Source: Schistocephalus solidus (Eukaryota; Platyhelminthes; Cestoda; Diphyllobothriidea; Diphyllobothriidae). Taken from it: a DNA stretch of 64,000 nucleotides. Shown in pieces: positions 1 through 64,000 of the stretch. Location: assembly GCA_017591395.1 (NCBI GenBank), contig WEDG01011821.1, positions 1 through 64,000 of the forward strand, read 5' to 3'. The first letter of the stretch is position 1; each line of letters starts with the position of its first letter. A model generated the notes under the pieces. It saw only the letters and a program-made list of their open reading frames with translations, did not search any database and was not told the DNA's origin. The position numbers were made by a program, and so were the translations under genes.

Positions 1-3000
1 TGGCCGTTATTCTATCGACATGAGGCATGAATGGAGAACATTCAATCATAGAAACCTTCAAAATAAGAGGTTGCGGCAGCCTATCAGGCCAAAACTCATG
101 TAGTGACACTTAGTAGGTGAGGCCATGTGGAGCTCCAGGCCGAAAGAGCGTCTAAGTCTGAATGATTCTGTTCTAGGCCTTGTTCGGTCGTAGAGTTAGA
201 AAGGAATACACGCATTTGAGGTCATGAGCATAAATAAAAGATTGAGAATGTTTAACTATCGATGAAATATCATTTATATACAGTATACAATATACCAATT
301 ATCTGTTCTTTAACGGACAATTTCTTCGTCTCCACTTCACTAGGACTGTTCCGACAATACTGATCAACTTTCGCACGTACGTACTTGCTTCCTGCTCATC
401 TGAATTTTTCTCGTGCCGAAATTGTCATAAAACGGCATCAAATTGGAATTTGTTTATCATCTTATTCAATTTGAATACGCAGCCTCTGCACCAATAGAAA
501 CTGATAACCACTCAAGGAACCAAGTTTGTACAACCCCGTGAAGATCTGAAGTTATTTTATTTTTATTTTTATTTTTCATTTATTTGCGCCACGCTTTACA
601 GGCATACGTATATATACTATATATACATGTAGAGGGTCACAGCTGACAGTGAGGAAAACTCCCGATCGTTGTTTCCATGTGTGTTACGTGGAGAATAAAC
701 TGCAGCTCATTGAGTAATAGCAGTTCTGTGCGGGGACGCGTTAACACAGGTGCCCGGTGAAGAACCTTCCATTCAGCGTTACATGGATCTGGTATTTCAA
801 CAGCAGGGGCATGGTCAAGAGGGCTGTTCGTTGCTGTCGATCGAGAAACAGTTTGATTGAGGTTCCAGCCAGTAATTTTCCTCGTACGCAACACTCGGCA
901 CAGGATTCAGATCCGGGAATGCCACCGGTGTCCAAGAGAGTCAATATATCAGCACCCAAAAGTTTTGGGGCTGCGTTCGAAAAACCAGCGACAGTTCGCG
1001 TAAACGAGTGATAGCCAGTTTGTTCCTGATACTTCAGGTAGCTTATTCCAGATTGCTATTGCACAAAACCGTCGGCAGCGAACCGCGCCAAAGGAAGAAA
1101 TAAAATATCCGATGACTGGTGCGCTTTAGAGAGTGGTCGAGGTGCCCTGTGGCAAGTTGAATCGCATTTTAATCGTTTAGCAGCTCAAAACAGTGTAAAA
1201 TAGTCCTTCCGTAATCTGGCCAGCCACAGCGGGTCATATTGTGTTTACAGTTGTTGGTACGACAGGTTTCCTGTGATCGGAATAGGAAAAACCTTTTGTG
1301 TGAAGGTACAATTGCACGCATTTTCGTTCACTAGCGTGCAGAAGACTAAATAGAAACGAGTGGTTCAGATAGCCTCCCATTATACTTTATAGAGGCCGGT
1401 TCACCTTTGATGGTTTTAAAATTTCGAGAATAAACCCAGTAGTTTGCGTAAGCTTTCGAGATAAATCAGGCGCAGTGCTCGACAGATTAAAATCCATTAG
1501 AAGGATATGCCAGATCCTTTATAAATTCCGGGTACGCCATCGCACTCGTCTATGCTTAGGTGGGCTGATGGTTGTCGCCAATAACCATAACGGAGCACGT
1601 TTGCTAAGAAAGTGAGAGGCGCCATGTGACACTCACTGAGCGAAGACTATAGATCCTTAAGAGTCTTTGCGACGATTTTGGCAATTAAACGGTTTATCGA
1701 TAGGTAATTTTAAAATGTCGTGTAGAGAAGGGCCTACCATAATTGAAAATAATCAGGAAATATCACTGATAAAGAGATTAAATAGAAGTACAGTCTCTGA
1801 ATAACTCCGCCCTCGCTACGCGGGTTGGAGATAACATCAGACATTTTAACCGTGCGTTATACCAAATAGGAAAATATTAAGTTCAGAAGCTGTTACCTAA
1901 GCAAAGGAGGCAAAAGTTTAGCAGTAGGAGATCAAGTGGTCAATACGACTGCAAAGCCTTAGGAAATGAAGCGTACGGTGTAAATTGCAAAACTGCTGTC
2001 TGTATCAATATGATCAAAGAAAGAGAGTCGGCAAGCGTCGTACATTTTTTCGAGAAACCAGTTGAGCCGCATTGCTGGTGGCTATTCTCTTAGGTGATAC
2101 ATCATCTTGTCTTTGACTGGCACCGAAGGACTCGAGACCGCTGGTAGTGTATTTTATTGGTCTTAAAAGTCGTCAAACGACGTAGGTCGTCCGTGCTCGC
2201 GGAATAGCAGTATGCGATTCCTCCATGCAGGGAAAGCTCACCACCGCGAACAAATATTCCATACAGCAGACGAAAAAACATCGTCAGCATCCGCCTCTTT
2301 AAAAACGACCGTAACTGGTCCTGGACCGTAAGATTGACGAAACGCCGAACGGCTACGCCTAAGCCCCTTAGAGGCAAAAGCCATGGCTCTGAGGACGTCA
2401 ATTCGGGTTCAAACCCGGATGCCAGGCGCGACAGCATGTCCACCAAACGCCCCAGACAAGAAAATTGAAGCCATCAGCCGTCAACTGCTGCCCGCCATTG
2501 GCCTCTAAGGCGTCCTAAAAGCACGGGCCCTAAGCGCTTTACCGTGCGCGAAAAGAGTCGCCATTTAACGAAGGGTTTTCGGCAAAGGTAACCTCATCGG
2601 TTTGTCGTTTTCGTCAGACAAGCCTCTAGCCTCTGCAAAGATTTGCTTTTGATCAAGGGTACGATTTGAGGCGTAACGCTCGCAGATGAAAACGACGGGA
2701 GAGTCTACGCGCAGTCTACGGCGGAATGGATAAAGTAGACTTTCATCCTTGAAATTAATGTATGATTTTCTTTACGAATAAAACGAGATGAGTGGACATA
2801 GATCATTGTGTTATCAGCATTAGCATCCACTATCCGCTATCATTACAAAGAAGTATAGTGCAGCTCGAGACGTAGGTGTTGGCACTCCTCTACATTTGCT
2901 GATCTGAAATCACTGGAAAAGCTTTCATATGGATCGTCTTTAGCAGCCTCTAGTTCTAGTGCAGAAAGAACTATAGTGTGACTGTACCCCAAGTGGATCT

Positions 3001-6000
3001 AAAGCGTGACTACCCGACGATGGCTCGACAACCTCTACATAAGCATAAACGCATGTTTGATCCTCGGGTGAAAAATGAACTACCTGGTCCCACATGCCTA
3101 TATCTATGGCCCTGCGTGAGGTCTTCGAACCTTTGCAGGACCGGAAGCTGGAAACGTGAATCATTTTAGGAAGCTGGTGTCACCTGCAAATCAAGCAGTT
3201 CTTCAGATTTAAGTCAGCTGCAGCGTGAAATGCCAGCGAAAGACACAGATCGTTATCCTCGCTGGCATTGGGTGGGCGATAGATACTACCAACGAGTAAA
3301 GAGTAGTTATCTTTAAGAACTACTCCGGAGCCAACAGCTCTCCTCTACCACGGTAAATTGGCAATAGTCCAATGGTAAAAATGTAAGTGGTTGCCTAACA
3401 TAGATATAGCTTCCTCCGCCACGTCCCCTCGTGTCGATCATTCCGAATGTAGCGTAGCCTCAGAATAGAGAGTTCGAGTCGGATACACAGGGTGTTGCCA
3501 TGTTCTGTAACTATTACAATGTCCGGGCTGGTGGATGAAAACCAGAGTCTGGAGCAAAAGGCATCTTTATTAAGCAGAGATCTGGCATTGCGGACGATTG
3601 GTTTAAGCGGGCACGTTTTTGGTTTTCTGAAAACGGGACAGTTAGGCTGTCAGGGGTGACTGCCTTCGGCCAGAAATGCTCTTTTCGATTGAACGCATCC
3701 GTCCATCCCTATCTTTTGAGATTTGCCTCGCCATTGGTCTTTTCGTGTTTTCCAGTTCTTTTATTAGCTGTCGCATTTTCATTCGCTCTTTCAACCCATA
3801 TTCCGCTTCGAAAATAACACTTCAGAATGCGGACCCCTGTAGGGATTGATTTTCTAGTAGCAGGGAGCGGTGCCTGCGCTGCTGTTTTCCAAGATGATTT
3901 TAAGAGGTCTTGGTCGAGGATTTGAATCGGGAGTGTAGACAGAGCCTTCCCTATTCTATATGCCCTTGAGAATATGAATGGACTCGCCGTCCGTCAGCAG
4001 CACGTTTTTGCATACAATTTAAGGAGTTCCAAGTCATGTTTAACTCGCTCCTTTGGAATAATTTCGAAGCTGACTCCGGGACACCTTTTTATTGAGCTAC
4101 GTTCTGTTTTCGACTCAATCTAGGACCCGTTTGTAACTCAGGATCTTTTCAGCCGAGTGAGTACTGGTAACTAGCTCACTTTTGCCTGATAGGTCCAGAG
4201 GAGCCGGATGTTGGCAGGCTGGAGCCAAGTCTCTGCACTGACTGCACCTTCTTAGACCTTCTTTCTTTGGCTACAAACTCGCCAACCTCTTCAACATCGC
4301 ATGTTGGTGCAACGTCTACCAGTGATGTAGCGATGGGCGGTAAAGCCAGATTACAGTGCTGATGCTACCCGAACTTTAGCTACCGGCGGAGCGGCGCAAG
4401 GACTAGATGGAAGCTCCTTCGAAGGAGCGAAAATCCCTCCTGGTTTTATCGGGTCCAGCAGTCGTCGATATGTTTGAATGGACTTTTGTGTCAGTTGTGA
4501 AGCTATAAATGAAAAGGAATTTTTGCTTTGTAGTAGGTTTTCATTACGAACAGGAGCTTTAAAGCAGTTGGGCAAGATTAAAGATTTTTACAGTTATCTA
4601 TTTCATGTCTTAGATTCCTTATTTCCTGCTCCATCACTGAGAATTTCTGCTGGAGGCCGAAACACCCCCATCCATGTGTCATATTGTGCGTACTTAGTTG
4701 CTTTACTGAACTGCACCCGTTTAGCTGGAGGTGTAAAAACAGCAGAATAACGATAGTTCAAAATGTTTTCGCTTGTACATTAACTTGTTGATAAGATCCT
4801 GCCAATATGGCTCGCGTGGGTAGAGGCGTCGATAGACGGTCCCCAAGCAGATTGGTCGTGGACCATTTTTCGTGCACAATAAACTTATGGAATTTTGAGT
4901 TTGCATGCGAGTAATTGCTACAAAAATTAACAGAAAGTCAGCTGAGTTTTCAAAATAAGAATATGAAAATATAAGGACTCAGCCTTTTGGGTTTGAGTCC
5001 CTTCCGCGATTAGAGTAGATGCAGAGCACACAGCCGGCGTTAGTTTCAGAAAGCAGCAAAGATCGAGGGGTCCAAGTCGCGATTTACTAAACTCCAGAGG
5101 AATATAAAAGACAATTTATTTATTTATTTTCTAATAATTTCCAGCACCGTGTCTTCTACACTTTCGAGGTAGAAACTAAAACTCGTAGGCTCGAGGGACT
5201 TGAAATTGAAACCAATTTCAAAATGACGCACCGACTTTCCAGGAACTCTAACATCTCCGAACGGCTGAGTCATTCCTACATATTTTTCATATACTATTTA
5301 TAGTTATTTAAAAGCGTTTTTGAACACGTAGGCGCCAGCCTTTTTTGTCCAGTACTACAAATATTCACCATAATTCCAAACCTAGCTCGAAATCTTCAGT
5401 TATACGCCCAAAATAGAACAAACACACACACGCAGTCTTTTAAAACCGGAATCAAAGCAATGTTTGATAGCAGCATAACCAGTAATGGCACTTCCTTTAG
5501 CTGAAAGTCATTGAGCTTGTTTCAGATCCACGACTGGCCCTCGATCAGTTTATTAATTTACAACCAAGGACTGCAAGTAAAAGGCAGCCAAATCCATCGG
5601 ATACGAGGACGAATTCAGTGAGGTTCTCAATTCAATCTAATTCAATTTATCGAGGGAAATAGGTATGGGCCTTTAGAGGCCCCAGGATTTGTAACGTGAA
5701 ATGGGCGGCGGTATACAGAGAAACCGTGTGGTTGCAAAGGTACAAAAGGCTTTCATAAAATATGACAAGTGGTGCATGACTCGAGGGTTAAGATAAATTC
5801 CTAATCGCCTAGGCCTGTTGCGGAACATTTATTACTAAGAGTTCAAAAATTGGAAAATGAGCTTGCAGACGAAGCTCTTGCAAGATAATAATACTCGAAT
5901 AAATACGGTGTTTTCATAGTACAAAGCAAAAGGCAGTGACCAAACTCATCAAAAAAGTACAAAAAATAAAAGAAGTAATAACTCAAAATGTCTGGACGTT

Positions 6001-6135
6001 GAATACCCATAACGACGGGATAATGGAAATAGTCTAGAATCCCATGGACGATGACATGGAAGCAGTCCACAAATCACATCCTCCCATCTTAGAACTCTAA
6101 TAAGCTCCGTAGTTGTATCCCCGTGAAGCAAACAT
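1..6135. other. No gene recognised (6.1 kb)
   Basis: I see no supportable gene here. Open frames are short, overlap on both strands and show no motif I recognise. The longest (2102-2446, minus) has no family signature. A T-rich stretch with TTTTA-type repeats lies at about 552-590, and a short TTTA run at about 5115-5130. The region is probably intergenic or intronic DNA with old, unrecognisable repeats. An exon too short to spot by eye cannot be excluded. Confidence 0.5.
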
Positions 6136-6255
6136 GTGGTAATCTGCAATGGGGAAACAAAACAATACCCACCAAATTTGATAACGGGAATACCAGATGA
6201 ATTTAATGTAATGCTCTTCCAAATGTTAAAATCTGACTTCGTGATTAACCTATTT

Positions 6256-6372
6256 CAAACCAAAATTACGCAAACATTTAACTTCGGAAGATATGTCCTT
6301 ATTGTTTGTTCTTCCAAACTCGCAACTTTGATTTTGAAAATGGTCCTCCTGGTTTTGAGGCAGCCCTTGACT
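6256..6372 (+). mobile_element. 3' end fragment of a CR1-like LINE (same family as 11230-12200)
   Basis: About 115 bases closely match 12066-12185 further right. In the better-preserved copy this stretch encodes the extreme C-terminus of a LINE ORF2, ending in a KGPPAI-stop signature. Here the frame is broken by small deletions. The fragment runs directly into the endonuclease region of a different LINE starting near 6380, so two elements are joined or one inserted at the tail of the other. The duplication is seen directly. The LINE assignment comes from the context of the second copy. Confidence 0.65.
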
Positions 6373-8890
6373 CTCTACCGACCACAGGGGACATACACTG
6401 ACGCTGATACTTGTTTGTTGGAGAACATAAAAGATATTGATAGTCAACATTTTGTTGTTTTCATGGGTGACTTCAATGCACCCAGCATTCTATGGAACGA
6501 TCTGCAGGCGCAGTGCTCTAAGTATGCCTTCGATCACCGTCTGCTAAAGGCAACACTTAAAGCTCTTCTCACAAAATATGTATTTGTTCAAACGAGAGCG
6601 CGTGAAGGACAACATGCTAGTTGTTTAGATCTTGTCTTCACTAAAGCTCCTGACAGTATAGACGAGGAACACTGCCTATCTTCACTTGTTCGATGTGATC
6701 ATGCAGTACTTTCATGGGATTATAATTTACATTCTGTTCCATCTGCAATAAATGAAACAAGGCCCAATCCTTGGCGTGCAGACTTTTAAAAATGAGAACT
6801 GAAGCATCCAGAATAGACTGGGATCTTCTCTTCTTCGGGAACATCACTGAGGACTGGAATTTATTTAAGAAGTGGTTGTGGAATCTAATAAAATGTCACT
6901 TCCGTCATCGAAATTAAGGATATCTAACAGACCACAGTGGCTAACAAGAGATCAAAAAAGAGAGATTTACATGAAAGGAAGGCTTTTGAAGATATTTTGC
7001 CGATCCAATAAAAATTTAGCCTTGCAAGCATACGAAATTCAAAGGAACAAGGTTTTAACCATAATCTTCAGAAGATGACGGGATTACGATAAGGATTTGC
7101 TCCAACGAGCAGTTCACAATCCCAAATTGGCCCACAGCTATTTAAGAAAAAGCACACGTAACAGGAACCCGATTGATGTTCTGAAAAACGATGATGGCTT
7201 CGAGATAACAGAAATTAAAAGCAAAGCTGAACACTTTTTGCACTTCTTTCACTAAGTTTGCACCAGAGAAGCTGTTATTATTCCATCTAGTTACGAGACT
7301 TTTTGAGTGCCAATTATTCAGGATATGCTCTTTCGACAAGAGGCGGTCGTTGAAGAACTAAAAATTTGGAAGGCATGCAAATCCCACGGCCCCGACAAGA
7401 TTCCAGCATAGCTGCTCATCACATATGCTCGAGAGCTGGCCAAGCCACTATTCCTTCTGTGCCAGAAATCGTTTGATACAGGAATTGTTCCCACTGAATG
7501 GAAAACAGCCCTCACTACATCGCTCCACAAAAGCAGTTGTTGTGCACTTGCTACAAACTACAGCCCTATCAGCCTGATCTAAATATTTTGCAAGGTTATG
7601 GAAAAGGTTGTCAAAAAGGAATTGATGATTTATTTAGAAACCCATAACTTCTTAGCAAATGCACAATATGGCTTTCGTCTGGGCAGATCGTGTGTTACAA
7701 CTTAATGTATACGATGCAAAGCTGGACAAAAGCACTCGATGCAAAAGATACTGTTCATGTGGCCTACATTAATTTCCAGAAGGGCTTCGATAGTGTTCCG
7801 TACCAGCGTCTCCTTTCTAACTTGAGAATGTTAGGTATTGGAGGCAAACTTCTTACGTGGATTGAGCATTTTCTCGTTGGTCGTTTCCAAGAGGTCTGTT
7901 AAAGCGGAGTGCGATGAAAGCGCACAGTCATCGAGACTGGAGTTTGACAAGGTTCAGTGCTCGGACCGAGCCTATTTCTATTGTTCATTAATGATTGTAT
8001 GCAGGAATTGGACTGTGACTTTGCTATATTTGTGGATGATATACAAAGCTGGAAAGTCATCCGCATTGCTGCCGATGGAGACGAATTTCAAGACAATCTT
8101 CATCGATTGGACGAGTGGTCCCGCAGATGGCTCTTGTCCTTCAACTCAAACAAATGCGCCTTGCTGCGTATGGGAAATGGAAATCAGTCATTGATATGCG
8201 ACTCTACTATTTGAACGTTATGCCAATACAAGGAGCAGAAACACAGAAGGCTCTCGGTGTTTGGATGACAGAAAACCTGAAGCCTTCCATACAATGTTGC
8301 CAGGCGGCTAAATCCGCCAATACTATGCTGTACGCTATCAAGCTGGCATTTAAAGTTTTCGATGAGGACTGCTTTTCTAAAGTCTTTTGGATGTTTCTAA
8401 GGCCATATCTTGAATATGCGATCCAAGCATGGCAACTGTGGACCCAGCAGGACTACAACCTGCCCAAAAGGGTGTAGCGCTGAGCCACAAAATTAGTAAG
8501 AGGTCACGGTGAACTGCCCTATAAGATCCGCCTAAATAACCTTAAGCTCTATCCTCTGAGTTATAGGCAGTTGCGCGGAGACTAGATACAAACCTTCCGT
8601 ATCGTACGTGGCATGGAGTGCCCCCTCCTGTGTGATGAATTTTTCCAACTTGCCAGTACAACTTATCTCCGAGTTCATCTATTCAAACTAGGTGTGCCCC
8701 AAGGAAGATTAGATGTGAGGAAGTATTTTTCATCAACCGCGTCATTGAACTGTGGAATAACCTACCCAAGGCGATTGTAACGTCCCTGTCTGTGGATTAA
8801 TTCAAACATCGGTGTGACATACATATATTGCAGCACCACGAAGATTATTCGACTACTTAACCTTAACAATATCAGTGTACTAATTAAATC
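6373..8890 (+). pseudogene. Decayed CR1/Jockey-type LINE ORF2: endonuclease and reverse transcriptase
   Basis: A + strand non-LTR retrotransposon, inactivated by several frameshifts and stops. The endonuclease (APE-type) C-terminal half is open at 6385-6789, with the signature FVVFMGDFNAPSILW near 6450-6500 and CDHAVLSW near 6690-6720. A linker follows, then the RT with KSHGPDKIPA (about 7378-7410), a stop, YGFRLGRSC (about 7668-7695), AYINFQKGFDSVPY (about 7763-7805), LGPSLFLLFINDC (about 7958-7998) and FVDDI, which replaces the usual FADD box, near 8030. The C-terminal ELPYKIRLNNLKLYPL-like segment lies at about 8511-8560, and decayed coding continues to about 8820. An intact ORF2 would be one frame of roughly 900 codons. 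The N-terminal endonuclease and ORF1 are missing, so this is a 5'-truncated relic. The CR1/Jockey clade is inferred from motif spacing. Confidence 0.8.
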
Positions 8891-8934
8891 TGTCTGCATT
8901 CATTTGACTCTAACTTTGTTAAATTGCAATTTTT

Positions 8935-10540
8935 AGGTTATGAATAGGGAGTTTAAATGCGAAGGCATGTATTTTCCTGAAAAGCACTGAACTGTACATT
9001 GGCCAATCCTCGAAGGGCATGCGGATGAATTCTGTCTAAACCGGGTGACTTGGAAGGCTTCAGACGGAGTAATTCTGTCCTTATGAATGTTGGGTGAGAA
9101 GTATCGATTATTTTCTAGTGCAAACGTTTCCAAATTTTATAGTTGTCCTGGGCAGGGGATCAGTGTGCATTTGTTTCATAAGTGAATATTGACTAAAAGA
9201 AGTTATCGAGGACTGAGGCTTTCATTAAGTCATCCGTATCCAATTCTCCGTTTTGGGACAGTTGTGCTGGAATTGGTTCACGATCTATTTGGTTATTGAG
9301 TATGTAACCTTATATAATCTCCGGATGCTCCAAAAATTTCTGTAGTATGATAAGCTCATAGTTTCTTCGAAATCTGTTTGCCTCACGCCTCCATACACCC
9401 TGTTGTCGTTTGCAATGCTGCAAGTGTTTGACAATCCCACGTTATTCGAAACCGCTTCCACATCTTATATATTTTTTTAAAGGATAGTTTTCATGTGCAG
9501 TTGACAATTTTTCGTTTTCTTTCGTTTTAGAACGAGCTGAACGTACTGGAGCAGTTGTCATCGCTTCTTCATGAGGTGGTTTTCCACGGTATTGATGAAA
9601 TTTACGAGCACGTGCTCTAGACATCTCCTTTTAAGATGTTTTTTTTCCAGTTGCTTAAGTGAGTCAGGCTGTGAAAAAGGGAAACTCAAAGGGTAGTACA
9701 ATATGGTCACTAGCACCCATTATTAGGAAATCTTGTAGATCCAGCAAACTATACTGGTCTCAGATTTACGCAAGATCCAGAAACTTTGAACGTTTCCTTC
9801 CCTACCACCTCCGAACGGTACATTCGGGAAAAGTAATTTTTTGGCTGCAATCTCGGGCAAACTATGACCGAATGTATCCATTGGACCCGAAACCGTCCAA
9901 GATAGCCTGTCAATATTGGGAGTGTAAAAGTCTTCAACAATAAGGAAATCTTTCTTTAGGCAAGCCTTGGTCAGCTTCTTTAGGAGAAGGACATCGTTTT
10001 TGATATTCTGGCTTGTGGGACGATATTAAACAGCGAATGCTTATGACCGAGCATACTTAGTTGTAAGACTTAAAGATAAAACTTCACCTTCTGATGTCAT
10101 GGAATGTTACTCGGAAATCGCCGTTATATTCGAGCTAACATTAAAGGCGATTCCTTCTGCACAGCGTCTCCTGTCTCTTCTAAAGAGTTGATAAACACAG
10201 AAGGATGTTTCGTGTTCTCGAATATATTATGAGAGCGACGTTTCTATCAAGGCGAGTAAATTTGGTGTTTTCTCCATAACAAACGTCTGGAACTCACTCA
10301 TTTTATTGAAAAGGCTCCGGGCACTTAAGTAGATGACCTTTGTCATCCGTCTTCTCGGCAAGGGACAGCTCTGATGATATAAGGAGTCTGCAACAGGAAG
10401 GACCTCTTCATCGCCTTCATTTTCAGTTCCCGTATTTGAAGCAATTTTCCCCCCATTTTGGTCCTCAGCTCCCTTATTTTGTCTTTTCCGCCAGTTCTTA
10501 ATCCGGGTGAAAAATACACATCTCCGCATGAGTTACGGAG
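8935..10540 (-). pseudogene. Decayed CR1/Jockey-type LINE, endonuclease to start of RT
   Basis: Read on the minus strand this is a second, different LINE lying tail-to-tail with the element ending near 8890. Its start carries an endonuclease N-terminus (VIYLSARSLFNKMSEFQTF at about 10270-10345, followed by LLALIETSLS). A decayed endonuclease middle with a GDFN-type region lies near 9750-9945. A very clear RT opening motif, KPSKSPGLDRIHPHALR, lies at about 9005-9055. Coding similarity stops just after this, so the catalytic RT core and 3' end are lost. The KSPGxDxIHP motif differs from KSHGPDKIPA in the neighbouring element, which shows a separate family. Many frameshifts and stops make it non-functional. 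The far left boundary is approximate. Confidence 0.68.
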
Positions 10541-11229
10541 AGTCCTTCTCGGTTCTATAAGGTTTGAAGCCTGTAATTCATTTTCGAGAATGATTTAAAG
10601 AGGTTTTTGCAATGAGAATTTATTAAAATCATCCGCTTTCCAGGGAAGTAAAGCTTCAGGCATGGTTACCTATTTTCCATCTTGATGAGCATCATTTAAG
10701 TACGTTCGGAACAGATCAAGGTCATGTTCTACGCTTTCCTCAAGAATTGAGAAGTTGAACCAGGCACCACTTTGGGACAAAATGCCGTTCCCGTTCAAGA
10801 TGCATGCATGGTAACCTGGTGCACTAATTCGTTGATAGAGCTTCGACGTCAGAAGGAATCATAAAGTGATAGACTACGCAATGTGCGTAAATATTAACCC
10901 TACTTCACATTGTAAATGGCAATTCCCTTTTGGAGACCTTAGCAATTTGTTTCGCAGTGGCTTCATTATTACTAGAATCAGATACCATTTAAACGTCTAT
11001 CAAAAAGAAGGAGTGTTGCCTAGAGTTGAACATAGGTTTTGTGGAATCACCTTTACCTTCTTGGATTTCTTCCTCTTAATCTCTTCAAATTCCATAATTT
11101 TTTTCAACAGTGGCATTCGGTGCAGTATTCACGAACAATGCAGCATTTAGTTCTTTATCGAGAGCAATGCTGATTCGGCCTAACCTGGACGACAATGATA
11201 AAAGGTAATAGCCATTTGACGTTTCAGAG
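10541..11229. other. No gene recognised between LINE relics
   Basis: An open frame at 10866-11150 (+) has no recognisable domain, and the minus strand shows stop-broken lysine-rich reading frames. This may be the unreadable 5' part of the minus-strand LINE (ORF1 region) or host filler. Nothing firmer can be said. Confidence 0.35.
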
Positions 11230-12200
11230 GATTACGAGTGGCATTTTTCAAGGCACGGTTCTAGGTCCCCTTCTCTTCATTCTGTACATAAATTAAATTT
11301 CAATTTTACTCAAACATTCACAAAATTTCGTTTACGCTGATGATCTCAAGTTCATTTACTAATTTTCTAAGGACAATGCCAATAGTTTTGTTGATAAAAT
11401 CAACACTGATCTACTTATGCTCTTACGTTGGAGCACTATTTGGCCAAGAGTGGTTTCATGTGTTTTGGCCTCGCCAGGCTTCCTGGACCCCTAGTATTTA
11501 AAAATAGTACACTTTTAGAATGATCAACGATAAAAGAATTAGGCCTATCATTATCGCCTCATGCAAATCGAATTTCTGCAAAGGCTGCACAGATATGGGG
11601 TTTTATATCACATAATTTCTTCCTTCCTGAAATAATTTTAAACCTGTACCGCATGTTTGTTCTTCCTATCCTAGAATACTGGTGTCCCCTATTTGGGCTG
11701 ATGAAAGCCTCTGACAGCAGTAAGATTGAAAAAGTTCAGAGGGTTTTTACTCGAAGACTATTATCTCTTCATGGATCCAGTATCTCTTAAACGAATAAAT
11801 GCCAGTTAGCAAACATTAAATTTCTCTTGGTTAGAAGACTCGAAGTCGATCTCTGCTTCCTGTTTCGCGTTAACTATAGCCCAAATCTCCCACGAATTAT
11901 TGCTCTCACTCCGCTAGATAGACCATATACCACTCGTTATTCCTCCATCATCATTTAACCACCCCTTAGCTCCACAATTAAACATTCTCAGTTTTTTGCC
12001 TACAAATATGCTTTAATCTGGAATAATCTTGCACTGCAAATTATGTTGTCGTCTAAATTAGGTATTTTCAAAACAAAATTACGCAAACATTTAACTTCGA
12101 AAGATATAAAATCCTTATTGTCTGTTTCCTTCCCAAACTCTCAACTTTTGGATTTTAAAAAGGGTCCTCCTGCTATTTGAGGCAGCTCCCTTTATATTAT
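11230..12200 (+). pseudogene. Decayed CR1-like LINE, C-terminal half of reverse transcriptase
   Basis: A + strand RT fragment with readable islands in shifting frames. GTVLGPLLFILYIN lies at about 11255-11296. A YADDLKF catalytic box at about 11334-11355 is the best-conserved YxDD in this cluster. A thumb/C-terminal region follows, including DRPYTTRYSS at about 11920-11945 and FKTKLRKHLTSKDIKS at about 12069-12117, ending with KGPPAI and a stop near 12180. Stops and frameshifts throughout mark it as dead. The last ~115 bases recur at 6256-6372. The endonuclease and first half of the RT are missing, consistent with 5' truncation on insertion. Confidence 0.75.
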
Positions 12201-12279
12201 ATTGGTCTCTTATTATATTTTCACCATCCTCTGCAGAGTCAATCTTAGCATTACTTTTTCATCCCCCCCCCCATTAAAC

Positions 12280-12760
12280 TAGCATCGCCAACTCTTGACA
12301 ACCTTGATACTTTCCTCCCATTTTGCAACCCCTATGATGGTATCCAGGATCATTTGATGCTCAAGGCGGGTTCTGATGGTTTTGCCTATTTGATTGATGG
12401 ACTAACCAGTCAGCAAGGTCACATCTTGATGATGATCTCATGACTCACTCACCTCCAATGGTGGTTAAAAACAGTAGCTCTGACTTCTTTATTATCTCTC
12501 ACCCGACAAGAAGCGTTCCGAACCCTCATACGTTGCCAGCAACATCAGAGCACTATCCCATTGCATCTAGCTATTAATTTTTTAGTGACACAGTTATTTT
12601 TTCCTATTTTTTTTAAAAATTGGCGGCTCGCCGAACTCCGCCTCCGATTTAACCGTAGGAGTTTTTTACTGCTTCTTTTCTAGTTCACCGTATATGTCAA
12701 AGATTTTTGAATATTGTTTTAAAAATAGCAAATCATTCTGAATCGTATATGCTTATCATA
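12280..12760 (+). pseudogene. LINE endonuclease C-terminal fragment
   Basis: Directly after the previous LINE tail, and after a short C-run at 12263-12272, the + strand encodes a decayed endonuclease end. Islands such as DNLDTFLPFCNPYDGIQDHL (about 12295-12355) and THSPPMVVKNS (about 12445-12475) appear. An SEHYPIA island near 12545-12570 resembles the S-D-H-x-P motif that closes the catalytic fold of APE-type endonucleases. One frameshift lies near 12430-12440 and one stop follows SEHYPIA. No RT is readable downstream. The assignment rests on the motif order and on the neighbourhood of other LINE fragments. Confidence 0.5.
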
Positions 12761-15700
12761 TTACTCATTTCTGCTCATTTCTCACATTGTGCAGCAATCG
12801 TCCACTTTGTATTTACTTATACCGCGATACTAAGTTTGAAATGACGGGGCACTCTGCGCTTAAATATACAATTTATTTATAAGTTGCATGAACTGTTTTG
12901 ATCTCGCTGTCCAATGATGGGAATATCCACAGGTGTACAGAACTATTTCACAGATGATTGGATGTATTTATAGTCTTTGCACACAAACTTAGCTCCTACA
13001 CATATTATTTTTCTTTTTATCATTTGGGATTCGTCTTTATGTGTAGCGAAAATGCCCCATTCTCTTCCGAACCATGCCCTGTTCCAAAATGTTCAACTTT
13101 GTTTTCGGACGAGTAGTGCAGTGTTAAGGGTTAAAATGAGCCATCCTTTCCGACCCACTTATATGCCGCCTGACAGTTCACCCTCAGGCCTTGCGCTTAC
13201 TGAGGTTATGTGAGCTCCCGCCTGGACTTGACGTCAACCCAATCACGCAGACGAGTCAGCATTTCAGCCAAGAGACTAATAACACAGGAGACTTCCGATT
13301 TGTAATATTTCAGCTCAACTCAGGAAATTTCCGCTTGTATTTGTTGTACCTTAAGTACGATGTTAGCATGTGTCAAAACACTTCGCTTCCTTCACACTTA
13401 CTGTTATAACAGTACGAACTTATAAGTTCTTTCTTGGAATTCGGTCGAGGCGTTGTTACACGGACGACAACCAAGGCTTGTGGCAAGAGAATAAATAAGC
13501 TTGTGCATAACCACCGTCTTTTCTTGACGGCACATCTGATACTGTCGGTTTAAAGGTAAAATATTGATCTAGAACCATCTGTTGTTTGCAGTCACGACTA
13601 TTTTGTATACCATGATTGGATGTGCCTTTAATGACCTTGAAACTCTATCCATTCTCTCTGGTCTCCACCCCAAATGTTGTGTTGACATGCCCTATTTAAA
13701 GTTAAATGAATCCTGTGGTAGCGCCGAGCTTAGATAGGGAGAAGGAGTACCGGTAATACCTTTTATTTTTTATTTAGTCCATACTTTTCTTAACTTAATG
13801 TTGTTGAGACTTAAGCTGCTTTACGATCACGCAACTTGACTTCACTGGCCTTTTGTTATCCTCATTATTTTCAAATTAACTGATCCATTCATCTTCCAGT
13901 TTTAATTCTTTTGATGCCTTCTGCCTCATAAGCTTTGACCATTATGGTGTGATTTCGTTTTTTCGTCTTCATAAAGGAAGATAACTCGTGTGAATCAGGG
14001 GTGGGAGTGGGACCCCGGCAAGAACGGGTAATTGTAGAGCGCGCGCAGTCGGTGCGTTTGTATGACTGTAAAATTGGGGCACATACCAGCCTAGTCTTCC
14101 TCACGCGTCCGGACGTGAGCGTAACGCTGCGAACTTGCAATCACGGTGTACTATTTCGTAATTATAATTATGTGGGGGATTTCCAGCTGACCCTGCTGGG
14201 TACCCTGATTGTAGGCGGGGTTGCCTTTATTAATCACATATAGACTCATCTTAATCAATCAAGAGTAGCTACTGCTGTGCTCTCACCCATGCATGGATAG
14301 TCGTCGTGGCTATGTTACCAGGATGGTTTAGTGCTATCCGTTGTTTGGTTCGCAATACAATTTCATGTTGACAAAGGGCGTTCTGGGATAATGTATTCTC
14401 CAACGTAGATGATCATAAAATTTCCTCCTTAAGTTGTGTTCCTTCTCACTATATCAGCAGTCTTTGCGCTGCAAGTCATCCGCGTCGCAAAAAATCGTTT
14501 TCATTTTTCACCGACGGTGGACTTCCTTAAGAACGTTAGACCGCCCGCACACCATGCACCTTCCCTTTAGACGGGATCTTGGAGGTGATTTTATGACTTA
14601 CTATTTTTGCCAACCGAAATTGAATTCAAGCTGGGACTACTATCCAAAATCTCGTCTTCCTCCCAACATTAAGCATGACCTAAATATCTTGGTCCGCTTG
14701 TAACGTGAGCGAATTTTCTCAGTTGTTTTTACTTGATTGTCTAGTCATACCTTGGAGGTACTATAAGCAAATATTTGGAGAGTTGAAAATAAGAATGGGC
14801 CCAAAACTCCTACGTGGTCGATGTTCTTGAAACGTACGTAAGGTTATTGAATTCATTCTTAACGATGGTCTCGCTATACTTTTCGTGTAACCTCAGCTAA
14901 TTTCTATAATTGGTCTCCGGCTGATTTGTGAGATTTTTCCGCGGGCAACCGATAACTATGCGATCCTTGCTTTTACGATTTTCAACTGATTTTTGTCGAT
15001 ACAACAAGGCACGCTTCATAGAAGAGCTGACAATTACAGCAAAATCTAGGGTGCACGCAAGACCTGTGATGCATCGATCATTACCAACCCCAACACCGAA
15101 ATCGTCTGCAACGTGATTTGAGGAACCAAGTCTTCGTGTCATCAGGCAGTTTAGAAGAAAAAGATGCGATCACTGGAACAATAGTTTTATTCGCCTGAAA
15201 TATCTTATTCTTATCAGAGATAGCTAGAGCAGCGTTGGCAAATCCATTTAGTCTTGAAATACACCGTAGGTTATGTCAAGGAAATAACTTACATCACTAT
15301 TTACTCGAAGTGGAGTTGTGAATCATCAGTGGTAAACTAATGTCACGTGCACGCGACATGGCAATCAGTTGCATATACCTGCCAGTACTTAAGGGCCTGG
15401 TACAGCAGGAAGTGCTGATCTGTGCTGTCGCACTCCAGCCGTAATCGCGTTGCTTCCATTTTATTTGCTAGATGTGACACAAGTGAAATAATTTAACTGC
15501 GAATGACCGCCTAAAATGGTGGAAATATCAGGTAGGCTTATGTTTCGGCAATTCTAGCACAATTATCTGCCACGTTTTTAATCATCAGAGTGGTAAGTCT
15601 TGTGGACACAGTTTTGCTTTCCTGGCTTTCAGTAAGGTCATAACATCAGTTTGCTCAGACGGTTGACTTACGCTTGTAAATATCTGGTATAAGACTCTCC

Positions 15701-17662
15701 TTGCCAAGGCTTTTTTCTTTTATTTTTTGCATCCGAGGAAGGAGTACCACAACCAGTAGACCACGACCACAGTTTCTTTTGGGGATCGAGGCGCCCTGAA
15801 ACTCGATGCACGCTAAGTGAGCTGAGGTTAACGAATTTAGGAGTTACAAAATGTACAAGTTCCAGTTTCGAAATGATGCCAGAACTGCACTTTTTATACT
15901 TGACTGTTTGAAATGGCAAGTTATTGAGTTGAAACGTCAAAATCAAATACAAACATCTATTTTTGTTGTCGACTGAGGCGCGTTTTAGATCCTGGGTACG
16001 TGTACTGTGAACTTCGATGTACCATTTTTGCCTGGGACATGAAATCTTTCGAAACAGCTGCACACCTTTGGTTCAATCGATTAGTCGGATCCGTGTTGCG
16101 GTTACCCACCCATTGTGACGATACCCAAGAAGCAAAACGTGTATTTCACACCAAGCCAGTCACTCCTTAGGGATGTCTGTTTTTGACCGACTTTCCACAG
16201 AGGCGGTCGAACAAAACCGTGCATCTTCTTTAGGTATTAGCAGCATGCCTAAAGCCATGTGGTTAATCCTTCATAGGTCGCGCCGTGTCGAAGGCGCATA
16301 CTCTTACGCACAACCGAAAAACACGAAATCATACTCGGTGACCTACCTGTATGTGTAGGTGGTGTTGCGGTCAAAGGCAGGGCAGACTAAACTGGCCATT
16401 TTACTTTCTCTGTTGTAGTTGACCAGCTATATCAAAACCCATGCTAGAAGGAATCGAAGCAAAACATAAACACCCGTTGCCATCCTCACTAGGTTGTGAA
16501 TACCATGCCTTGAAACATTGACCTGCAGACACCTTCGGAAGTTTTAATATGCCTCTAGAATTCTCGGAACCCACACTCCTATTGGACTGATATTGTCATA
16601 TGAACGATCTTCCGTTGTAGTCTTCGGATATCATAACTGTCGCAGATAGCGAGGATAAACGTCCCATTCGTCTAACTCTTCTCCTTGCGGTTATAAGTGA
16701 CAAGGCATGACTAAGGATATAGATGATGCTAGGCGTTTTGGGGCTTTGCGCGCTTTTACAAACACCTGTGCGCGTCAGTCCCACCAACTGAGGAAATACA
16801 GTTGGAAGCAATTTTTCGCTACATCTGTGCGTGCCACCATGAGATTGGCAAGCACCAGCACTTGAGCGTTTTACATACTCCCTAAAAGTAATATTTGACC
16901 TTGAGTCATGGGCACTTAGGTCTAAAATCATAAGGACCTGGTTGCGTGGCCCTTTGGAAGCCTTACAAGCCATGCCATTTGCCTAACGTAGCTGTTGTTA
17001 GGCCTACGCCTGCAGTATGTCTTGAAAACCCCGATTTTAAAATTAACCTACAATTCGCATTAATTCACAGAACTGACCGCTCCTTTTATTGTCAAAGGAA
17101 GAGTTCTCCACCGGGTACAGGTTTCTGCAACTTACTCTGTTCTTTTTTGGATACGCAGGTGGAAGTTGGATGGGTCTAGTTAGGTGCATGAACATCTGTA
17201 TTAGTGCGAACACCGTCATTCCACGCTGTGTACCAGAACATGTACAGGGGCCGTGTGGTTATACATCACTCACAGAGTATCGAACACACTAACCCAAAAC
17301 ACCCGACCTATGATGAATCACCGCGATTGTCATAGAATTGTCTTAAATAACTTCCGCAACCTCCGTCTACAGTCCATCACCTTTTATGTCCCCTCCCCTC
17401 AGAATTTCTTTTCATTTGGCTTATTGGCGTCTGATAAGAGGCATTTTACATAGATCCAAAAACACCTTAATTGCAGGTGTGAAACTTATTTAGGCTTATT
17501 TGCCCGACTGTCTTACGCCTATGTATGTTGTACTTCTGACCGACAGGATTGTCACAGCTTTTGGACTCTGTCATGATGACCATATTTTTTACTCACTAAA
17601 TCTTTTCCTACAAGAAATTGTACCAGCGTTCTCTTATGCTGCTTGCTTTTTACTTCTTATAG
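12761..17662. other. No gene recognised (4.9 kb)
   Basis: Several open frames of 80-131 codons occur on both strands (for example 15668-16063 and 16596-16973 minus, 14001-14243 plus). None shows a domain, a biased composition typical of coding, or consistent splice boundaries. The missing N-terminal exons of the TEX9-like gene should lie somewhere here or further left, but I could not identify them. Confidence 0.45.
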
Positions 17663-20600
17663 GAGTCTGAATGAAGAACTGAAACAGAAGTCAGACCGAC
17701 TGATTAAAGAAGCTAATGAAATCATCGTGTGTTTCTGCACCGGCTGTTTTCTTACCATTTCTGTTTTCGTAGAATTCAGCCAAGCTAAATATCGAAGTTC
17801 CAATAAGCGCAAAGCCATCTCAGCATCCACTGGATCTTCCCCAGCAAGCAACGAATTTGCGAGATTCGGTAAGTTTCTCATTTTGTAGAAATTCCCATGC
17901 TTCTAACGAATGCAATCAATCACTGACTTTAGTTCAGATGCTCGGTTTTGTGTAATATTTAGCCACTTCACTCATTATCAATCGACGAGGCATCCGACAG
18001 TTTATCTGAGTGAATCCTTTTGACGACATCTCGAAAACAAATATCTGACAATTCTACCAGCACTCATAGACCTCTATCTGGTATAAATCTCTTCTTGTCT
18101 ATGCATTGGCCAAAGACTGGTCGGTGGCACCCTATGCGTGCAACAAATTAGCTGGGATTACAAAATCTGCGTAAGAACTCTACAATTTCTTATCAATTTT
18201 GGGGTAAAAGTAAAGTTTTTCTAAAATTGAAGTTCAAGATTTATGCTGCCTGCAGCTGACGACAAGACTATGTCATGTTACTCAGTGCTGTGTTTTTTTT
18301 AATTCCGGGGGTTTGTCGTCACGTCTCTGCTGGCTAGTCGACTGCCTAAGCGATATAATGTCTGACGCTTAGACAATGCCTTTGAACGCCTAAAAACTCC
18401 TCAGATGTCGAATTCCGCTCGTTAAAATTTCTCTGAGATGTGCATTTCAATATTGTTTTGTAGTGAGAAACGACCTGTTGGACGACAGCACTGATAGAAA
18501 GGACGCGTGGGTTTACTTGGTCGTTGATAAGGACCGACCGAACTAAGTAATAGGTCTAAATAGTTGCAGTTTTCAAAATCATATCGCTTCGTTCTCCAGA
18601 AAGCAGCATATTGCTTACCGCTCAGGGATTACATCATTTTTTAAAATTTGACTGCATAATCTGTAAAGAACCATATAACGAGTACTCTACTCGGTGACGC
18701 GTCGAGACGGCTCTCCCAGCTCAGCCTTCCGTTTTCGGCATACGTTTTTTGTGGGATTTTTGCGCGCCTCAGTTACTTATCAGTCAAGACCCTTTCGGCG
18801 CACCTGGACCTCGAATGTTAGTCTTAAACTGCATTATCATTCCGTAAGTTTGAACTTCTAACCTTTTTACCCGCTTTACCTTCGTCACAGGTGGACAGCG
18901 GAGGCGGTGGCGACAATGCAGCTGTTGCTGCTTCCACGGAGGTGGAGGAGGAGGAAGCCGTACTGGGGCCTGTGAGGAAGCTGGGCACGCAGGCCAAAAC
19001 ACGTTACTTAGTTGCAAAGGCTCGTGTTCTGGAGGAGGACAACGAGAAACTGCGTGTTGATCTGAAAAACGCGGTGATTAACTACTACTGACTGGGACTG
19101 TTGTTGATTTCATTTTTTTCAGCATGGGACGAGATCAATTTTTTTCTGGCCCTTCTGGCTCTTTTATGACCCTTTTTTCCTAGTGCGGTACACAAGTACC
19201 TTCTAAGTAGTGCTCCGGAACCCTGCGCGCATTTGAGGGAGTTTGGATCCCTCTCAAGTACGCTTTATCTTGGAGGGCTTGCGGGTGGCTGTAGATGCTT
19301 CTTCTGAATTTTTGTGAATTTTACTTTTAGCGTTTCTTGACCATTAAAAAGCGTCTGATTTTGGCTGAGCATTAGCAGTAAATGTTTTTTAATAATCTGG
19401 TTTCGCTCCTGTCGTTAGAGTTGGCTTCAGTTTAGCTGTTATCTCCTTCAAGTCCACCTCTGTCCGCAATGGGTCTCACAGATATTCACACAAATTTCTA
19501 CTGTATTCTTCTGGGCTAAATTTGAGCGGTCGGGGGTTTTTGACTGCCACACACATAATTTTTTGATTCTTTAACTCTATTTGGCTACCATTTCCGTCCA
19601 CAATCGTTAAATTTCGAGGCATACTTTTTATAGTAATTTCGGCTTCTACAATCATTTGCCCAATTGATCTTTCTTCACCACGAGCTTCACAGTATAATGC
19701 GCTTACTTTAGGCCTTGTACTCCCATATTGGCCTTATTGCTTTGGGGTTTAGCTGAATATAAGTATATTGGTGCCGTTCAGGTGGATCTGGAGGAAATGC
19801 TAGCTCTGATGGGTTTTCAGATCAGTAGATAAAATATTAGGTAGATCCTTACTGAGAAAAATCTTGCGATTTTCCGCAACACTAGATCTCGGTACTAGTT
19901 AAGCCAACTCTATTGTTTCTGTTATTATAAATGGGCAGATTTGTAAGCCGTATTACTAATTCGAAGATTATGATGCTAGCTAAAAAATGTGAGCTTTTCC
20001 TTCAGGTGCCATAGTGTCGGAATCCTCAAAGCGATTACGTATAGTTAAATTAATAGCCATCAGATAATTTTAGAACAAAGTCGCCGCGTTGTCCTCACCA
20101 GCATTTTTCCCGGTTATGAATTGGAAAAAGGCGTATGCAGCAGGATTTATTGGTTCCAGAAAATTTCGCGATGGCTTTTAAACTGCATTCCGTCTTTGCA
20201 TAACATAGACACCGAATAGAAGCAGACAGCTGCTTGACTTTGCATCCCATTATTCGGTGAGTTGCCCAACGCTCCTTATGGCGACCGCCAATTTGTCAGC
20301 CATTCTTACTGGGTAGTTCACACGGAAATTGTCTAGTAGGTAACTTAGTCATTATCTTTAGTCAGTTCAAGAATGAACGACATGAATCCAGTCCCTTTAA
20401 CAACACCGATCCTCCTGTCATCTAAGGTAGCCATGAGCGCACCCAGTTGTGTGTTAGTACCCAACAAATCTGTTTTCTGGTATTATCGACCTATTTACAC
20501 AACGCCAAGTTCGATCATTGAAGAAATATGAGTCGGATTACTATCATATAGCTACGTCGCAGTCTCTGCTGGCTTCGATAGACTTGCATTATGATCCGAA

Positions 20601-22489
20601 GTCTATGGTGGCATCTGTACGTCGTCTCCTTTACAGTTACAAGTTAGATCCTCGATGATCCTGGTTTTCCAACCTCTGAACCTTCCAAATTTCATTGCCA
20701 CTCAAATTTTGCACCACGCATAGGTAGATTTTTGCAAGAGACACGTCACAGTATCGATGGATAAGACTAACCGTTCGGGCGCCTGTGCTTGCAGTGAAGG
20801 CTTCGGAGGGATTTTTGTATGGTGCTCTCGAGTCGGTTCGTCGCTGAAGACACATGTGCTGTTGTATCATGCAGGTAAACTAGGCACGTGACCAGAGCTT
20901 GTGCATAAGTGGTGGCTAGTCTGTCCGTCTTAAGAAGGGAGCCCTCAACTGCCTTCGAATCGTGGGAGTCAGGTATCTTATTTAAAGAATTACGCTAGCC
21001 TGTATGAGACAGCCTGCCGAATCGGCAGATATTACGCTGTCGCAACCACCACCAATATTATCGTCTTCCTGACTATTATTATCGGCACTGGTACCACCAC
21101 GAAATTTACCACGATCACTGTTTTGGTCTATTGACTTGTCCATTTCGGTTAATAAGCTGCTTTTACTCGATTTTTTCCATAGAATGATGAGATAAGTCGA
21201 CTGACTGCACGCCTTCAGGAGATCGAGACCGACCGCGCCAAGCTGCAACGCCTCGCTGGTAATCAAGGTTCTCAGCTGGATCGCTTGAAGACGGACCTTG
21301 AGGAGGCCCACAACCGCAATGACAGTCTCATTAATGAGAAGACTGCTTTGGAGCGTCAAGTGGAGACGCTGAAGAGAGCCAGCGACCAGCAAACATCTTC
21401 ACAAAAGACTGTCGGCATCCGGCTCAACCGGGCCCTCGAAGAAGCCGAGAAACAACGGGGCGAAGCCGAACGTGCCCGTACCGCAGCCCGAGACTCTATG
21501 GAGGCCTCGCGACGACAAATTGACCAACTAACTACTGATAACCGTCGCCTTGAACGCCAGAAGCAGGAACTTATAGCAGGCTTCAAGAAGCAGATGCGTC
21601 TCATTGATGTTCTACGAAGACAAAAGGTAGGATTTTTGTGACCGTTACTATCGACGCCGGGATAATTTGAGCGTTCCGTCAGTTTTACTTAATCATGACA
21701 TCAAAACGAACATGCGCTTATAGGATGTGGTAACGATACTTCCAACGCAGTTCATCGTTACTTCTCATTAAAGAATTTATTGAAATATTAGAGATTTCTC
21801 ACAGTTAAAGGTCAGCTGCTGAATCAGTACAATTCTGTGTTCAGTCGAAGGCTCAGAATATATTTTGCCTGATTATTTCCGTTCTTATCATAAAACTATA
21901 CTGATATAGTCCGGAAATCGAGGAGGAACAAATAGGGTAATGTCACCGCTTTGATATAAATTGGGTTTCCTTAGGGTTTCTTCTCATATGTCTGTTAGTT
22001 TTTTTGTTCGAGGAAGGTTGCTGGTCTTGGAACACTAGTTCGAGTAAGCTTTTCAATTTTTTAATGATGCTCGCTGGCATTCAGCACGAAAAATGAACTG
22101 GAAAGTCATCTGTGGAAAAAATGTTATTTCATGTCCTTTGTAGGAGTTCCACTGTACCAGGACCAATAGAGACCTAAATGATTCGAATTAGTCAAGAGCC
22201 CTGCTTTAAAGGCGCTCATGTAGTGACTATTTCATTTGTGTACGTGATGTAAATCAACCCTTCATTTGTGTCTAAAAACCTGTATCTACGTTCGACGGTG
22301 ATAGGAATACGCTGATAGTGCAGGTTGTATTATATGTCTGGGAGCATTGGACTGTTCGTTTGAAATGAGGGATTTTTTTTAAAAAGTGCCACTTCTTTTC
22401 TCCTTGTGTAGATGCTCGCTGAGGCCTCTCGAGCCCTGAAGATTACGGAGGAAGAGTTTCTAAAATCTCTCGATTGGCAGTCCAAATAG
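17663..22489 (+). CDS. TEX9: TEX9-like coiled-coil protein, five exons, 5' end not found
   Basis: Exons: 17663-17726, 17773-17868, 18891-19073, 21183-21626 and 22412-22489 (stop). All have GT/AG borders and, after the first partial codon, all junctions are phase 0, giving 287 codons. The first exon encodes SLNEELKQKSDRLIKEANEI, like the N-terminal LNAEL...A-L-EAEE block I recall in TEX9. Exon 3 encodes a TRYLVAKARVLEEDNEKL coiled-coil start. Exon 4 is a 148-residue coiled coil ending in FKKQMRLIDVLRRQK. The last exon gives ITEEEFLKSLDW, the TEX9 C-terminal signature. TEX9 is a small coiled-coil protein linked to testis and centriolar satellites in animals; its biochemical role is unclear. The 46-nt intron (17727-17772) is odd, but removing it gives a stop-free frame that joins cleanly to exon 3. 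Upstream exons are missing. Identity comes from recalled motifs, not a search. Confidence 0.8.
19074..21182 (+). other. Intron of the TEX9-like gene (2.1 kb)
   Basis: Intron between exons 3 and 4: donor gtgatt at 19074, acceptor ccatag ending at 21182. Short open frames inside (20637-20870 and 20982-21392 minus) are antisense noise. No repeat that I could assign is seen. Confidence 0.65.
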
Positions 22490-22912
22490 GAAACCAGCCT
22501 TGTTCGAATTTTTATGCCACCAGTCAACCGTCTTTCCTGTCCATCCACGTCGTTTTCCGCCTCCTCCTTTCTGCTTGTTGCTTCTTTTTCCTTTTTGCTG
22601 CATTTATTTCCCCTTCGTGTGGTTTCCGCGCGTGCTCGGAATCAACCTTTTAACCTTAATCTTCACGTTGCACTTATCCGTACTCCTAGGAACAATAATA
22701 TAAGAACTTTTAAAAGCAAAATGGTTGCATTCTGTTTGCCTGCCTCCTGTTTCTGGACCTTTGCTCACTTCTGACCTTGAGATACTTACCTGACTGCCGT
22801 CTTAAGTCCCTTCTCTTAGGTCAATCTTATCACTTCTCAGGATCCTATCTAACTTTCAGCGTGACCCTGACTAATTCCTACGTAGGTGCTCTGGAGTATT
22901 CATTAACGAACG

Positions 22913-23110
22913 TTCACTGATCGCCAACGGAAGTCAATCATTCCGCTCTTCCTTGAGGCTCACTCGCGAGCCCCACCAGCAACCGCACAGCGGCCAGTAT
23001 CATAGGCAGATTATGCTTGCTGGCAAAGACAAGGGAGACTGGAATGGTCATTTCTGGTTCACTAGCTGTCACCAGCCAGCCATACCCACCAAACCTCGGG
23101 TGGTAATGAA
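22913..23110 (-). mobile_element. SINE body fragment (tRNA-derived family)
   Basis: Matches the body of the family arrayed at 61171-64000, in the same minus orientation. The landmarks occur in order: gttcactgatcgccaacgga, gaggctcactcgcgagcccc, accagcaaccgcacagcggc, gacaagggagactggaatgg, and the ctggtt/cagccagcc block. The tRNA-like head that should follow on the right is absent or unrecognisable. Repeat membership is clear from landmark order. The edges are approximate. Confidence 0.72.
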
Positions 23111-23639
23111 ACGCATGACGGCCAAAAATCATTGCATGTCGTATTTTAAGGAAGAGAAAGCGATGTCACCGGCAAACTGGAACTAAATAAGCCTAAAATT
23201 GGCGGTATCTTGGTACCCTTAAAACCCTTAAGTGACATATCGATAATAAAACTTGGAAGAGGGCATAATCTTATCAGTATTCAGAGTCAGTCTCGAGCCG
23301 CAGCACCGAATTTTTTTGTACCAGGTCTTCGCCGTAGGCTTCCGGGTTGCGATAGAATGTGATTCTATGAAGCTGCGTTCAGTTTAGTGACCGCGCACCG
23401 GTAAGTATCTCTGATCGGCGCCCTAAATAAGACGAGGGCCTCTGGGGTTCGTAGTTCCCGCATGATAATCCAGGAGTCACGCAATCCTGCTAAGGTCGTT
23501 CTCTCATTAAATTTGGTGCACCTGATTCTCTCACAATCCTCGAAAATGCCCAGCTCGGAGGACTGCTAGCAGACGAAATCATTTTTCTTCCATCGAAAAA
23601 GTCTGGCTTCTGTGGCCACTTACTGTGAAAGTTACGCCG
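23111..23639. other. No gene recognised; upstream flank of RTE element
   Basis: No coding signal or assigned repeat. The endonuclease domain expected ahead of the reverse transcriptase at 23640 is not readable here, so the element is 5'-truncated or its front is too decayed to see. Confidence 0.4.
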
Positions 23640-25310
23640 ATGATGTCAACTGCGAAACGTCATCCAGTACACCGCCCGCGAAATTCTCGGAGTTGCACGC
23701 CGTCAACACCAGAACTGCTTTGACGCCTACATCAGCAACCTACTAGCGGAGAAGAATCGACCAGACAAAGCCTACATGAACCTTCGGACTGACGCCACCA
23801 AAGCAGGCTTCTTCAGATGCCGCCACCTTGTACAGCAACGGTTGCGGGAGATGCTGGACGCCTGGATGGTTCGCCAAGCTGAAGAAATCCAAGGGTATGC
23901 GGACCGCAATGAAATGAAAAATGTCTTCAAAGCTATCAAGGTCATCTACGGCTCCTGCATTAAGAGAACCGCACCGCTGCTCGGCTTCTAACAAAGAAAT
24001 CTCAAATTCTGATGCGCCGGGCCGAGCACTTCAGAAGTGTCCTTAATTGCTCATCAGCCATCTCCGATGCTGCCATTGACCGGCTCCCACAAATGGACAT
24101 GAACAATGACTTGGATCTGCCGCCTTCCCTACCAAAAACCGTCCGGGTCGTGCAGCAGATTTCCAGCGATAAAGCACCGGGACCCGACACAATCCCACCG
24201 GAAGTCTACAAGTACGGCAGGCCCCGGCTGATGGCAGAACTCAACACTCTTCCAAGAGATGTAGCGCCAAGAACAAGTTCCTCAGGATTTCAAAGATGCA
24301 ACCATCGTCCATCTCTACAACCAAAAGGGGAACCGGCAACTCTGTGATAACCACAGAGGCATTTCGTTGCTCAACATCGCGGGGAAGATCTTCGCCCTTA
24401 TCCTTCTCAATTGTCTGAACGGTCACCTAGAGCAAGGACTGCTCCCGGAAAGCCAATGTGGCTTCCGACAACACCGCGGAACAATTGACATGATCTTCGC
24501 CGCCCGCCAGCTCCAACAGAAGTGCCAGGAGATGTGAACCCATCTCTACACTACCTTCGTGGATCTAAAGAAAAAGCCTTTTACACCCTGAATCGCGATG
24601 TGCTGTGGAAAATAATGCAGAAATTCGGCTGTTCTGAGCGGTTCACGCACATGGTGCGTCAGCTTCATGACGGGATGACGGCGCGCGTCACTGACAACGG
24701 CACGGTATCCGAAGCATACGCAGTGACCAACGGAGTGAAGCAGGGGCTGCTTATTGGCCCCCACCCTGTTAGTCTCATTTTCTCTGCTATGCTGATGGAC
24801 GCCTACCGTGATGAGCACCCTGGGATCCTCATCGCCTATAGAACTGACAGACACCTCAACAGTCGGCGTATGCAGGTTTCAACACGTGTATCTACGACTA
24901 CAGTCCATGACTTGCTCTTCACGGACGACTGCACCCTTAACACCGTGATGGAGGAGGAAACGCAAAGGAGCAGGAACCTCTTCGCCGCAGGCTGCACCAA
25001 TTTCGGTTTAACAATCAGTACAGTCAAAACGGTGGTCATGCACCAACTGCCGCCCAGCGCGGAATACAATGTTCCCCGAATCAATGTCAACGGCGCTCAA
25101 CTCAAAAATGTGGAAACCTTTGCTTATCCGCGAAACACGCTGTCACGCAACACGAGAATCGGCAATGAGGTCGCTCAACGGGTCTCCAAAGCCAGTCAGG
25201 CCTTTGGTCGGCTGCAGGCCTCCGTGTGGAATCGCCAAGGTATTCATCTGAACATCAAACTGAAGATGTACAAGGCTGTCGTCTTGACAACACTCCTTTA
25301 CGGAGCCAGG
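23640..25310 (+). pseudogene. RTE-type reverse transcriptase region, decayed and 5'-truncated
   Basis: Non-LTR retrotransposon protein, RTE-like by motif style. Readable blocks in order: the pre-RT helical region (REILGVARRQHQNCF at about 23673-23718; AEEIQGYADRNEMKNVFKAI near 23880-23940); RT motif KAPGPDTIPPEVYK (24172-24213); NHRGISLLNIAGKIF (about 24350-24394); CGFRQHRGT near 24460; TNGVKQG (24729-24749) followed by a damaged segment where a YSPTLFSL-type motif is expected; and a catalytic box read as FTDDC (about 24919-24933) in place of F-A-D-D. The C-terminal [16 protein letters not shown] and [13 protein letters not shown] lie at 25192-25310. Frameshifts near 24000, 24250-24350 and 24535, plus the altered FADD box, show it is dead. 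Coding then switches abruptly to zinc-finger sequence, implying an internal deletion. Confidence 0.82.
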
Positions 25311-25735
25311 AAGCTGAGCACCAACACACAAAAGGGACCGCCGCCTCCAACGCCCTCACTGCCCACGCGAATTCACTCATAGGATGGGCCTGCTCAGTCA
25401 CACGCGTATCCATGACAGTGGAATTCACTGCGATCTTAGCACATCTTGCGCACTCATCAACACTTCCCATATTCCTCCCACGAGCCTGCCTAATAGTACT
25501 CGCAGCAGAGCCCCTGCAGACTCAGCACCTCCCGACCTATCTTGTCCTCATTGTCAACACACATGCATATCACGCATGGGCCTGGTCGGTCACTTGCAAA
25601 TCCTTTGCACAGAGACCGGCGAACCAGTGCCAGGAGCACCAACATACCCGCCGCACCTGACTCAACTGTCCGCACTGCTAATGCACATTCACACACCACA
25701 TGTGCCTATTATGTCACGTGCGTCCCCATGACAAC
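25311..25735 (+). pseudogene. C-terminal C2H2 zinc-finger region of the RTE element, frameshifted
   Basis: Continues from the RT without spacer. The zinc-finger frame reads [20 protein letters not shown] and then [18 protein letters not shown] (about 25320-25430). A later finger reads LSCPHCQHTCISRMGLVGHL at about 25534-25593, and the element's spacer GEPVPGAPTY follows near 25618. The first cysteine of one finger is lost (QRPHC) and the frame changes relative to the RT at the junction. The repeats follow the C-x2-C-x12-H-x3-H pattern seen better at 32893-33420 and 60546-61130. In the intact family these fingers presumably bind element RNA or DNA (inference). Several overlapping open frames here are by-products of this one broken domain. 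Confidence 0.75.
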
Positions 25736-26530
25736 CTGCGGTAGAACACCGCCAGCTATACCGAAGCACTACATCTTTCGTCATCAGCCTCTGTACCTCA
25801 CATGACCACACGCAACACCACAAAAAACATGCTCTCAGTCTGCATAGATGATTATGAGGCAAGTATGATCATCGGCTCTTTCTCCATGCGACTCCTCTGT
25901 TGCATGTGTGATCTGAGCTTGAGAATATCACGGGGCGATAAGCGCCGTGGGTTGGAAGGTTGCTAACTGAAAATTACACTCAGACCTTGCAATCAATCGA
26001 ATGGGCATCAGACAACTGATCGGCTTGGACAGTGGTCTGATTGTGGGGTGGTGGAGGGAGTGAGGTCGACGGCTCAGTGCATTTTCCTCACTAGAAACAG
26101 TCTGTCGTGCTTGAAAATATCACGGTGCGCTAAAAGCCGTGGCTTGGAAGGTTGCCAACTGACGGAAACACTCGGACCGCGTGGTCAGCTTAATGCGTGT
26201 TGTGTGGAGTGGTGGGCTGAGATTCAGGCTGTAGTGGCTCCTTAATGTGGCCTTTATGGCACTCCCACTCCGTGGGATCCGAACCAGGTGGGTGGTACGT
26301 CCAGGGGTGGCTCCGGCCGCGCCAGCCACCTGCGCCATCTCCCGCCTCTTGTTTTCTTGATTTTATCTTGAAACCGGGTCCAGGTGGGGGAGGATGAGAG
26401 AGTGCGTTAGCTACAGCGCAAGTCTACTATCACTTAAAACTAATCCACGCGCATGTCACCGTCCCTGAACCACCTGGTGTGCAGCATACGGTGGACATCA
26501 TCGGACTACGACGGTCGAACTGTTGTGTGA
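25736..26530 (+). mobile_element. 3' UTR of the RTE zinc-finger element
   Basis: Follows the stop region of the zinc-finger ORF and matches the 3' UTR of the copy ending at 34298 and, in reverse, of the copy at 59738-60545. It holds the two diverged ~365-bp modules described separately. Landmarks are the hairpin-like cacggggcgataagcgccgtg (about 25930), its degenerate second copy near 26121, gccagccacctgcgcc (about 26322) and the terminal block cgacggtcgaactgt near 26510. Poly-purine ggtgggggagga blocks also recur. The 3' end is defined by comparison with the copy bounded by a target-site duplication. Confidence 0.75.
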
Positions 26531-26903
26531 GTGTGTGTGCCCCCTAAACGGGCCACGAGGTAGATTCGTTGGACCAACACGGGGACCACATAAGGGCACG
26601 GCAGGCGTTATTCGGGTTGCGCTCCCATAACAAATGCCGAACATGGAGGCGTGGTGGCACGCCTAGGGGTGGCTAGGACTTAGGGGACCCAACCGCGCCA
26701 GCCACCTGCGTCCTCTCCCGCCTCCGGTCTTCTTGACTCTGTCTTGACACCGGGCTCAGGTGGGGGAGGAGGAGAGAGTGCGGTAGATGCATCGCAAGTC
26801 TACTATCACTTTAAACTCAATCACGCGCAAGTCACCGTCTCTGCTCCACTTATCCCATGGAGCATACGTGGACATCGTCAGACTACGACGGTCGAACTGT
26901 CGT
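26531..26903 (+). repeat. Extra ~367-bp RTE 3' module, copy 1
   Basis: Starts at gtgccccctaaacgggcc (about 26537) and ends at the cgacggtcgaactgtc block just before the next gtgccccc at 26904. The right half is the RTE 3' tail (gccagccacctgcgtcctctc, the ggtgggggaggaggagagag purine run, the closing cgacggtcgaactgtc). The left half (ccctaaacgggccacg to ggcgttattcgggttg) is only distantly like the matching part of the RTE 3' UTR. It may be a non-autonomous element sharing the LINE tail, or a diverged UTR module. Confidence 0.75.
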
Positions 26904-27275
26904 GTGCCCCCTAAACAGGCCACGTGGTAGATGCGTTGGACCAACACGGGGGCCAGATCAGGGCACGGCATGCGTTATTCGGGTTGCACTCCGCTAACAA
27001 ATGCCGAAAATGGAGGTGTGGTGGCACACCTAGGGGTGGCTAGGACTTAAAGGACCCGGCCGCGCCAGCCACCTGCGTCCTCTCCCGCCTCCGGTCTTCT
27101 TGACTCTCTCTTGACACCGGGGTCAGGTGGGGGAGGAGGAGAGAGTGCGGTAGATGCATCGCAAGTCTACTATCACTTTAAAATAAATCACGCGCAAGTC
27201 ACCGTCTCTGCTCCACTTATCCCATGGAGCATACGTGGACATCGTCAGACTACGACGGTCGAACTGTCGTGTGTG
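26904..27275 (+). repeat. Extra ~367-bp RTE 3' module, copy 2
   Basis: A direct tandem repeat of the preceding unit at high similarity by eye. Most of the purine run and the segment from gcaagtctactatcacttt to gaactgtcgtgtg are nearly letter-for-letter the same, so the duplication is recent compared with the decay of the RTE coding region to the left. It ends in a short (GT)n run at about 27266-27281. Confidence 0.8.
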
Positions 27276-27334
27276 TGTGTGACGTGCAAAGATATGGTTA
27301 ATTTTATTTGTCAGTTCGATTGCCGTAATCCGAC

Positions 27335-27695
27335 GATGTCCACCGTATGCTCCACAGAAGGGTGATGCAGGGATGGTGACTTGTGCACAAATTAGTTTTA
27401 AGTGATAGTAGACTTTCACTGCATCTACCACACTCTCTTCCCTTACCCGCCTGTGCCCGGTATCAAAATAGTCAAGAAGACCGGAGGCGGGGTCGCTCGC
27501 AGGTGAATCATACTCCCACCATAGCCATAAATGGCAACAGTGGGTGGTGCGGCATGACCCTGCACCTACGCGTCTCAAGTTGGGCACACGCACCCCCATT
27601 CGCGCATCCCAGAATAATAACGCCTGCCGCACCCTGATTTGGCCCCCGTATTGGTTCAGCGCATTTACCACGTGACCCGTTTAGGCGGCACAATT
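27335..27695 (-). repeat. Inverted, diverged copy of the ~367-bp module
   Basis: Read on the minus strand this repeats the same unit: gccgcctaaacgggtcacgtgg (about 27670-27691), accaatacgggggccaaatcagg (about 27632-27654) and ggcaggcgttatt are readable, and the RTE-type tail occupies 27335-27500. About 50-100 bases in the middle are unrelated to the direct copies. The three units therefore lie direct-direct-inverted. The 182-codon open frame on this strand (27123-27671) is a by-product of the repeat, not a gene. Confidence 0.72.
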
Positions 27696-29148
27696 TTTTT
27701 ATCAATCATTATGCGCTCGAAATCACAGTCGTAATTTTTAACCGGAGCCGGCTAGGGTAAGGCTTCGGGGTCACTAAAACTTCTTCCTTTGCCTGTCGTT
27801 TCGCGCACTGCCCCTGCTTTTTGCGTCTTCCTCTAGTAGTTATGTTGGTATCTTGATTGACGTCCTCAGTGAAAGATCCGGCCCCCGGAACTGTGGTCGT
27901 TCCGTAAATGGTGGTCGCTTGATCACATGAACCCCATTTCATCCTGTACTGACTTTAATTAGGGTATATTTAACTCACGGGTAAATGCGGAGTGCACGCT
28001 TTTTTCACTAGTTTAACCGAAGAGCAGTCCCCTTACCGGCTGCACCTCGGGTGAGAAATGGGGAGGTGGTGTCCAGTGCCCAATGGGTACCATCTGACAA
28101 CGGCGGCTTTCACCAATCTGGCCTGATTGCAGGACCCAAAGAGGTTCTTCGTTTTGCCTCTGAGCTGTGGTCCAAAACCCTAACAGGTAATCGCCATAAC
28201 GAAGAACATTAACTAACCTTGATGCATTTGCAAAAAGGGCGACTGGTATGGATATTTGGACCTGCAGTGGACTGAGTGGTCGGTTGGCAGCCAGGCTTCT
28301 TACGTCTTCCCCGACGTGCGTATAACCATTGCGATTGACAGTGAATCATTCTAACCCGATACCAATGCCGTTGCTCAGTTAGACTCGAAACCAAGGTTTC
28401 GGACTCTACTGCAAATCGCTGTGGGTTGTCTTTGTCAGTAACGTAGTTCTGTCTATATCGCTAGACGCTACGCAGCTGCTTGAGAGGCTCGAGAGTTAGC
28501 GCCAGGGCACTACGGGACGAGTGACTTCTGTAACCGGTCGGTAAACGCCGATCTACCATTGCTAACCTTTATTTGTCTGCCTATTTTCAATCGTACGCCA
28601 CTAGTTGGTCCGGATTAAACCAACAGCAGAGTAGATGAATTACAGTGGATAACGTGGCGAGAATTCCGTCTGCACTCGTAGTGATTTTTACAACCATGAA
28701 CCAGATGTCAACTCAGATCTCGCACTGGTGAGAGCTATTATAAAGGCTACACCAACGAGGCCTCATTGCAGTTTGAGGCTCAGTCCGAGGAAGGACCCAG
28801 GTATCCCGTTAGTCATGAGATTTCAAAAATCTACGGTAGCAAAAATAAAGGCCCAATACAATTCCCTACTTATACGGTTGCTGAATACGGAGCATAGCCA
28901 TACCTCCATATCCCCGGTGCTTTTGTAAACTCAATTGCAACCGGTCTCCTTGATCCATATAACTCTCAACCTCCTCCGTAGCCTTTCCGGTCAGCGCTTC
29001 CATCGTAATTTACAAATGATAAATTAGAAACTCCAAACCGAAACTGGTGTTTAACTTACCATCTCACCCCTCCAAATGCGCTCAATGACTATTTATCAGC
29101 GTGTTTTTTCTTCACTATTTACTACCCTGTCAATTCACTTGCTCCAGT
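27696..29148. other. No gene recognised upstream of TP53RK
   Basis: No coding signal or assigned repeat is seen. The last few hundred bases should hold the promoter and 5' UTR of the kinase gene, but I see no clear TATA box, and trans-splicing cannot be judged from sequence alone. Confidence 0.4.
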
Positions 29149-32100
29149 ATGGATAATTCGTCTGGCGACGCTGAGGTGGTGTCGGCATTTGACGCGAGTG
29201 TCCCACCGCCTCACCCTCCCGGTGAGCTGATTCGTCAAGGTGCCGAGGCGCGTATATACTCAGCCCAACTCCTCACCACGCTGCCAAAACCCTGCATTGT
29301 AAAGGAACGCTTTGTTAAGACCTACAGACACGAGACCCTCGACGCCCTCCTCTCCCTCAAACGGATGCGCGCAGAAGCCCGCCAATTGCTTAAGTGTCGG
29401 CAATTGGGCCTGCCCGTGCCGGCCATTTACCACGTAGACATGGCTCGAAGGCAGCTCTGGATGGAGGATGTTGGACCCAATGCCGTCCCTCTCGGTGCCT
29501 GGCTGTCTTGCCTCCTGCAGGACGATGATCTTGACCGGGGGGAGAAGGCTGAGAAGCTCGATCTAATGGCACACCGTCTGGGCGATCTGCTGGCCAAGAT
29601 GCATGCCAGTAATGTGATCCATGGAGACTTGACCACTGCCAACATCCTTGTCCAGATGGTGAGTCTGCGGCGATTATGCTCGCTCACATTAAGGTGAATG
29701 CTTGTATTTTTGGCCCATTTTTTATAGCGATTGTATATACAAAAACCTAAATTTGCCTGTCTTAATCAGCGTATAGAGCGATTCATGAATTGATCAAGTA
29801 GGTGGTATTAATTGATCACCCAGTGGCTCGAAAGTGAGTTTCCTTTTGCATACAGGCCTGGTATTCGCAGATATTTCTAAGTCTTTATTATCTATAGCGA
29901 AAGCCATTTTCTATAGATGCATAATGTCACTTTAACACTGCCGATAAAGACAATGGAGACTAGCATGGTGATTTCGGGCTCATTAGCCGTAACCAGCCTG
30001 TCATAACCACCACCAGGTGGTGTTAATCTGCCTCTACTATTACTAGCCACCGTGCGGCTGCTAACGGGGCTCGAGAATGAGACGAAAGACAGAGCGGGAC
30101 GAGTGAGTTCCGTTAATGCTCGGTGAGTGCTCATCAACAAATGTCCATAATGTCATTGTTAGGGGCGGGGATCCAAGTGCAACTCTATAACATGGAAGCT
30201 TCCGGTGTAAAATGCTAAATCCGCTCTACACAAGTACGATGTAAAAGGAATGCCATAGTACTCTCTTAACTACTCAGTTTGTTTAGAATCGCGTAAAATT
30301 TAAGAAAGGGGTGACTTACATGACTACGTCGACTTTACTTACCTCTTCTCAAGCAGTCTCTCCTCATCCCTAGCTCAGAAATATTAAATGGTATTTGAAA
30401 CGGTTGTGGTTGTGCTTTTATATACGACCTCGATGATATCACGAATTGTCTCTTCACACGTGGCGATCTGCATAGGCGAATCCGGAAACCTTGACTAAAT
30501 CTCTCCTCGCACGGACGCCGAAACGCGTAGCCAGAACACCTCATTTATCTTTCATAAATAGCCGGAGAGGTCCTCACAGTCTTGTCGCAACAAGCGTGAA
30601 CTCTCAGTCAACAAGAAGTTTGTATACTTTAGGCGAGTGTTGATTCTCCGGCCCGGAACACCTGAGATCTGCACCTAGAAATTGTCTCAGTCACGTCTGA
30701 CAACTTTAGTTCGTGGCTTGCCTGGCAGAGCATTGTTCACTGGGACCCACGCTTTATTTCCAGGCCTCTCTAGCCAGCGGTTAGCTTTTGTCTGACTGGC
30801 ATGTGAAAATAAGCTGGAATCGGCTTTTTCTGTCCTCTTTGTCTTAGTGGGTAATGTTTCTCGACTAATGAGCGTTTGTCTCGCAAGACTGATTTTTGTA
30901 TCTGCTTTTTGGTAAGGCATTTCTCACAAGGCGAGACACGGGAATAGGAGCTCCCGGGGATTTCAGGTGAGCTTGCATTTAATTCCAGGAAGTGTTCTTA
31001 TTCTCTTGTTCTAGACCGAATCCCAAGATCAGGCCTTACTAAATCCTTAAACCTAATCCTAACCGTAATCTTACTGGGATGTAGCACGGCCACCTGTAGT
31101 GCGAAGTTCCTATTCTCGTGTCTTATAAGTCAAACTTCTTTTAGAACTCATAAAAAAGCAATCTTTTCGGTCAATTACCAGTGGCCAGTTTTATTTGTCC
31201 CGTTTGATATACAACTCGTTTCGGCGCTAAAAACTTTGTAAGATTCACCTTTCTCTTTTCTACAAGTTTCTATTCGGCAACCTGTATGCCATTTGGTGTA
31301 ATGGGATGATTAAATCGTCCTTTGGTGTCGGCCCTTCGACCCGGAAGAGTAAGTCATGCTTTCATGTTCAAAAATCTTATCGGAGACCACATTCGCGTTT
31401 ATTTATTTATTTCAATGTTCTGCAACAAAACAAGATGTCGACTTTTGTCATTTAAAAAGGATATAAAAAGTTAGTCCTTTCTACGACTTTGAGGAAATTT
31501 GGGGAATCGGACTGGATTTCCTTCGACTCAGACAAGAATCTTCGATCGACTTGCTCATTAAAAAGGGCTAGCTTTGCATTCCCACCCACGGAAAAGTGCT
31601 CAACTTTTAGATGTATTCATTGAAACACTTCCTACTGACAAGTTTGATTTATCCGAATCGAATCGTCCGTCGCACACTATTTAGCTCTTTATCTACTATA
31701 TATTCACTATTAATTCATTATAAGTAGCTCTTTATTTGTGTATTTATAATCATATATCCTTATCTGACCCTTGGGAAACCATGGCGTTAGGTTTTCTAAC
31801 ACAAAGCGCTGGCTGACTTCTCGACAAAAAGTACATCTTATCACCTCCCAATTATTTTTATACGCGCCCGAAGAACGTTTCAGGTAAGAAATACTCTGAC
31901 TACCGCCTCTTTCTCATCGACTTTGGACTCTCCTCCTTCAACCCCGTCACCTCGCGCTTTCGGGAAGAGGTTGCCGTGGACCTCTATGTGCTAGAACGTG
32001 CTCTGGTCAGCTCGTTGGCTCTTCGGGATGAAGAACAAGAGGACGGGATTTTCAGCCCACAACATTTCTTTGCAACATTTCTGGCTGCCTACTCAGAGGC

Positions 32101-32301
32101 TTATGCAGCACAGGTGGTTGCTCGTAGTATTGCCGGTGACGGTGGTGTCGGTGGACGGAAGCAGTCGAAGCGGAATAGGTTGGACACCAATGCAACAGCC
32201 GCTAACGAACTCTTGAAGATGGTCGTCGGGAGCTTGAGACAATACTCTCTGCCCTTAAGGAGGTGCAGGCTCGCGGCAGGAAGCGACTTATGGTTGGCTG
32301 A
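29149..32301 (+). CDS. TP53RK: TP53-regulating kinase / Bud32 (PRPK), KEOPS complex subunit, three exons
   Basis: Atypical small serine/threonine kinase-ATPase of the KEOPS complex, which supports t6A37 modification of tRNAs reading ANN codons. Exons: 29149-29658, 31889-32113 and 32233-32301 (stop), giving 267 residues against 253 in human. Residues: nucleotide loop IRQGAEARIY near 28-37, ATP-binding lysine K52 in CIVKERF, catalytic IHGDLTTANIL (D160, N165), and metal-binding LIDFGLS (D181). VDLYVLERAL follows, then the basic tail RGRKRLMVG. The ATG at 29149 precedes a normal-length N-terminus; an in-frame alternative start upstream (29101) looks like 5' UTR. The exon 2 acceptor must be the second AG of CAGGTAAG to keep phase 0. 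The tail is in another frame from exon 2 and needs the inferred 119-nt intron 32114-32232. The 2.2-kb first intron carries a SINE and a TIR element. Gene identity is highly secure. Confidence 0.92.
29935..30150. mobile_element. SINE fragments, inverted chimera, inside TP53RK intron 1
   Basis: The left half (about 29935-30030) reads in the minus orientation of the SINE family (gacaatggagactagcatgg, gggctcattagccgtaacca). The right half (about 30050-30140) reads in the plus orientation (gtgcggctgctaacggggctcgag, gagtgagttccgttaatgctcggtg). The element is thus two partial copies or a copy with an internal inversion. No tRNA-like head is preserved. Confidence 0.68.
30934..31123. mobile_element. 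190-bp TIR element (MITE-like) with telomere-like core, in TP53RK intron 1
   Basis: Left end agacacgggaataggagct and right end (reverse complement) agacacgagaataggaact match at 17 of 19 positions as terminal inverted repeats. The core near 31040-31075 contains cttaaacctaatcctaacc, a degenerate CCTAA-type repeat. The same ends and core type recur at 37466-37802 and 42464-42755. No coding capacity is present, so a non-autonomous DNA element is the simplest reading. Confidence 0.6.
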
Positions 32302-32870
32302 CATCAGTTCTCTCGAACCCCCAAACTGTAATCTGTAAAATACACATCTAAGCTGCAAATTATGGAGCTTTTTCCACCCGATGCAAGTTTCTAAGGGACA
32401 AAAATAGCGTATGCATATGCATACATTTGAGGCCGAAAAAGTGTGAACTTCAGGACATATATTTTTCATGAATTTTCGGACCGCTTACGGATGCCGTCGT
32501 TGAAAATAACTTTATAAACTAACGTAGGAACGTCATTCGCGGAGTTCTTCATCATCAATTGCCTGCATGTATATGAGTCTTGCCTGGCACGAACCAGAGA
32601 ACAGACATTTTTCCTTCAAGTTCCGAGTGCTCTGTGCTTTCTGAGCGACAGGACCTTGGCGGACATTGATTTAAAAAGTGGTCTGCTGACTCTAAACTAG
32701 TTTGAACTTTTTAGACAAGACCTAATCTGGGACTTTAATTTATATATTTAAGGCCTCGATGACCTTGAACAAAACCGATATCCACCAGGAACTGTAATCA
32801 AAAATCGCTGCCATCGACTAAAAAAAAACGAAAATACTAGCGTCCTGGCTCTTTCATCTCGCGCCCCATT
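32302..32870. other. Downstream flank of TP53RK, no gene
   Basis: Contains the kinase 3' UTR, whose end is not identified; no clear AATAAA lies close to the stop codon. An A-run at 32820-32828 precedes the RTE insertion target. Confidence 0.4.
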
Positions 32871-32883
32871 ATATGTTAACCTT
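32871..32883 (+). repeat. Target-site duplication, left copy
   Basis: ATATGTTAACCTT occurs here and again at 34299-34311, exactly bracketing the RTE-derived insertion. A 13-bp direct repeat flanking a 5'-truncated element is the hallmark of target-primed reverse transcription. Confidence 0.88.
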
Positions 32884-33430
32884 CAGCGATGGGGAATCTC
32901 TCCTAAGCTGTACTCAATGCGACCGCACATTCACCTCACAAATCGGCCTGGTCGGTCACTTGCGAATACATCGTACAGAGACCGGTGAGCCAGTGCCTGA
33001 GCACCAACACACAGCAGAAGGTCGTCGCCTCCACTGCCCTCACTGTCCTCGCGCATTCACTCATCGCATAGGCCTATTCGGTCACATGCGCATCCATAAC
33101 AGCGGAATTAACCACAATGCCGACAACACCGATACACCATGCACACCTCCGCTCCTGCCATTCTTAGTGCCCCTGCCACCCCCACTACCAGCAATGACAT
33201 CCTCCCAGCCTCTACCGATTTCTCCCTGCCCACACTGAACCCGCAACTTCAACTCACGCATCGGCCTGGTCGGTCACCTAAGAATCCATCGCATGGAGGC
33301 TGGTGAACCAGTGCCTGGGGCTCCGACATACAGTCGACGTGCCCGCCTTCACTGCCCTAACTGCTTTCGCACATTTACACACCGCATGGGCCTATTAGGA
33401 CACATGCGCCTCCATGACAACCTCCGGTAA
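32884..33430 (+). pseudogene. RTE element C-terminal zinc-finger ORF, 5'-truncated insertion
   Basis: The insertion starts inside the coding region (SDGESLLSC). Four C2H2-like units are readable. CTQCDRTFTSQIGLVGHLRIH is open from about 32910 and CPHCPRAFTHRIGLFGHMRIH from about 33035. A third finger (CPH) is cut by a TGA near 33237 and continues as RNFNSRIGLVGHLRIH. The fourth, [21 protein letters not shown], ends near 33420. Spacers carry the family phrase GEPVPGAP or a shifted version. Two compensating indels (about 32998 and 33020) and the internal stop make it non-coding. The repeated, nearly identical R-I/M-GL-GH helix in every finger is unusual for ordinary transcription factors. Confidence 0.82.
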
Positions 33431-34298
33431 ACCACCGTAGGCTAACCTACATCAGCGCACACTACCTACACCAATGCATCGACAACACTCTCACAATCAC
33501 CATTTACCACAGTATATCACGGTTTCCTAGAAACCGTGGCTGGGAAGATCTGCCAATCTGACGCTTCCACCAGACCACGCCGTCGGCTCAGTGTATGTGC
33601 TGTGTGTGTCGAGTGGCTGACCAGTGAACTGGGAGTCAGACGGCGATGGCTGCTCCATATCCCCTGAGTTTGTGAATCCTGGTGTGTGCGTTATGGGGGC
33701 CAGGTCGTGCTGTGGCGCGCGAAGACAGGGTACGCCGATCCGTCAGCCAATGCGCCCACTCCCACATCAGGCAACTGACCGGCTCGGACAGTGGTCTGAT
33801 TGTGGGGGTGGTGGAGAGAGTGAGGTCGAGAGCTCAGCGTATTTTCCTCACTATAAACAATCTGACGCGCTTGAAACTATCACGGTGCGCTAAAAGCCGT
33901 GGCTTGGAAGGTTGCCAACTGACGGGATAACTCGGACCGCGTGGTCAGCCCAATGTGTGTTTTGTGTGGAGTGGCTGACTGGCGGACTGAGAGTCAGGTT
34001 GCAATGGCTCCTTCTTAATGTGGCCTTTATGGCACTCCCCACTCCGTGGGATCCGAGCCAGGTGTGGTGGCACGCCCAGGGGCGGCTTAGGCCGCGCCAG
34101 CCACCTGCGCCCTCTCCCATCTCCGGTCTTCTTGACTCTGTCTTGACACCGGACTCAGGTGGGGGAGGAGGAGAGAGTGCGGTAGCTGCAGCGCAAGGCT
34201 ACTATCACTTAAAACTAATTCACGCGCAAGTCACCGTCCCTGCACCACCTGGTGTGGAGCATACGGTGGACCTCGTCGAAATCGACGGTCGAACTGTC
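33431..34298 (+). mobile_element. RTE element 3' UTR with precise 3' end
   Basis: About 870 bases after the zinc-finger ORF, made of two diverged modules starting near the hairpin at 33518 and at its degenerate copy at about 33882. The sequence ends in cgacggtcgaactgtc directly before the right copy of the target-site duplication, which fixes the true 3' terminus of the family. No poly(A) tail is present; RTE-type elements often end in short repeats or none. Overlapping open frames (33624-33930, 33912-34307) are repeat by-products. Confidence 0.82.
33518..33538 (+). other. Perfect hairpin in RTE 3' UTR
   Basis: Eight-base perfect stem CACGGTTT/AAACCGTG with a five-base loop (cctag). An equivalent hairpin with the same stem is present at 60450-60470 in the minus-strand copy, and weaker versions sit one module downstream. 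Conservation of pairing suggests an RNA structure, perhaps recognised by the RT; this is inference. Confidence 0.7.
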
Positions 34299-34311
34299 AT
34301 ATGTTAACCTT
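34299..34311 (+). repeat. Target-site duplication, right copy
   Basis: ATATGTTAACCTT, identical to 32871-32883. Confidence 0.88.
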
Positions 34312-35430
34312 ATTCAATTTGATCGGTTCTCATGGCGAGTGCCTGTTTAGAATCCTGCGTTTACGGAATTGGGGATGTAAATGTCAACTTCTCTGTCAAC
34401 GTAAACTATCACTAGAAACTAGAGCACTGCTCTTGGGGAGTCCCTTTAACAAATTCTCAGTAAACAGACTTTCACTAGCCAGTTTCGGCACAGCACAGCA
34501 GCATGCTAGGGGAAAATAGAGCGACTTACCTCCGACTATTGGGAAGATGACCTCAAGTCCAGAAGTTGGGACCCCGATAGCCGAGGCCCTGCCTGCCTGG
34601 GATTTCAGAAAAAGAAGGGGCGGTATGAATGCTGGTTTACTCGTGCTGAGCGCAGAAGGCGAGGTTAAGTCAAGATCGGTAACCTGTCAGAACATTTTGC
34701 ATATGTAGTGTCGTACGTCTGGGTCAGTAATTATGTTTCTGAGTACGGCTATAGTGCGCTGAAATGGTGGGAAACTGGTGTTTGGTGTTACCGTTGGGGA
34801 CTATGTGCATCCCCGTCTAGACTTAGCTAACATGCATTTGGAATTGCGAATCTATCGTACCGGGTGTTAGGTTTTTGTCATTGGTTGTGGATGGTTGCAA
34901 CTGTGATGATCCCAGTCCATCCGCTGGTTGACACAATCTGCCAACGGCAATGAAATATTGCCAGATGGAGAAGCCAGAAGTAAACCTTCGCAATCTTACA
35001 ACGCGGAGTCCTTAGGAGAGTCGAATAACTTGTCATAGTAGGGCAGATCAGCTTCTGACTGACGATTTCGGTTTGAATTTATCCTCGCCTTTGTGTACAG
35101 CTTGTAACTATGAGCGTGTTAATGCGGTTTCACCTTTTCGCTCCTAGTATCTTAGACGAAAAGTCACAGTGCTGCTTGTTCGCAGTAGTGACAATGCCAG
35201 CTTGCCTGCAAGGCTTCTCCGGTAGCTACAACTTTTTAAACGATCGGTTTATATTTGCTTACAAGGAGGTGATGATGAGAGTAAAATAACAGAAAGGAAG
35301 AATGGTATAGAATGCAAGAGAGGCAGTATGTGACTTGTCAATTACGCCAGGATAGAGTGCTTCAGGAAGTAATCATTATTCAGCTGCACATTTTAGTCAA
35401 AAATGTGTATTATAGTCAGAGACATTACCG
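34312..35430. other. No gene recognised (1.1 kb)
   Basis: No open frame with a recognisable motif and no assigned repeat. Confidence 0.45.
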
Positions 35431-35580
35431 TCAAAGATAAGGGGAGACTGGGATGGCAATTTTTGGCTCATTAGCCGTCATCGGCCAGCTATACGTAACC
35501 CCAAGTGGTGCCCTACATGCGGCGCGGACGCGCGACCTTTTGATCGGGGATCAAACGTTCTAACCATTGAGCCACGCGTT
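35431..35580 (-). mobile_element. SINE, tRNA-like head plus start of body
   Basis: In the minus direction, the A box TGGCTCAATGG lies at 35564-35574 in the context gcgtggctcaatggttagaacg. It is followed by a degenerate anticodon arm and B-box region, then the body GGCCGATGACGGCTAATGAGCC and cccagtctccccttatcttt. It faces the plus-strand SINE at 35607 head to head, 30 bp apart. The right end of the head is a little uncertain. Confidence 0.75.
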
Positions 35581-35606
35581 TGGGTTGGGAATATTGAAAT
35601 TCGTTG

Positions 35607-35880
35607 ACGGGCTCGTGGCACAATGTTTAGAGAGTTGGACTTCTGATCAATAGGTCTCGGGTTCGAGTCTCGGTTGGTGTCCCTCCTGGGTTTGAGTATG
35701 ACTGGCTGATGACTAATTAGCTAGAAATGACCATTTCAGTCTCCATTATCTTTGTCGACATTATAAATCTGCCTTGTGCGGCACTATGCGACTCGAGAGT
35801 GAACCCCAAGGCAGAATGAGACGAGGGAGTTCCGTTAGCGCTCGGTGAGCGTTCGTCAGCGAATATCTGTTTTTCTGTTG
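35607..35880 (+). mobile_element. SINE, near full-length, tRNA-derived
   Basis: The best-preserved dispersed copy. The head starts near gggctcgtggcacaatg. The A box TGGCACAATG is at 35616-35625, the anticodon arm ttggacttctgatcaa at 35635-35650 (loop CTTCTGA, anticodon TCT), and the B box GGTTCGAGTCT at 35660-35670. A 44-base A-to-B spacing fits an internal RNA polymerase III promoter. The body contains ggctgatgactaattagcta, gaaatgaccatttcagtctcc, a decayed gctg/ctcgag block and gttccgttagcgctcggtgagcg near the end. The resemblance to tRNA-Arg(UCU) is by eye. SINEs depend on LINE proteins for movement; which LINE served here is unknown. Confidence 0.78.
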
Positions 35881-36850
35881 TGCCCCAGTCGGTTTCTCAT
35901 ACTAGTCAGCATGCTTCTTCCAATAGCTGGAAAATCTTCTCCGGTATTGCTATTTTGATGGAAAAAATGTGGGATATTATTGCCAAAATGTTCAACTTAA
36001 CCTCTACGGCTAAAAATGGAACTTCTCCAATAGCTAACTCTGCTTATGTCTTGTCTATGTAGGAGCTATGTTCAGATCCCGATAGGACCGTAGCCCACGT
36101 CACCGCCTAAGGAAAGAGACAGCAGGGCAGCTTTGGAATAGCTACTAGTTCCCCGGATAAAGGAAATCCGTGGAACCGGGGTTGGTTGAAGTTTAAGATT
36201 GCTTCTACCAGTAGCAACGATAGTAGTTGTATAGAAATAGTTATTGCAACAGCAGCCTCAAACTATGCTCTGCTGCTCGGAATTCGATCTCCCGATGCCG
36301 CTGCTGCGTGTTTTGACTTTACTTGCTCGGGACAAACACACCTGAGACTATGGAGTTGCACAAACAGGAGAACCCTGAACGTCTTAGTCCATGCCACTCC
36401 CCTTTTTGTCGCTACCGCTGCTCCTCTTACGCGTGTGAGCGCACGTCGCTGAATTAATTCATTCCACCGGCATGACACGTGGTGTCTAGGTCGTGTGACT
36501 GCGGCAATGTCGTTCGGGTCATCGTCGCGTGTCGGCACACGCAACAACGCGGTCACGGTCCGTGGCCGCGCGCCGGACCCGGCAGTCACCCCCTTCCCTC
36601 TCTCCCGAGACGAGTCATAATGTGTGCGGAGGATGCGTTAGTACGTTCAGCTCAGCACCTCATCTGAGCACAAACGCACACATGCTTAGTGCTTCAGCCA
36701 GTACCACGCATGCATACGCTCACCCAGCATCCTGTTTGGAGTCCACGTATGGAGAGGTAACATTCCGGGCTGTATGTATAATATCAACAGTACATTTATA
36801 CATCTGTACCATCTCACTTTTGGGAGGCCTGACCCTATAACATTGCCCTT
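35881..36850. other. No gene recognised; CpG-rich patch at about 36420-36620
   Basis: Open frames on both strands at 36186-36667 share a GC- and CpG-rich stretch but show no domain. It could be an unrecognised repeat or a promoter-like patch. No splice-consistent exon was found. Confidence 0.35.
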
Positions 36851-37110
36851 TCTAGCGGCTGCTCAAGGCAGAACGGGATGAGTGAGTTCCGTTAACGATC
36901 GGTGTGCGTTCATCAAGAAATGCCCATATTCCCGACCTAAACCGACAAGACAACGAGCCCATGGCTCAGTGGTTAGTGCCTTGGACATCTGATCAACAGG
37001 TCGCGGATTCGAGCGTCGGGTTGCGTACCACCTGGAGTTAGGCATGACTGTTTGATGACGGCTAATGGCCATTCCAGCCCCCCTTGTCTTTGTCGGCATT
37101 GTTATTCTAA
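36851..37110 (+). mobile_element. SINE tail followed by SINE head (partial tandem dimer)
   Basis: The tail (tctagcggctgctcaaggcag, gagtgagttccgttaacgatcggtg, 36854-36905) comes first. A new head follows with A box TGGCTCAGTGG at 36962-36972, arm ttggacatctgatcaacagg, and B box GGATTCGAGCG at 37005-37015. The body is gactgtttgatgacggctaatggcc and ccccttgtctttgtcggcat. Tail-then-head order is that of two tandem units, the same arrangement as the array at the right end of the window. Confidence 0.78.
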
Positions 37111-37465
37111 TTCCCCTTTCTGCCCGACGAGTTGAAGGAGCCTGTGATGCAGGAGGAGACGCTGCGTTGGTCGCTTTTTGCACTTACCGAAAGACCAAGA
37201 CTTATATCTTTGCATCCAATAGTAAGTGAATTATTTGAGATCGTCTGAATGATGTAGTGTCCGCAAGGCATTTTTATTACGATGACCACGACATCATCGA
37301 TTATTTGCACAATTGCAGGCACCTTCGATTGACCAAGAAGTAGAACATCCTACGCAAGTCCGCAAGCGCGTTAGGTTACTGAGATAGGGTATTCGCACTT
37401 TTAAACTTGTTCACAATATATTTCACTAGGCAATCCGGTGAGGATGACTTGTATGGACGCATAAT

Positions 37466-37802
37466 CAGGACACGGTAATAGGAACGCCCCACCCGCTTAA
37501 CATCGGTGACATTTCGAGAAATGTTGGGAAGGGTAAAAATTCCCTAGGTTAAACCCTAACGCTAACTCTAATATAAAACTGTAACCTTAATGTTAAACCT
37601 ATCCCTACCACGAACATAAACCCTTACAGTAAATACGAACGCAAACATTCACCCTTAACCTAATACTGACCCTTACCCAAACCTCGACCTAAAACCTAAC
37701 CCTAAACTTCGTCCTAACCGTCAACCTAATCCTAAACCTAAGTTCCCCGCCATTGGGCTCAAAGCCACATGCATTACAGGCGTTTCCTGTTCCCTTGTCC
37801 TG
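37466..37802. mobile_element. 337-bp TIR element with degenerate telomere-like core
   Basis: Terminal inverted repeats caggacacggtaataggaac (left) and caggacaagggaacaggaaa (right end, reverse complement). The core from about 37550 to 37740 is a degenerate CCTAAC/CCCTAA-like repeat (aaccctaacgctaac, cctaaaacctaaccctaaac). There is no open frame of note. The same architecture occurs at 30934-31123 and, in the opposite orientation, at 42464-42755. No target duplication was recognised. Confidence 0.65.
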
Positions 37803-38990
37803 ACTAGGCGGCCATACAAGTCATCCTTAGCCAAAAACCTTGTAGATGCTGTCCCAGCAGGTAAGCAAACTGCGTTACGACAATCAGTTTTGTAGGTCCT
37901 GCTAGGAGGATGGTAGGTGCCGTCATTGTCGAATTCCACATGCAGAACACTGATAGGCTGAACTATGTCAATATAAAATTTTACTACATCTAACCACTAA
38001 CTCTTAACAGAAAGCTCGAAAAAGCTGACGAAAACACTCCAGGAAAAGACGGATGCAAGAAGTAAAATCATTGAGCGACGTAGGTATATGCGCCGGATCT
38101 AACTGCTGGTAAAACTGAAAAGTTAAGCGATTACTTTGAATTTTAGCCTATTTTCGTCTTTATATTGTGGGGCGCCGACTGCTACATTATAGCAATCATC
38201 CGCCTTTGTACTTTTGACCCTCAGATTCAATGTAGTGATTCGAGCTTGCCCTCAAACCGTACAGAAGCACCGACTGCCCATGTCCCTTTCTTTTTTTTAT
38301 AAACCAGGTTCCTGCCTTTTATCCGCTTGGGCGTTTTACGTTCGAGTTCTTGGAAATCTTTCGCTAATGACATCTGAGGCAGCCTTAACTTCTTTTATCA
38401 GGTGAAGTTGAACAGTCCGAACCGGACTCCTATTCTCATTCAGTTTTGCATGTTCACCGAGCCCTTGTTTATTTGTTTGCCCAGTAATTTACGCTCCAGT
38501 ACGCCCCAGTAACACAGAAAAGGCGGAAAGTTCGTTCTTTTTTTGAAAGTATCTTGTTTTGCGCATTCTGAGTTAGAAAATTTAACTCAGTTCACGCCAA
38601 AGACGTTGCTTGATCCAGATTACTCAATTGCAACTAGCGAAGCAACCGGGTAGAACCCAAAGTCCATATTGTGAGTAGCAAGCCGCTATTTGGCCCCCGG
38701 AAGGGCCAGCAATCTACTACTAGGCAAAACTCAGTTCTCTTCTAGAAGACCCACCAGTGACAAAAACCCCGTGGGTGAATCGAAAGCACGGGTGTTCACG
38801 GTGGCCCCGCGATAGCCGTCACGTTTGCTTCCAGTCTACTCGATTTTTTGTTTTTGAGTGTGTGCCGGCTTCACGAGGATATGGGGTGCTTACGCTGGTA
38901 AGTGACCTTAGTCACATGAAAAACTTGGCATACAAGGGCTCCTGATTCCATTTCACTACATCAACTGTCCTCGCAGGAACGGAGCTGATG
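37803..38990. other. No gene recognised
   Basis: No assignable domain or repeat. Short open frames only. Confidence 0.4.
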
Positions 38991-39019
38991 TACTTTAATA
39001 ACCGAAAAACGGTCCTGAG

Positions 39020-39465
39020 GTGCAGCCTCGTCAGTTTGTCGACTTGCGATGCATCTACCGCACCCTCTTCTCCCTCCTCACCTGGGCCTGGTGTCATGAA
39101 CACGTCAAGAAGTCCGGAGGTGAGAGAGGGCGCAGGTGGCTGGCCCGGCCGGGGTCGCCCACAGGCGTGCCACCACACCTGGCTTGGATCGCACAGGTTG
39201 GGTGTGCCATAGGGGCCACATTAAGAAGGAGCCATTGCAACCTGACTCTCAGTCCACCAGTCGGCCAATTCACACAAACACACACTGGGCTGACTTCGAA
39301 GTCCGGTTTACCCCATCCATGGATTTTAATGCACTGGAATAGCTTCAAGCCTGTCAGGTTGTTTATAGTGATAAAAATGCGCTTAGCCGTCGATCTAACT
39401 CCCTATTCCCAGACCCCAGCCAGTGTTCACGCCCTTAAGTTGTCTGGGCGCAGCGGCTGACATAG
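39020..39465 (-). mobile_element. RTE 3' UTR fragment
   Basis: Reads in reverse as the RTE 3' module: tgcatctaccgcaccctctt (39049-39068), the purine block complement, gcgcaggtggctggcccggc near 39130-39149, gccaccacacctggcttgg, and ttaagaaggagccattgcaacc near 39220-39245. It extends into the more upstream module to about 39465. The terminal ~60 bases of the element are missing on the left. No coding part remains. Confidence 0.75.
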
Positions 39466-40179
39466 TTAACAACCTTGTCTACGCGTGCCATGTACACGAC
39501 CTGGCACCTCAAGCACAAATACCAGGATTTAACACAATAAGGGTTGAAGGATGATCAAAAAAGAGCTTGTGTTTGTAACCTCGTCATTAACTTGGTGGGC
39601 AATATGACCTTTCTAGTAATTGGACACATCCTCAACGTATGCGAGGACGCGAGACCGAGTAAGTAACTATGAAGCCCTGTAATATTTTGTTGGACAAATA
39701 AACCTCCCGAAAGATCTCTCCTTCGCTCTCTGATTCCATCTCTGCCAATGTGCTTGAGAATGCCTTCAAAACATTAAGTGAATGTCACTCTTCCTATATA
39801 TACCAATCGCAGCGAGATTCTAACAATATATTAGTATTTGAAACACACATCCAGCGACCGTGCCTTCCACAGTACAGAAGTCAATCACTTTGTCCAGAAC
39901 CTGGAGGTCCAAAAATCAACCTTGTCTGAAGATAATCATCCACTGGCTGGATGAGTCTTCGTGATCCATAGTCTGCTTTACCTAACAAAGGGGTACACAT
40001 ATCCGCAAGCCTACAGGCTGTATGAAGTCCTTGCTACGCTTCAGAGTCGAATCAGTCGCTGGTCGCACCTTAGCAATCAACTAAAATTCTAACGATTGCT
40101 TTACATTGAGCTGTGCCCCTAAATTTAGCGTCTAAGCGCATCGCATGCATTTTCGTGCCTTCATTTGTAAAGTAGCTTC

Positions 40180-41020
40180 CATTATTGCTTCTGGAGCCGG
40201 GGAATGTTGACTGAATGCTGTCGGAAAGGATGCAACTTTTGAAGACCGACTTACTCATTGCTCAGTTCACGCATTGTCTCCAGAGTCCAGAGGAAAATGG
40301 ATGCCGTTAATTTAGTCCGAATAACTATCCTACACAAAAAGAGGACTTTGAAATAACAACTGTTGGCTGCTTTGACGAACCTACTTACTAGTCAGCCAGA
40401 GGCTTGGCATGCTTCTGGAAAACACCCGGATACACGACTAGGCTCAGTTTGACCCTGACCTTGATGAATACAGGGGGCATGAATTTGCCGTCTGAAGCAG
40501 ACAGGCCAAAGAGCATCACAGCACAGGATGTTTGGCCTGCAATTTGTAGTTGACATTCTCAGGTACCTCGTTGACCCTCAAGGGGCTTACGTAGTAATCT
40601 GTTCGACTGTTGGACACCGAATCAACCGCGAAGAGATTTTCGTCGGAGTAGAGCGCCCTATGCGGTCCTTTATTAAGGAAGCTGAAGATTCTTTTATTTA
40701 TAGTCTCCTTTCATTCACAGCCTCGGTAACGAGATGATTATTTGTCTTAGGTCTTGACTTAGCCTTCAAGCCCTTGTTCACGACATTCCTGGACGGGTGC
40801 TTCAACAACTGAAGCTCCAAAGCCATTTTCCTCATGCCCCGTACTGGATTGCAACGAATACGATCCTGGATAGCCCTTACAAGATGAGGGGATCGAACTT
40901 TTGTTTTTCCACTACCAGGCTTCCCACCGATGCGGCTGAACTTATTTTACGGTCGATAATTGTGTAAACTGTTGACCTGGCCGTATCCGACTTCGCGGCG
41001 ATGTCTGTTGCTGGAAGGCC
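40180..41020 (-). pseudogene. Mariner/Tc1-superfamily transposase relic
   Basis: Minus-strand blocks in order: a helix-turn-helix part (IAAKSDTARSTVYTIIDRKI, about 40945-41005); RSPHLVRAIQDRIRCNPVRG (about 40835-40900); RKMALELQLL; a catalytic-domain block ALYSDENLFAVD, where YSDE carries the first Asp, near 40620-40655; VNEVPENVNYKLQAKHPV near 40540-40595; and PPVFIKVRVKLSLVVYPGVF near 40425-40485. The C-terminal MSKSVFKSC lies near 40230-40258. The block order and spacing match IS630/Tc1/mariner transposases of the maT-like kind. At least four frameshifts or stops, and loss of a readable second catalytic Asp region, show it is dead. Terminal inverted repeats were not found. The N-terminus looks truncated. 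Confidence 0.72.
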
Positions 41021-41170
41021 TCATTATTTTTATGGCAAAATATTTGAAAAAAATTTCAAAGAAATTTTTATCGTATTGTTACGATGGTATTCTAAAGAAA
41101 AATAGCATAGATTTCAATACAAATATTTTTAAAGAAGCGTGACAAAATATTACGAAAATTACAGTCCCAT
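41021..41170. other. AT-rich tract beside the transposase relic
   Basis: About 150 bases rich in A and T runs (aaatatttgaaaaaaatttc and similar). It could contain the outer end of the mariner-like element, but no inverted repeat partner was recognised on the other side. Confidence 0.35.
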
Positions 41171-41804
41171 AAGGTAATGCGGATGATATGAGATATGAAT
41201 TCATATCACTGAAGGGATAAATAGGCTAGTTTTTTGCTCAAACCCCGACTCTTCTGCTACCTCCTCCAGTGTTCTCATCCTGAAAGAAGATTTCAATTAA
41301 GATCCTGGATAGAGGTCAAGTGGCTGCTTTCTCTTTAGTCCTTGTGAGCTATGGCTTTGCCCTGCCACTACTCTTCCGCATTCCTATGGGCGAACCAAAG
41401 CGTGAAAACCCCGAATGCTTCTCTGGACAGAGGTAGAGAATGAGATGCAGATTTACAAGGTATTACTAAAATTTTGACTGAGTATAAACAATACAATTCG
41501 AAATTTCAGAACTGAACTGCAAACTTCCAGATGTTCACATGAATCTGCTTTCATAATTAAAGACAACAATGAGAGCATAAATATTGCTTCATATTAAATC
41601 GCATGAGAGTGACTCTCAGCGGTGGCCAAACGCATGACGCACTTCAGTTGTTTCCTGCGTCTTTTGTTGTGGATTCCTCGTAGACGGTGGCGTAGCGAGC
41701 AGTGGCGTTACAGACAGTGCAACAGATATGGGAAGAGCCCTGTCGGGCGAGGTTCAAACGTTTGATCAAATGAGCCAAAAGAGCTTGACCCTAAACCTTA
41801 GATA

Positions 41805-41865
41805 TACCATGCCTGGGGTTGGAATATGACTGTTTGATGATGGCTAATAAGTGCGCACCAGATAT
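41805..41865 (+). mobile_element. Short SINE body fragment
   Basis: The segment atgcctggggttggaatatg followed by actgtttgatgatggctaat matches the start of the SINE body at 37040-37070. The sequence before it (ggttcaaacgtttgatcaaatgagcc) may be a badly decayed head. Very short, so only moderately certain. Confidence 0.5.
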
Positions 41866-42463
41866 TCCGACTTCGCCTAGTCTTCCTTGATAACACCCAG
41901 CGACCATGGGTCTTCAGTACACAACCAACCGTCAGGGGGCTAAATCAGCGAGCCCGGGACGAAATGAAACCGGCCTACTCCGCAAAGCAGAATAAACCTG
42001 TGAGCGCCACACTCACGTGGCCCAAATTATTTGTGAATGGCCCATAGGAAGTAAGGTCGCGGTTCAGTTTTACAATGTTTAATCCATTGAGCGAACAGGC
42101 TCAGGTCATCTCGACCAGAATTTTGCAAATGGAGAGTTGACGACAAAACTAAGCTGGAAATACCCCAGCCTAACTTATATAACCGTAAACCAGTGGACAA
42201 AAAGGACTTTTCGTTAGAGTTTGGGCTTCATACGTCATTAAAATCAATGAAAGTGTGTAAAAGAAAGGCATTTCTAGTATAATAATGCTAAATAAATACT
42301 ATATCTTATGCAATTCACTACGAAACTCTTACAATTCCCCAAGAAAACTGTCTTGCTTTTAAATGCTTAGACTCGTAGTCAATTCTTTTTACAGTAAGCA
42401 TAAGTATAGTCCATCAAGTGTTAAAGAAAAACTTGCAAAAAATGAATCATATGGTCCCTTAAG

Positions 42464-42755
42464 CAGGACATGAGATCAGAACCCGTCTGCATTACAGGTG
42501 TATTTGGGCCAAATTCTAGGGAAAATAAGGCTTTGCTTATGGTAAGGGTTGGCTTAAGGGTTAGGTTAAGGATTAGTGTTAAGGTAATTTAGGATTAGTG
42601 TTAACTGTAGGGTTTGCCTTAAGAGTAAGGCTACAGTTTACGTTTCTGTGATAATCAGTGGTGTAGGGTTGAGATATGGGAACATTTATCCTTTCTGGAA
42701 TTATGCGTAGAAGCACCTTAGTACTTGTGCCACGCGCTCCACTCCCTCTGTCCTG
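42464..42755. mobile_element. 292-bp TIR element, telomere-like core, inverted relative to 37466
   Basis: Left end caggacatgagatcagaacc followed by gtctgcattacaggtg resembles the right end of the 37466 element read in reverse (caggacaagggaacaggaaa, then gcctgtaatgc). The right end (reverse complement) is caggacagagggagtggagc. The core at about 42540-42645 is TTAAGG/TTAGG-like (aagggttaggttaaggatta). The ends are more diverged than in the other two copies, so boundaries are less secure. Confidence 0.55.
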
Positions 42756-43445
42756 TATAGGGTTGCAGTTAAGTAAACTTAACAAAAGCTCCAGGCTTGG
42801 ATGGTATTCTAAGTCCATATTCCAGCTCATTCCTAGAACGTCTTGAAGATTCGGCAAAATTAATTGGCTAACAAGATGCTTTTATCTATAAAAATTTAGG
42901 AATGCACCGGAAGGTATCTACAACATACAGTTACAATCTCGATGTTGGGATTAGATAAATAAATAGGCAATCTTAAATGTGAAATGCATCACGAAAGAAT
43001 TGCAAAAAGTTGCTCAGAAATAGCAGCCTCCGGGAATCAATTCCCCAAATCTGCTTTGGTTTTTGAGCGTTTGCACTGTTTGAATGGGAACGCAGAGCGT
43101 TGTACTCAATCTCAAAGTACTCTTTCTTTGCCAAGATAAACAAGTTAGATTCATAATTTCACGCTCTGTTTCTTGTCTAGTTCGTAATTTAGAAAGGCTA
43201 ACAAGAGGGACGGTAACCGTGCAGTTTACCATGCGAATTCTGATTTAACCCAAAAGTTCGTATTGTCTACTACGTTATCTGTGCAACACCATTATCGTTC
43301 TAGCAAAGTTATTTTAATTCGCACTAGGTAACTTCTAGATGCAGGATAATGTACAAGAAATGTGCATTTGAATTCCCGCGCCGAGAATTTGAAAGGTGAC
43401 ACATTTGTTAATTCACTTGATACGCTACACTATATAAGATACTAA
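42756..43445. other. No gene recognised
   Basis: No domain, no assigned repeat; short open frames only. Confidence 0.4.
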
Positions 43446-43449
43446 AATC

Positions 43450-43530
43450 AAACACAAGTCACCGTCCGTGTACCACCATTCTGTGGAGCACACGTTGCTC
43501 ATTGTTGAACTTGACGGTCGAACTGTCGAT
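43450..43530 (+). mobile_element. RTE 3' terminal fragment (about 80 bp)
   Basis: aaacacaagtcaccgtccgtg, then accaccattctgtggagcac, then cttgacggtcgaactgtcga near 43512-43531: the last ~75 bases of the RTE 3' end. Extreme 5' truncation of a new insertion is the usual origin of such stubs. Confidence 0.7.
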
Positions 43531-45430
43531 ACACTATTTCTGTCGTGGTTTCACGAAGGAAGACGGAAGACAAGGGCTATATTTTGCCAACGTCTGGGTG
43601 TCTTGATCCTTGCCTCTTGTACACTTCCGTCAGGTTTTTTCTTGAAAAATCCGTTAATTGTTTCCTGCCATGGTAATTGAGTTTAATCAGGCGGAACTTC
43701 ACACAACTCCCTTGATGAAAAGTCAACACATCTTCTACTGTCTAGCAGTTTGGGTTATGTGACTCTCTGCGAGGTCGCTAAACGGGGCAGGGGATTAAAC
43801 GTAAAATACCCACCAAATTAGTGAACACCGCTCCATATAAAGTATAATATTCACGATCATAGGCAAAAGGGCCTGATATCGTAACAAAACTGGTCAGGCC
43901 TGCATCCAAACCTCAAGTCACCGTGGCCTGGGGTTTGCCTGGTCTGGCTGATACAATGTCTACGACATAAGTTAATATTTCGGTTCCATTCTATCCCACA
44001 AAATGGGGGAAGGTAGAGTCTATGGGGTTAAAAGTGAATTTCAAAACCTTCATTTAGTTTTTGGACGTGACCGATCTTTCTGACTAAGGTAATTCCTTAA
44101 CTCTCCCAAAAGTTAATGGGTTGACTGGTGAGGCAGGCTTCATGCGAAGGGTTTCGTATGAAGAGTGTCAAGAGAACCATGAAATCACAGGAACCTTCCA
44201 CGTCCAAGATTAGATCACAAAGCTGCAATTTACGAAAAGAGGAAGATGGAATGATAGAAAAGTGCCAATAACGGTCAAATGGCCCACATCTGAATGGTGG
44301 AAGACAGTATAGTTGTGGTGGCCTCCGATCGTTAGACGAGCCTTATAACTGATGCGAAGTATTTTATCTTGGATCTTGAAACGGTATGACAATAGCCCTT
44401 GATTCGCTCTGGAGACAGCAATCAGCCCTTCCATATTGGAGTAGTAGCCTTATACAACAAGTCCAGCTCACATTTTTAATTCATTTCAAAAGTTGGTTGT
44501 GCGTTGACGGAAAATAGTGTAAAACTTTTATTATAAAGGAGAGAGGGAATGGGGCAGACCACTGACGGTCCAAAAAGCGCCTATCGGGAATTTTCTAAAG
44601 GTGAGCAGAAAGTCTGGCGGCAATTACTAAAAGGAGCAGAGGAAAATTTGCTTTGTTTATGCAAAAACTAGCTATAACTAATTGTACATTATTTTTTCTT
44701 TGACTGCCCTAGGGACGTCAACAATGTTAAAATACGAGGGCCCACAATGGAGCTCACAGTTCTTCTTTTTGATAACTTGTTCGCGCAGAGAGCAATACTT
44801 GGCGCCGAGTGAGTCACGAGAGAACTGGCAGTGGGCCGCCAATGACAGCAGTTTCCCATATGACCCAGAACAAACATTTTCATCGACATTTCTAGGCACG
44901 CCTTTCCTTCAGCACGGCAGAACGCGGAAAACACACGGAAGGGGACAGCTACTATGACATATCATTACTTCCTTGTCGAACAAATTACCTACGAAACCAA
45001 CAAGGGCGACAGTACATTGAAACGGGCTCGAGGGTTTGGGACCAGATCACGCGTGGAAAATGCCTCTCGGTGAATACATCAGGTAACAGAATTTGGGAAA
45101 TATGTTGTGTAGTTCATATCTAGAGCACACAGTCAATGTAAAAACTTTGTCAACCGGATTAACTCAAGAGGCAGTGAAGAGTAGATAAGACAGCTGATTT
45201 GAGCAGTCCATTTGCATTATTGCACCGGTACTCAAACTGAAAAGACTCGTTCCTATAAAATTTATCTGAGTGGATTCCTTTTTTCCTTGTACAGGCGATA
45301 ATTTACGGTTCAATCTTCATCACCTGCCATCTGATTGATTCTAACTTACCTTTGGTGCGCCGTGAGAGGGAAAATAGAGCAAGGGAGGAATAACTGGGAT
45401 ATGATCCAAAGCTTAATTGGTCACTAAAAA
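43531..45430. other. No gene recognised
   Basis: Open frames on both strands around 44680-44960 overlap but show no domain. No splice pattern or repeat was assigned. Confidence 0.4.
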
Positions 45431-46020
45431 TTCTCACGGCGAAATAAAGCCATGATTGGAAGGGTTGCCGGCAGACAGGCTAAATGCATTTTCCTTCAAA
45501 CTGAAGATCAGACTGTAACGCTTCCTTCTGAAGGTATTTTATGTGGAGACTCCCCTTAAGCAGGAAATAGTAGGCTTCTCATTTAAAGTCTAGTGTGCTT
45601 ACAGGCGGGAACTAGCATCTGTTCCCAGTACAAATTCTTCATTATACTAAACCTGATGCTTTATTACCTATCATCGTGCACTAAAAGCCTGACTTGAAAG
45701 GTGGCCTACTGACTCCATAATTTGGAGTCAAACTGCAATTATTCCTTTTTAATGTGACCTGTATGTAAAACATAGTTTATCGTGCCCGGCTTGTGTGTGG
45801 CACGCGTAGATGGGTAGTTTAACTTTGTCGGCCCCTGCGCCAGATCCGCCTTCGGTCTTACTCACGCTGGGCATCGGGCTCAGGTGGGTGAGGGAGTACA
45901 GTGTGATGAATACTGCGCATGTGTACTATCACTTCAAAAGTAACTCACGCGCAAGCCACAGTCCCTGAGCCCACCTTTCTGTGGAGATCACGATGGACGT
46001 TGTCATTCACGACGATACGC
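45431..46020 (+). mobile_element. Old, diverged RTE 3' UTR copy
   Basis: Two degenerate module starts are visible (taaagccatgattggaagggttgcc near 45448; catcgtgcactaaaagcctgac near 45672). They are followed by ttaatgtgacctgtatg, cgggctcaggtgggtgaggg near 45876, gtactatcacttcaaaag near 45922, and a terminal-like block near 45940-46020. Divergence is much greater than in the other copies, so this insertion is old. About 100 bases at 45550-45650 have no counterpart elsewhere and may be a later insertion. Confidence 0.68.
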
Positions 46021-47264
46021 GTAGATCTGGACTCTCGTGCTAATATCTTGTCACATAGACTTTAGCTTTTAGTCGAAAAAATGGAATTCGTAAGCGAAAG
46101 TGAGGCAAGTATGGAGCTAGGTTCCACGTTTACTCAATTCCCATGCGAGTGCATACGTTTCCGAGCCATTAGAAAGTTATAGAATTCGTAGAATTTGTTA
46201 AAATTCGAACAGCCATGCAATTGTGACATGGTCTTTCTGAAAAGAAGGCTGAGAATTTTCGTAAAACCGGAAAGTTTACCATATTATTTGTTAATTCTCG
46301 GTTCAATCACTGCCGGCTTTGAACCGAGGTTGTTTAGAATGAGTAAAAATAAAGGTTCTTTCCTCTGGAATTCTTTTATTCAGATAGGAGACGAAGCCTG
46401 TTGCTTAATATTCACGAAAATAAAAAGATGTACCTGGAGCTTCAGGTCCATGCTCGAGCTCGTCATCCAATGTGCCAATTCAAAACCTAGTAACGGCAAA
46501 TCGATGCGCTTCAGTCACTGACGGGACCGCTTCCGAGAACTCCGTTTACGACCTGAAGCGCGGGAGAAGGGAGGCTGTCTAATCAATATCAGGACCCAGT
46601 CCCCCTGAAGCTTACAGGTAGATTTCATGCCGCTGTCTCTATGTTGAATTGTGGCTGTGTGCGTCGGATGATCTGGGGCAGGTTCCCCGCCTGAATGGGA
46701 TCAAATTAGAACTAAATTGCGTAAACTGGTCTCCAGCTCAGAGCATTTTAACCAACCCTTTTTCTGAGCTATTTTATGTTGAACGCTGGCATTTTGGAAA
46801 GGGTGATATGGCCTGAATACACACTCAAGACGATACTTGGTATGCTTGCTCGGAGTTAGTCCTGATCTTCCTGCCCCTTCTCTAAACTGTCTGATTTCAT
46901 TCGTTGATGTAGTTTTATACTGCCACCACACCCTCTTTTTTAATATACAGACCACTGTGGGAGGCATTTCGGTGACGTAACGTGCACATTTGGTGATGAT
47001 ATAAAATTGGGTATGTCCTCCATAGCATCGTCGGCGAAGATGTGCTGCAGGCCAAGCTTGAGCAGTTGAGCGACTGGTCAAATCGTTGACTGCTGTGGTT
47101 TGGCTTCACTTAATAGATCATAGCTCATCCACATTCCTGTGAGGGCTGTGCACAAATTCGACATGAAAACAGAAGGCTAGTTCAGTCTTGATAAATCAGG
47201 CAATCTGGTGTCAGTTACCGACAGTTCATACGTTCAAATCTAAGGGGTAACGAACGCCTAGATT
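46021..47264. other. No gene recognised; weak RT-like trace on minus strand
   Basis: Open frames 46195-46521 (+) and 46701-47081 (-) have no firm family. A minus-strand FADDAM phrase near 47018-47035 could be a trace of a reverse transcriptase, but no other RT motif supports it. Confidence 0.35.
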
Positions 47265-47345
47265 TTTTATTGGTGGCTAATGGTGGTTAATAAGCCAGAA
47301 ATGGGCATTCCAGCCTCCCTTGCCTTTGTTGGTAATGTTAATTAG
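47265..47345 (+). mobile_element. SINE body fragment
   Basis: ggtggctaatggtggttaat, then aagccagaaatgggcattcc, then agcctcccttgcctttgttg, then gtaatgtt: the central SINE body in plus orientation. A decayed head may precede it from about 47180, where gttcaaatctaagg could be a worn B box. Confidence 0.65.
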
Positions 47346-49702
47346 TCGTTCATACTACCTCGGTATTCAGCTGTTCCTACAATTATAGAAGCCAAGCTAA
47401 ATCAGACACAGAAAGGTAACTTCTTTGAGTTCTTCGTCGCAATTTACTCACCCCAACGGAGTTCATGTCAAGCCGTGAGCTGACTGAAACGTTGAATCTC
47501 CATAAAAGTTTGGTCTGTAGGTTTATCGAACTGCCATCGGCATACGTGGTTATGCGTAGACACGTCCATAATTAAAACACTGCAGGATGTTGCTTCTCCC
47601 CGTGAACACGAGAGGGACCAGATTTCGAGGGAAGTAGGAGAATGGCCAACCAACCATTGTCTTATTCTATGGTCCATAGAGGCTGTGCGTATTATGCTTG
47701 CCAACGTCGGCCCTGGCGTCCTTCATACATATCCATCCTCGTTGAATAGTTTCAAGAGATGTTTGCCCCACCCTGAATTCTTGAATTCGCTGTCCTAAAA
47801 TGTTTCTGGTCAGTTACAGTAACTGCGCATGAATTTGACTTTTCGGTTGCTTAACAAATATAAAAACGCGTCATTTCAGCAAAAAAGGGATAAGAATGGA
47901 CGCTCTACTCACCTGTGCCAAAAGATTTAAAACAATGCCAAGAAATTGGGCTCTTTATTTGCTGACTTGGAAATATCAAATTTAAATTTTTTGCTGGTAT
48001 CCGATATGCCTGCATACCAAGAGTACAGTTAGTGGCCGATCACAGGAAACATAAATCTAAATTTTGAATTGCGCTTTAGGTTATGGAGAGTGATTTCATT
48101 GGGATTGTAATGTCGATAATTGTGTAGCGAAAGCCCATAATACTTTGGATGAATCAGGCTACTGAATTTCAAATTCACTTAGGTTTGGGCGCCTGCAAAA
48201 GCAGCACTTTGTAAAAAGTGATAACTTACGTAGTACGCATGTTTCGAATTTACTTTAGAGGTCCTTCAAAATTAAATTATGTTTCATCGAAAACTTCAGC
48301 AACAAAATTCTTTTAGTCTGGTAGCGAATTCCGTCTTCCTCCAATTTTGTAGACAGAAGACAGTTATATTTAGGATTTAAAATTTTTTCCAATTACTGAA
48401 TATTTTTGTGTCCAATTTGCCGTTGCTTCTGAAATTAAGGTTTTCAGTCTGTAAGCTATAGACCTTTCGTGCATGAAATAGCAAACATTACTCTCTGCTG
48501 TTGAAACGATACCATACAGTACTCATAAAAATTTGCAATGGATGTATACTATGTTGCATCTTTCCTAAGGTTCATTAATAAACGGAAAGCTGCAGTTCTG
48601 TTTTGATTTTCATTGTTCGGTCTTAAAAATCTCATAGGTGGACATGTTTTTAAAACCGAAAGGTAGGTCTTTTCACGTATCAACTTTGAAGAAAACGTGA
48701 TGATCTATCAAATGGGTTCAAAAAAGAATATATTCGCTTTTGTTTTCTATAAAATATATTCGAATTTACAGGAGCATCTAAAATCAATCGAAAAAATCTA
48801 AACTAAAAAAAATTGGTTTTTAGAGGGTTCTATTTTTGCAAGCGGCTGAAAAGACGTGCTTTCAGAAGTCGAAAACCTGCTATGCGTGAACTATCGTTTA
48901 AACGATCCTTCTTGATCTAAAATTCATTTTGGACTTTCGGTTAACCTTTCCTGAGATCGGTCAGTGTCTTTAGAAACAAATTTGATTTCTGGACGATATT
49001 AGACAAAGTTAAGGGTACCGGGAAGAACGGTTGGCTGTTTAACCTACCTTCTGTCAACACCGGCTGTCCAACGAGAGACGAATATTGGAGCGGCCTTTGA
49101 CGAAGGCAAGCTGCGAAATATGCGGACTTTGACCTCTGGCAGATAAGCAATCGTCGAACAACAGTGACTGTTTCTAGGGCGTGGTGAGCTGAGGTCTGCT
49201 TCACTGTCTACCCTTTACAATACCACAAAACCTTATGACAGCCGTGTGACATAATAGGGTGCCAGCAAGCTGGCTCACTGACAAGTATTGCTTTGTGATT
49301 AGGTTCCCAATAATCGAGCGCTACTGGAGACAAAGTCTGTATTGAAATGTTTTCAGGCACGAAACAAATGAACGGGCCGGCTATTTCTGCTCATGATACA
49401 GGCATACAAAATAACATATAACGATGCCCAGCCATGATAGAGTATGGTTGGCTTATGGGAAATCCAAACCCCGGATAAATTTATCTGCTACACGTACTTA
49501 AAGTGCATTCCCTGGGAACACGCAACTTAAGTCTTGCTTATTTGGGAGGTATTGTGTGGCGGCTCTGCATGCATGCGACAGAAAGGACGCTTTGCTTGCA
49601 TCTTTAGTTTTTTTTATCGCCCTATTTGCATGAGTTATCACTCCTCGTTGTAAAGCATGCTTTATTGGGGAGAGTAAATAAGCGTATTATGAAGCCAATT
49701 TT
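47346..49702. other. No gene recognised (2.4 kb)
   Basis: AT-rich DNA with short open frames only. Confidence 0.45.
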
Positions 49703-49759
49703 GAGGAGGAGGAGGAGGAGGAGGAGGAGGAGGAGGAGGAGGAGGAGGAGGAGGAGGAG
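49703..49759 (+). repeat. (GAG)19 microsatellite
   Basis: A perfect trinucleotide run of 57 bases, followed by an impure purine stretch (aaggtagaggacgacgaaga). In the minus strand it gives a serine run inside a 72-codon open frame, which is a by-product and not treated as a gene. Confidence 0.95.
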
Positions 49760-50208
49760 AAGGTAGAGGACGACGAAGAAGATTGAATTTCAGTCCTCAA
49801 GGATCTCGAATGGACGTTTTTCCTCCAGTTAAGGGATCGTTTAGTCAAATTACTTGACATCAACAGACGAGCCATCGTTTTTACAACGTACTCCAGTAGG
49901 TACACCTATCCTCGAATTACCTCTGGCTCAAAGATCATTCTTCCCACCAGAAATGCATACAGGTGAGGCCTTTTTCAATTTACCCATAAGTATTGCCTTT
50001 CGAGAACTAGAGAAAAAAGGAATTTAGGAGACGGATCTTGTGTCCGACGCACGATTCTTCTCACATGAACCCCATCCTATGTTTTACTGGAGTAGTCTTT
50101 GCGAATACGGCATGGTGACAGACATAAGCGTATAGGCTGAGTGGAGAGAAGATACACACAGGAGAGGACAGTTCTCTGCTGCCCTCGGCAGGCCGTTTAA
50201 CCTACAGG

Positions 50209-50228
50209 CACACACACACACACACACA
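50209..50228 (+). repeat. (CA)10 microsatellite
   Basis: Perfect dinucleotide run. Its complement (GT)n explains the VCVCVC-type peptide in the minus-strand open frames here. Confidence 0.9.
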
Positions 50229-50359
50229 AACACGCTGCGTCGACGCCCTGATTGATCTTCTCGGAGGGTCGATAAAGGTGCTCCCCCCATCGCCGCGCTC
50301 CCTCCCCCGGTCTTCAGGACACCCGTCGATTACTTGCGCGTGCGCTACGCAGTAGGGCG

Positions 50360-50957
50360 GGCGGGGGTTGCTGCCGTTTTGCATGACCGGACAAATCCGA
50401 CTGCAAAGCCAGTCTAAACTGGCTTCAGGTTGCGGTCAGCTCGAGCACACGCAAACTCCGGTCTATTGTTTGTGTGCGAGTGCAGTGTGCTGGGTGTGTG
50501 CCGCGCGCGTGCGCGCGCCGTGAATAGTGTTCTTGTGGTGATCAAAGCCAACCCAAATTGTGGGGTGAGCGAGAGAAAGAGGTGGACCCAGAAGCGTTGG
50601 TGTGGGTGTGCGTGTGCGTTCACACACAGTTACCATCACCACCACCACCGTGGGTCGCTGTGCGTGTGTATAGGCTTGTGCGAACCTCGACTGGTCGTGA
50701 GTGCGCATGCGCGCCCTCCTGCCTCCACAGACTCCAAGGCAGCGGCAGCATTACCTGATCTGCGCGCATTGGTTGCCTCTGCGTGTTCTCCTCCACTGGC
50801 ACAATGGTACGCAGCAGAGACCTCTGAGAATAAATCCAACCTCTGCCTCCGCCGACCAGCACTCTGTCGTCAACCCACTTGCACCCTCTGCCTATACGTA
50901 GGATCTAGTCGCAGCAAAGCATACGACGCACACACACCCAGAAAGAGAGAGCACGTG
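50360..50957 (+). promoter_or_regulatory. CpG/GC-rich block with strong splice donor: candidate first exon and promoter
   Basis: About 600 bases far richer in GC and CpG than their surroundings, with gtgcgcgcgc alternations near 50500-50525. They end at a consensus donor, cacgtg|gtaagtat, with GT at 50958-50959. All three + frames stay open for long distances because of composition, but none has a domain. The next good acceptor ahead of a coding exon is ttctttttag at 55718-55727, before the zinc-finger CDS. I infer a noncoding first exon of that gene with a 4.8-kb intron. The alternative is an unrelated GC-rich repeat. RNA evidence is absent. Confidence 0.4.
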
Positions 50958-51002
50958 GTAAGTATCAAGGTATTATCCTGGGTAGTGGTTGTTAGACAGT
51001 GA

Positions 51003-54000
51003 TCATACCTAACCCTCGGAGCGTCTATACTTTTGATACCACATGCGTACGTATGCGCCCGTTGCCCAACGCGTAGTTGATGGTAGCCACATTTTTGCCT
51101 ATACACTCGACTCTCACCTATTCGCCGCGCACCATTCGTGAAGTTTTTTTCGTAGAGCATATCAAAATATTAATTTACTACTTTTCATCAACTTTTCTGG
51201 TAAAAAAATGATTCATAAATTTTCAACTATTAATATACACACATGCAGCGTTAATAAGTGGGAAGTACTCGTAAGATTTATGCAATTTAAACTTCTCATC
51301 GTTCAGAACAGTTTTTTTCAATGCATATTCAGACATTTAGACACAGTACTTAACCTATGAATGCAACAATTTTACCTCTACGTTATGCGTTATACGTAAT
51401 CAGCAAGGATTAAATACTGTATAAACGAAAATGTGCGTGACGAATAAAGGGGTAACTTGGTTAGTTTTCACCTTCTTAAGAGTAATAATTGTAGACGTGC
51501 TCACGCGCAGCTGTAAGCCATATATTTTGAAAAATAATATTGCAATGTGACTGTGAAATAATATGAAAGAGTTTATGAACGTTTTTGAGGTATATTTGGT
51601 GTTTGAACACAAAAATAGATAGTTATTAACCTTTTTAGAGGGCTCCGAAGTATTCGAAGATTTCAGCTATTCGCTGACAGCTGTGGTCCCTAATCCCCGC
51701 GAATACTGGGGTCGACTGCATACATGAAATTAACATGCAGTTCAGTCTTAATTGTCTAAAGTTCAGTAGGGCAACAGTAAGATACCTGCGAGTGCAAACG
51801 AAAAAATGCAGTATTAAAAAAAAAATTGGTTTACCACAACCTCTATAAAAAGTATAAAGACAATATTTATAAACTGTAGCTGGGTGTTGGCCAACAGCAC
51901 GTAAACTCACGAACGACACGAAATATGCACGCCCTGTCGTTTACTCTGCACCAAGAATGATACTATACTCTGCAGTCTGGTCGGTGTAATCCTAGCAAGA
52001 GACAGCTCGAAAGACAAGCGCAGTTAAAAAACTATTTATCTCTGAGGCACGCTGGTCTGTGAGCGTTAAGTTTTTATGGGTGGTTACACGTGGCTTGTAA
52101 ATAAAAAGGTGGATTTGGGACCTATTTACATCACCTGCTTACAAGATGAGCCCATTAAAAACCTTCTTGAGATCATCGCAGTAATTATCATAGCAAACAA
52201 CAATCACTTATCGAATGAACCTAAACAATCAAGTGATCGAGACTGAAATGCCCACTTTTTGACTTGGTAGCTATTAGCGGTGAGCTCTTCCCCCTTAAAA
52301 TTCGACCTGGATTTAGATCGTCTCTCAACCCCTTTTGAGTAAGGGGAACGGATGCTTGGAATTTGCGAATAAGCTGGAGTTTCTAATTGTTGTCGAATTT
52401 CTTTATAGTTAAAGTTCACTAGATATATGAATATAGTTCCCTATTAGTCTCACAAAATCGTAATTCCTAACTGCAAACACTAAGTGGCTACCTTAAAATA
52501 CCGAATAATCATTGAGCCATCTTCCCATAATTTTTTCTTCGCAATGCAAAAGAGCTGATAAAGTAAGAATATATATTCTCTTATATATAATCTAGGCGCT
52601 GAATATAACATTGATCTTAAGGCGAACTAGGGAACTAATCACGAATCTTCTGAGCTCCGCAATAACCTGCATATGTAAAATTAAATTTCGCCGAATGCAA
52701 TTTTGCTTGCTTTCTTTGTAACACACATGCATGCCTGTGCGCAAAGTCACGTGCATATTCAGCAAATAATTTCACCAGAAGCAGAAAGAGGTACTTCGAA
52801 CAAAGTTTTTGGTGCTGGGATCTCATTCCTTGTCTTTGCTGAAACATTTATTCCTGGGGACTGAACAATTTATTACCACGTGCCCTACCTGTAGGAGTCT
52901 GTGAGCGGCAAACAAATTACATCAATCGATTCGAAGGTTCGAAGACTAACTGGAAATACAGCCACATTTTTCTGGTTTCGTTAAAATGTTACATAAGCTC
53001 CCTGTTCCCCCGCGTAGTATAATTGATACGGCGAAGGAGACCGCAGACAGGGGGTAAACTAGATAAAGCCTGCTAGCAGGACCTTCTACACTTAGTTATA
53101 TTTTGAACTACAACAACAATTATGGACAGAATAAGCACCTCGCGTTAACAAAACGAAATTGAAAGGGGACCCAGTCCTTATTTGCGGTGCATTCCAGATG
53201 ATGAGGTAAGTAGATATAGAATAGAAAGGTGTTACGAAGCCATTGCGAAATATAAAGTGGGAGAGATGAAACGAAGACAAAAACAAGCTGATTTTGAGGG
53301 AAGAATGGTTCGTCATCCAAAATCAGAAAGGAAACTAGCCTTCTAGCGGGCGGGTAAGTGTCATTGAAAAGTGCACTTGCTCTGTCCGTCTCGATGGCCG
53401 ATATAGTTTTTCTATTTTGTCCAGAATTTTGGATAAATATCCCGTTCCGTGTGGAAAATACTTATAGACAGGCCTTAAAAATTTACTTGCCTACGGTCAA
53501 AATTATTGTAGGCGAAATCACACCAGCATCGTAGAAGCATTTTCGTTTCCGCAGGTCCGCCTGTCACGGAGAAAATGATTGTTTCTACCAGATTAGCTGG
53601 CCTGACTCCCCTATACTATATCCTGTCTTCCAGGAAAGATAAAATGTGGCACTAATAAAAGTGTTATAAGAGCTAGGAAGATAACAAAAGATAAAAAGTA
53701 AGGAAAAGTTCTTAGACTCAGTGGCTGTCTCTGTCTGCAGTCACTACAGTTGACTGTCAATTCCTGGTAACCATTCGAGCTGATGCCATCTTTTGTGAGT
53801 GCTTCAAATGGCCAGACCTGTTAGTCTTTTCCTTACGTGTCGAGTTCTTTCAAAAACTCTTTTGATAACAAAGTGTCACAAGTGTCAAACAATTTCCCAA
53901 TTTTGTGCATTATCACCGATACTAATGATTACGCTTGTGCATATCAGTGTGGGTGAAATTTTAACTGTAACTGTCAGTATTAAGTGTCATTCGGGAATCT

Positions 54001-55727
54001 GAATGGCCTCTGCCATTCAGCTGTTTCTTATATTGTTTTCGATATCTAAGTATTCGAAAAATATCCGTTTACCAAATCTATTTAGTTTCCAGTTCTGTGG
54101 TACCCTGCTGCAGCTGATGCTGCTCACACGAGTTCGAGTGATTAGGAGTAAATTCAGTTCACATGGAGAAGATACGATCGCTGGAACAAGAAGTCTGGTA
54201 GCCTGAGGTTTCGGATTTTCATTCAAACCCATCATAAGAGACAATTATGACAACTTTGCACTATAAATATTGGATTTCTTGTGTCTCCAATACCCTTTTC
54301 TGCGGTGGTCTTTGATGATGTATTCGAGGGGGGATCTGAAACGCCAGGCCAATAAATCTCTTGTTTTAGCGACCCTATATTCTTTTTCCCCTGAACTGTT
54401 TTAGGGAACTCACCTGTTCACTTCTATCAGTAAATTCTGTCATGTAGAAATATTTCCCGTGAATCAGGGTAAGACCACTGACAGAAATCAAATAGTGGTG
54501 CTTTAAGTTTCACCCACAACTTGTTTCGTAGGTATGCACGTCAGGATCTTCAGAGAGGTTCTGTACTCAAGGCACTGAATGAACTTGTGTAGAGTGCGTA
54601 CCAAACGCTGGTTTAGGATTGACGCTGCCATACCTTGAGGAAAATGCAATACGTCACAGAAGGATGCGTGGTGGATTTTGGCAAATTATGAATGAAATAA
54701 TTGCTTTGTGTCCTTTTAGTGGCAAAGGAAGCACTTCACTGTGCCAGTCACCCTCTGCCTAAGACGCCTTCTCATAAAATCGAACACAATTATGATATAG
54801 GAAGTAGTCTGAAAAGTGGTTTCGGTAGCTGCCCAAACGTAACCTCAAAAAGCAATTCGGCATGTGGGTAAAATCTGCCGTGCATGATGAGTCCTCCTCG
54901 CGAACTTCAAAAGTTACCTTTCAGGAGAAACCTTTCCTTCTAATTAACCTATGCCTGCAGACTTTAACCCTTTATAATTGGCATCTCTTGTCATGAGGGT
55001 GAACACCGAAGTAGTCTCGAGGAGATGACATAATGTGCGTCCCTTCTCCATGATATTTTTTCCATTTGGCTTTGGTTAAACAGTACAGCAAATAACAAAA
55101 GGGCATCCAAAATTTCAATTGTATTGAAAATTTGAGTCCTAGGTAGCATAGCAGAAGAAGAAGAAATGTTTATCGAGAGTGGTTTTTATGAAGTCTGACA
55201 TCTCTGAAGATTTATAGGCGAAATCCCTTCTCAAAACGTTGGACCTCACTCGAACCCCTCCCGGTGAACGCATCTTCGTTTGATAGTTAAAATATGTTTT
55301 GGCACTAGCTCTTAGATAACAGTATTCTTTCTCAAAGTGGCATGCTTACAGCTTCTCTACCCAGTCTTGGCTCTCCAGTGTAGGCCCTATACACGTTCAT
55401 TAGAACGAACATTCTTAAAAATGGAATAACCTTGATTATTGATATCCTGTCGTCATGCCACGACTTCTGAAGATCCCCAAATGACCCCCCCCCCCCCAGT
55501 GAACATTGTTTGGCGAGCGGCACTTCTATTAACTTACATCTGGACACCAGCCAGATGGCCTTCGAAAATCAGTATTGTGCATGCAACTGAAACTTTGGTT
55601 TAAAATTTAGGAGTTAACACATTCAACTAACATGCACTCAGTGAAATAGCTGGTATTTAATCAAGCGTATCTTACTTAATGTAGTGTGATCCATCACTTA
55701 CGAAAAATAAAAGTTTATTCTTTTTAG
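51003..55727. other. No gene recognised (4.7 kb); possible intron of the zinc-finger gene
   Basis: Only short open frames on both strands, no motif recognised. A run of 13 C lies at 55485-55497. If the proposed first exon at 50360-50957 is right, this whole stretch is its intron, ending at the acceptor at 55726-55727. Confidence 0.4.
55485..55497 (+). repeat. C13 homopolymer
   Basis: Run of 13 C, about 0.3 kb upstream of the zinc-finger coding sequence. Confidence 0.9.
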
Positions 55728-55833
55728 ACGAGAACTTCGAAAGAAACTGAATAAATGTTGGTTGGCAGCGCTCCATTTGATGGTATGGCAATCACCAATC
55801 GCCTAAAGAAATCGACACCCTCCGGCTGTGTCA

Positions 55834-57783
55834 ATGGCCTGGGGGGAGGTAAAACCCTTCACATCCATCGCCAGCATCAATGCTAGTCCGTTGGTTCACT
55901 TTGCCAGCACACAGACGTCATCCAATCAACATCTGGGAAATGGGTCCACCAAGGCCCATGAACAGACAAAAGATCCTGAAATGATCCAGTCCCTCTCAAA
56001 CAATTCCTCAAAGGTGTCCCCTACTATGAATTCAAATGACGTAGCCAAAAAGAGTGACCAGTCGGTTGAACTTCGTTCGAAATTATTGAAAGCCCTTCAG
56101 GCACTGATTCCACACAAATCCTCGCTTACTGTACGTTTGCTTGTAACTTATGCAGTTGATGATGGCGCATCAGACGTGATCGTGATTGACGAGACACTCA
56201 GACGAGGGAACTCTTCTCCCAAATCCTCCCCTCCAAATTCCTGCGAACGGGAACGAAGTCCGATTCGCTCACCATCTACTGTCAGACAGTTGCCTATCAA
56301 TGTGTTGGACTTGTCACAACGCCAAAGTCCTCCTTCTCCATCGAAAACTTCCGGTACGATTCCACGTCTGGCAGCACAAATCCCTGCGACGGATTTGCTG
56401 AATCAAACTGATTTTCTACACTTTGCAACTGGTCTCTTGGGTGCTCAGGTGAACAAGCCCACTAGGCTAGCAGTCGATCCCTCGCTACTCGGTCTGTTTC
56501 CTTTTCTACAGGAACGTGTTCAAAATCAGATCTCCAATAGACTGAAAGGTGGCAGTTCCGGCAACTATAATCAAAATTCAACCACCGGCCTGCTTGCGCA
56601 ACCAAACATCCAACTTCCTACAACAAACAACACTGCAACACCAACCCCATCACTTCCTCCACCGTCAGTCAACCCAGACGCACTGTTTATGCTCCAAACA
56701 CTGCTCAATACGACAAACCGTGTGGGAACGTCAGACAGCCCCTTAATATTGACCCAGTCGCCCCACGTCACTATGCCTCAGTCCACCATAATCACTAATG
56801 TGCCCTCATTGACCACCATGGGCCATGAATTCACAATAAATCTGCCTACCACTGCATCCAGCAGCGCCCGGTCAGGTCTGGCGTCCTCTGAAGCAACCGG
56901 TGCCTTGGCGACAGACGTTCTGTCATCCCAATGTCTAGTCTCAGCGTGTGCCACCACCGAGAGTGCGTCACCCAGTTCAAACTTTCTTACCTCCCGTCTC
57001 AGTCCAGCCGACGCAGCCGGTAGTGGCAAGGGTTCTTTCCTTGACTCCGAGACTGCCATTAGTAACAGCATAGATAATCCTGACGTCAACATAGAAGCCC
57101 TCGGTGTAAAATCAGCCTCCTCTGGTGGAAGTAGCGGAAGCGGGGGCAGCCCGAATGCTCTAAATCGTCGCTTTGTGCATCCACGACGCTTTATGTGCAA
57201 TCAATGCCGTGAACACTTTCCCTCACTGGCTGAACTGAATCGCCATACCCTAGAACTGCATAACTCCTTCCGCTGCAACGTCTGCAAAGCCAAATTCACC
57301 CAGCGTTCCAATCTGCAACGCCACTCCCTCAAGCATGTAGGATTCAGACCATTTTCTTGCAACATCTGCAAAAAGGAGTACTACAGGAAGGACCACTTGG
57401 TTCGTCACATCGAGGTCACGCACCATAATGCGGACCCGAGAGCTAATATAACGGTTCTCCTGTCTTCCTCTGAGTGCCTGGACTTTCTTGACAATCTCCA
57501 GGTCCATCCAGACGGTAGTTCGATTCCGTTGTCTCTGTCGACATCCGGGAATTTAGTCAAAAACAGTCCCTGTGCAGATGGTGTGGAGCCACCGGAGGCC
57601 AACTGTGAAGGTCTGCTGGATGAACCTTGCGATGTCTTCACGCCTACATTGTCAAGCCTCACTCCCGAGCAGAACGATCAACACATGGTGGATCTGCACG
57701 CGAAAGAGGATGAGAACGGAATTCAGCCCACCTTGAAGGTGTCCGAAAGCAAATCGGAAGCCTTTACAGACGAAGAAGTTTAA
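55834..57783 (+). CDS. C2H2 zinc-finger protein (three fingers), single coding exon
   Basis: Probably a nuclear DNA-binding transcription regulator; the ortholog is not recognised. The frame is open from just after an in-frame stop near 55805 to TAA at 57781, about 649 residues from the first ATG (MAWGEV). Numbering here counts from 55828. A long low-complexity Ser/Thr/Pro/Asn-rich region fills residues 1-450, with a VLDLS at 159-163 that resembles the PxDLS site bound by CtBP corepressors. Three fingers follow: C457/C460/H473/H478, C483/C486/H499/H503 and C511/C514/H527/H532. Between fingers 2 and 3 the linker is VGFRPFS, a variant of TGEKPF. The first two fingers are only four residues apart. 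The acidic tail has no domain. An acceptor at 55726-55727 may begin the exon (cis- or trans-spliced). Codons look normal and unbroken, unlike the retroelement zinc fingers nearby. Confidence 0.88.
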   Translation: MAWGEVKPFTSIASINASPLVHFASTQTSSNQHLGNGSTKAHEQTKDPEMIQSLSNNSSKVSPTMNSNDVAKKSDQSVELRSKLLKALQALIPHKSSLTVRLLVTYAVDDGASDVIVIDETLRRGNSSPKSSPPNSCERERSPIRSPSTVRQLPINVLDLSQRQSPPSPSKTSGTIPRLAAQIPATDLLNQTDFLHFATGLLGAQVNKPTRLAVDPSLLGLFPFLQERVQNQISNRLKGGSSGNYNQNSTTGLLAQPNIQLPTTNNTATPTPSLPPPSVNPDALFMLQTLLNTTNRVGTSDSPLILTQSPHVTMPQSTIITNVPSLTTMGHEFTINLPTTASSSARSGLASSEATGALATDVLSSQCLVSACATTESASPSSNFLTSRLSPADAAGSGKGSFLDSETAISNSIDNPDVNIEALGVKSASSGGSSGSGGSPNALNRRFVHPRRFMCNQCREHFPSLAELNRHTLELHNSFRCNVCKAKFTQRSNLQRHSLKHVGFRPFSCNICKKEYYRKDHLVRHIEVTHHNADPRANITVLLSSSECLDFLDNLQVHPDGSSIPLSLSTSGNLVKNSPCADGVEPPEANCEGLLDEPCDVFTPTLSSLTPEQNDQHMVDLHAKEDENGIQPTLKVSESKSEAFTDEEV

Positions 57784-58053
57784 TCTGCGATGCTGAAATC
57801 AAAACAAAGCCATAGATGCCCCTCAGGGGCCTCGATAAAAGCATGTTAAGCCTACAGAATAATGCATTTTAGTCTATCCATCCCATGGTTCGAAAAAGTT
57901 GACTCTTTCTTACATGTATGCTTAAGCGTGTAACTCTTACCCCCCAAATGACCAAAGGAAGGTCTAAGGCAGCGTGACGCTAACGGCTTGACCGAAATTT
58001 TAGTTTGTCTTCCCGAATGTGGGATTCTCCCAGTGTGCATGCACAAAACTGTA

Positions 58054-58059
58054 AATAAA
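58054..58059 (+). terminator. Poly(A) signal AATAAA of the zinc-finger gene
   Basis: First AATAAA after the stop codon, about 270 bases downstream, giving a plausible short 3' UTR ending near 58075-58085 where a GT/T-rich stretch follows. Confidence 0.65.
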
Positions 58060-58085
58060 CATAATTTTACGCCGTTGTTTTTTGA

Positions 58086-59110
58086 TAGCTCGAGCGCTGA
58101 TTAGGTGATTGCGAACCGCTTTGATCCGGAGAGCTCCAGAACTTATCGATTTCCATACATCACTGATTATGCTGGGACTCCTGTGGGGAAGAGCTCGTCA
58201 ACCGAAAGATACAAGACGACGTTTCAGCCCGCAAAATTGACACTCCCAGAAAAAGTAAAATATGCCAGGCAGATTAAAGTTCGCTCTTCGCTTATTTGCA
58301 ACACGAAAGAAGGCCCTAATATTTTAATAGGACTCCAAGTGAGATCGTTTGCAGTCAGTCAGAAGAAATTGGGCCGTGCAGTTTACTGAGAGCTTCATTT
58401 TCTAGTTAGAATGTCTCAAGGCTTTTTAGATTATATTCTCTAAATAACCTGAAGTAATTTTTGAATGAAAAACGACTAAGGGGAGATGTATAAATGCTGT
58501 GCAGATACCGTATTTGACCAGTTTTGAGTCTGCGAATGACGGTGACTGTTCAAAGAACTTCAACAACTGGGTCTCAAACGACGACGCTCTAAATAAATCA
58601 TCTTACTTTCGCAAGGTCGAACAAGGCTACTTCGCAATGAGCCAACGGCCTTTGTTATATTCCAGCCATAAATACTCTAATAATGGTTGTATTATTTCCA
58701 ACCTTAAGTTTTTCATTAAGTACCTAGTAGTTTTAATGTCACGTTACTTTCTGGAAAAGGCTTAAAAACCTGAAACGAGCCTTCACTATGTTCCACAAAG
58801 ATTTCGCCGAACATTTACTTGGAATCGCATCTAGTATTGCCGGATTTACACGGACTGGAAATTCAAGTTTTACACTCGTGCAGGCTGTTTTCGATAAACT
58901 TTACCACGTAGATTCATTTCCTCTCCCAGAGAGATCCGCTCAAATAAGTTGGTTTGGTCTGCAATACTGTTTGTTTCGGGAGGAAAGAGGTCTCCGAATG
59001 CAAAGATGTAACTATTTTCATCCTAAATGCGCTTGTTTTCGAGTAAATAAGGACTGAAAAGGCATCCAAGACAAAATCATGCAGGCCATAATGCTGGACG
59101 TTTTAATTCC
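58086..59110. other. No gene recognised
   Basis: Three small + strand frames (58105-58389, 58499-58765, 58788-59057) lie in a row but share no domain, codon signal or splice pattern that I can defend. Confidence 0.4.
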
Positions 59111-59400
59111 AGTGAAGTACTTTCTCGTTTGGCTGAGATATTAAACCCGCTCAAGATTGCTAACGGAACTCACTCGTTCTGCTCTGATTTGAGGCTCAAT
59201 CTCGAGCCCCGCCAGCAGCCGAGCAGCTTCTAGGAGGAGAAGATGCAGAGACAAGGGAAAATTGAATGGCTATTTCTGGCTAATTATACGTCTTCAGCCA
59301 GTCACACGGGAAAACGTGTTATGAAAAACCAAAGGAACGAACCTATGAACCAATGATCAGAAGTCCAACGCTCTAAACAGTGCGCCACTTTCTTGTTTTC
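59111..59400 (-). mobile_element. SINE unit, tandem copy 1 left of the RTE insert
   Basis: Minus-strand unit of the array family: head complement near 59350-59395 (caatgatcagaagtccaacg, ctctaaacagtgcgccactt; A box read as GTGGCGCACTGTTTAGAG). The body carries cagccagtcacac and ggctaattatacgtcttcag, and the tail region reads gaggctcaatctcgagcccc and gctaacggaactcactcgtt. The left edge is unclear. The head is closer to the dispersed SINEs than those in the main array. Confidence 0.78.
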
Positions 59401-59737
59401 CTGCCTGGTAAGATAGAACATGTTGACTCTCTTTGGTTAATGATCGCTCAACTTTTAGACCAACTCTCAAAACCCTGTCAGCAGCCGCACAGCTGGTAGG
59501 AGGAGTAGTGGCGAAGCGAAAAGGCCGGCAAAGACAAGGGAGAATGGAATGTCGATTTCCGTCTAATTATTCATCGTCAGCCAGTCACACCAGAAGCCGT
59601 GTGATGAAAAACCAAAGGAAAAAACCAAGATCCATTGATCAGAAGTCCAACGCTCTAACAATTACGACATGTCGTAGATCTCTTGTTGGTTAAGCTAGGG
59701 AGTGTTGACATGCATTGCTTGAAGAACATTCACCGTT
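59401..59737 (-). mobile_element. SINE unit, tandem copy 2 left of the RTE insert
   Basis: Follows copy 1 directly with the array junction phrase (cttgttttcctgcctggtaa and later tctcttgttggttaagctag). The head complement is at about 59635-59672, again with atcagaagtccaacgctcta. It ends at gttcaccgtt, where RTE sequence begins. Confidence 0.78.
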
Positions 59738-60545
59738 CCAGGTGGTGCAGGGACGGTGACTTGCGCGTGAATTAGTTTGAAGTGATAGTAGCCTTGCGCT
59801 GCAGCTACTGCACCCTCTCCTCCTCCCCCACCTGAGCCTGGTGTCAAGACAGAGTCAAGAAGACCGGAAATGGGAGGGGGCGCAGGTGGCTGGCACGGCC
59901 GGAGCCGCCCCTGGGCGAACCACCACACCTGGCTCGGAGCCCACGGAGTGGGAGTGCCATAAAGGTCACATTAAGAAGGGACCATTGCAGCCTGACTCTC
60001 AGTCCGCCAGTTAGTCACTCCACACAAGAACACACATTGGGTTGACCACGTGGTCCAAGTTATCCCGCCAGTTGGCAACCTTCCAAGCCACGGCTTTTAG
60101 CGCACCGTGATAGTTTCAAGCGCATCAGATTTTTTATAGTGAGGAATGTACGCTGAGCTGTCGACCTCACTCTCTACCCCACCCCCGCAATCAGACCACC
60201 ATCCGAGCCAGTCGATTGTCTGAGGTGGGAGTGGGCGCATTGGCTGACGGGTCGGCGTACCCGTCTTCGCGCGCCACAGTTTGACCTGCCCCCCATTACG
60301 CACACACCAGGATTCACTAAAGCGTGGGATATGGAGGAGTCATCGCCGTCTGACTCCCAGTCCACTGGTCAGCCACTCGACACACACAGCACATACACTA
60401 AGCCGACGGCGTGTTCTGGTGTTAGCGTCAGATTGGCAGTCTTCCAAGTCACGGTTTCTAGAAAACCGTGATTTTATCAAGTGCATTATGATGATTGTGA
60501 GGGTTTTGACTATGTATTAGTGAAGATGGTGTGCGCTGATGTGGC
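59738..60545 (-). mobile_element. RTE 3' UTR, copy embedded in the SINE array
   Basis: Reverse orientation of the 33431-34298 sequence, at good similarity: ccaggtggtgcagggacggtgac at the left, gcgcaggtggctggcacggc near 59880, ttaagaagggaccattgcag near 59970, and the hairpin at 60450-60470 with its degenerate partner near 60090-60112. The last ~60 bases of the 3' end (after the CACCTGG block) are missing, so this copy is truncated at its 3' side too, unlike a standard insertion. Confidence 0.82.
60450..60470 (-). other. Hairpin in RTE 3' UTR
   Basis: Perfect 8-base stem CACGGTTT/AAACCGTG with loop ctaga. The stem is identical to that at 33518-33538, although the loop bases differ in order. 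Confidence 0.7.
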
Positions 60546-61155
60546 TTAGCCTCCGTTGGTGTACCGCAGGTTGGCGTGGAGGCGTATGTGTTCTAATAGG
60601 CCCATGCGGTGTGTAAATGTGTGGGAGCAGTGAGAGCAGTGGAGGTGGGCGCGGCGACTGTATGTCGGAGCACCAGGCACTGGTTCACCAGCCTCCGTGC
60701 GATGGATTCGCAGGTGACCGACCGGGTCAATGCGTGAGTTGAAGTTGCGGGTGTATTGTGGGCAGCAGAAATCGGTAGAGGCTGGGGGGATGTCATTCAG
60801 GGTATTGGGGGTGGCAGTGGCGGTATGAATGGCAGGAGTGGAGGATTTGACTGATGCATCGGTGTTGTCGGCATTAGGGTGAATTCCGCTGTCATGGATT
60901 TGCATGTGACCGAATAGGCCCATTCGATGAGTGAATGCGCGAAGACAGTGAGGACAGTGGAGACGACGATCTCTGCTGTGTGTTGGTGCTCCAGGATCTG
61001 GTTCACCAGTCTCAATACGATGGATTCGCAAGTGACCGACTAGGCCGATGCGTAAGGTGAATGTGCGGTCGCATTGAGGACAGTTTAGGTGAGAGTTCGC
61101 ATCGCTGATGGTGGTGGTGGTGTTAGTGAAGGCGATGAGTAGAGGGATGTAGTCG
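60546..61155 (-). pseudogene. RTE zinc-finger ORF C-terminus, intact frame but partial
   Basis: Open on the minus strand for 210 codons (60546-61178) and the best-preserved view of this domain. Four C2H2-type units: CPQCDRTFTLRIGLVGHLRIH; CPHCLRAFTHRMGLFGHMQIH; a third reading CPQYTRNFNSRIDPVGHLRIH, whose second Cys is replaced by Tyr; and [21 protein letters not shown]. They are paired 1-2 and 3-4 by a GEPxPGAPTxSR spacer, suggesting an ancestral two-finger module duplicated once. The reverse transcriptase that should precede it is absent, so the open frame is probably not expressed as a host gene. The apparent N-terminus (about 61140-61178) may be flanking SINE-array sequence read through. 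Confidence 0.78.
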
Positions 61156-61170
61156 ATAACCATTGTGACA

Positions 61171-64000
61171 CGCCGCATATGTCTTGCCTGTTAAGATAGG
61201 GAATGTGGACTTGCATTGCTTGACGAAACTTCAACGATCGCTAACGGACGTAACTCGTTTCGCTCTGATTTTATGCTCAATCTCGAGCCCCGGCAGCAGT
61301 TGAGCAGCTGCCAGGGGAGAAAAAGCAGTGGGATAAGACCAATATAGACAACGGAGAATGGAAAGTCTATTTCCGGCTAATTTTTCATCGTCAGCCAGTC
61401 ACACTGGAACCCGTGTGGTGTAGCCAGAATTCCAACGCTATAACCACTGCGACACGCCGTAGATTTCTTGCCAGTTTGAAATGGAATTTTGACTTGCATT
61501 GCTATAAGACCATTCACAGTACGCTTACGGAAGTATCTCGTTTCGCTCTGATTTGAGGCTCAATCTCGAACCCCGCCAGCAGCTGAGCAGCTGCTAGGAG
61601 GAGACGTAGGAGAGTGAAAAGGCGAAATAAGACAAGAGAAAATCGAATGTCTATTTCCGTTTCTAATTTTTAATCGTCAGCCAGTCACACCGGATTCCGC
61701 GTGATGCAACATTCAAGGAACGAAACCAAGACCCGGTTATCATAATTCCAACACTATAACCACTGCGAAACGCCGTAGATTTCTGGCCCGTTTAGATAGG
61801 GAATGTGGACTTGTATTGCTTGACGAAAGTTCACCGATCGCTAACGGAAGTAACTCGTTTTGCTCTGATTTAAGGCTCAATCTCTAGCCCCGCCAGCAGC
61901 CTAGCAGCTCCTAGGAGGAGACGTAGCAGTGGAATAAGGCCAATTAAGACAAGGGAGAATGGACTGTCTATTTCTTCTTCGATTTTTTCGTCGTCAGCCA
62001 ATCACAATGGAACCCATGTGATGCAACACTCACGATACGAAATCATGACCCGTTTATCGGATTTCCTACGCTATAACCATTGCATCACGTCGTAGATTTC
62101 TTGCCGGTTAAAATAGGGAATTTTCACTTGCATTACTTAAATAATGTTCACCGTTTGCTAACGGAAATCACTCGTTCCGCTTTGATTTGAGGCTCAATCA
62201 TGAGTCCTGCAAGAAGCTGAAAAGCTGCTAGAAGGAGAATTAGCAGAGGGATAAGGCCAAATAAGACAAAGGAGAATGGAAAATCTATTTGCGGCTTATT
62301 TTTCATCGTCAGCCAGTCACACTGGAACCTGTGTGGTGCAACACTCAAGGAACGAGACCACGACCCGTTTATCAGAATTACAATGCGACACGCCGTACTT
62401 TTCTTGCCGGGTAAGATAGGGAATTTGGACTTGCATTGCTTGACGAAAGTTCACCGATCGCTAACGGAAGTAACTCGTTTCGCTCTGATTTAAGGCTCAA
62501 TCTCTAGCCCCGCCAGCAGCCTAGCAGCTCCTAGGATGAGACGTAGCAGTGAAATAAGGCCAATTAAGACAAGGGAGAATGGACTGTCTATTTCCTCTTC
62601 TATTTTTTGTCGTCAGCCAATCACAATGGAACCCGTGTGATGCAACACTCACGATACGAAATCATGACTCGTTTATCGGATTTCCTACGCTATAACCATT
62701 GCATCACGTCGTAGATTTCTTGCCGGTTAAAATAGGGAATTTTCACTTGCATTACTTTTATAATGTTCACCGTTTGCTAACGGAGTCAATCGTTTCGCTT
62801 TAATTTGTGACTCCATCTCTAGCCCCGCCACAGTTGAGCAGTTGCTAGGAGGAGAATTAGCAGAGGGATAAGGCCAAATAAGACAAAGGAGAATGGAATA
62901 ACTATTTGCGGCTTATTTTTGATCCTCAGCCAGTCACACTGGAACCCGTGTAGCGCAACCCTTAAGGAACGAAACGACGACCCATTTTATAGAATTCCGA
63001 CGCTATCACCACAGCGACACGCCGTAGATTTCTTGCCGGGTAAAATAGGGAAATTTGACTCGCATTGCTTGATGATCGTTCACAGTTCGCTAACGGAAAA
63101 CACTCGTTTCGCTTTTATTTGAGGCTCAATTTTGAGGCCTGCCAGCAATTGAGCAGCAGCTAGGAGAAGAAGTAGCAGAGGGATAAGGCCAATTAAGATA
63201 AGGGAGTATGGAATGTCTATTTCCGGCTAATTTTCATCGTCAGCCATTCACACTGAAACCCGAGTGGTGCAGCAATCAAGGAACGTAACCACGACCAGTT
63301 TATAGAATTCCAACGCTATAACCACTGTGACACGCCGTAGATTGCTTGCCGGGTAAGATAGGGAATTTTGACTTGCATTGTTTGAATATTGTTCACCATT
63401 CGCTAACGGAATTTACTCGTTTCGCTTTGATTTGAGGCTCAATCTCGAGGACTGCCAGCAGCTGAGCAGCTACTGGGACCAGACGTAGCAGTGGGATGAG
63501 GCTAAATAAGACAAGCGAGAATGGAATGTCTATTTCCGTTTCTAATTTTTCATCTTCAGCCAGTCACACTGGAACCCGAATGTTGCAACACTCCTGATAC
63601 GAAACCATGACCCATTTATAGGAATTCCAACGCTATAACCATTGCAACACGCCATAGATTTCTTGCCGGTAAAAATAGGGAATTTTGACTTTCATTGCTT
63701 GAAGACCGCTCACAGTACGCTTACGGAAGTAACTCGTTTCGCTCTGATTTGAGGCTCAATTTCGAGCCCCACCAGCAGCTGAGCGGCTGCTAGGCGAAGA
63801 AGTAGCAGTAAGATATGGTCAAATATGACATAGGAGAATATAATGTCTATTTCCTTTTCTAATTTTCTACCTTCAGCAAGTCACACTTGAACCTGAGTGA
63901 TGCAACACTCAAGGAACGAAACCATGACCAGTTTACCAGAATTCCAACGCTATAGCCATTGCAACATGCCGTAGATTTCTTGCCGGTTAAGAAAGGGAAT
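61171..64000 (-). repeat. Tandem SINE-derived satellite array, about 9 units, runs off the window
   Basis: The junction phrase cgccgtagatttcttgcc recurs at 61171, 61455, 61771, 62089, 62391, 62707, 63020, 63333, 63650 and 63966, giving a first period of 284 and then 302-318 bases. Each unit, read on the minus strand, has a worn tRNA-like head (GTCGCAGTGGTTATAGCGTTGGAATTCTGAT then a TTTCGTTCC B-box relic). The body carries gtgactggctgacgatg and a cccttgtcttatttggcc stretch. The tail carries agcagctgctcagctgctgg, cggggctcgagattgagcct and cttccgttagcgatcggtg. Units differ by scattered changes. The B box is degraded in all of them, so transcription by Pol III is unlikely. The array continues past 64000. 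Confidence 0.88.

Follow-up and report, generated by a model that had tools for sequence, protein, structure and literature searches.

Does the tandem array that closes this stretch of the Schistocephalus solidus genome descend from a dispersed tRNA-derived element that was amplified in place, or was it born as a multimer? The stretch analysed here, the window, comprises positions 1 to 64,000 of a contig we call C7155, in an assembly of 603.7 Mb and 8,019 contigs. An earlier note on this DNA had described a tandem array beginning at 61171. TRF (61425-64000, period 317, 8.2 copies, 78% matches) and an alignment of nine whole units (61175-63970; lengths 284-317 bp; pairwise identity 69-94%, or 6-31% difference) bear out the array itself, while BLAST and profile matching place its left edge at approximately 61154. 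The array also continues past the window, in head-to-tail units of ~316 bp, as far as the contig end at 68521, where it is still running after a total of 24 units. Its units run head-first on the minus strand, the tRNA-like head coming first and a linker of ~36 bp last, and the segment 61154..64000 is its left (3') part, holding about 9 units. Landmarks had been claimed for every unit; homology does extend along most of the unit, but the heads are damaged in two of them (61175-61458 and 62092-62394). Within a three-unit stretch at 61775..62710 (minus strand) the outer units, 61775-62091 and 62395-62710, are 94.3% identical, a sign of local duplication. Profile matches reveal two more head-to-tail units on the minus strand left of the array, at 59143..59738, with other repeats in between. 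An ORF further left (55834-57780) corresponds to a Schistocephalus solidus protein with 100% identity over 649 aa, the next best being from Sparganum proliferum at 78%.

Searching the 64-kb window with an array-derived profile recovers dispersed copies along most of the unit, with matches at 35614-35859 (model 3-271, E 6e-29), 36862-37115 (E 1e-27, spanning the tail/head junction), 22896-23104 (E 2e-26) and also 59149-59738. Homology covers most of the unit, as opposed to chance identity outside a short segment. Shared ancestry of the array and the dispersed copies is therefore confirmed, and one family does occur both scattered and head-to-tail, as had been proposed. A second profile, made from the dispersed copies plus one array consensus row, recovers extra, weaker copies in the window and yields no match at E<=2 on the reversed window. 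The plus-strand copy at 35610..35866 has A and B parts and stops at one of two recurrent 3' ends (L, the other being S; both are defined below). It forms a head-to-head pair with a minus-strand copy at 35421..35612 that consists of linker, head and A part; the tRNA-like head of the latter lies at 35514..35581 (minus strand), and the hammerhead-like core block of the former, CTGATGA..GAAA, at 35697..35744 (plus strand). At 36836..37120 (plus strand) a 5'-truncated copy shows B part, linker, tRNA-like head and A part, with its core partly deleted. Both profiles detect a minus-strand copy at 22894..23114 that has lost its head and carries the L end, a plus-strand 3' part with the L end at 28427..28567, and a plus-strand core part with the S end at 47267..47358. 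The second profile adds a head-to-head (5'-inverted) copy at 29928..30150 and two weak, old core fragments at 41779..41889 (plus strand, E 2.4e-5) and 16367..16447 (minus strand, E 1.9e-5). The segment 29928-30022 was at one point considered an S-type 3' end and was dropped, as it is half of the inverted copy.

Beyond the window, the pattern of the conserved core (<=2 mismatches allowed) occurs at 19,939 and 19,676 places, at least 39,615 in the genome, and the same pattern read backwards as a control occurs at 0 and 0. Among 100 exact core matches listed, 42 have a neighbouring core on the same strand 300-309 bp away. A first genome search, in which 40 of 744 candidates were scored, gave at least 63 matches; of the 20 regions taken from it, one extends the window array, two are other arrays (C3844, C3224) and 17 are dispersed loci, referred to here as older. 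Another 20 regions, referred to as young, were picked by the core pattern, and hold 78 full units at 16 loci with a mean identity of 92% to their consensus and 86% between arrays. A scan of viral contigs for the pattern gave 0 matches, and searching proteins with a rough translation of the consensus, written by hand, gave no candidates.

The unit of ~300-317 bp consists of a tRNA-derived head, a conserved core of ~70 bp, a variable body and a linker. A left and a right A copy can be paired in 10 of the 17 older loci, in the order head-A-B-linker-head-A and often with 5' truncation. The tail-linker-head order at 36851-37110 and 59111-59737, previously taken to mark intermediate stages, is thus the ordinary anatomy of dispersed copies. 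The left and right A consensus sequences differ at one site over 150 bp (11 elements, some incomplete), so that a dimeric SINE with distinct left and right halves was dropped as an explanation; their equality suggests that the two A copies were renewed from one template. A test for private variants in A pairs of the same element (9 elements, one of two paralogous loci being left out) found 8 shared against 6.0 expected by shuffling (p 0.22), which is not significant. Chained copies in the young regions range from 0.2 to about 14 units, some of them reaching contig ends. Across 38 sources (the 17 older loci, the 20 young regions and the window) we counted 72 copies, of which 34 are about one unit or less, 17 about 1.5 units and 21 longer, i.e. 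38 of 1.5 units or more. Other arrays hold 11 (L010) and 8 (L011) near-full units.

The head of the family is confirmed to be tRNA-derived, although the profile check proposed earlier gave a divided answer. ARAGORN and Rfam find no tRNA in the array units, and the window head described above, at 35514..35581, falls just short for Rfam RF00005 (28.0 bits, cut-off 29). Elsewhere in the genome RF00005 is reported at E<=10 in all 7 young loci scanned and its cut-off is reached by 5 heads (29.3-37.3 bits) in 3 of the 7; it is reported at E<=10 in 5 of the 17 older loci, every time below the cut-off. By comparison with the A and B box consensus, both boxes are present in the consensus of the young copies (Y), and the B box is one base short in that of the older copies (U).

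Dispersed copies share an insertion signature, most evident at their 3' ends. Two ends recur, S (model positions 145-172) and L (255-275): among 43 chained copies in the young regions, 27 end at S (18) or L (9), and 16 end elsewhere. At 11 loci that played no part in setting these bounds, S or L is the end of 11 of 17 copies, or of 13 if a tolerance of 2 nt is given. A TATATA or ATATAT run lies within 24 bases 3' of 14 of the 27 S- or L-ending copies, as against 0.8% of random 24-mers from the window, and in 4 of 37 5' flanks; at the 11 further loci, (AT)n follows 9 of the 11 S- or L-ending copies. Multi-unit arrays and short copies have these two ends in common. The 5' ends, by contrast with these fixed ends, differ from copy to copy through variable truncation. 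They cluster at unit positions 53-58, where a palindrome partly explains the clustering. Abutting pairs among the 72 copies are head-to-head, with 3' ends outward, in 17 cases and tail-to-tail in 3, one of the latter (L063) being ambiguous; some pairs overlap, by up to 102 bases, within palindromic parts of the unit. The 11 further loci contain 3 head-to-head pairs, all flanked outside by (AT)n on both sides, and no tail-to-tail pair. One of these three pairs (L030) joins 3.2 and 2.5 units. Target duplications of 8-9 bp accompany 3 of 13 copies, as against 2 of 156 cross-locus pairs, which is suggestive. A MIR2619 match at L066 (47.6 bits) was set aside because it appears to be an inverted pair of the tRNA-headed element around (AT)n. 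Truncated 5' ends, head-to-head pairs, AT-rich targets and fixed internal 3' ends are tendencies, and are not found in every copy.

Whether arrays were inserted as multimers or grew in place can be approached through the identity of units as a function of the distance between them. Identity decays with distance in the 24-unit window array (p<0.0005), in L010 (p 0.012) and in L011 (p 0.017), as well as in two of seven young arrays, L060 and L071. The closest likeness being among neighbours is expected of local duplication, and we read the old arrays as multimers that were later reshaped; for the window array a satellite-like second stage, with local homogenisation by later local duplication, is supported. 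The other five young arrays (L059, L062, L063, L065, L069) are flat (p of decay 0.36-1.0), two of them, L062 and L069, having 5 units each and hence little power. Sites fixed for an array-specific base number 12 in L059 (9 units), 3 in L065 (8 units) and 1 in L063 (11 units), and there are none in random sets of at least 7 units or in one-unit-per-locus sets of 8-11. The 2 and 5 fixed sites of L062 and L069 lie within the maxima of random sets of five (7; one-unit-per-locus 5), and L060 and L071 have none. If a single template is copied repeatedly and the units then decay independently, a flat profile and array-wide variants are to be expected, so that several young arrays look as if they had been inserted as ready-made multimers. 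The earlier proposal of a conversion from SINE to satellite through intermediates is accordingly only partly right: the satellite-like second stage is supported, and the monomer-first direction is not confirmed.

The core (unit positions 84-152) is 97% identical between the older and the younger consensus, as against 56-76% for other blocks; within it, in hammerhead letters and numbering, the two sequences differ at position N7 and in one pair of stem I, where an A-to-G change leaves pairing possible. The majority consensus of an alignment of the dispersed window copies alone reads GACTGG-CTGATGA-CGGCTAATGAGCCA-GAAA-TGACCATT^CCAGTC and matches a type I hammerhead descriptor whose random rate is 9 (loose) or 1 (strict) per 123 Mb, rates that are flattering because the motif was already before us when the descriptor was set to allow a one-base stem II offset and a 2-bp stem III. 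The descriptor is matched by 66 of 123 young-locus units, themselves chosen by the core pattern, and by 7 of 32 older copies; most of these matches carry a C.A mismatch at 10.1/11.1. It is matched by no individual window copy, even with one core mismatch allowed, including the core block at 35697..35744; nor by the array consensus or a consensus that includes the 59-kb units, nor by any of the units of C7155 (26, counting the two at 59 kb), L010 (11) or L011 (8). In young units the putative stem III is an 8-base palindrome, ATGGCCAT, present in 47 identical copies among the 66 descriptor-positive units. The palindrome extends from the last A of GAAA to U16.1, and is placed likewise in a different tandem element with a hammerhead, RZ2, where its counterpart is ACACGTGT.

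The core thus reads as a minimal type I hammerhead with a palindromic stem III, broken in the window array, a reading left unproven by the C.A mismatch and by a competing hairpin. That the core is instead this hairpin (CTGGCT..AGCCAG) or an enzyme-binding site, resembling a hammerhead by chance, has in our judgement a little less than an even chance. The hairpin is the best predicted fold (-15.7 kcal/mol, as against -8.4 for the hammerhead pairing), the C10.1.A11.1 mismatch is retained in most descriptor-positive copies, and the Rfam hammerhead models match no unit at E<=10. Such silence is however shared by the RZ2 hammerheads of L059 and L078, likewise unreported at E<=10, and both the rarity of random descriptor matches, tuned as the descriptor was, and the common placement of the palindrome argue against a chance likeness. 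The single Hammerhead_1 match obtained (L066:2275-2348, 21.4 bits, E 0.72) was rejected, as it belongs to RZ2.

An enzyme of the kind that the insertion signature calls to mind is resident in this genome. A GIY-YIG search found 5 loci; at L083/L084 an RVT_1 ORF (44.4 bits, cut-off 29.6) is followed by a GIY-YIG ORF (27.1 bits, cut-off 22.6), a combination that identifies Penelope-type retroelements, and two further loci match the L083/L084 reverse transcriptase. RZ2 may be related to them, as degenerate sequence related to it lies just upstream of the reverse transcriptase in L086. Penelope elements are reported to have tandem genomic copies, to prefer AT-rich DNA, to cut and extend both strands, and to begin reverse transcription at two neighbouring positions within the RNA (PMC11167929), and they are put at ~10% of the genome in Spirometra and Sparganum (PMC8166898). 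The 3' ends, the head-to-head pairs and the targets described above are a close fit to the pattern expected of Penelope-type insertion, by analogy. In a search for a direct sequence link, the 3' motif of the tRNA-headed unit and that of RZ2, the sole element compared (TCTTTGTCGG vs TCTATGTCGG), do not resemble each other significantly (p 0.07 and 0.20).

On balance we consider it somewhat probable that this is a very abundant non-autonomous retroelement family whose head-to-tail multimers are inserted in one event by a Penelope-type enzyme. Transcripts would start in the tRNA-derived Pol III head, and a multimeric or circular RNA would serve as template. At a broken AT-rich target the enzyme would use both strands as primers, begin at one of two sites inside the template and be able to go round it repeatedly, so inserting head-to-tail multimers at once; more tentatively, the core may act as a minimal type I hammerhead that cuts the RNA into units. 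The window array may then be an old multimer, later grown and rearranged by local duplication or unequal exchange, and satellite-like arrays appear to be products of the element's own copying cycle. The fuller version of this account is the more speculative one, and we put it forward with reserve: a Pol III-driven retrozyme, whose putative circular RNA, with a tRNA-derived head and processed by the hammerhead, would be the template for several rounds of continuous copying by a Penelope-type enzyme priming on both strands of an AT microsatellite. Whole arrays, often head-to-head pairs, would be born in single insertions, and tens of thousands of units would have spread in this way.

Several observations temper the multimer-insertion reading, and in part favour a more conventional one. 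In the latter the family would be an ordinary tRNA-derived SINE moved by a LINE, its arrays having grown later in place by unequal crossing-over. The tRNA head and the 34 of 72 copies of one unit or shorter agree with such a SINE, and local duplications together with decay of identity in the window array, L010, L011, L060 and L071 agree with growth in place; the short copies and the decay in L060 and L071 count equally against multimer insertion, as does the little power of L062 and L069. We nevertheless regard the SINE explanation as unlikely: at 1.5 units or more, many dispersed copies are multimers already, and their left and right A parts have an equal consensus; flat profiles are seen in 5 of 7 young arrays, three of them with fixed array-specific sites beyond those of random sets; and multi-unit arrays stop where short copies do, at S or L. 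Penelope-type insertion of multimers has to accommodate in turn the 16 of 43 chained copies that end elsewhere than S or L, the lack of significance in private-variant sharing and in the 3' motif comparison with RZ2, target duplications that are suggestive at most (3/13), and the choice of young loci by the core pattern. An LTR-type TRIM with a Pol III promoter in its LTR, of the Helenus/Ajax or Cassandra kind, would explain the order A-B-linker-A and the shared consensus of its two A parts, A being the LTR, B and linker the inside, and the arrays chains of LTR-inside-LTR; tandem arrays are reported for such elements (PMC10886601, PMC7215508). This explanation is very improbable, as precise terminal repeats at both ends were not found in the copies, the 5' ends being variable and the 3' ends two alternatives inside the unit; head-to-head inversions are common, and nearly half of the copies (34/72) are one unit or shorter.

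In kind the family belongs with retrozyme-like or SMalpha-like elements; what is new is genomic evidence that some arrays were inserted as tandems. The earlier view that conversion of a SINE into satellite DNA is rarely documented in flatworms overlooked SMalpha of schistosomes, SINE-like and satellite-forming with a type I hammerhead, which was reportedly described in 1998 (PMC8490949, PMC6155905). Like SMalpha, or W36.2 of Schistosoma mansoni, the present family is a SINE-like and satellite-like flatworm repeat with a unit of ~300 bp (335 bp in W36.2_W001); unlike it, its core is only hammerhead-like, with a minimal palindromic stem III, and the two are likened by description only. Metazoan retrozymes are outlined as 150-450-bp tandem repeats with circular RNAs, from dimers to 62-mers in one coral (PMC7229834, PMC7761336), and our non-autonomous units of ~300-317 bp, in dimers to large multimers, fall within that range. 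Retrozymes are however said in those papers to produce circRNA and apparently to lack promoters, whereas this family has a tRNA-derived head. Resemblance to Penelope-like elements extends to tandem or partial-tandem copies, AT-rich targets, two internal start sites of reverse transcription and extension of both strands (PMC11167929); the tRNA-headed unit differs in lacking an ORF, and shares no significant 3' sequence with RZ2, the one element compared. Hy/Pol III of Hydromantes and Satellite 1 of Xenopus are likewise tRNA-related tandem repeats, SINE-derived satellites for which the passages we draw on (PMC9659126) do not mention multimer insertion, unlike the reading here. Helenus/Ajax TRIMp3 has a tRNA-like promoter in its terminal repeat and tandem arrays of one family (PMC10886601), but such TRIMs carry LTRs, PBS and PPT, whereas the present family has variable 5' ends, and 3' ends located within the unit. 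No description of the present family was found among the titles and abstract openings listed in searches of the open-access literature, which is weak evidence of absence.

How satellite arrays originate is an old question, and many accounts require slow growth from a monomer. This genome contains several arrays, each between a few and eleven units long, that look ready-made and share recurrent 3' ends and AT targets; it also contains old arrays that have since evolved as classical satellites do. Should the tens of thousands of other core matches follow the pattern, array birth could be studied in bulk. A family that would unite a promoter of tRNA origin, a core resembling a hammerhead and insertion of the Penelope type may open rolling-circle reverse transcription of a small RNA to tests in a laboratory tapeworm of fish and birds.

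A second tandem element, RZ2, is distinct from the tRNA-headed array family. Its sequence can be read as a type I hammerhead of canonical form, in which stem III is an 8-base palindrome. In regions fetched from the assembly it occurs on the forward strand at L065:223(+), L066:2277(+), L077:1340(+) and L088:557(+) and as a stretch at L086:6197-7499(+). Reverse-strand copies lie at 594 and 948 in L059 and at 170 in L078, these last positions being counted from the reverse-complement end. An AT microsatellite, (AT)n, adjoins the ends of several copies. RZ2 appears to be an S. solidus retrozyme. A reverse transcriptase of the Penelope type, accompanied by GIY-YIG, is found in L083/L084 (C1673, about 283 kb), L086 and L088. 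Immediately upstream of the L086 reverse transcriptase (3024-3816) there is a degenerate stretch that resembles a hammerhead (2787).

Among young copies of the array family, several 5' ends were seen by eye at unit positions 53-58, which correspond to the T-arm of the tRNA-like head, close to the A58-equivalent base. These ends possibly mark a reverse-transcription stop, but the palindrome that spans 57-85 is in part a confounder of this reading.

Within the window, C2H2 zinc-finger ORFs of one repeated type, identified by eye, directly adjoin the array (60546-61190(-)) and recur elsewhere (25318-25731(+), 32822-33238(+)); they are apparently parts of retroelements. A 367-bp tandem repeat is present in 2.6 copies at 26317-27273, and by eye 59737-60480, beside the two array-family units at 59143-59738(-), looks like a copy of that repeat family. 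Degenerate telomere-like CCTAAACC repeats occupy 37671-37741, and ~550 bp separate them from the dispersed array-family copy that spans 36836-37120(+).

Two other arrays of the family, in L010 (contig C3844) and L011 (C3224), have near-identical units (up to 98%) and a common internal deletion at unit positions 155-230, a likeness that may reflect either allelic contigs or a transposed array. Because contigs break inside such arrays, at the ends of C7155 (the contig containing the window), C7 and C53 and at the starts of C58 and C30, any estimate of how much of the genome the family makes up is probably too low.
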